A DNA stretch of 31,778 nt from a virus: positions 1 through 31,778 of IMG/VR virus record IMGVR_UViG_3300004369_000078. One strand, 5' to 3'. Positions 1 to 31,778 of the stretch are shown here, one piece after another. The translations under genes and the position numbers were made by a program. The notes beneath the pieces were generated by a model. It was not told the origin of the DNA, searched no databases, and was given only the letters and a program-made list of their open reading frames with translations. Each line of letters opens with the position of its first letter. Within the stretch, counting starts at the first letter, position 1.

Positions 1-2
1 CC

Positions 3-89
3 ATCAACTCCTTCAAACTAAACGATAAGATTGCTAACGAAATCTTTCCCCGTGAGTGGAAAGAAATCACCTCAACTCCTGTTTATTGA
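3..89 (+). CDS. 3' end of an unidentified protein (cut by window edge)
   Basis: An open frame enters from the left edge and ends at TGA 87-89, giving 28 residues that finish in KEITSTPVY. The other two forward frames stop within the first 30 bases, so this is the only frame that can carry an upstream gene. The visible tail is mixed charged and aromatic and looks like ordinary soluble protein. It lies 5 nt upstream of the small membrane peptide gene, the tight spacing expected in a phage operon. No family can be assigned from 28 residues. Confidence 0.5.
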   Translation: MNSFKLNDKIANEIFPREWKEITSTPVY

Positions 90-94
90 TTATA

Positions 95-205
95 ATGAAT
101 CACTACCTTGCCGCTGCTCTCTGGATGCTCGCTGCTATCGGGATCCCTCTGCTGTGTGCCGCACTGGGCTTGAAGGTCAACATCCGCAACGGATGGTGGG
201 GCTGA
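95..205 (+). CDS. Small hydrophobic membrane peptide, 36 aa
   Basis: The ATG at 95 opens a 36-codon frame ending at TGA 203-205. Residues 4 to about 26 (YLAAALWMLAAIGIPLLCAA) form one uncharged helix long enough to cross a membrane. A short polar tail with Lys, Asn, Arg and two Trp follows. Single-span peptides like this are common in phage accessory regions and usually have no assigned function. Spacing to the neighbours is close (5 nt upstream, 37 nt downstream). There is no clear SD. The stop codon is the loop of a GC-rich hairpin. It could be a chance frame, but the clean helix and good fit between neighbours favour a real gene. Confidence 0.55.
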   Translation: MNHYLAAALWMLAAIGIPLLCAALGLKVNIRNGWWG

Positions 206-210
206 GCCCC
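198..210 (+). other. GC hairpin around the stop codon of the membrane peptide gene
   Basis: GGGGC (198-202) and GCCCC (206-210) pair perfectly around a three-base loop that is the TGA stop codon. No T-run follows, so it is not a standard intrinsic terminator. It may stabilise the upstream transcript end or simply be chance. Confidence 0.3.
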
Positions 211-214
211 GATC

Positions 215-223
215 TGCTACAAT
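215..223 (+). promoter_or_regulatory. Extended -10 promoter for the DUF7249-like gene
   Basis: TGCTACAAT fits an extended -10 element (TGn plus TACAAT, one mismatch to TATAAT). It ends 19 nt before the ATG at 243. No good -35 is visible at 17 nt spacing, as is common for extended -10 promoters. Transcription would start near 230, leaving a very short leader with no SD. Confidence 0.4.
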
Positions 224-242
224 ACACACAAACATTACTCAA

Positions 243-497
243 ATGGCTGTTACTTACCAGACCAACATTGCAGACCAAACCTATAACGGTTGGAGCAACT
301 ATGAAACCTGGAATGTTGCACTGTGGATTCAGAATGATGCAGGTTTGTATAGCATTGCTCGGGGATGTGATTCTTGGGACGAACTCCAAGAGATTCTGAT
401 TGATGATCTAGGAATGAAGCAAACTCGTGATAGTGTGCTGTATAATGACCCTGCACTTAACGGAATCGAACTGAATGAAATGATTGCGGAGCTTTGA
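243..497 (+). CDS. DUF7249-like phage protein, 84 aa
   Basis: The frame encodes 84 residues. Residues 16-31 contain the signature GWSNYETWNVALWIQN, followed by a D-G-L-Y stretch. This is the hallmark of a small phage family I recognise as DUF7249, whose members usually begin with a variant of YNGWxNxETWNVALWI. Molecular function is unknown; members are scattered through cyanophage and other tailed-phage accessory regions. The second half is acidic (DELQEILIDDLG). The ATG at 243 is chosen because the family motif follows closely. No SD precedes it, but an extended -10 promoter lies 19 nt upstream. The frame overlaps larger, unrelated frames that I treat as shadows. Confidence 0.8.
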   Translation: MAVTYQTNIADQTYNGWSNYETWNVALWIQNDAGLYSIARGCDSWDELQEILIDDLGMKQTRDSVLYNDPALNGIELNEMIAEL

Positions 498-523
498 TTC
501 ATTCGTTTACATTTAACACACAC

Positions 524-565
524 ACTTCGCTACACATTCTTATGACAAACATCAACTTCGCTACA
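524..565 (+). repeat. 11-bp direct repeat flanking the 542 start codon
   Basis: ACTTCGCTACA occurs at 524-534 and 555-565, one copy in the leader and one inside codons 5-8 of the gene. It could be a small local duplication or a regulatory site that brackets the translation start. Confidence 0.35.
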
Positions 566-787
566 GCAACTAAACTTGATTTGTTGGTTGCAGATATACA
601 GGGAGAGATTAAGTACACTGTACTGCCTACTCGTAAGGCTCGGAAATCTGAGCTGATTCTGAGCCGTACACAGGGCCCTCGGACTAACACTAACCGCCGT
701 GGGCAGGCTTACAGCGGTCATGCGACTCATGCACAGAATGCTGTAGTTCAGGGCAATGCAGCCTCATACTTCCGCACTAGCGGTTGA
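542..787 (+). CDS. Unrecognised small basic protein, 81 aa
   Basis: The frame is open from 494, but I choose the ATG at 542. The 16 residues before it would come from a simple CACACA-rich leader, and starting at 494 would overlap the upstream gene. The product begins MTNINFATATKLDLLVADIQ. It has a basic middle (LPTRKARKSE, then PRTNTNRRGQ) and a C-terminal half rich in Gly, Ala, Gln, Asn and His. No membrane segment or known motif is visible. Basic charge suggests nucleic-acid or polyanion binding, but that is only inference. There is no SD. The 11-base string ACTTCGCTACA occurs just before the start (524-534) and again just after it (555-565). Confidence 0.6.
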   Translation: MTNINFATATKLDLLVADIQGEIKYTVLPTRKARKSELILSRTQGPRTNTNRRGQAYSGHATHAQNAVVQGNAASYFRTSG

Positions 788-1076
788 TTGTGAGGCTTAG
801 GGGGCTACAGGAGCAGCGTTCTCGTGCTTCTTATGCTCCCTTGGATTCTCGTGTATCGGCGACACTTTGAGCAGTTGTTTATATTTTGCGGCGTCGTGGC
901 GGGGGGCGCGGTGCGTTTCTAAAAACGCTAAACTACCCTAATCTATAACGACCCGACAGAGCGTTCGAAAAAGCCCTAAGGAATCAAAAAATTTTTGTAG
1001 GCCAGAAAAACCAGCCACAAGTCCGTTTTATAAAAACTAAAATTCATATATAATTTTTGAACTGACTATTAGATGT
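788..1076. other. 289-bp gene-free spacer with a composition change
   Basis: No convincing gene is seen on either strand. The left part (about 880-912) is very GC-rich, with a run of six G. It is followed by a 6-bp hairpin, GCGTTT (913-918) and AAACGC (923-928), with a 4-nt loop. From about 980 the DNA turns AT-rich, with runs of A and T around 985-996 and a TATAAT box at 1049-1054. The spacer marks the border between the GC-richer left end and the AT-rich remainder. It may hold transcription signals or be a recombination junction. Confidence 0.5.
1049..1054 (+). promoter_or_regulatory. Candidate -10 box for the 1077 gene pair
   Basis: A perfect TATAAT ends 22 nt before the ATG at 1077. No convincing -35 hexamer lies at the usual spacing. 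The distance to the start codon matches the other two sigma70-like boxes in this window (19 and 23 nt), which strengthens the call slightly. Confidence 0.3.
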
Positions 1077-1226
1077 ATGGAACTTAAACTCGATCACTAT
1101 GAAAAGGATTTACTGATTGATTGCATTCAGTATAGATTGGATTCGGATAAACTACTTGTGACTAATGATTCTCTTCGAAATGAAATCGAAGATCTATTTG
1201 AAAAAGTTGAGGAAGAATGTGTATAA
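1077..1226 (+). CDS. Small acidic protein, 49 aa, unrecognised
   Basis: The ATG at 1077 opens 49 codons ending at TAA 1224-1226. The product is acidic and mostly helical in character: MELKLDHYEKDLLIDCIQ, then a linker, then NEIEDLFEKVEEECV. Short helical proteins of this pattern are common in the early regions of T4-like cyanophages, but I cannot name a family. The ATG at 1073 is rejected because it stops after four codons. The last 8 nt overlap the next gene, and the SD of that gene (GAGG) lies inside this coding sequence. This suggests translational coupling. Confidence 0.6.
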   Translation: MELKLDHYEKDLLIDCIQYRLDSDKLLVTNDSLRNEIEDLFEKVEEECV

Positions 1227-1374
1227 TATTTTTGTGAATGGTGAAGTGATCTCAGAAAATGTATTAAAATCTGATGTGTCTTCTAAGGTCAAGATCATTG
1301 AAGAATATTATAACGACTTAAAAGAAAGAGCTATTATTACAGTAGTTCTAAATACACCAGAAGCCATTGCATGA
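1219..1374 (+). CDS. Small protein with GTG start, 51 aa
   Basis: The reading frame is open upstream to 1165, but the GTG at 1219 is the better start. A GAGG SD sits at 1210-1213, and the product then begins (M)YNIFVNGEVISENV, a natural N-terminus. The 1165 start would overlap the previous gene by 62 nt and add a Lys-rich stretch that is that gene's codons read in another frame. The product is 51 residues: a beta-like start, then a helix (KVKIIEEYYNDLKERA), then a final strand (IITVVLN). The function is unknown. It overlaps the upstream gene by 8 nt and is probably translated with it. Confidence 0.6.
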   Translation: MYNIFVNGEVISENVLKSDVSSKVKIIEEYYNDLKERAIITVVLNTPEAIA

Positions 1375-1386
1375 ATTGACTTCTGG

Positions 1387-1395
1387 TGGTATAAT
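1387..1395 (+). promoter_or_regulatory. Extended -10 promoter for the glycosyltransferase gene
   Basis: TGGTATAAT is a perfect extended -10 element. The hexamer 17 nt upstream (TTGCAT, 1367-1372) matches only the TTG of a -35 box. Transcription would start near 1402, leaving a leader of about 17 nt with no SD before the ATG at 1419. Confidence 0.5.
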
Positions 1396-1418
1396 TACAA
1401 CATTGCAATCTTATTTTT

Positions 1419-2174
1419 ATGTCTAAAGGATTTACGATTAAAGCAACAGCACCAACTCCTTCAAAGAAAAGTGAAGAAGAATTTGATCTTGAGGCAGCAA
1501 AGGAAATGATTCGCGGTAAAGCGATTGTTTTCTGTCTTCCAGGTAGAGGAGTTTCTTATACTTACTTAAAGAACTTTGTACAACTCTGTTTCGATCTCGT
1601 ACAGAACGGTGCAAGTATTCAAATTTCACAGGACTATTCTTCCATGGTCAACTTTGCACGTTGCAAGTGTCTGGGAGCAAATGTTCTTCGAGGACCAAAG
1701 CAGATTCCTTGGGATGGTAAACTAAAATATGATTACCAACTTTGGATTGACTCCGATATTGTTTTTGATACTGAGAAGTTTTATCGTCTTGTTGCAATGG
1801 ACAAAGATATTGCGGCTGGTTGGTACATGACTGAAGATGGTCAAACAACTTCTGTTGCACATTGGCTTGAAGAGGACGACTTCAAGAACAATGGTGGAGT
1901 GATGAATCACGAGACTGGAGAGACGATGAGTAAGCGCCGTAAGCCCTTCACAGTCGATTATACGGGGTTTGGATGGGTATTGATTAAGAAGGGTGTCTTT
2001 GAACGTCTAGAGTATCCCTGGTTCGCTCCGAAGATGCAAGTGTTCGACTCTGGAGAAGTTCAAGATATGTGTGGTGAGGACGTATCTTTCTGTCTAGATG
2101 CAATCAAAGAAGGTTTCGAGATTTGGTGTGATCCGAAGATTCGTGTCGGACATGAAAAGACTCGTATCATTTGA
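1419..2174 (+). CDS. GT-A-fold glycosyltransferase-like protein, 251 aa
   Basis: The product is probably a sugar-nucleotide-dependent glycosyltransferase of the GT-A fold. After a Ser/Lys-rich N-terminus come a strand and start of fold at residues 35-46 (AIVFCLPGRGVS). The DxD motif is in LWIDSD (Asp111 and Asp113) and would bind the metal and nucleotide sugar. A GEDVSFC segment follows (219-225), whose acidic residues are the usual acceptor or catalytic site in such enzymes, and a late Gly-His (244-245) that often completes metal binding. The length, about 250 residues, is typical of phage GT-A enzymes. It could modify DNA, a virion protein or host surface glycans; the sequence does not show which. 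It has its own extended -10 promoter and ends at a hairpin, so it is probably a single-gene unit. GC content (26/60 by hand count at 1801-1860) is higher than in the baseplate genes. Confidence 0.75.
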   Translation: MSKGFTIKATAPTPSKKSEEEFDLEAAKEMIRGKAIVFCLPGRGVSYTYLKNFVQLCFDLVQNGASIQISQDYSSMVNFARCKCLGANVLRGPKQIPWDGKLKYDYQLWIDSDIVFDTEKFYRLVAMDKDIAAGWYMTEDGQTTSVAHWLEEDDFKNNGGVMNHETGETMSKRRKPFTVDYTGFGWVLIKKGVFERLEYPWFAPKMQVFDSGEVQDMCGEDVSFCLDAIKEGFEIWCDPKIRVGHEKTRII

Positions 2175-2184
2175 GTTCATCTTA

Positions 2185-2219
2185 AAGACCTTAAGAAAGA
2201 TTTAAAACCTTAAGGTCTT
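2185..2219 (+). terminator. 11-bp hairpin after the glycosyltransferase gene
   Basis: AAGACCTTAAG (2185-2195) pairs perfectly with CTTAAGGTCTT (2209-2219) around a 13-nt AT-rich loop, 10 nt after the stop codon. It lacks a long T-tract, so termination may be weak or rho-assisted; it could also protect the 3' end of the transcript. Confidence 0.55.
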
Positions 2220-2220
2220 C

Positions 2221-2248
2221 TGGCGCGTTAGTCAGAATTTTGGCGCGT
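2221..2248 (+). repeat. Two TGGCGCGT direct repeats, 20-bp period
   Basis: TGGCGCGT occurs at 2221-2228 and 2241-2248. The spacing is about two helical turns and the site lies just upstream of the 2274 gene. GC-rich octamers stand out in this AT-rich spacer. Two copies on one face of the helix would suit a dimeric regulator, but this is inference. Confidence 0.35.
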
Positions 2249-2273
2249 AAAAACAAACTATGAGGAATTGATT

Positions 2274-2417
2274 ATGGCTGTTAAAAAATCTGTAGGTACT
2301 CGAAACGTTGATGTAGAAAGTACTCCTAAGAAAACTTGTCAGGGAATGGGAAAACACACTAAATATTCAGCAACAAGCCGCAATAAAGCTCGCAAACGCT
2401 ATCGAGGTCAAGGATAA
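2274..2417 (+). CDS. Small basic conserved phage protein, 47 aa
   Basis: ATG at 2274 with a good SD (GAGGA, 2262-2266) opens 47 codons. The product begins MAVKKSVGTRNVDVE. It ends in a highly basic tail with the pattern SATSRNKARKRYRGQG, preceded by KKTCQGMGKHT. I recognise this as a small Lys/Arg-rich protein recurrent in T4-like cyanophages; its function is not known to me. The charge suggests DNA or RNA binding or packing in the virion. The next gene starts 5 nt after its stop, and that gene's SD (AAGGAT) lies at the end of this one, so the two are probably translated together. Confidence 0.7.
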   Translation: MAVKKSVGTRNVDVESTPKKTCQGMGKHTKYSATSRNKARKRYRGQG

Positions 2418-2422
2418 GGATA

Positions 2423-2887
2423 GTGGATGATATTGAAAAATGGATTGATTATGTAAAGATAAACAATCCAGATCTCAAAGGTCATTCAATTTGTCCATTT
2501 GCAAAGTCAAATACGTATAAAATAGTAAAATCTCCAATTAATGACATCAAACCTCTTGATGAAGAGTTTGGTGTTGTTGTTTTTATTGTAGAGGATGATT
2601 TAGATTGGGAGTATGCGCTTCAAAAAATTGACGAATTGAATCAAAAATATCCAAAATATAAATTTTTTGACGATTTTAGAGACGATCCTAGTTTTATTAA
2701 TGGAGTGCAAACAAACAATGGCAAATATAACCTTATTTTGTATCAAAATTCTGAATTTCTAACAAAAATGAGATCTATTTTGGCAAAAACTAATTACTAT
2801 GACTCATGGGATGATGAATATTTAAAGAAAATTTTGGAAAAAGATTATGAAATGGTCCAAAAAATTAGAAATGACTTAAATTGTTAA
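2423..2887 (+). CDS. Paralogue A of a duplicated ~160-aa protein
   Basis: GTG at 2423 is the start: an AAGGAT SD lies just upstream and no in-frame ATG comes earlier. The 154-residue product shares a clear backbone with the gene at 3077: a W-I-x-x-V start, a GHSICPFAK motif (residues 20-28), a VVVFIVEDD strand, YKFFDDF, TNNGKYNLILYQ, then YYDSWDDEYLKKIL and a DYE near the end. The -S-I-C-P-F-A-K segment recalls the Cys-Pro-Phe-Ala motif of DUF1415, but I cannot confirm membership. Function is unknown. No signal peptide or membrane segment is seen. Composition is AT-rich like the structural block. A late-type promoter overlaps its stop codon. Confidence 0.65.
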   Translation: MDDIEKWIDYVKINNPDLKGHSICPFAKSNTYKIVKSPINDIKPLDEEFGVVVFIVEDDLDWEYALQKIDELNQKYPKYKFFDDFRDDPSFINGVQTNNGKYNLILYQNSEFLTKMRSILAKTNYYDSWDDEYLKKILEKDYEMVQKIRNDLNC

Positions 2888-2894
2888 ATAAATA
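2888..2894 (+). promoter_or_regulatory. Late-promoter-like motif overlapping the stop of the 2423 gene
   Basis: ATAAATA sits within TTAAATAAATA, whose first TAA (2885-2887) is the stop codon of the preceding gene. The T4 late promoter consensus is TATAAATA with no -35 element. It ends 24 nt before the ATG at 2918. Confidence 0.45.
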
Positions 2895-2917
2895 AAAGAT
2901 ATACGATATAAATTAAA

Positions 2918-3073
2918 ATGTCAGATTCAACTCCATCCCTGGGTCCAAATTTAGCTGACGCAGCACCAGCAGCACCAGAAAATGCAAAAGTTTTTGGATA
3001 TGATGTAGCTGCACAAGCAAGACAAACTCCCGCTCAAAAACCAAATCCAAATTCACCTCTTGCAGCTGGTTGA
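2918..3073 (+). CDS. Ala/Pro-rich small protein, 51 aa
   Basis: ATG at 2918 opens 51 codons ending at TGA 3071-3073. The product begins MSDSTPSLGPNLADAA. It is rich in Ala, Pro, Gln and Asn, with a central segment NAKVFGYDVAAQARQTP. It has no hydrophobic core and is probably extended or disordered, as in a linker or a peptide that binds another virion part. I think similar short proteins occur in T4-like cyanophages but cannot name a function. It lies between the two paralogues and ends 3 nt before the second. A late-promoter-like motif lies 24 nt upstream. Confidence 0.6.
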   Translation: MSDSTPSLGPNLADAAPAAPENAKVFGYDVAAQARQTPAQKPNPNSPLAAG

Positions 3074-3076
3074 TAT

Positions 3077-3571
3077 ATGGCCTTATATGAAGATGATGGG
3101 GTCTTAGACGATAAGGAAAAGTATATTTTTCAATGGATAGGAGAAGTTTCCGAAAAAAGACCAGAGTTGGGCGGACACTCCATTGACCCATATGCAAAAA
3201 ATACAAAAGTTTCAATCGTAGAAACACCAATTGATGAGATCGTACCCGAATCAGGTCACGATGTCATCATTTTTATTGTGCAAGATTTTTGGAGACCCTT
3301 CGAAGTCGAACGTTGGGCTCAGTTTTATAATGAAAAATTCACTTATTATAAGTTTTTTGAGGATTGTGCATCAAAAAATACGCAAATTGGTGAAATTTGG
3401 ACAAATAATGCGAAATATAACTTAATTTTATGTCAATCTAAGAGAAAATTATCAAAAGTAAAGGAATCTTTAACAACTTCATCTTATTATCAATACTGGG
3501 ATGAACAATACCTGAAACAGGTCTTCGGAGAAGACTATGAAAAGGTTAAAATCATAGAATCTGAAGAATAA
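3077..3571 (+). CDS. Paralogue B of a duplicated ~160-aa protein
   Basis: The 164-residue product aligns along its length with the protein from 2423. Shared landmarks are W-I-x-x-V, GHSIDPYAK, a VIIFIVQD strand, YKFFEDC, TNNAKYNLILCQ, YYQYWDEQYLKQVF and a final EDYEKV. The Cys of the SICPFAK motif in copy A is Asp here, so if that Cys is catalytic or metal-binding this copy has lost it. The N-terminus is longer by about nine residues (ALYEDDGVL). ATG at 3077 follows the upstream stop by 3 nt with no clear SD, which points to translational coupling. Function is unknown. Confidence 0.65.
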   Translation: MALYEDDGVLDDKEKYIFQWIGEVSEKRPELGGHSIDPYAKNTKVSIVETPIDEIVPESGHDVIIFIVQDFWRPFEVERWAQFYNEKFTYYKFFEDCASKNTQIGEIWTNNAKYNLILCQSKRKLSKVKESLTTSSYYQYWDEQYLKQVFGEDYEKVKIIESEE

Positions 3572-3615
3572 TTTTAAAATAATATTGGACAGGGATAGCA
3601 ACCCCTATAAAAGTT

Positions 3616-3635
3616 CTGATTAATTTAATCAGGAG
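3616..3635 (+). promoter_or_regulatory. Hairpin touching the SD of the 3643 gene
   Basis: CTGATTAA (3616-3623) and TTAATCAG (3625-3632) form an inverted repeat, giving a 7-bp stem with a 3-nt loop. The right arm runs into the AGGAG SD (3631-3635) for the ATG at 3643. The fold could partly hide the ribosome site, or present it at the base of the stem. A TATAAAAG string at 3606-3613 may be the promoter. Confidence 0.4.
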
Positions 3636-3642
3636 CTAAAAA

Positions 3643-3873
3643 ATGTCCAATTTATCGATAAATAAAACCCTAGATATGTGGGGAGATGCAGTGTCGCCCG
3701 CAAAAGAGACGGAACCAAAGAAAAAGCAAGTGATTCAAGAGATTATGCACGATCTCGCACCGATTCACGACCTAAAGAAACAGACAGATCTTCACGAAAA
3801 AATTCGTAATGATGATGACTATGACGATTGGGGTTATGGTCTGGAGGTCACTTATGGCAAAAAGTGTCTGTGA
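3643..3873 (+). CDS. Charged small protein, 76 aa, unrecognised
   Basis: ATG at 3643 follows an AGGAG SD by 7 nt. The 76-residue product starts MSNLSINKTLDMWGDAV. It has a Lys/Glu-rich linker (ETEPKKKQVIQEI), a predicted helix (DLKKQTDLHEKIRN) and an acidic, aromatic end (DDDYDDWGYGLEVTYG). There is no membrane segment. It lies directly before gp25, where small virion or assembly proteins would be expected, but I recognise no family. The last codons overlap an 11-codon frame with a strong SD (3854-3889). Confidence 0.6.
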   Translation: MSNLSINKTLDMWGDAVSPAKETEPKKKQVIQEIMHDLAPIHDLKKQTDLHEKIRNDDDYDDWGYGLEVTYGKKCL

Positions 3874-3889
3874 GGTCTTATACATATAA
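3854..3889 (+). CDS. Possible 11-codon micro-ORF with a strong SD
   Basis: GGAGGT (3843-3848) is a near-perfect SD and lies 5 nt before an ATG at 3854. That ATG opens MAKSVCEVLYI and then stops at TAA 3887-3889. The start is inside the end of the 76-aa gene in another frame, and the stop abuts the late-promoter motif before gp25. It could be a leader peptide that couples translation, the cut-off start of a lost gene, or chance. Confidence 0.3.
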   Translation: MAKSVCEVLYI

Positions 3890-3895
3890 TAAATA
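3889..3895 (+). promoter_or_regulatory. Late-promoter-like motif before gp25
   Basis: ATAAATA, within ATAATAAATACTAAG, ends 16 nt before the gp25 ATG at 3912. It matches the core of the T4 late promoter and would drive the whole baseplate block. The same string plus CT recurs at 29667-29675. Confidence 0.5.
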
Positions 3896-3911
3896 CTAAG
3901 AAGTTTGAGTA

Positions 3912-4310
3912 ATGGCTACGATTTCTCGCAAATTTACAGACATAAGTCTCTCTTTTGTGAGAAATCCAGTGACTAATGACATCTTGGTGATAACTGATGC
4001 TGATGCAATTAAAAAATCTGTTATTAACTTAACTCGTACTCGAATTGGAGAACGATTTTTTAATAATTTAATAGGAACTTCAATAGATAATTCACTGTTT
4101 GAGTTACAAACCCCAGAAGTTGCGGATTACCTACAGACTGAAATTGAAACATTATTGAAAAATTATGAACCACGAATTGGAAACCCCATAGTCTCAGTTA
4201 CTTATCCAGAAGAATCAAACGAAATGAATGTTGAAATTGTATATGATATTCTTGGCTTACCATTTCCTCGTCAAACTGTAACTTTCATACTGCAACCCAC
4301 TAGAGTCTAA
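3912..4310 (+). CDS. gp25: Baseplate wedge protein gp25
   Basis: The 132-residue product has the length of T4 gp25 and the features of the GPW/gp25 family (PF04965). These are an N-terminal FTDISLSF segment, the hallmark TRTRIGERFF (residues 41-50) with its Arg-x-Gly-Glu-Arg core, and a C-terminal beta part ending in a VTFIL strand. In T4, gp25 sits in the wedge core next to gp6 and gp53 and helps start sheath assembly. The family is also found in contractile injection systems. Its TAA stop shares one base with the gp6 ATG (TAATG), so the two are probably made in step. A late-type promoter lies directly upstream. Confidence 0.92.
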   Translation: MATISRKFTDISLSFVRNPVTNDILVITDADAIKKSVINLTRTRIGERFFNNLIGTSIDNSLFELQTPEVADYLQTEIETLLKNYEPRIGNPIVSVTYPEESNEMNVEIVYDILGLPFPRQTVTFILQPTRV

Positions 4311-6175
4311 TGTCTTTTAATCAATTCACTAATTTAGACTTTTCCGATCTAAGGGCTCAAATTAAAGATTATTTAAGAACAAGCAGTAAGTTTACTGACT
4401 TTGACTTTGAGGGGTCTAATTTCTCTGCACTCATAGACCTGCTCGCATATAATAGCTACATAACCTCATATAACACCAATATGGTGGTGAATGAGGTGTT
4501 TTTAGATAGTGCTACACTAAGAGAGAACGTAGTTTCTCTTGCAAGAAATATTGGATATGTGCCAAAATCCAAAAGAGCTGCACAATCAAAAATTTCATTC
4601 ACAGTTGATATGAGTGCGACCGCAGCAAGAACCGTTACTCTTTTATCCGGACAGGTTGCTTTAGGTTCTGTAGTTAATGGTAATTATATTTTTTCGGTGC
4701 CTGATAACGTTATAGTTCCCGTACAAAATGGATTTGCTTCTTTTGAAGAGTTGTCCATCTACGAGGGCATTTACTTAACAAGTACTTTTATCGTGGATAC
4801 ATCACAACCAAACCAGAGATTTATTCTCCCAAATATTAATATAGATACCACTACAATACGAGTGACCGTTTCTGATGCAGTCGATGAGGTATATACTGCA
4901 TTCACAAATGTTCTCAACGTCAATAAAACTTCGAAAATATTTTTAATACAGGAAATCGCAGATGAAAAATATGAAATTAGATTCGGCGATAATATTGTTG
5001 GGAAAAAACCTAAGAATGGAAGTAGGATTAAAGTTTCTTATATTATAACTAATGGATCTTTGGGGAACGGTGCAAGTAATTTTACATTTTCTGGACTTCT
5101 TAGAGATAACGATGGACTACCTATTACTACCCAAATTTCTGCGCCAATCACAGTAGATAAATCTGCAGATGGCGATGAAATTGAAAGCTTAGATTCAATT
5201 AAATTTATAGCCCCTAGGATATATGCATCTCAGTTTAGAGCCGTGACATCTAATGATTACAAGGCACTAATACCTACAATTTATTCAAATGTTGATTCCG
5301 TATCTACCTATGGTGGAGAGGAATTGGATCCACCAGAATATGGAAAAGTTTTTATATCAATTAAACCAAAAAATGGTACATTTTTGTCACAAGTCACTAA
5401 GAGGGATATTCTGAGATCTTTAAAACAATATTCGATTGCTGGAATTAAACCGGAAATTGTTGATTTGTCTTATCTCTATATTGAAGTAGACTCTACTGTT
5501 TATTATAATTTAAATTTCACTACTGGGTCTCAAGTTGTTAAGTCTAAAGTTTTAAATACTTTAACAACATACGGAAACTCAAAAGATATTAATAATTTTG
5601 GAGGAAGATTTAAATTTAGTAAAGTTAATGCACTGATTGATTCTACGGATAAATCAATTACCTCCAACATTACTAAAGTTATAATGAGAAGAGATTTGAA
5701 TCCAGAAATTGATAATTTTGCTACATATGAAATATGTTTTGGTAATTCAATTTACGTTAGAGATAGTGGATATTCAGTAAAATCTAGTGGGTTTACTATT
5801 GATGGTCTTGAGGGAACCATTTATATGGCCGATATCCCAACATCCAAAATAAAAGGAAGAATATTCTTTTTTAAACTGGAGAAAAATGAACCCATACTCG
5901 TCAAAAATAATGCAGGAACAGTTGATTATGTAACTGGAGATCTTCTTCTTGATGTTGTAAAAATATCTGGATCGGCATTGAGTAGTGGATTTATTCAAGT
6001 TCAAGCTATACCACAGTCCAATGACATCGTTGGACTCCGAGATTTATATCTTCAAGTTGACATTCAAAATTCCGTGGTAAATACAATAGAAGATGTTATA
6101 TCTTCTGGAGAAAATGCATCTGCGACACAATTTGTTTCAACTTCAAGTTATCTAAACGGAAAGTATACAAGATAA
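4310..6175 (+). CDS. gp6: Baseplate wedge protein gp6
   Basis: The 621-residue product is close in size to T4 gp6 (660) and has the same place after gp25. It starts with FTNLDFSDLRAQIKDYLR and a segment (FEGSNFSALIDLLAYN, about residues 34-49) typical of T4-like gp6. It continues with a helical region (RENVVSLARNIGYVP) and long beta-rich domains. T4 gp6 dimers form the inner ring that ties the six wedges together, and with gp7 they make the heterotrimer wedge core. The middle carries a J-like segment (DEKYEIRFGDNIVGKKP, about 222-238) recalling baseplate J proteins. It overlaps gp25 by 1 nt and ends 1 nt before gp7. Confidence 0.88.
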   Translation: MSFNQFTNLDFSDLRAQIKDYLRTSSKFTDFDFEGSNFSALIDLLAYNSYITSYNTNMVVNEVFLDSATLRENVVSLARNIGYVPKSKRAAQSKISFTVDMSATAARTVTLLSGQVALGSVVNGNYIFSVPDNVIVPVQNGFASFEELSIYEGIYLTSTFIVDTSQPNQRFILPNINIDTTTIRVTVSDAVDEVYTAFTNVLNVNKTSKIFLIQEIADEKYEIRFGDNIVGKKPKNGSRIKVSYIITNGSLGNGASNFTFSGLLRDNDGLPITTQISAPITVDKSADGDEIESLDSIKFIAPRIYASQFRAVTSNDYKALIPTIYSNVDSVSTYGGEELDPPEYGKVFISIKPKNGTFLSQVTKRDILRSLKQYSIAGIKPEIVDLSYLYIEVDSTVYYNLNFTTGSQVVKSKVLNTLTTYGNSKDINNFGGRFKFSKVNALIDSTDKSITSNITKVIMRRDLNPEIDNFATYEICFGNSIYVRDSGYSVKSSGFTIDGLEGTIYMADIPTSKIKGRIFFFKLEKNEPILVKNNAGTVDYVTGDLLLDVVKISGSALSSGFIQVQAIPQSNDIVGLRDLYLQVDIQNSVVNTIEDVISSGENASATQFVSTSSYLNGKYTR

Positions 6176-6176
6176 A

Positions 6177-9100
6177 ATGTCAGAAATTAAAAGAGTTAAA
6201 ATTGATTCTATCCTCGAATCCCAAATTCCAGAGTTTTTAAACGAAGATTCCCCACTATTTCTGGAATTTTTAAAACAATACTATCGTTCATTGGAACACC
6301 AAGGTGGAACCTTGGATATTGTCAATAATTTAAAAAAATATAAGGATATTGAAGCCTTCAATAAAGAATCATTAAAACCAAGCACAACCTTAACTTCTAA
6401 AGTATTAGCTTTCGATTCTACTATCAACGTAGTCTCCACAGTTGGTTGGCCCGATACATATGGACTACTTAAAGTTGATGATGAAATTATCACATACTTA
6501 TCTAAAACACCAACTTCTTTTGTAGATTGCATGAGAGGATTTAGTGGTATTGATAAAATTGAATCTGTCGAGAATCCGGAATATCTTAGTTTTTCAACCA
6601 CATCAGCATCAGAACATTCTAATAATTCTACAATACAGAACTTAAGTAATTTATTTTTAACTCAATTTTTCCAAAAGTTTAGGAATGAATTTTTTCCTGG
6701 GTTTGAAAACAGAGAGTTTCTAGGCGGCTTAGAGTTACCAAACATATTAACTAGTGCTAAAAATTTCTATAGTAGTAAGGGAACGGATTCTTCTTATAAA
6801 CTTCTTTTTAAGATACTTTATAACACTGACATTGAAATTGTTAAACCACAAGACTATACTTTAGTTCCATCCTCTAATGTGTACTTTGTTACTAAGAATA
6901 TTCTTGTTGAGAAAATTGGTGGAACCGGAGATCCCTTATATTTGCCTGGTAATTTTTTATTCCAAACTCTTCCTGGAATTGGAACTGTAAGTGCATCTAT
7001 TTTTAACGTAGAATATAGACCGGTTGATAAAAAAGAATTATACGAAATTTCTTTAGACTCTACTTCTTTAAGTGGTACTTTCCAAGTTTCTGGTACAACC
7101 AAAATATCGGAAGATGTTGCAGTCGGATCAGATACAATTTTAGTAGACTCTACCATAGGATTTGCTCAACAGGGATCGATTATAATTATAACAAAAACTT
7201 CCGATTTAGTAACAATTAATTATACTGATAAAACTACGAATCAATTTTTTGGTGTTACCGGCGTTGATAGAATACTTCCCTTTGGTACAGAGGTAGTCGA
7301 ACAAAAATTTGCTGTCAGTGTTCTTGAATCTGAAAGTGATCCAATAAATTTTAGGGTCATTAATGTAATTGATACCATAGATTCCAGTAAAACCTCTAAT
7401 ATGCGTGTTGGGGATAAGGTAAGATTATCTGGATTCGGTAAAGACTTATCATCCAAAGTGGAGTTTAATAACTGGATCTACAACATTCCAACGTATCATA
7501 ATACGAGAACTGTTGTTAAAGTAAGTAATACTTTATATCGAATAAAATTATATGATGCAGTTTACTTTTATCTAAATGAAAATATTATATTATTTGATGA
7601 AAATGATAATACATTACTGGGTTCTATAAACTCTATTGAATATTCCAATCCAACAATTAAAAAATACGCCGACAGTATTCTGGTTCAAGTCAATTCAACT
7701 GCTGGATATGAGGTTACTAACACAATTGGTATACGTAGAAAAATTAATAAGGCAAAACACAATACGGATTATTTTCCAAATTTAAGTAAAATTCCTACAG
7801 GAGTACAAAATACATATCTGGATACTGCCGAATCGTCGATGTTTGTGACATCAACAGGTATTCCAAACTATACTATATCCGCAACTGATAATAAATCTAC
7901 AGTAACAACATCTGGTGCTGGTACAACTGATGTTTTCTATTCTCCAAATCACCCATATGTTACGGGAGAAAGCATATATTATCAGCCGTATGGAAATTCT
8001 GGAATTAATACTGGTGCATATCAGTTAACAAAAATTAGTAATGATACTTTTAAATTATCCTATAGTAAGGCTGATATTTTTTCAAAAACATATATTACGG
8101 CTAATTCTGGCATAACGTCAGACAAAATTGTAAAATTTGGTTATGAAAATAAAACCATAAAAAATCAAAAGTTAGTAAAAGAGATAAATTTAGTACCAAC
8201 TCCTCTTGTAATAGCCGATAACGAAAGCACAAGAGTATCAACCGGAGATAACAAACAACTTGCATTGTTGTCAAATGGCGTCGAATTATATTCCCCCACG
8301 ATATTTGACGAAACCATACATTATGGAAAACTAACTTCGATTGAAGTTCTATCTTCTGGATCTGAATATGACGTTCTATCTCCACCAAATCTAATAGTAC
8401 AAGATACTTCTGGATCTGGAGTTAAGGCAAAACTTAATATTACAGGAAATGTAAAGCAAGTAAATATCATATCTGCAGGAGTGGGGTATCAAACTAAGCC
8501 CAAAATTACCATTTCTGGTGGTAATGGATCCGATTGTGTATTGGAATCAAATTTGGTAAGTGCAAAAATTGTTGCAAAATTTAAAGGAAATTCATCAGTT
8601 TCTGTAGGCAATGATACCATTACATTTGATGAACAATTATTATTTGATGATAATGAGGAAGTAGTATACAATAATAATGGAAATGTTTCCATCGGTGGGC
8701 TGACAAACGGAGCAATTTATTACGTTGGAATACATACTACCAATGTTATTAAATTATATACTACTATCCAGAATTCTTCTGCTAAAATTAATCCAATTAA
8801 TCTGACTTCGGTTTCTAACGGGACTAATGATTTTACTACGGTAACAAATAAAAATACAATCTCTAAAATATATGTTAAAAATCCCGGAAAGGGATATTCC
8901 AATAGATCTATAAGAGTTCCATCGATACTTTCATCTAATAATAATGTGTCGGGAATTAATACTTTCGATTCTTACATTTTTGCAACAAATCATGGATTTA
9001 AATCCGGAGAAGTTGTAAGATATTCCTACACCGAATCCCCAATATCTGGACTGTCTTCACAAATTAGTTATTATGTAGATGTAATTGATACGAATAAATT

Positions 9101-12100
9101 TAAATTAGCTTCTGCTGGAATAGGTGCGACTTTAGGTAACGTCAATCTTATCAATAAACGGTATGAACCTCTCAATACTTTAGGACTTGGAACTCATATA
9201 ATTCAGTATCCACCAATAGTTGTATCTGTCGAAACCATATCTGCTATAGGGGCTACAGTTAATGTTCAACCCATATTGAAACCGGTGATACTTGGTTCAG
9301 TCGAAGATGTGTTCTTGGAAGATGGCGGCGTTGCATTTGGATGTACAAATATTGTTAATTTCCACAGAAGACCAGTGGTCACTCTCCCGAGTATTGAGTC
9401 TGAAGCTTTATTAAAACCTATTATTGTCAATACTTCCATTGTGGGAGTTCAAATTATTAATAAAGGTCGGGGCTACAGAGAAGACGCTACCATCAATATT
9501 GAATCGATAGGTAAATTTTGTGAACTTTTACCTACAATACAAAACGGATCAGTAGTTTCGGTAACTGTAATTCGTGGTGGAATAGGATATGCAGCAACTA
9601 ACACTACATTAAAATTAGAAAATAGTGGTAGTGGACTGAAATTGTTAGCGAATGTGAATGAATGGAAAATAAATCAAGTAGTAAAATTGAAAAGTCGAAT
9701 AACCGAGGATGATGGTTTAATCTATCCTAGCAAAAATCCCGAGTTGGGGTTACAATTTGTTAATCTTTATATTCCAAGAAGTCTTAGACTTCAGTTGGGA
9801 GATAATATTAATCAAAATCTTACAGAACAAGCAGCACAAATTCATTCACCACTTTTAGGATATGCTTATGACGGCAATCCAATTTATGGACCATATGCAT
9901 ACAGTAAAAACTTAGGTGGTCCAATTGAAAGAATGACATCTGGATATGTTCTTGATGTAAATCCAAATTCTAATTTAAGACCTCCTGGGTTTGAATCTGG
10001 ATATTTTGTCGATGATTATGTCTTTATTGGAACTGGCAATTTAGATGAATTTAATGGTAGATACTGCATAACTCCGGAGTTTCCCAACGGAATTTATGCA
10101 TATTTTACTACAGTAATTATAAGCACTTCTGGTGGAGGCCAAAACATTCCTGCCGGTCTTGCAATTCCTGAATATCCCTATGTTATTGGGCCCAAATTTA
10201 AAGATGTTCCTATCGTAAACAATTTCCTACCAAAATTCAATCAAGATTTATATAATTTTAATACTACTCTAAGTAGAAATATTTCGCCATATTACTTGAA
10301 TTACTATAATTCTGGATATGAATTGATCAATTCTGTGGCTAATGATTACAAACAAGAATTTAGAGTTGAATCTGTAAAATCCGACAAAATAGACAAAGTA
10401 AGTATTTTTTCGCCTGGGGAGAATTATGCAGTTAATGATGTGGTTGTTGTTGATAATGAAGACACTGGAGGAACTTCAGCTAGTATTAGTATTTCTAGGA
10501 TTTCCGGAAAAACAATTTCCAATGTTGAGTTTGTTGATGAGTTAATACCAAACATTGATTTTATTGTAAAATCAAATAAAATTGTAGTAGATTGTTCTGG
10601 TCCTCACGGATTGGGAGACGGTGCTGCAGTCAGAATACTAGGAATATCCACCGTAACTTCTTCATACTTAGAGGGAATACGATATATAAAAGTAAAGAAA
10701 AAAGAAGTTGGCTTAGCGAAAAGTGTTGCTGACGTAGGAACTACAGGCGCTTCAACTAAAATTGTAGTATCAGATATTGCTGGATTTGAGCCAAATGATT
10801 TTATTGGCATCGGAACTGAAATTTTACATATAACTAAAATTAACAAACAAGAATCCTCGTTCTCGGTTAATAGACTTTCAAACACAGGAATTCATACTGT
10901 TGGAGTAGATAATGTAGTCTTATTACCTAAGAAATTTGAATTTATTTCGGATAAAGATCCTGTTGATTATGTAATCGGAAACACAACAGTATTTTTTAAT
11001 CCAAAGGAAGATGTAGGCACTGGATCTGATGGAATCAACCGTTTGATTACTGGGCTAACTACATCTTTTTATAGAACTCTGCCAGCCAAGTCAATTTATT
11101 TTTCTGAAGGCCACAAGTTTTATACTGGGCAAGAACTAATTTATAATTGTGGATTTGGGGGAACATCTCTATTTGTTAACAATATTGGATCTGGAGTTTC
11201 ATTTAAACTTGAAAATAATCAAAAAGTATACGCAGTAAACTTAGGAAACAACTATCTTGGACTTTCTACAGTAGGATTTACATCTACTTCGGGGATTGGT
11301 AGTCAATTTAATTCATTGGAATTTAGAGATCTCAATGAATTCTTTGGAGTGATTGGAGTCGGACATTCTCTTACTACAACAAATCCAAAAATTATTGGTA
11401 ACGAAAAAAGAATTTACCTAAAATTTACTACTGCAACTAATCACGGACTTACTACGGGAGATCATATAAAATTAAACTTAGATATTGTCGATGAAGAAGT
11501 AATAAAAGTAATATATGACAGAGTAAATAGAAAAGTATTAGTAAAAGAAATTGCATTCACAGATTCCAATGTCTCTTCAGTAAATGATACTATTGATATT
11601 TCTAGTTATACTGGAGAAATTAAAACTGGAGATAAAGTTGTTTACATTGCAGAAACTCCAATTTCGGGATTATCGCATTTTGGAATTTATTATGTTATAA
11701 AAAATAGTCTGAATACAATTAGATTAGCTCAATATCTTTCCGATATCTATCCAATAACTTCTTTTGTCACAAATGATCAAGGTGTCCCACTTATAGGACT
11801 GCCAAATGTACCAATTAAGTATATAAATTTTGGATCTACAGGAGGTTCTGTACAAAAAATTTATTTTGTAAACCCATCAATAAATATTTTTAGAGGTAAT
11901 AAACTTAAATTTGATTTAAGTGACGCATCACTTTTAAATATGAAGTTGAATTTTTACTCAGACTCACTTTTGGATAAAGAAATTCCAGTTGTTGGAAAAT
12001 CTTCAACAGGATTCATTATTACTGAAAATGGAATTCCGGGAGATTCTGGTTCATATCTAAAAATTGATACGGCACTGCCAGGTACTCCGAGAGCATTTTA

Positions 12101-15100
12101 TTATAATTTAACTTCAACTAACTTATCTGAGTTAGAAAAAGTGCAATTAAGCACAGATTATGAGGTAGTTGGAAATAATCATATAGAGTTATTATCACAT
12201 TCCTTAAATGGAACTTATAAAGTTGAGGTGCTCAATAATAATGTATTTGCGATTGAAAATAATAAAAATTTAACTTACATCGAAAGTCAAGCCGTAGGTG
12301 GTGCAATAAAAACGTATGATACGGATTCGCTCACCGCAGCTGGCCCAATATCCAAGTTAAAGATTAATTTCGCGGGCCGAGGATATAAGAAACCCCCTCT
12401 AGTTAAAACCATACAATCTCACCGCGGCAATAATGCTATAGTTAAAATTGATTCACCAAATATAGGTAGAATTGAAAGTTTTGTAAAAATAAAAGATGGG
12501 TTCGACTATCCAACAGACCCAACCCTGTCACCACAGATGAGTTCGCCATCAGTGGTGTCAATAAAAGATATTCAAAGTATAAAAGATATTTCTGTGATTT
12601 TCGGTGGAAGGGGATATAATAATCCTCCTGCGTTGTTTGTTCCAGAAAACCCAAATATAAAGTTGGAAGCTCAGAGTTTCAATAGTTCTGCTGGAATCGT
12701 TGAATCGGTCAGAATTGTCAAAAATTCTACAGAAATGTCTAAACCTTTAGAAATAGTAACTATCAGAAATTCTAATGGATATGACGTAGACTTTGTAACT
12801 GTCAATGGCGAATTGGTAACTTTAGAATTGGCTAATAGTGACTTTATTCCTACAACGTTTGGGGGCAATCAATCTATCTTCCCATTCTCCATCGGAGACC
12901 AAGTTTTCTTGGAAAATTGTAGATTGACTTTTACCACACAAGGTCAAGCAAATTTCAATTCATCTAGTTATAAGTATCAATTCTTCCCCGTAGTTGGAGT
13001 TAGTACCTCTAATAATACGGTTACATATTCAATGAGTGGAATTTCCACTGGAACTCTTGGTACATATGACTCAAACATTCCTTCGGGCATTGTTGTTAAC
13101 AAAAAAGATATGCCTATTTTCAGAATGAATTTGATTGAAAATGTATCTTATTTTTCAGGCGAGATTGTTAATAGCAACAAGTTTCAAGCTAAAGTACTCG
13201 AAAACGGATGGGACGGCAAACTTAATCAATTAAGAGTCGATTCTGGAGCAGGTGAACTTGAAATTGGATCTAAGTTATTTGGTCAAGAATCTAAAACAAA
13301 TGGAACAATTGAAAGTTTTAATACGTTTATTATGAATTCAACTTTGGGAGTTTCCAGAGATAAAGTTGGTAATATAGATAATTCAGTAGGCATATTAAAC
13401 GAGTTCCAACAAAGAATTTCTGACAATTTTTACTATCAAAAATTCTCATATTCAATTAAAGGAGATATTCCCTATAGCTCATGGAAGGAGTCTGTAAGAT
13501 CCTTAATTCATCCTTCTGGATTCAAAGAATTTTCAGATTTAGTGATTTATTCTGAACCACAACAGACTTTATACAGTGAAAACAATTTAAAACCCAAAAT
13601 ATTAGATTCTACATCTATAATAAATGTTAGTGTTGATAATGAAATATCAATGTATGACAAAACAAATTTTACAAAAGTTTATGAAGAAGATTCTCTTCCA
13701 GACGGTTCTATTGAAACCATTTATATTAATGATGGGTTAATATTAAAACCATATATTAATAACAAAACCAATAAGGTTCTAAAAATTGATGATATATCCG
13801 ATCAATTTAATGGAAGAAGTTTCCAATCCCTTGGCAATCGTTACGCTGATGCATCTGACCTATTATTATATAATCGTAGTTTTATTCGAGAAGAAGTAGT
13901 CGGATTCGTAACGGCTACATATCCATCTATACTTGCAAACGTTGATTGGGACAGAACCATAACCAGCGAAAAATTTGGGTCAGTTATAGATTCTATAGCT
14001 CATGACTTAAGATATGAATCAAATAATAAATCTACCGAAGTCGGACTATCTTATTGGAGTGGTGTGGGTACAAGTTATGTTGCTGGAGAAGTTACGGAAA
14101 CTATAGCTGGACTTAAGTATATTCTGGAACTATCTAAGTTTATTATTAACAATGTAGGCGTACAGACCTCGTACAATCTGTCAACATCTTTCAGCGTATC
14201 CAACTTAACTTATAATAATATATCAGGAATTGCAACTATTACCACAACGGCTCCACACTTATTGACAAATAGTGATTATGTTGTTTTAAAAAATATTGTT
14301 TTATCATGTAATTCTGGCGGCGGATTATCAACCGCTATTTTCCCAAGTCTTGGAGCGGGTCCTGATGGCAACCCAAGTCTCTCTCCTAAAGGATTTTCAT
14401 ATAAGGTAAGTGTAGTAGGAGTCAATACCTTCACAGTTAATCCTGGAATATCAACGATACCTCATGCATATCAAAGTGGCGGTACAGTACAAAAAGCATT
14501 TATAAATGTGGGCCAAGAATTTGATCTAACTATTACAAAAGATACTTCTTGTAACTCTACTTATAATCAAAATTGTTGTGCAAATCAAACTTCTGCGATA
14601 TCCAATTTAATTGGAATAGTTACTAGTATTGTTGGTATTGGAACAACAACTGCTCCTTCAAATATAATTTTACCATCTCTGACTAGAGGGGGATCAATAG
14701 TTGGACTTTCTACGTTTAAATTAAAAAATAAAGGCAAACCTCTATTTAAACATATATTTGAATCTGATGCATCTTTTATAGATGTTGCAAACAATAAATT
14801 TTTTATTACGAATCATAATTATCAAAGCGGTCAAGAACTAATATATCAATCCACCAATTCCCCAATAGGAATCGCTACAACTTCTTACGTTACTGGCATC
14901 ACGTCTTCATTGGTAAAAGTTGGTAATTTTGAAGGAACGGCTATACTTGAAAATGGACTTACAGTAGCTATTAGTACATCTATTACTGGAATATCAACTA
15001 TATTAGTTCCTGCAGGCCCCAATTTCCAACAATACTCTTCTGTGATAGGAATTGGAACTTTGGGAACTGGAGCTGAATTCAATGTTTTTCTAACTTACGA

Positions 15101-18100
15101 TACTGGTACTGGTGTTCCAATAGGAACGTCGATTGTCCTTAATAGAGGTGGAACTGGATACAAAATAGGCGATACTGTGGCTATTGCAGGAACGTACATG
15201 GGAGGTGCATCGCCCACAAATAATCTTAGTTTCATAGTATCAAAAGTCACACCAACAGAGGTATCAGCTCAATCAAATGTTACGTATAGTAATGTTCCAT
15301 CTACGGACGGTAGTGGAGCAACATTTAATATTTCAAGGGATATCGATGGTTATGTGTCTAGTGTCGATGTAGTTAATGGTGGTGTAGGATACTCATCAAC
15401 ATCTAAAGTATCTATTGCAGGTACTTATGTTGGAGGAACATCACAGGACATTGTAACGGTCTCTCCAACAGAATTGGGCACCAATATACTACCAAAAGTG
15501 GTATATGTAATAAAATTGAACGATAATGAGTTTAGAGTTTCTGGATTTGGTACTGGTGGTCTTATAAAGTTGACTGGCATTGGTAGCGGACCTCACTCAC
15601 TTACATACTCCAATCCAGATCCAAGTGTATTAATCAGTATTGATGGTATAGTTCAATCAGCTTTAAGAAGAAAATCATTACAAGTAGTCTTATCTCAACC
15701 AGTTTCAACAGCAACTACCACTCTACTATCCATTTCTTCTGGCATTTCTTCATTGGCTATAGGTGATATTATTAATATTAATAATGAATTGGTAGTAATA
15801 AAATCCGTAGGAATTGGATCTACCAATATAATTGAAGTTTCTAGGGGAGCTTTTGAGTCAATTTCTGGAGTGCATACAGTAGGTGCTGCTTGTTCGGTGA
15901 TGTCTGGAGATTTTAAAATAATTGGAGATACAATTCATTTTACTGCAGCCCCATATGGTAAAGTTGGTCTTGTTGGTTTGGAAACGGGATCAAACTTTGG
16001 GGGAAGAGTTTTTTCTAGAAAATTAGATGCAAACAACCCAATTGATCAGAATATCATATTAGATGATATATCTTTGTCATTCACTGGATTAGCTGCAACA
16101 CAATTTAGTTTAAAATCTAATGGTAATGCAGTCACGGCTTTGTATAATAATGTCAATAATTCGTCACTTATTAATAATAATCCACTCATATTAATCAATA
16201 ACGTACTCCAAGAATCTGGAGTAAAATATGAAATTGAAAATAACGCACAAAATCAAATTAATTTTATAGATGGTCCTCCAAAAGCAGGTAAAATTGTTAA
16301 AGTTGGAATAATGAGTGGATTTGGATATCAACCACTACTTGTAGCCGCTGCTGAAGTTGCCGTATCAGCTTCAGGAACAATATCTTCAGTAATTTTGACT
16401 GGCAAAGGAGGCGGATATCGACAATCACCAGTTATAAGTGTGGCTTCAACTATCGGATTTGGTGCAAGTATAACAGCCACAGTTGGGGTTAGTGGTACTA
16501 TAACAGGTTTTACTATAGTAAATGCAGGAACTGGGTATACATCAACATCTATCCCTGTTGTTAATATTGGTATTCCTACAGGATATAGTAATCTTCCCTT
16601 AACATACTACTCCCCATCGACTGGAGTTGGTCAAGGAGCAAAAGTAACGGTTGTGGTTGGTTCCGGATCTAGTATAATTTCATTTGCAATGGATCAACCA
16701 GGTGTTGCATATAAAGTGGGGGATGTTCTTACCGCTACTGGGATAACGACTGGTCCAGGACTCCGAACGGATATACTAAACATTACAGATTTTACATATA
16801 ACAATGTAAGCGGAATAAGTACAATAACTACAGATATCACTCATAATCTTAAGATAGATGATAATATAAGAATTTCTGGAGCGGCATTTACCTGTGGTTA
16901 TGATGAAGTTGGAATTCAAACATTCTCATATGATAATATAACTGGAATCTGCACTGTAGTTACATATTCTCCTCATGGACTACTAAAAACTGGAGTTCCA
17001 TCTAATCAAACGAGTGATGAAGTCTTCTTATTCAATTTACCTTTTTCTTGCGCTGCAGGATATGTTGGCGTAACAACTACAATTTTTCCAGATGGGACTT
17101 CACCATTTGGTAGAGTATTTCCGGTGCTGAGTTCTGTCGGATTGAATACATTTACTATTAACGCTGGAATTTCAACAATTACTCATACCTTTACTGGATG
17201 GCCAGAGATCGGAATTAGTACATTCACTTATGAGGAATTCACGGGAATTTCAACAGCAACTACAAGTTCAGATCATGGATTTGAAGTCGGAGACAAAGTA
17301 ACTCTTTCTGGTCTTGCTTTTACTTGTGCTGCAGAATATGTTGGCGTAACAACTACAATTTTCCCAGATGGAACTAGTCCGTATGGTTATACACTTACGG
17401 TAACTGGAGTAACTACAAATACATTTACATTTAATGCTGGAATTTCTACTATTGTACATAATTATGTAAGTGGTGGAATTACTAAGAAAGTTCCAACTTC
17501 ACAACGAGTTCTAAGATTTACTGATGAGAGTACTGATAATTCATATGATTTTAGAGTTATTGGATTGGGAGGAACTAATCAATTTACAATTGTTTCTTCT
17601 GCATCTACTATTAGTCATTACTATGTTCAATCTGGAATAGTAAGTTTTAGATCATTCGAGCCATTTTTACTCACAGTCCAAGAAGTTGAAACCGATAAGT
17701 TCGCTGGATTTTATCCAGGACAATTTATATTGTTTGCTAGTATTACTGACCAATTCAATGGATTCAAAAAGAGATTTACACTCAAGGCAATTATTGAGGG
17801 CGAGCCGCAACAAATAAGTTTTAGAGTACCCCAAGGGACTGATTTGGATATTACTAATAATATTTTCATATATTTGAACGATGTTCTTCAAATACCTGGA
17901 GAATCCTACACGTTTGTTGGATCTAGGGTAATATTTACTGAAGCTCCAAAACCAAATAGTTTTTGTTCTATTTTTTATTATAGGGGATCTTCTTTGGATG
18001 TTGAGGAAATAACTCCTCCTGAAACAATTAAAATAGGAGATGGCGTTACAATTCGAGAAAATCCAAATGATCCTCTTGATATTGATCAATTTGAAAGAGT

Positions 18101-20264
18101 AGTTAAACTCATACCAAGTTCAGATGAATTTACTACGTTTACATATGATAGTTTGGGAATTTCTACAAATCCGCTTGAAGTTCGACCATTAACTTGGTCA
18201 AAACAAAAACATGATCGAATTATTAATGGAGTTTTATTTCCAAAATCTAGATCATCTTTGAAAGGAATGATTCGGCCTCAAGCTACACTAATTAAAAATA
18301 TATCTATAGATGATGACTCAATTTATGTGGATAATGCTTATCCAATTTTTAGTGACGTTGATGGACTGAAAGAAAATTTAAGAGATATTGTAGTAGTAGA
18401 AAATAGAGATATTGAACCAGCTACTGGTTTGGCCATTGTCTCAGCCGCTTCATCTATTTCCAGTATCACATTAGTTACTCCTGGAAGTGGGTATCTTAAT
18501 GATACTTCTCCACAATTATTTGTTTCTTCCTCTGCAATTACTCAAAAAGACCCAATATTCAACTGGAAAGGAGTAACTGGAATCTCTCCATCATATAAAT
18601 TAAATTCTGTAACTTTTGGAGATGTATTTGTTGGCGTTGGAAGCACCCAGGCAGTTATTACAAGTCCTGATGGAAAAACTTGGCAAAACTCCACAATTGG
18701 ATTAGCTACAAATTTTGATGCAAAATCTGTTATTGCACATCAAATAACTAGTACAGACTATGTTTATGTTTCTGTTGGAAGTAGCGCTCGGATAGTCAGA
18801 ACTATTGGCGCTGGAACTAGTATAGCTGCATGGTCAACAATAGAATTGAAAGAGCTGAGTGCTGTTCCGGGAATTGGGATCATTGGCACTCTAAATTCTA
18901 GTTACGTGGGTACTCTCAAAGAAGTGGTATATTCTCCATCATATTCTACATATGTAACTGTGGGAACGGGCGGGTCAATATTTACGGGGGTTGGCGTTGG
19001 CACTGATTATTTTGTCAATAAATTTTCTCAGACAATATCGTCTTTGAATAGTGTTTCATTTACTTTCAATTCATCAATTAATTCTGGATATTTTATAGCT
19101 GTTGGTAATAATGGAATTATTTTGACTTCAACTTATGGTCAAATTTGGAATGTTGAATCGCAATTTACTGTAGAAAATTTAAATAAAGTTATATATGCTG
19201 AAGGTAGGTTTGTCATCGTAGGTAGTCAAGGAACGGTTATAAGATCAATATCTCAATCACAATATGAAGTAATTCCAACAAATATTGGAGTAAATCTTGT
19301 AAATATTAAATATGCGTATGGAACTTATGTAGCCTCAGATGATTCTCAAAATATTTACTACTCTTTAAATCTAAGTCACTGGGTGACTAGATCCACAAAT
19401 CAATCTAACAGTGTGAGAGATTTTATCTTTACTGACAAAATTGGTGTAGATGGGACATACGTAATTGTTGGTCATGGAGGAACCGCTGTTTATGCAGAAC
19501 CCGTCTTAAATAGAGCAACAGGTAATTGTTTAGTTTCTGGTGGAATAGCTACTTCAATCGTTGTTACGAATGGTGGGTTTGGGTATTCTTCATTAAATCC
19601 ACCATCAACTATTATTAAATCTGATTCTTACAATATAGAAAATATATTTTCAATTAAAGTTATCGGTGATCACGGAAAAATTATTGGTATCAATACCTTT
19701 GTTACTGGAACACCGGGAATTGGCACAAATACTCCAAAAATAGAGTTTGTATTGAAATCTGAAACTTATGATAACCAAACTTTAGGAATTGGATATTCAT
19801 CTCTGAATGTCTTAGGAGTTAATAACTCTCAATTAATAAAGGGGGATTACTTTGTTATTAGTGATAGTAATGTCGTTGTTGGGCACGCTATTACCGGAAT
19901 AACAACTTCTCTGGGTGGAATGACTAATTATCCAGCATCTAGAGTAGGAACGGCTGTATCATTTATTGATGGAGTTTATAGAGTAGAACAAGTAACAACT
20001 GCATTTGCAGGAATAGTTACTGTTACTTGCAATTTAGCTCCAAGTTCATTTGGAAATTATGTTCAAATTTATAAAAGAGGCGCATCAAACACGGGTATAA
20101 ACACAAATGATTTTTATGGAAATTATAGTTGGGGGAAAATGTACGACTTCCAAAATAGATCTGGTGGAAATCCCAAAATATTTACAGCATTTACTGACAA
20201 TGGAATTGCTGGATTATCCACATCAGCAAAGATATTCAGAACAAACGGTCTATTAAGTAACTAA
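6177..20264 (+). CDS. gp7: Giant gp7-like baseplate wedge protein, 4695 aa
   Basis: Position between gp6 and gp8 and two split motifs identify it as a gp7 homologue. FYSSKGTDSSYKLLFKILYN (about 197-216) matches T4 gp7 FYSTKGIEASYKFLFKVLYN. IPYSSWKESV...LIHPSGF (about 2430-2450) matches T4 LPSSRWKSDV...FVHPVGF. T4 gp7 is 1032 aa, so this protein is over four times longer. About 2200 residues are inserted between the motifs and about 2250 added after them. Added parts include a YHYH-like segment (about 1222-1250), more than ten G-x-G-Y repeats, a helical module (about 2556-2658), N-x-VLQ-x-x-G modules (about 3336 and 3894), a tandem repeat (about 3579-3767), and a seven-repeat propeller-like region (about 4147-4442). 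The frame is unbroken. It should anchor on gp6 by the conserved parts and project the added modules. ATG at 6177 follows gp6 by 1 nt with no SD. Confidence 0.82.
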   Translation: MSEIKRVKIDSILESQIPEFLNEDSPLFLEFLKQYYRSLEHQGGTLDIVNNLKKYKDIEAFNKESLKPSTTLTSKVLAFDSTINVVSTVGWPDTYGLLKVDDEIITYLSKTPTSFVDCMRGFSGIDKIESVENPEYLSFSTTSASEHSNNSTIQNLSNLFLTQFFQKFRNEFFPGFENREFLGGLELPNILTSAKNFYSSKGTDSSYKLLFKILYNTDIEIVKPQDYTLVPSSNVYFVTKNILVEKIGGTGDPLYLPGNFLFQTLPGIGTVSASIFNVEYRPVDKKELYEISLDSTSLSGTFQVSGTTKISEDVAVGSDTILVDSTIGFAQQGSIIIITKTSDLVTINYTDKTTNQFFGVTGVDRILPFGTEVVEQKFAVSVLESESDPINFRVINVIDTIDSSKTSNMRVGDKVRLSGFGKDLSSKVEFNNWIYNIPTYHNTRTVVKVSNTLYRIKLYDAVYFYLNENIILFDENDNTLLGSINSIEYSNPTIKKYADSILVQVNSTAGYEVTNTIGIRRKINKAKHNTDYFPNLSKIPTGVQNTYLDTAESSMFVTSTGIPNYTISATDNKSTVTTSGAGTTDVFYSPNHPYVTGESIYYQPYGNSGINTGAYQLTKISNDTFKLSYSKADIFSKTYITANSGITSDKIVKFGYENKTIKNQKLVKEINLVPTPLVIADNESTRVSTGDNKQLALLSNGVELYSPTIFDETIHYGKLTSIEVLSSGSEYDVLSPPNLIVQDTSGSGVKAKLNITGNVKQVNIISAGVGYQTKPKITISGGNGSDCVLESNLVSAKIVAKFKGNSSVSVGNDTITFDEQLLFDDNEEVVYNNNGNVSIGGLTNGAIYYVGIHTTNVIKLYTTIQNSSAKINPINLTSVSNGTNDFTTVTNKNTISKIYVKNPGKGYSNRSIRVPSILSSNNNVSGINTFDSYIFATNHGFKSGEVVRYSYTESPISGLSSQISYYVDVIDTNKFKLASAGIGATLGNVNLINKRYEPLNTLGLGTHIIQYPPIVVSVETISAIGATVNVQPILKPVILGSVEDVFLEDGGVAFGCTNIVNFHRRPVVTLPSIESEALLKPIIVNTSIVGVQIINKGRGYREDATINIESIGKFCELLPTIQNGSVVSVTVIRGGIGYAATNTTLKLENSGSGLKLLANVNEWKINQVVKLKSRITEDDGLIYPSKNPELGLQFVNLYIPRSLRLQLGDNINQNLTEQAAQIHSPLLGYAYDGNPIYGPYAYSKNLGGPIERMTSGYVLDVNPNSNLRPPGFESGYFVDDYVFIGTGNLDEFNGRYCITPEFPNGIYAYFTTVIISTSGGGQNIPAGLAIPEYPYVIGPKFKDVPIVNNFLPKFNQDLYNFNTTLSRNISPYYLNYYNSGYELINSVANDYKQEFRVESVKSDKIDKVSIFSPGENYAVNDVVVVDNEDTGGTSASISISRISGKTISNVEFVDELIPNIDFIVKSNKIVVDCSGPHGLGDGAAVRILGISTVTSSYLEGIRYIKVKKKEVGLAKSVADVGTTGASTKIVVSDIAGFEPNDFIGIGTEILHITKINKQESSFSVNRLSNTGIHTVGVDNVVLLPKKFEFISDKDPVDYVIGNTTVFFNPKEDVGTGSDGINRLITGLTTSFYRTLPAKSIYFSEGHKFYTGQELIYNCGFGGTSLFVNNIGSGVSFKLENNQKVYAVNLGNNYLGLSTVGFTSTSGIGSQFNSLEFRDLNEFFGVIGVGHSLTTTNPKIIGNEKRIYLKFTTATNHGLTTGDHIKLNLDIVDEEVIKVIYDRVNRKVLVKEIAFTDSNVSSVNDTIDISSYTGEIKTGDKVVYIAETPISGLSHFGIYYVIKNSLNTIRLAQYLSDIYPITSFVTNDQGVPLIGLPNVPIKYINFGSTGGSVQKIYFVNPSINIFRGNKLKFDLSDASLLNMKLNFYSDSLLDKEIPVVGKSSTGFIITENGIPGDSGSYLKIDTALPGTPRAFYYNLTSTNLSELEKVQLSTDYEVVGNNHIELLSHSLNGTYKVEVLNNNVFAIENNKNLTYIESQAVGGAIKTYDTDSLTAAGPISKLKINFAGRGYKKPPLVKTIQSHRGNNAIVKIDSPNIGRIESFVKIKDGFDYPTDPTLSPQMSSPSVVSIKDIQSIKDISVIFGGRGYNNPPALFVPENPNIKLEAQSFNSSAGIVESVRIVKNSTEMSKPLEIVTIRNSNGYDVDFVTVNGELVTLELANSDFIPTTFGGNQSIFPFSIGDQVFLENCRLTFTTQGQANFNSSSYKYQFFPVVGVSTSNNTVTYSMSGISTGTLGTYDSNIPSGIVVNKKDMPIFRMNLIENVSYFSGEIVNSNKFQAKVLENGWDGKLNQLRVDSGAGELEIGSKLFGQESKTNGTIESFNTFIMNSTLGVSRDKVGNIDNSVGILNEFQQRISDNFYYQKFSYSIKGDIPYSSWKESVRSLIHPSGFKEFSDLVIYSEPQQTLYSENNLKPKILDSTSIINVSVDNEISMYDKTNFTKVYEEDSLPDGSIETIYINDGLILKPYINNKTNKVLKIDDISDQFNGRSFQSLGNRYADASDLLLYNRSFIREEVVGFVTATYPSILANVDWDRTITSEKFGSVIDSIAHDLRYESNNKSTEVGLSYWSGVGTSYVAGEVTETIAGLKYILELSKFIINNVGVQTSYNLSTSFSVSNLTYNNISGIATITTTAPHLLTNSDYVVLKNIVLSCNSGGGLSTAIFPSLGAGPDGNPSLSPKGFSYKVSVVGVNTFTVNPGISTIPHAYQSGGTVQKAFINVGQEFDLTITKDTSCNSTYNQNCCANQTSAISNLIGIVTSIVGIGTTTAPSNIILPSLTRGGSIVGLSTFKLKNKGKPLFKHIFESDASFIDVANNKFFITNHNYQSGQELIYQSTNSPIGIATTSYVTGITSSLVKVGNFEGTAILENGLTVAISTSITGISTILVPAGPNFQQYSSVIGIGTLGTGAEFNVFLTYDTGTGVPIGTSIVLNRGGTGYKIGDTVAIAGTYMGGASPTNNLSFIVSKVTPTEVSAQSNVTYSNVPSTDGSGATFNISRDIDGYVSSVDVVNGGVGYSSTSKVSIAGTYVGGTSQDIVTVSPTELGTNILPKVVYVIKLNDNEFRVSGFGTGGLIKLTGIGSGPHSLTYSNPDPSVLISIDGIVQSALRRKSLQVVLSQPVSTATTTLLSISSGISSLAIGDIININNELVVIKSVGIGSTNIIEVSRGAFESISGVHTVGAACSVMSGDFKIIGDTIHFTAAPYGKVGLVGLETGSNFGGRVFSRKLDANNPIDQNIILDDISLSFTGLAATQFSLKSNGNAVTALYNNVNNSSLINNNPLILINNVLQESGVKYEIENNAQNQINFIDGPPKAGKIVKVGIMSGFGYQPLLVAAAEVAVSASGTISSVILTGKGGGYRQSPVISVASTIGFGASITATVGVSGTITGFTIVNAGTGYTSTSIPVVNIGIPTGYSNLPLTYYSPSTGVGQGAKVTVVVGSGSSIISFAMDQPGVAYKVGDVLTATGITTGPGLRTDILNITDFTYNNVSGISTITTDITHNLKIDDNIRISGAAFTCGYDEVGIQTFSYDNITGICTVVTYSPHGLLKTGVPSNQTSDEVFLFNLPFSCAAGYVGVTTTIFPDGTSPFGRVFPVLSSVGLNTFTINAGISTITHTFTGWPEIGISTFTYEEFTGISTATTSSDHGFEVGDKVTLSGLAFTCAAEYVGVTTTIFPDGTSPYGYTLTVTGVTTNTFTFNAGISTIVHNYVSGGITKKVPTSQRVLRFTDESTDNSYDFRVIGLGGTNQFTIVSSASTISHYYVQSGIVSFRSFEPFLLTVQEVETDKFAGFYPGQFILFASITDQFNGFKKRFTLKAIIEGEPQQISFRVPQGTDLDITNNIFIYLNDVLQIPGESYTFVGSRVIFTEAPKPNSFCSIFYYRGSSLDVEEITPPETIKIGDGVTIRENPNDPLDIDQFERVVKLIPSSDEFTTFTYDSLGISTNPLEVRPLTWSKQKHDRIINGVLFPKSRSSLKGMIRPQATLIKNISIDDDSIYVDNAYPIFSDVDGLKENLRDIVVVENRDIEPATGLAIVSAASSISSITLVTPGSGYLNDTSPQLFVSSSAITQKDPIFNWKGVTGISPSYKLNSVTFGDVFVGVGSTQAVITSPDGKTWQNSTIGLATNFDAKSVIAHQITSTDYVYVSVGSSARIVRTIGAGTSIAAWSTIELKELSAVPGIGIIGTLNSSYVGTLKEVVYSPSYSTYVTVGTGGSIFTGVGVGTDYFVNKFSQTISSLNSVSFTFNSSINSGYFIAVGNNGIILTSTYGQIWNVESQFTVENLNKVIYAEGRFVIVGSQGTVIRSISQSQYEVIPTNIGVNLVNIKYAYGTYVASDDSQNIYYSLNLSHWVTRSTNQSNSVRDFIFTDKIGVDGTYVIVGHGGTAVYAEPVLNRATGNCLVSGGIATSIVVTNGGFGYSSLNPPSTIIKSDSYNIENIFSIKVIGDHGKIIGINTFVTGTPGIGTNTPKIEFVLKSETYDNQTLGIGYSSLNVLGVNNSQLIKGDYFVISDSNVVVGHAITGITTSLGGMTNYPASRVGTAVSFIDGVYRVEQVTTAFAGIVTVTCNLAPSSFGNYVQIYKRGASNTGINTNDFYGNYSWGKMYDFQNRSGGNPKIFTAFTDNGIAGLSTSAKIFRTNGLLSN
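14199..14483 (+). repeat. Diverged copy of the ~95-residue gp7 module
   Basis: Residues about 2675-2769 follow the same plan as the tandem copies at 16911-17477: a TYNN-x-SGI-x-TITT start, a hydrophobic VVLKNI strand, a Cys, an IFPSLG segment in place of IFPDGT, and an end NTFTVNPGISTI-H-x-Y-x-SGG. DNA identity to the later copies is visibly lower, so this is an older duplication. Confidence 0.55.
16911..17477 (+). repeat. Tandem duplication inside the gp7-like gene
   Basis: Two adjacent units, 16911-17210 and 17211-17477, encode the same ~90-100 residue beta module. Both start GI-x-TF-x-Y, pass through a Cys-Ala-Ala segment, then YVGVTTTIFPDGTSP, and end NTFT-x-NAGISTI. The first unit has eight extra residues. 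The DNA around 17052-17100 and 17328-17376 is nearly identical at a 276-nt offset, so the duplication is recent or kept alike by gene conversion. A partial copy precedes it at about 16788-16910. Confidence 0.75.
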
Positions 20265-20268
20265 ATAA
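20261..20268 (+). promoter_or_regulatory. Late-promoter-like motif overlapping the gp7 stop
   Basis: CTAAATAA includes the gp7 stop codon (TAA 20262-20264) and ends 23 nt before the gp8 ATG. It is a weaker match to TATAAATA than the motifs at 3889, 29667 and 30699. Confidence 0.3.
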
Positions 20269-20291
20269 AGAAAGAAAAGTGTAAATTTAAA

Positions 20292-21887
20292 ATGCCTGCT
20301 ATTATTTCAGATCAATTTAGAATATTGAACGCTGAGAATTTTGTTAAAAGTGTTTCTGGTATAGGAACTCAACCAGATTTTTATTACACATTTATTGGTC
20401 TCCCCAATTCTTTGCAAACTGCAGGCGGCGGATCTCCAACTTGGATCGCAAATACTCCTGCGCCGATAGATGGATTTGAAGAAGAATATCAAATTAAAGA
20501 CAGTATAATTGCATTAAAAAAGATAACACCACAAGATGTAAGAAAATTAGTTAGAAAGATCCAGTGGGTCGGCGGCAATACATATGAAATGTATAGACAC
20601 GATTATTCAATATTCAATCAATCTCCAGTAAGTGGAAGAAGTAGTTTATACGAAGCAAATTATTATGTTATTAACGAAGATTTGCGAGTTTATATTTGTT
20701 TGCTAAATGGCGCCGATCCAGAGAATCCAGAAGGCAGGCCTTCATATGACCAACCAACGTTTGTAGATTTAGAACCAAGACCGGCCGGAACAAGCGGTGA
20801 TGGATATATTTGGAAGTATCTTTATACAATTAAACCATCTGAAATTATTAAGTTTGATTCGATTGAATATATTCCTGTTCCTGATAATTGGGGAAATAGT
20901 GGAGAAAGTATTTCTATAAAAAATAATGCAATTGATGGAAAAATAGAGGTCGTCATTATTGATAATAGAGGATCCAACTATCAACCAATCTCTACATCAT
21001 TTTCGAACGTACCTATATTGGGTGATGGTTCTGACGGAAAAGCCACTGTTACTATTGATTCTTTTGGAAAAGTATCCGAAGTTTTTGTTACTGATGGCGG
21101 CAGAGGGTATACCTTCGGCACACTGCAATTTTTTCCTGGAGCTCCAGGGTCTCAAGTAAATGGACCAATAAATAAACTCGTAAATACTGGTATTGGAAAT
21201 ACTTCCTTAGCTTCTTTTAGTGTGATTATTCCACCCAAAGGCGGCCATGGATATGATATTGATCGAGAGTTGGGATCCTATAGAGTTCTTTTATATTCTA
21301 GATTTGAAACTATTGAAAGCAATCCAGATGTTATTAATGGAAATGATTTTGCTAGGATTGGAATTATGAAAAATCCCACTACAGTGAATAGTGCGGTTGA
21401 AAAATTGGACGTATCTGTGGTAAGTGGACTCAAAGGATTAAAATTGGCGGGAATCACTACAAACAGCACATACGGAGTTGACTCAGTAATCAAACAAACG
21501 GTAGGCCTAGGATCAACAGCAATTGGTTACGTCGCTTCGTGGGATAACATAACGGGCGTATTGAAGTATTATCAACCCACGGGGTTGGCCTCAAGTGAAA
21601 CTGGATTTAAAATAATCCCATTCACATCAAATCCAGATTCCGGTTATAATACCAATATTAATTCATCAGCTCTGGTAGGTTCAGTTCTTTCCATAGACAC
21701 CGGATTTAGCGGTATATCAACTACAATAAATAATAGAACCTACCAATTGGGACTTAATTTTATATCTGGCATAGCTTCTGCTGAATATAATAAAAAATCT
21801 GGAGAAATCATCTATATTGACAATAGAGCGCCAATTCCAAGATCACCGAACCAAAAAGAAGACATTAAAGTCGTACTGGAGTTTTAA
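20292..21887 (+). CDS. gp8: Baseplate wedge protein gp8, enlarged (531 aa)
   Basis: Two segments match T4 gp8. GDGYIWKYLYTIKP (about 169-182) corresponds to GDGYVWEYLFEIPP. The C-terminus GEIIYIDNRAPI...EDIKVVLEF matches GEMIYMENRPPI...EEINILFTF. T4 gp8 has 334 residues and forms dimers that bind gp7 and gp10 in the wedge; this one is about 200 longer. Most of the extra length is a beta-rich insert after the first motif, with a DNRGSNYQP segment (about 223) and a DGGRGY repeat (about 267) of the type also found in the neighbouring gp7-like and DUF4815 proteins. ATG at 20292 has only a weak A/G-rich SD. It is 27 nt after gp7 and 6 nt before the next gene. Confidence 0.88.
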   Translation: MPAIISDQFRILNAENFVKSVSGIGTQPDFYYTFIGLPNSLQTAGGGSPTWIANTPAPIDGFEEEYQIKDSIIALKKITPQDVRKLVRKIQWVGGNTYEMYRHDYSIFNQSPVSGRSSLYEANYYVINEDLRVYICLLNGADPENPEGRPSYDQPTFVDLEPRPAGTSGDGYIWKYLYTIKPSEIIKFDSIEYIPVPDNWGNSGESISIKNNAIDGKIEVVIIDNRGSNYQPISTSFSNVPILGDGSDGKATVTIDSFGKVSEVFVTDGGRGYTFGTLQFFPGAPGSQVNGPINKLVNTGIGNTSLASFSVIIPPKGGHGYDIDRELGSYRVLLYSRFETIESNPDVINGNDFARIGIMKNPTTVNSAVEKLDVSVVSGLKGLKLAGITTNSTYGVDSVIKQTVGLGSTAIGYVASWDNITGVLKYYQPTGLASSETGFKIIPFTSNPDSGYNTNINSSALVGSVLSIDTGFSGISTTINNRTYQLGLNFISGIASAEYNKKSGEIIYIDNRAPIPRSPNQKEDIKVVLEF

Positions 21888-21893
21888 AAAAAG

Positions 21894-24800
21894 ATGCCAC
21901 AAAATACTAATCTAAATGCGCCCCCATACTTTGATGACTTTGATGTAACAAAGGATTATAAAAGAGTACTATTTAAACCAGGAACTCCTATACAGGCAAG
22001 AGAGTTAACTACTTTACAAACACTTTTACAGAATCAAGTCGAAAAATTTGGTCAACATTTTTTTAAAGAAGGTGCTGTAGTAATACCGGGGAATGTTGCT
22101 TTAGATACGCAGTATTTTTGTGTTCAAATTGACCCAAGTCATTTGGGAATTCCAATCTCATTATACATATCAAAATTACTTGGAAAAATAATAAAAGGCG
22201 AAACAAGTGGAGTTACTGCAAAAGTAGAAAATATTATCACAGATTCTGAATCTGAAAGATCTACTTTTACGCTTTACATCAAATACAGAGCAGGTAGTGA
22301 TCTTAATTTTACTAATACTACTTTTATAGACGGGGAAAATTTAATTACTTTAGAGGATATTGATTATACACTTTCTGCAATAAGATCCGGAACAACTTTT
22401 GCTACAACAATAGTTTCGGAATGTTTAGCCACAGGATCAGCAATTAAAATAGAACAAGGTGTATATTTTATTAGAGGATTTTTTGTTGACGTTTTCTCGC
22501 AGACACTAATATTAGATCAGTATACAAATACTCCCACATATAGAATCGGACTATCAATTGATGAAACTATTGCGGTTGCATCTGAGGAATTTCCAGATCT
22601 TTATGATAATGCTAGGGGATTTTCTAATTTTGCAGCTCCTGGAGCCGACAGACTCAAAGTAACTGCGACATTAATTAAAAAATCTATTAATGATTTAAAT
22701 GATCAAAATTTTGTAGAATTGGCAAGAATAATCGATGGAGTACGACAAATTTTTAGTCCACCAACCAAGGATTCTCCGAATTTAATCCGTGATGAGTTGG
22801 CTAGAAGAACTTATGATGAATCTGGAGATTATTATACCATACCTTTTGGTGTAGAAATTAAAGAATGTTTGAACAATAAACTGGGTAATAATGGAGTATA
22901 CAATCAAAATCAACTAACAAAACAGGGAAATGTAGCGTCAGAAGATTTATTAACATTGCAAATTTCTCCCGGTAAAGCTTATGTGCGAGGATATGAAATT
23001 GAAACTTTAAGTACAACTAGTATAGATGTACAAAAACCAAGAACCACAGATAGTGAATTGGATACTACAGTGCCATTCACTTTGGGAAGTCGGGTGCAAG
23101 TTAATAATCTGTTTGGAGCTCTTCCCATTGGATATGGCACCACAGTTAAATTCTTTTCCAACAGAACTGTTACTCCTGGAGCAAAGTCTGGAATTCCAAT
23201 AGGTTTGGGTCAGTGTTATGATCTTAAACTTGCAAATGCCAATTATGTTGGGCCTCAGTCAGTATATGAACTGGCAATGTTTGATGTTCAAACATTCGAT
23301 TATTTAATTTTAAATACAAGTATTACATTAAATACTCCAGCTTTTATTGAGGGAGAAAATAGTGCAGCAACTGGATATCTTGTAGGCAATGTTTCAAATT
23401 CTGATCAATTAATACTCTATCAAGTAAGTGGTTCTTTTGTAAATAATGAACCTCTTAAGGTAAATGGCGAATCAATGTCCAGAACGGTAAAACGTTTTAC
23501 CGATTATAGTATTGATGATGTTTTTCAAATTACTAGTTTAGATGAAACAACATTTACATGTGATACAGTATTGTCTCCATCTGCATCATTAGCGCCCAAT
23601 GGGTCTACATATACCATATCCGCCGCCGGTGGTGGAGTTAGTATCATAACAAATTCCTCTTCAATTTTTGGAGTAGGTATTGCCACAGGAGACATATTAG
23701 CGTATTCAAAACCCGGACAAACTTTACCGACCTTTAACCAAGTATCGGCAGTAGATGCAACGGCAAAACAGATTACTATTGTTGCCACTACAAATGTGAG
23801 TGGAGTTGGATTTGGAACTTTACCCACTACCGACCTTACTACGACAGACTTGTTCTTGGCTACTCCAAACATTTTAGGAAATTCTGATGCATTTTTATAT
23901 GTACCACTAACTCATCCTAATGTATCTACGGTTGATTTGAGTCTGGCACAGATGGTTATACGAAAATCTTATTCTGTAACCGTGGCTTCTAATTCTTTGA
24001 CCGCCACTTTAGAAAGCGATGCTAAATTAACTTTAGAACCTTATGATGAGGAATCATATTCACTTGTCTATTCTAATGGCGTAGTGGAACCTCTATTAAG
24101 ACAAAATTTTTCTGTGGCTGCCAGAACTATAACATTAACCGGATTGAGTCAAAATGGAGCTGCAACTTTGACTGCAACTTTGAGGAAAACTGGATTAAAA
24201 CCAAGAAAAAAGGTATTCCAAAAAGCTTCATCTATTTTAGTTAACTTATCATCCAACACATCTTCTGGTACTGGTTCGACTTCGTTAAATGATGGACTAA
24301 CTTATAGCTCAACTTATGGCATAAGAGTTCAAGATAAACAAATATCTTTGGGAGTTGGTGATGTAAAAAGAGTTTTATCAATAATCGAATCTTCGGATGA
24401 AAATCCTCCTCAATTACCAAACCTCACCATATCCGAGTTAAATGCAAATATTTTAAATACCATACCTGGAGAAATAATTCAAGGTCAGGTTAGTAATACA
24501 CTTGCAACATTTATCTCTAATGATGGAAGTAATATTGTTGAGTTTGTTTATGATAATGAAAATTTCTTTATCGAAGGAGAGACAATTCTATTTCTTGAAT
24601 CAAGAGTTAGTGCAAAAATTACAAAAGTTACTCTTGGAGATAGAAATATTTCTAAAGATTTTTCTTTTTCCGACGGCAATACCGATGAAGTAGTTGATTA
24701 TTCATACCTAGTTAGAAATCCTGCAGTTTCTGCGCCATCAAAGCAATTAAGAATACTATTTCAAAATTATATAATAGATCCAAATGATGATGGAGATATG

Positions 24801-27800
24801 GTGACGGTAAATTCATTTGATGCTGATAGATATAACAATGATATCATTCAATCTGGAGGCCTCTTTGCGGGGGATGTTCTTGACTTAAGACCCAGAGTTT
24901 CTCCATATGATTACTCTACAAATGTTCGTTCTCCATTTGAATTTTATGGTAGACACTATACTAGTGCAATTTCTTCCACTCCGCATATTATAGCGGCTGA
25001 CTCAAATATTAAATTAAGTTATTCATATTACTTACCAAGATCCGACAAACTTTTTCTGCTGAAAGATGGTAGATTTATAGTATCAAGCGGAACTCCGGCT
25101 TTAGATCCCAAACCTGCCGCTGAAGTTGAACATGCTTTAGAAATAGGTTCGTTTAATTTGCCTGCTTATGTTAGAGATGCAAGTCAGATACAACTTCTAA
25201 CTACGCAACACAAGAGATATAGAATGAAAGATATCTCCAGGTTGGAGGATAGATTAAAAAATGTTGAATATTATACAAATCTTTCAATACTTGAAACCGA
25301 TACTAAAAATTTAACATTAAGAGATGCTGATACTGGATTAGATAGATTTAAGTGCGGATTTTTTGTTGATAACTTTAAATCTGATGACGGTGGAGCCTTA
25401 GGAGAGTTTTCACACAGATGTAGTATTGACATAAAAGCGGGGGAACTGAGACCACAACATTACACAACATCTATTGATCTACTTTTGGGTTCTGAAGTTG
25501 TAGCCGGATTGAGTTCAACTTCAAATCCAGACGCAGATTACAGATTTGTCAAAAATTTGACAAGTCCAAATGTTGTTAAAGTAGGAGATGTGCTTTGTCT
25601 AAAATATACCGATGTAAGTTATGTTAAAAATAACTTTGGAACTAGATTTGAAAATGTAAATCCGTTTCACGTTGTAAACTGGATTGGCCAGATAGAATTA
25701 AATCCTGCTACGGACAATTGGATTGAAACCAAGGGATCCTCAAAAATAATAGATCAGGAAGGAACTTATACAACAACAATGCAACAACTTGGTGTTGATA
25801 GTAACACTGGATTATCTCCTATAACCTGGGGATCATGGGAAACTACTTGGACTGGATCTCAAGTAACTTCCACTGCAAATATGGGAAGATTCCAAAGCGG
25901 AACTTCTGTGACAGGATCTACATCAAATACTCAAAATATTAGAGTAAGTAAAAAAGTAAGAAGAGTTCAAGAAACTACAGTAACTACTAATAGAGATACA
26001 TTTACTAGTTTTGAAAATGTTACCACTCTGACCACTAATAGACAATCAAGACAAGGAATACAATATAAAGTTGGCGAGACATTCCAAAATATTGATCTGG
26101 GCAATCGAGTAGTTTCTACAGAAGTAATTCATACTATGAGGTCTAGGAATGTAGAATTTATTGCTAGGAGATTGAAGCCAAAATCTCAACTTTATGCATT
26201 TTTTGATAATATTGATATGGCAGCATATATGGTTCCTAAACTAATAGAAATTACCATGAGTTCGGGCACTTTTGCTGTTGGAGAAGCTGTTAAAGGTACT
26301 CTTGGTACTGCATCTATACGGTTTAGAGTTGCACAAACAAATCATAAGTATGGTCCATATTTGGCACCAGACCAGGTATTTGTAGAAAACCCATATTCTC
26401 CTTTAAATTCTTTGCCAAGTTTATATTCTCCAACATCTACAGTATTAAATGTTGATACAGCAAGTTTGGAATTGCAAGCCGCAAGTGGATACTATGGGCA
26501 TATTATTAAAGGAATGCAGTTGACTGGGGAAGCTTCTGGAGCGGTAGCAACAGTTAAAGATATACGGTTGATTACTGATGCAGCTGGAACTTTAATTGGA
26601 ACTTTATATATTCCGGATATTAACCTAGCGTCTGCTCCTAAGTTTACTACCGGAACAAAAACATTTACATTGACATCAAGCGCAACAAATCTTACTATCT
26701 CAGGAACTACAGATAGTACAGCTGAAACTCGATATACCGCAGCCGGAACTCTACAAAATGTAGAACAAACTACATTGAGAGTTAGAAATGCAACCGTAGA
26801 AAGAATAAATCAAACAGAACAACGAACTACACAAAGTAGTGACACGCGAACCAATGCTTCTACATCATTTACAGATAGACAGACAACTCAAACCAGGTGG
26901 GTAGACCCACTTGCACAATCATTTGAAGTACCAGATGAAGCCGGAGTTTTTATAACAAAATGTGAGGTTTTCTTTAGAACTAAAGATACTACTGGCCTGC
27001 CTGTTACAATGCAGATCCGAACTATGCAGACTGGACTACCTACTCAGGTAATTTTACCATTTGCTGAGTGTATATTAGAACCAGTAAATGTTAGTACCTC
27101 TGAACTTGGAACTGTTCCAACCACCTTTACCTTCCCGTCTCCGGTATACTTGGAAGGAGGAACATCGTATTGTGTAGTTCTTCTTTCTGCTTCTAACGAG
27201 TATACACTGGCTATTTCTAGAATGGGAGAGGAAGACGTTACTACTAGAAGCCTAGCTGAATCAGAAAAAATTGTTGTATCTCAACAACCACTTCTTGGAT
27301 CCTTGTTTAAGTCACAAAATGGAGCAACATGGGATCCAAGTCAATTGGAAGACTTGAAATTAAACTTATATAGAGCATCGTTTATTACAAATGCACCAAG
27401 TGCGGTTAGATTTTATAATCCCACATTGGATGTTGGTAATAAACAAATAGTAACTCTTAGAGTTAATCCATTAGACTGCATTTCTCGTACTATTCTAGTT
27501 GGAGTTGCGAAAAGTTTTACAACCTCAGAAATTGCAGGATTGCAACCCGGTATTAGAATTCTTCAACAAAATAATGACAGTTTTGTAGGATTTGTTAAAG
27601 GTCTTTCTGGTTCTATCGGAGTGGGTCTGACCCTAACCCCAACTGCAGTTGGAACTGGATTTACATCTGGATTTAGGACATATTCTGGTATTAATTTGGA
27701 ATCTCTCTCTGGAAGAGGTGTAGGAGCTAAAGTCAATTTAAGTGTTAATGGTGGAGTTGCTATTGCAGCAACAGTTTCCGTAGGTGGAACTGGATATACT

Positions 27801-29420
27801 GGGGGAGAGACACTTACCGTCGATTATGCACAAACAGACGGACTCGGTGGTGGATTAATACTCTCCATACCCACCACTGGTATAACTTCTACCAATACTT
27901 TAATACTTGATAGAGTGAGTGGAACTGTAGCTCAAAATACAAATGATATTCTATATTATGTTGGAGCCGCAGGTACAAATAGTTTATCCAATGCTACTGT
28001 TAATTATACTAATATCGTTGCAGACGGACTTCACTTTAAAGTATCTCATAACAATCACGGAATGTATTCCGAACTTGATAGGGTTAGGTTGATTTCTTTA
28101 CAATCTGATCAAAAAGCAGCAACATTAAGCGCAGAATATTCTGCATCTGCAACGAACAGTATTCCAGTAAGTTCTGTTGGAATATTTACTAGTTTTGAAG
28201 GCCTGCCGGTAACCACTTCTACCAATCCTGGATATATACTAATAAACAATGAAATTATTAAGTACGGTGGCGTAGACACTGCCACAAATACTCTCACCAA
28301 TATCACAAATGGTAGAGGAATTGATGGCTCGGAAATAACAAGTCATCCCATAAATTCAAATGTATTTAAATATGAACTCAATGGAGTTTCGTTGAGGAGA
28401 ATTAATAAAACTCATAGTTTATCGGAAACTGACAATAATACATATCCCGCAGATCTTGATTACTATTACGTAAAAATTGATCATTCAGCAGCTTCTGGTT
28501 CTGGTGTTGATAGATCACCAGGAAACTCTTTGGGCCCAGCATTATACTTCCGTGAAGATAAGTCTTGTGGTTCTAATGATGACCTTATTATGGTATCTAA
28601 TCCAAATACACCAAGTGCAACACAAAATATACCATTTAATGTAGTTAATGCTAATCTACAATCAATGAGGCCTCCAGGAACAACTATTACTGCAAAAATT
28701 AGAACATTCTCTGGATCTACTCCTCATAGCAATTTAATACCTTTTATTGACCAAGGATTTACTGATTTAGATTTGGAGGGAGATACTTATTTCCAATCGC
28801 CAAGAATTATTTGTTCAAGAATTAATGAAACCACTCACTTGGCAGATTTCCCTGGTAATAAATCATTAACAATTGAAGCAATTTTAAGTACTGATAGTGA
28901 GAAAGTTTCTCCAATAATAGACTTGGATAGATGCAATTTGATTACGGTTGCAAACAGAATCAATTCACCAATTTCAAATTATATCACCGATTCAAGAGTA
29001 AATTCGGTTTCGGAAGATCCAACTGCAGCAATCTACATATCTAGGCCAGTTTTCCTTGAAAAACCTGCTGATAACCTAAAAATATACTTCGATGCATTTA
29101 GACATTTCACTAGTGATATTAGAGTATGTTACAGAATTTTTAGAACTGATAGGGGCAATGTTGCAACTACAACATGGGAATTATTCCCGGGTCATGAAAA
29201 CCTAGACATAAATTCTTCTATTATAGATCCTTCTAAAAATAATGGAAAATCTGATAAACTAAAAACTGCATCAACAACTGAAAATGATTTCAAATCCTAC
29301 GAATACAGTATGGCACATATTCCACAATTCAATGGATATCAAATTAAAATTCATATGACAGGAACAAATTCTTCCTTTGTTCCTAGAATTAGAGATCTTA
29401 GAGCAATTGCATCAATATAA
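21894..29420 (+). CDS. DUF4815-type virion structural protein, 2508 aa
   Basis: The N-terminus FDDFDVTKDYKRVLFKPG, then QARELTTLQTLLQNQVEKFG (about 34-53), is the start of the DUF4815 family. The family's other landmark, HKRYRMKDISRLEDRLKNVE (about 1107-1126), follows a DVLDLRPR segment. A Thr-rich stretch leads to LYAFFDNIDMAAY (about 1430). A Thr/Gln/Arg-rich probable coiled coil (about 1623-1668) precedes RWVDPLAQSFEVPDEAGVFI (about 1668-1687). A GGTGYTGG repeat is at about 1964, and the C-terminus has a QIKIHMTGTNSS...IRDLRAIA motif seen in cyanophage and pelagiphage structural proteins. It occupies the place where T4 has gp9 and gp10 and may carry out part of their job (wedge periphery, fibre attachment), but I see no direct gp10 match. 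It is made just after gp8 (6-nt gap). Confidence 0.8.
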   Translation: MPQNTNLNAPPYFDDFDVTKDYKRVLFKPGTPIQARELTTLQTLLQNQVEKFGQHFFKEGAVVIPGNVALDTQYFCVQIDPSHLGIPISLYISKLLGKIIKGETSGVTAKVENIITDSESERSTFTLYIKYRAGSDLNFTNTTFIDGENLITLEDIDYTLSAIRSGTTFATTIVSECLATGSAIKIEQGVYFIRGFFVDVFSQTLILDQYTNTPTYRIGLSIDETIAVASEEFPDLYDNARGFSNFAAPGADRLKVTATLIKKSINDLNDQNFVELARIIDGVRQIFSPPTKDSPNLIRDELARRTYDESGDYYTIPFGVEIKECLNNKLGNNGVYNQNQLTKQGNVASEDLLTLQISPGKAYVRGYEIETLSTTSIDVQKPRTTDSELDTTVPFTLGSRVQVNNLFGALPIGYGTTVKFFSNRTVTPGAKSGIPIGLGQCYDLKLANANYVGPQSVYELAMFDVQTFDYLILNTSITLNTPAFIEGENSAATGYLVGNVSNSDQLILYQVSGSFVNNEPLKVNGESMSRTVKRFTDYSIDDVFQITSLDETTFTCDTVLSPSASLAPNGSTYTISAAGGGVSIITNSSSIFGVGIATGDILAYSKPGQTLPTFNQVSAVDATAKQITIVATTNVSGVGFGTLPTTDLTTTDLFLATPNILGNSDAFLYVPLTHPNVSTVDLSLAQMVIRKSYSVTVASNSLTATLESDAKLTLEPYDEESYSLVYSNGVVEPLLRQNFSVAARTITLTGLSQNGAATLTATLRKTGLKPRKKVFQKASSILVNLSSNTSSGTGSTSLNDGLTYSSTYGIRVQDKQISLGVGDVKRVLSIIESSDENPPQLPNLTISELNANILNTIPGEIIQGQVSNTLATFISNDGSNIVEFVYDNENFFIEGETILFLESRVSAKITKVTLGDRNISKDFSFSDGNTDEVVDYSYLVRNPAVSAPSKQLRILFQNYIIDPNDDGDMVTVNSFDADRYNNDIIQSGGLFAGDVLDLRPRVSPYDYSTNVRSPFEFYGRHYTSAISSTPHIIAADSNIKLSYSYYLPRSDKLFLLKDGRFIVSSGTPALDPKPAAEVEHALEIGSFNLPAYVRDASQIQLLTTQHKRYRMKDISRLEDRLKNVEYYTNLSILETDTKNLTLRDADTGLDRFKCGFFVDNFKSDDGGALGEFSHRCSIDIKAGELRPQHYTTSIDLLLGSEVVAGLSSTSNPDADYRFVKNLTSPNVVKVGDVLCLKYTDVSYVKNNFGTRFENVNPFHVVNWIGQIELNPATDNWIETKGSSKIIDQEGTYTTTMQQLGVDSNTGLSPITWGSWETTWTGSQVTSTANMGRFQSGTSVTGSTSNTQNIRVSKKVRRVQETTVTTNRDTFTSFENVTTLTTNRQSRQGIQYKVGETFQNIDLGNRVVSTEVIHTMRSRNVEFIARRLKPKSQLYAFFDNIDMAAYMVPKLIEITMSSGTFAVGEAVKGTLGTASIRFRVAQTNHKYGPYLAPDQVFVENPYSPLNSLPSLYSPTSTVLNVDTASLELQAASGYYGHIIKGMQLTGEASGAVATVKDIRLITDAAGTLIGTLYIPDINLASAPKFTTGTKTFTLTSSATNLTISGTTDSTAETRYTAAGTLQNVEQTTLRVRNATVERINQTEQRTTQSSDTRTNASTSFTDRQTTQTRWVDPLAQSFEVPDEAGVFITKCEVFFRTKDTTGLPVTMQIRTMQTGLPTQVILPFAECILEPVNVSTSELGTVPTTFTFPSPVYLEGGTSYCVVLLSASNEYTLAISRMGEEDVTTRSLAESEKIVVSQQPLLGSLFKSQNGATWDPSQLEDLKLNLYRASFITNAPSAVRFYNPTLDVGNKQIVTLRVNPLDCISRTILVGVAKSFTTSEIAGLQPGIRILQQNNDSFVGFVKGLSGSIGVGLTLTPTAVGTGFTSGFRTYSGINLESLSGRGVGAKVNLSVNGGVAIAATVSVGGTGYTGGETLTVDYAQTDGLGGGLILSIPTTGITSTNTLILDRVSGTVAQNTNDILYYVGAAGTNSLSNATVNYTNIVADGLHFKVSHNNHGMYSELDRVRLISLQSDQKAATLSAEYSASATNSIPVSSVGIFTSFEGLPVTTSTNPGYILINNEIIKYGGVDTATNTLTNITNGRGIDGSEITSHPINSNVFKYELNGVSLRRINKTHSLSETDNNTYPADLDYYYVKIDHSAASGSGVDRSPGNSLGPALYFREDKSCGSNDDLIMVSNPNTPSATQNIPFNVVNANLQSMRPPGTTITAKIRTFSGSTPHSNLIPFIDQGFTDLDLEGDTYFQSPRIICSRINETTHLADFPGNKSLTIEAILSTDSEKVSPIIDLDRCNLITVANRINSPISNYITDSRVNSVSEDPTAAIYISRPVFLEKPADNLKIYFDAFRHFTSDIRVCYRIFRTDRGNVATTTWELFPGHENLDINSSIIDPSKNNGKSDKLKTASTTENDFKSYEYSMAHIPQFNGYQIKIHMTGTNSSFVPRIRDLRAIASI

Positions 29421-29421
29421 T

Positions 29422-29670
29422 ATGAGTGATTTTTTGCCAGTAGAGGGAAATCCAGGATTATATCGTGATACACATTCTCGTGCGATCATAGATTGTTCTG
29501 ATATTAATTTTAATAATTATTTGAAATTGAAAGAACAAAAAATAAATGAAGTTCATGAAATGAATAAATTAAAAAGTCAAGTTACTCAGATAGAAGATAT
29601 TAAAAATGAAGTCACTGAGTTAAAAGATATGATGAAACAGATTCTTTCAAAATTAGATACTAACTCATAA
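29422..29670 (+). CDS. Small coiled-coil virion protein, 82 aa
   Basis: ATG at 29422 comes 1 nt after the upstream stop. An in-frame ATG at 29377 is rejected because it lies inside the DUF4815 gene. The product starts MSDFLPVEGNPGLYRDTHSR, a pattern I recognise from a small protein widespread in T4-like cyanophages (x-x-FVPVEGH...LYRD...GAI). After a short linker, residues about 45-80 have heptad-like leucines and isoleucines (LKSQVTQIEDIKNEVTELKD), indicating a coiled coil and oligomer formation. The function is unknown; a link between baseplate or fibre parts is possible. The stop codon is part of a late-promoter-like motif for the next gene. Confidence 0.75.
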   Translation: MSDFLPVEGNPGLYRDTHSRAIIDCSDINFNNYLKLKEQKINEVHEMNKLKSQVTQIEDIKNEVTELKDMMKQILSKLDTNS

Positions 29671-29675
29671 ATACT
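29667..29675 (+). promoter_or_regulatory. Late-promoter-like motif overlapping the 29422 gene stop
   Basis: ATAAATACT contains the TAA stop (29668-29670) of the coiled-coil gene and ends 18 nt before the ATG at 29694. The same nonamer occurs before gp25 at 3889-3897. Confidence 0.5.
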
Positions 29676-29693
29676 TAGAAACGGATTCTAATA

Positions 29694-30026
29694 ATGGCAG
29701 CAAGGAATGTAAATTTAGTTTTAGAACAAGGAGTTGACTTCCAAGCCGTCTTCACAATTCGGAATAATAATAATGCGCCATTGAATTTGACTGGATATAC
29801 TGGAATTTCTTCGATCAGAAAATCTCCAGCATCATCCACTACATATCCATTAACTTTAAGTTTCCCCGATTTAATAAATGGGAAGGTTGCGGTTTCTATG
29901 GGATATACTGCAACTAAAGCTATGGAAGGTGGCCGCTATGTTTATGATGTGATTTTGATTTCTCCAAATGCTTATAGAACTAGAGCTGTTCAAGGTAATG
30001 TTCTTGTAACTCCAGGAGTATCATAA
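29694..30026 (+). CDS. BppU-N-like beta-sandwich virion protein, 110 aa
   Basis: The 110-residue product is all-beta in character. It begins AARNVNLVLEQGVDFQAVFT, followed by NNAPLNLTGYTGISSIRKSP and a GGRYVYDVIL strand near the end. This 'G-x-D-F...DLTGYT...IRK' pattern resembles the N-terminal domain of baseplate upper proteins (BppU-N) and a small structural protein common in T4-like cyanophages. It probably sits on the tail or baseplate and may bind fibre proteins. The stop shares one base with the next ATG (TAATG), so the two products are likely partners. It has its own late-type promoter. Confidence 0.7.
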   Translation: MAARNVNLVLEQGVDFQAVFTIRNNNNAPLNLTGYTGISSIRKSPASSTTYPLTLSFPDLINGKVAVSMGYTATKAMEGGRYVYDVILISPNAYRTRAVQGNVLVTPGVS

Positions 30027-30703
30027 TGGCAGAATACTTAGTTACATTAAATGAACCCGGTCCTTATAGAATTGGTGTTGATTACGAAATACCTACAAAA
30101 TCTATTCAGTATGGAAATATCATTCTTGGTAATATAAATTCCCAATTTACGGGAGTTGGTCAGACTTTTGCATTAACAGAGGGCGGAAATCCCTATACTC
30201 CTATCAATGCTCAACAATTAATTGTTGTTAAAAACAATCTCGTAATGGAACCTGGCGAGGATTTTGTATTATCAACCAATAATATCATCTTTACTGTTCC
30301 TCCAATAGCTGGAGATGATGTTTTTATTGTCGCTCTTGCAACAACTGCAGATCTGACACGAACTATTAATTACATTATTGATAGTGGGTCTTTTCCAATG
30401 GTTGCTGGAAATAAAGGATCATTAACTATTGATGTAAGTGGAATATTGGAAAATATAGTTATACTATCTGACCAACAAGGTGATTTAACTTTAGATATTA
30501 AAAAATCAAATTATTCAACATTTCCAACATTTTCTTCAATAGTTGGTGGAGTTTATCCACAGATGGCTAATGCAAGAAAAGTTAGAGATGATGTTCTAAC
30601 TGGGTGGACAAAAACCATTGTTGCTGGGGATATACTTACCTTTGATGTAATTGCCGTAAATAACATTAATAGATTTCTAATTTCATTAAAATTAAAATTA
30701 TAA
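30026..30703 (+). CDS. Fibre-like virion protein, 225 aa
   Basis: The protein has two visible parts. Residues about 55-110 hold a module VVKNNLVMEPGEDF...IIFTVPPIAGDDVFIV. It is also found twice in the giant gp7-like protein and is common in tail-fibre proteins. The C-terminal half (GSFPMVAGNKGSLTID, then a TFPTFSSIVGG segment, then DVLTGWTKTIVAGDILTFDV, ending RFLISLKLKL) matches a domain I know from cyanophage fibres and tail adhesins (x-GDI-x-x-D...LTGW...AGD-x-L-x-F-x-V). It therefore probably sits at the virion surface and may take part in host contact. It overlaps the preceding gene by 1 nt and ends in a late-promoter motif. No enzyme motif is visible. Confidence 0.65.
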   Translation: MAEYLVTLNEPGPYRIGVDYEIPTKSIQYGNIILGNINSQFTGVGQTFALTEGGNPYTPINAQQLIVVKNNLVMEPGEDFVLSTNNIIFTVPPIAGDDVFIVALATTADLTRTINYIIDSGSFPMVAGNKGSLTIDVSGILENIVILSDQQGDLTLDIKKSNYSTFPTFSSIVGGVYPQMANARKVRDDVLTGWTKTIVAGDILTFDVIAVNNINRFLISLKLKL

Positions 30704-30706
30704 ATA
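30699..30706 (+). promoter_or_regulatory. Late promoter, exact TATAAATA, before the 30751 gene
   Basis: TATAAATA is an exact match to the T4 late consensus and contains the stop codon (30701-30703) of the preceding gene. It leaves a leader of about 35-40 nt with a strong AGGGGAG SD (30736-30742). Confidence 0.6.
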
Positions 30707-30750
30707 AACATAGCTTATCGCAAATTATAGCCTTCAGGGGAGTTGTTTAA

Positions 30751-31758
30751 ATGGCACTATTAGTTCCAAATATTGGAGAACTTGAGTCACTCAGATACTT
30801 GGTTGCACAAAACAACCATACACCAAGTCTCGCTGACCAATCTCCCAGAAATTTAGTCTTAAAACTGTTTACCAGCAACACAACGCCGGCAGAGTCAGAT
30901 GTTCCGTCTACAACGGCATATTTTGAGCCTTATGGGGTTGGTAATACTAACGCATATGGATACGCTCCTACTACTGGATATCCATATGCTGTAAATAACA
31001 GAACAGACCAGTCATATACATCACAAACAGGTATTCTTCTTAATGGATCTCGTTGGAGGATCAACCAGGTTGGTTCCGGAACGACTGCAACATACCCAGA
31101 ACAGACATTTACATTTACGGGTGAGGCTGGTGATGTTTATGGTTACTATGTAACCCGCGCCAATAACATGCCAGTATCGGTCCAGGGAGTCGTACATGCA
31201 GCTACCGTAGGTATTGGTACTACAACTTCAAAAGGAGACAATAGCGACCCTGTAATCGGAGTTATTGGTAATTCATATATTACTGTTGATCCGGATCAAA
31301 GCGTTGATGATATTACTTTAGGTCAAGTTGTAGGCGGTAACGCAGGAATACAAACGGGTACAATAGTCATCGGTGTTGATCGATTCTATAAAGTTGTATA
31401 CCTAGATAAACCACTTGTCGATAACATTCAAGTTGCTACTGACCCAAGTGTAACATTCAGTTATGGTAAAATTGTTCGGGCAGGCCACCAGTTAGTTGCT
31501 GGCGATATTCTGTATGTTGCTGCTGGTACAGGTAACACTACCTGTACATCCAATGTATATACAGTATTCTCTGTTCCTAATAATGATGAATTCTATACAA
31601 CTCCCGCATTAACTGCAACACCAAATGGAGACGCTGGTATGAGCACTGCGACTCTGTATAGTTCCATCATGTATGCTGAGAGATTCACAAACGGTCCTTA
31701 CAGCATTCAGAACAACGGAGACCAAATTAAAGTTACACTTAACGTCGCTCTTGATTGA
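30751..31758 (+). CDS. Cyanophage virion structural protein, 335 aa
   Basis: The N-terminus MALLVPNIGELESLRYL, then NLVLKLFTSNTTPAESD, is typical of a structural protein family in T4-like cyanophages. So are a YPEQTFTFTG segment followed by VYGYYV (about 114-134) and the C-terminal AERFTNGPYSI...GDQIKV. The family is usually near 200 residues by my recollection. Here about 150-170 extra beta-rich residues (about 140-305) lie between the YGYYV strand and the terminal AERF segment, so the domain appears split by an insertion. Location in the virion is unknown; tail or baseplate is likely from context. GC content (27/60 by hand count at 31021-31080) is higher than in the baseplate block, suggesting different codon selection or origin. 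Its SD is the strongest of the late genes. Confidence 0.7.
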   Translation: MALLVPNIGELESLRYLVAQNNHTPSLADQSPRNLVLKLFTSNTTPAESDVPSTTAYFEPYGVGNTNAYGYAPTTGYPYAVNNRTDQSYTSQTGILLNGSRWRINQVGSGTTATYPEQTFTFTGEAGDVYGYYVTRANNMPVSVQGVVHAATVGIGTTTSKGDNSDPVIGVIGNSYITVDPDQSVDDITLGQVVGGNAGIQTGTIVIGVDRFYKVVYLDKPLVDNIQVATDPSVTFSYGKIVRAGHQLVAGDILYVAAGTGNTTCTSNVYTVFSVPNNDEFYTTPALTATPNGDAGMSTATLYSSIMYAERFTNGPYSIQNNGDQIKVTLNVALD

Positions 31759-31761
31759 TAT

Positions 31762-31770
31762 CTAAATATA
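31762..31770 (+). promoter_or_regulatory. Possible late promoter for the gene beyond the window
   Basis: CTAAATATA lies 4 nt after the last stop codon and resembles the late motifs at other gene borders in this window. The gene it would serve is outside the window. Confidence 0.3.
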
Positions 31771-31778
31771 TACATAAT

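What the first reader, a model, noticed from the sequence alone, without database searches (positions are those of the whole stretch)
2423..3571. Paralogous gene pair split by an unrelated 51-aa gene, with Cys to Asp change
The proteins at 2423 and 3077 align end to end, but an Ala/Pro-rich gene lies between them. The motif GHSICPFAK in copy A is GHSIDPYAK in copy B. If the Cys matters, the two copies have diverged in role, for example one active and one structural or regulatory. The family is not one I can name with confidence.
Basis: partly seen in the sequence, partly recalled or inferred. Interest (0 to 1): 0.52.

Follow-up and report, generated by a model that had tools for sequence, protein, structure and literature searches.

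The report
Borrowed gene beside its Cys-less relative
A virus of marine cyanobacteria carries two versions of a gene its relatives keep single: one borrowed from another virus line with the conserved cysteine intact, one resident that has lost it, in a family that looks like a small branch of a recently recognised group of heme enzymes.

Summary
In detail: A (2423-2887) and B (3077-3571) align end to end (39% identity), with a 51-aa gene between, and Cys24 of A is Asp37 of B. "Paralogous pair" is misleading. The gene is single-copy in 20 of 20 records searched whole. B, with the 51-aa gene before it, is the native copy of this phage line. A groups inside another phage clade (97% support), has no counterpart in the closest backbone relatives, and is bounded by a 6-bp junction (2867-2872). 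A is a laterally acquired relative, not a local duplicate. The Cys is in 90 of 93 non-redundant members; the three lacking it are window B (Asp) and two close relatives of B (Gly, Asn). B still evolves under purifying selection. Profile and fold comparisons put the family, formerly of unknown function (phrog_10325), beside DUF6875, DUF1415 and YqcI/YcgG. AglA of YqcI/YcgG binds heme through the aligned Cys, and DUF6875 is reported as heme-binding. In 9 of 28 phage amidinotransferase loci a family member lies close by, which points to guanidine chemistry. Best reading: A is a Cys-ligated, probably heme-binding oxidase; B is a Cys-less derivative. Heme binding, substrate and B's role are inferred.

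The parts
2274..2417 (+). 47-aa gene (sm47, phrog_516), conserved left neighbour; its 3' end (2388-2418) is similar both to A-type loci and to the native backbone, so it is the likely left recombination point
   Evidence: PHROG E 2e-21; blastn extents
2423..2887 (+). copy A, 154 aa, GTG start, Cys-bearing, laterally acquired member of phrog_10325; GC 27.5%, the lowest of the 8 genes measured
2492..2494 (+). TGT codon of Cys24 of copy A (proposed heme-thiolate ligand)
   Evidence: conservation; alignment to DUF1415/YqcI Cys
2867..2872 (+). AGAAAT, right junction: DNA similarity to A-type loci ends at 2872 (L008, L012), similarity to the native backbone L067 begins at 2867
2918..3073 (+). 51-aa Ala/Pro-rich gene (M), fixed upstream partner of copy B in its own clade
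   Evidence: 31 of 31 B-clade rows with more than 250 bp upstream held; 0 of 32 A-clade rows
3077..3571 (+). copy B, 164 aa, native copy of this lineage, Cys-less
3185..3187 (+). GAC codon of Asp37 of copy B, at the place of the family's Cys
3643..3873 (+). 76-aa gene (d76), conserved right neighbour of the locus
3912..4310 (+). gp25 baseplate wedge gene, marker of the conserved locus
   Evidence: Pfam GPW_gp25 E 3e-9

Best explanation
The locus between a 47-aa gene and baseplate gene gp25 holds, in T4-like cyanophages, one gene of a small family (phrog_10325) with a Cys-bearing four-stranded fold related to the DUF6875, DUF1415 and YqcI/YcgG families. Its invariant Cys corresponds to the Cys that ligates heme iron in AglA, so Cys-bearing members, copy A included, most likely bind heme through that thiolate and oxidise a small nitrogen-containing (guanidino or amino) compound. 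In this phage line the native copy B had lost the Cys (Asp here, Gly and Asn in its two nearest relatives) while keeping the fold and the other invariant residues. A Cys-bearing copy from another phage clade was inserted between the 47-aa gene and the 51-aa gene, by homology in the 47-aa gene on the left and a 6-bp match on the right. A would then supply the Cys chemistry; B would be kept as a catalytically altered partner or regulator. Shown: two copies, separate clades, Cys pattern, junctions, superfamily relation (by statistics). Inferred: heme, oxidation, substrate, role of B, and the order of Cys loss and A gain.
For: Single-copy rule: 20 of 20 records searched whole have one match, 25 of 25 isolate records have one place with either query, and among 226 fetched loci only the two that are the window itself (L072, L073) have two. 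Lateral origin: A inside the A clade (97% support at 32 rows, 99% at 33), B with L067 and L068 (100%) inside the M-bearing clade (99%); A-type loci have no M (0 of 32) and mostly SpeD (26 of 31), B-type loci have M and no SpeD (0 of 32); L067 and L068 go straight from sm47 to M; junctions. Cys: 90 of 93, and 6 of 6 further amidinotransferase-linked members checked. Fold: AlphaFold pLDDT 94.5 (A) and 84.3 (B); the five AglA entries rank first for both models (A Z 5.4-5.7, 128-137 residues; B Z 5.8-6.4, 144-149 residues; next rows 3.6 and 4.1). Profiles (one pair each): family-DUF1415 P 4.2e-4, DUF1415-YqcI 1.6e-6, divergent family members-DUF6875 6e-7, DUF6875-DUF1415 3.2e-7; observed scores exceed all 200 or 100 column shuffles in each of the comparisons so tested; unrelated controls P 0.088-0.88. 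Cys falls on Cys in the alignments; in AglA that is Cys44, which ligates heme and is essential (PMC12866846, passages seen). DUF6875 proteins reported as heme-binding tryptophan oxidisers (PMC13307353, passages seen). Amidinotransferase neighbours: 9 of 28 loci.
Against: No direct profile link between the phage family and YqcI/YcgG (P 0.21). No library hit in Pfam or NCBIfam above cut-off for A or B. Foldseek gave no PDB match with E at or below 0.001; AglA appears only in the second-look aligner, with Z below 8, a range the tool calls possibly no more than a common arrangement. By my reading of the alignments, the AglA heme-propionate residue Arg166 is an Asn in the phage family and DUF1415, and the long C-terminal loop that makes AglA's pocket is missing. 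The window (31.8 kb) holds no amidinotransferase or SpeD, and 19 of the 28 amidinotransferase loci show no family member in the DNA held. L067 and L068 lack A here, so B's Cys loss cannot simply be put down to relief by A. The family lies among baseplate genes, so a virion role is possible.
Confidence: 0.5

Rival explanations
1. Local tandem duplication of one ancestral gene, followed by divergence and insertion of the 51-aa gene.
For: Same family, same strand, adjacent.
Against: A and B lie in separately supported clades; A-type loci and B-type loci have different gene orders; the nearest backbone relatives L067 and L068 have only B; M belongs to B, 31 of 31.
Confidence: 0.03
2. The Cys protein is not a heme enzyme: it is a small virion or assembly protein of the baseplate region, with the Cys for disulfide, metal or structural purposes, and B is a structural variant.
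For: Fixed position beside gp25/gp6 (gp25 or gp6 in the held stretch of 81 of 84 non-redundant rows); no conserved propionate Arg by my reading; small size.
Against: Significant profile links to DUF6875 and DUF1415 with Cys on Cys; members occur away from the baseplate beside amidinotransferases.
Confidence: 0.3
3. Gene displacement in progress: A is replacing B, and B is a decaying remnant that will be lost.
For: B clade lost the Cys, three different residues in three members, long stem 0.46, raised dN/dS 0.24-0.38.
Against: dN/dS is still well under 1, and the open frame and all strictly invariant residues other than Cys are kept in B; L067 and L068 keep a Cys-less B with no A at the locus.
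Confidence: 0.25
4. The two-copy arrangement is an assembly chimera of two phage genomes.
For: The window is a virus record of a collection of metagenome-derived contigs, and no second contig with both copies was found.
Against: A chimera would need two exact gene-boundary joins on both sides of A within one B-type backbone; A is 81% or less identical to every other protein in the tree set; flanks on both sides are B-type.
Confidence: 0.07

Closest known systems
phrog_10325 (unknown function)
   Same: Both copies match over most of their length; same genomic place in isolate cyanophages such as S-PM2 (S-PM2p077), Syn1 and S-SCSM2R.
   Different: Isolate records show one copy each, with Cys in the seven read; the window has two, one Cys-less.
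DUF6875 (PF21780), reported heme-binding tryptophan oxidisers
   Same: N-terminal helix and W...LG...CP[FY] motif; divergent amidinotransferase-linked family members score P 6e-7 and up to Pfam E 0.0009.
   Different: Below the Pfam cut-off; phage proteins are shorter (about 150-170 aa against 191-243 for the full-length DUF6875 proteins used).
DUF1415 (PF07209)
   Same: CPFA motif, W before it, T-N before the last strand.
   Different: Invariant HP and TNR of DUF1415 are not kept in the phage family; function of DUF1415 unknown.
YqcI/YcgG family, AglA (PF08892)
   Same: Four-stranded sandwich with the Cys after helix 1; five AglA entries are the top fold matches for both models.
   Different: No direct profile link; C-terminal loop and propionate Arg absent by my reading.

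Membership tests
phrog_10325 | PHROG profile match over most of the protein | tested here: met
   A residues 4-138, E 1e-26; B residues 12-149, E 8.5e-20
phrog_10325 | Cys in G-x-x-x-C-P | tested here: met
   met by A; not met by B (Asp); 90 of 93 members have it
YqcI/YcgG (PF08892) heme enzymes | Pfam profile match above cut-off | tested here: not met
   no match for A or B up to E 10
YqcI/YcgG (PF08892) heme enzymes | sandwich fold of AglA | tested here: inconclusive
   top-ranked for both models but Z 5.4-6.4, below the 8 that the tool treats as safe
YqcI/YcgG (PF08892) heme enzymes | thiolate Cys after helix 1 (Cys44 of AglA) | tested here: inconclusive
   aligned Cys on Cys through DUF1415, no direct profile link; absent in B
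YqcI/YcgG (PF08892) heme enzymes | heme-propionate residues Arg166, Lys196, Arg200 | tested here: inconclusive
   read by eye: the Arg166 place is Asn98 in the phage family; the other two could not be placed
DUF6875 (PF21780) | Pfam match above cut-off | tested here: not met
   A and B no match; divergent relatives 16.1-19.8 bits against cut-off 24.5
DUF1415 (PF07209) | Pfam match above cut-off | tested here: not met
   no match for A or B; own record 0 of 1
heme-thiolate protein | bound heme, Cys ligand | not testable with these tools
   needs purified protein

The most novel reading that the evidence does not exclude
Cyanophages encode a miniature heme-thiolate oxygenase, widespread and so far nameless, that works on guanidino or amino compounds (neighbours: amidinotransferase, AdoMet decarboxylase); in this phage the Cys-less native copy and the acquired Cys-bearing copy act together as an enzyme and a pseudoenzyme partner.
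Probability: 0.22. Interest if true: 0.82.

Novelty: new variant of a known kind. Interest (0 to 1): 0.6.

Why it matters
The family lies in a fixed place in cyanophage genomes and had no function. Tying it to heme-ligating relatives through one invariant Cys, and to amidinotransferases by gene neighbourhood, gives a directly testable function. The window is a natural experiment: a Cys-less and a Cys-bearing copy side by side in one genome. It would also join four families (phrog_10325, DUF6875, DUF1415, YqcI/YcgG) into one group; the literature searches here for DUF1415, YqcI and DUF6875 found 2, 13 and 1 papers. Of these I opened two (PMC12866846 and PMC13307353, passages only): the first holds no mention of DUF1415 or phage, and I saw no such link in the passages of the second. 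The other papers I saw as listings only.

Tried and rejected
Local duplication: rejected by the tree. GST-omega/thioredoxin-like CPFA reading (recalled motif): not pursued, as the predicted order of helices and strands starts with a helix before the Cys and no thioredoxin fold appeared among the rows shown. Direct phage-family to YqcI/YcgG profile link: not found. AglA by profile from the phage family or DUF1415 in PDB sequences: not found. Foldseek against PDB: nothing at E 0.001 or better; EEP phosphatases and IF3 only as weak rows. Foldseek against viral models: the strong rows (5 with E at or below 0.001) are unnamed or uncharacterised viral proteins; 2 carry a name line, an uncultured Caudovirales phage and S-RIM32. 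Papers on S-PM2p077 or phrog_10325: a search by gene names gave only unrelated 'P077' listings among the 10 shown. Cyanophage plus heme plus baseplate: 4 listed, none opened. Cyanophage plus amidinotransferase: 1 listed, not opened. Plasmid search with a divergent member: no match. sigma-70 promoter scan: 11 sites against 6.8 expected, uninformative. The deletion reading of the L067 spacer (scar of a lost copy A) is not excluded; the insertion reading is preferred because L068 also has an alignable spacer and most A-type proteins end IRNK where the window ends IRNDLNC, by eye. Rows dropped before counts: the 93-row set is 84 rows left after clustering 207 viral-contig copies at 88% identity, plus 7 isolates and 2 window copies; L010/L075 (one contig, broken frame) and L066/L112 (one contig, start not held) were left out of it; YqcI row L270 was dropped before profiles as partial. 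The tree is a quick-mode tree.

Full report
Observation. The window is a 31,778-base viral fragment from a T4-like cyanophage: gp25 at 3912-4310, then a long gp6-like ORF; isolate cyanophages carry the same locus next to gp25 and gp6. They align end to end at 39% identity (E 4e-33), match the same unknown family phrog_10325, and differ Cys to Asp at the conserved motif.

Not a local duplicate. In 25 isolate records each query finds one place per record. Twenty records behind loci, six of them isolate genomes of 187-244 kb and the rest phage contigs down to 4.7 kb, each hold one match. Of 226 fetched loci, only the two that are the window itself hold two. Two locus types exist. A-type: sm47, A, usually SpeD (26 of 31 rows with more than 500 bp downstream held), d76, gp25, and never the 51-aa gene (0 of 32). 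B-type: sm47, 51-aa gene, B, d76, gp25 (51-aa gene in 31 of 31 rows with more than 250 bp upstream held), never SpeD (0 of 32). The window is B-type with A added. In the quick-mode tree of 93 rows A falls in the A clade (support 97 at 32 rows, 99 at 33), B with L067 and L068 (100) in the M-bearing clade (99). A has GC 27.5%, the lowest of eight genes measured there.

Junctions. DNA similarity to A-type loci L008 and L012 ends at 2872; similarity to the B-type locus L067 begins at 2867; the shared letters are AGAAAT. On the left both similarities overlap in the 3' end of sm47 (2388-2418). This fits homology on one side and a short match on the other. With a third A-type locus, L030, the right end of the similarity runs to 2886, so the exact right edge rests on L008, L012 and L067. 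That L067 once had A and lost it is not excluded. The nearest sampled A-type genes are saturated at synonymous sites (dS above 1), so the donor itself is not in hand. Separately, window and L067 are nearly identical from about 3900 on (98-100 of 100 per full bin) but 71-88 of 100 per bin between 2900 and 3900, a sign of recent exchange here.

The Cys. In the 93-row non-redundant set 90 have Cys; the others are window B (Asp), L067 (Gly), L068 (Asn). B keeps every residue that is strictly invariant in the rest of the family except that Cys. The Cys-less group shows dN/dS 0.24-0.38 in three pairs, against 0.06-0.17 in six Cys-bearing pairs: relaxed, but still selected. L067 and L068 have no A at this locus, in contigs of only 4.7-4.9 kb, so whether B lost Cys before or after A came cannot be told.

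Fold and relatives. The model of A is confident (pLDDT 94.5), that of B less so (84.3). Foldseek against PDB gave nothing significant, but the second-look aligner put five entries of one protein, AglA, first for both models (A Z 5.4-5.7; B Z 5.8-6.4; next rows 3.6 and 4.1). AglA belongs to YqcI/YcgG; its heme iron is held by Cys44 and mutation of Cys44 abolished activity (PMC12866846, passages seen). I then collected DUF1415 (20 sequences), YqcI/YcgG (13 after dropping a partial one) and DUF6875 (8). Profile comparisons, each a single pair: phage family-DUF1415 P 4.2e-4; DUF1415-YqcI 1.6e-6; DUF6875-DUF1415 3.2e-7; divergent phage members-DUF6875 6e-7; the same-DUF1415 2.3e-5; DUF6875-YqcI 3.4e-3; phage family-YqcI direct 0.21, no link. 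Column shuffles never reached the observed scores (200 each for three comparisons; 100 each for three more). Unrelated controls gave P 0.088-0.88. The Cys columns coincide along the chain phage-DUF1415-YqcI-AglA. DUF6875 proteins are said to be heme-binding tryptophan oxidisers (PMC13307353, passages seen). That the Arg166 place is Asn in the phage family is my reading of those alignments and speaks against an identical heme site.

Neighbourhood. One A-clade member (L106) starts directly behind an amidinotransferase gene (PDB matches HsvA 8e-13, AGAT 2.5e-10, SxtG 6e-8). Searching with that amidinotransferase gave 28 loci; 9 (two of them identical in this stretch) hold a family member within about 0.5 kb, in at least four arrangements, one of them (L291) in the baseplate locus itself. 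All six further members checked keep the Cys. Since the family occurs once in a genome of roughly 200 kb, chance would give about one or two in a hundred (inference). YqcI/YcgG enzymes hydroxylate guanidines (PMC12866846, abstract passage), so the association makes chemical sense. It is not general: in S-SCSM2R the two genes are far apart, 19 of the 28 loci show no member in the DNA held, and the window has neither amidinotransferase nor SpeD.

Verdict. A laterally acquired, Cys-bearing copy beside a native Cys-less copy, in a family that very probably belongs with DUF6875, DUF1415 and YqcI/YcgG. Step confidences (mine): lateral origin 0.9; superfamily 0.85; heme on the Cys 0.5; guanidino or amino substrate 0.3; B as a working partner rather than a remnant 0.4.

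Noticed in passing
L106 1763-3734 (whole contig L271); L273, L277, L278: Family member directly behind an amidinotransferase and before an 88-aa monooxygenase-like ORF (below cut-off), with a 2OG-Fe(II) oxygenase upstream; the same stretch in two contigs.
   Followed up: yes
L295, L296, L302, L303, L304: Divergent family members near amidinotransferases in phage contigs; in L295, L296 and L303 a small ORF resembling the arginyl-transferase C-terminal domain (Pfam scanned for L295 and L296 only, below cut-off; L303 by eye) lies nearby, and in L295 and L296 a DUF6614 gene.
   Followed up: partly
L291 2546-4299: An amidinotransferase gene follows the family gene inside the baseplate locus (sm47, family gene, amidinotransferase, GDSL-like ORF, d76, gp25).
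   Followed up: partly
L008 950-1291 and other A-type loci: AdoMet decarboxylase (Pfam E 8e-31) follows the A-type gene in 26 of 31 non-redundant A-clade rows.
   Followed up: partly
window 3900-6388 against L067: Near-identical DNA for about 2.4 kb after a 71-88% stretch: a recent recombination edge just before gp25.
   Followed up: partly
L010 1344-1370 (same contig as L075): A-type copy with a frame broken after 9 codons although the similar sequence continues; real loss or sequencing error not decided.
   Followed up: no
L148: A contig binned as Lewinella carries the family gene beside gp25 and gp6, so it is probably a cyanophage-like contig in that bin.
   Followed up: partly
window 6177-20264: Single ORF of 4695 aa after gp6, with only a weak baseplate wedge match at its start.
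   Followed up: no
L001 3201-3812, L005 3520-3999: 2OG-Fe(II) oxygenase genes annotated beside the family gene in isolate cyanophages.
   Followed up: no
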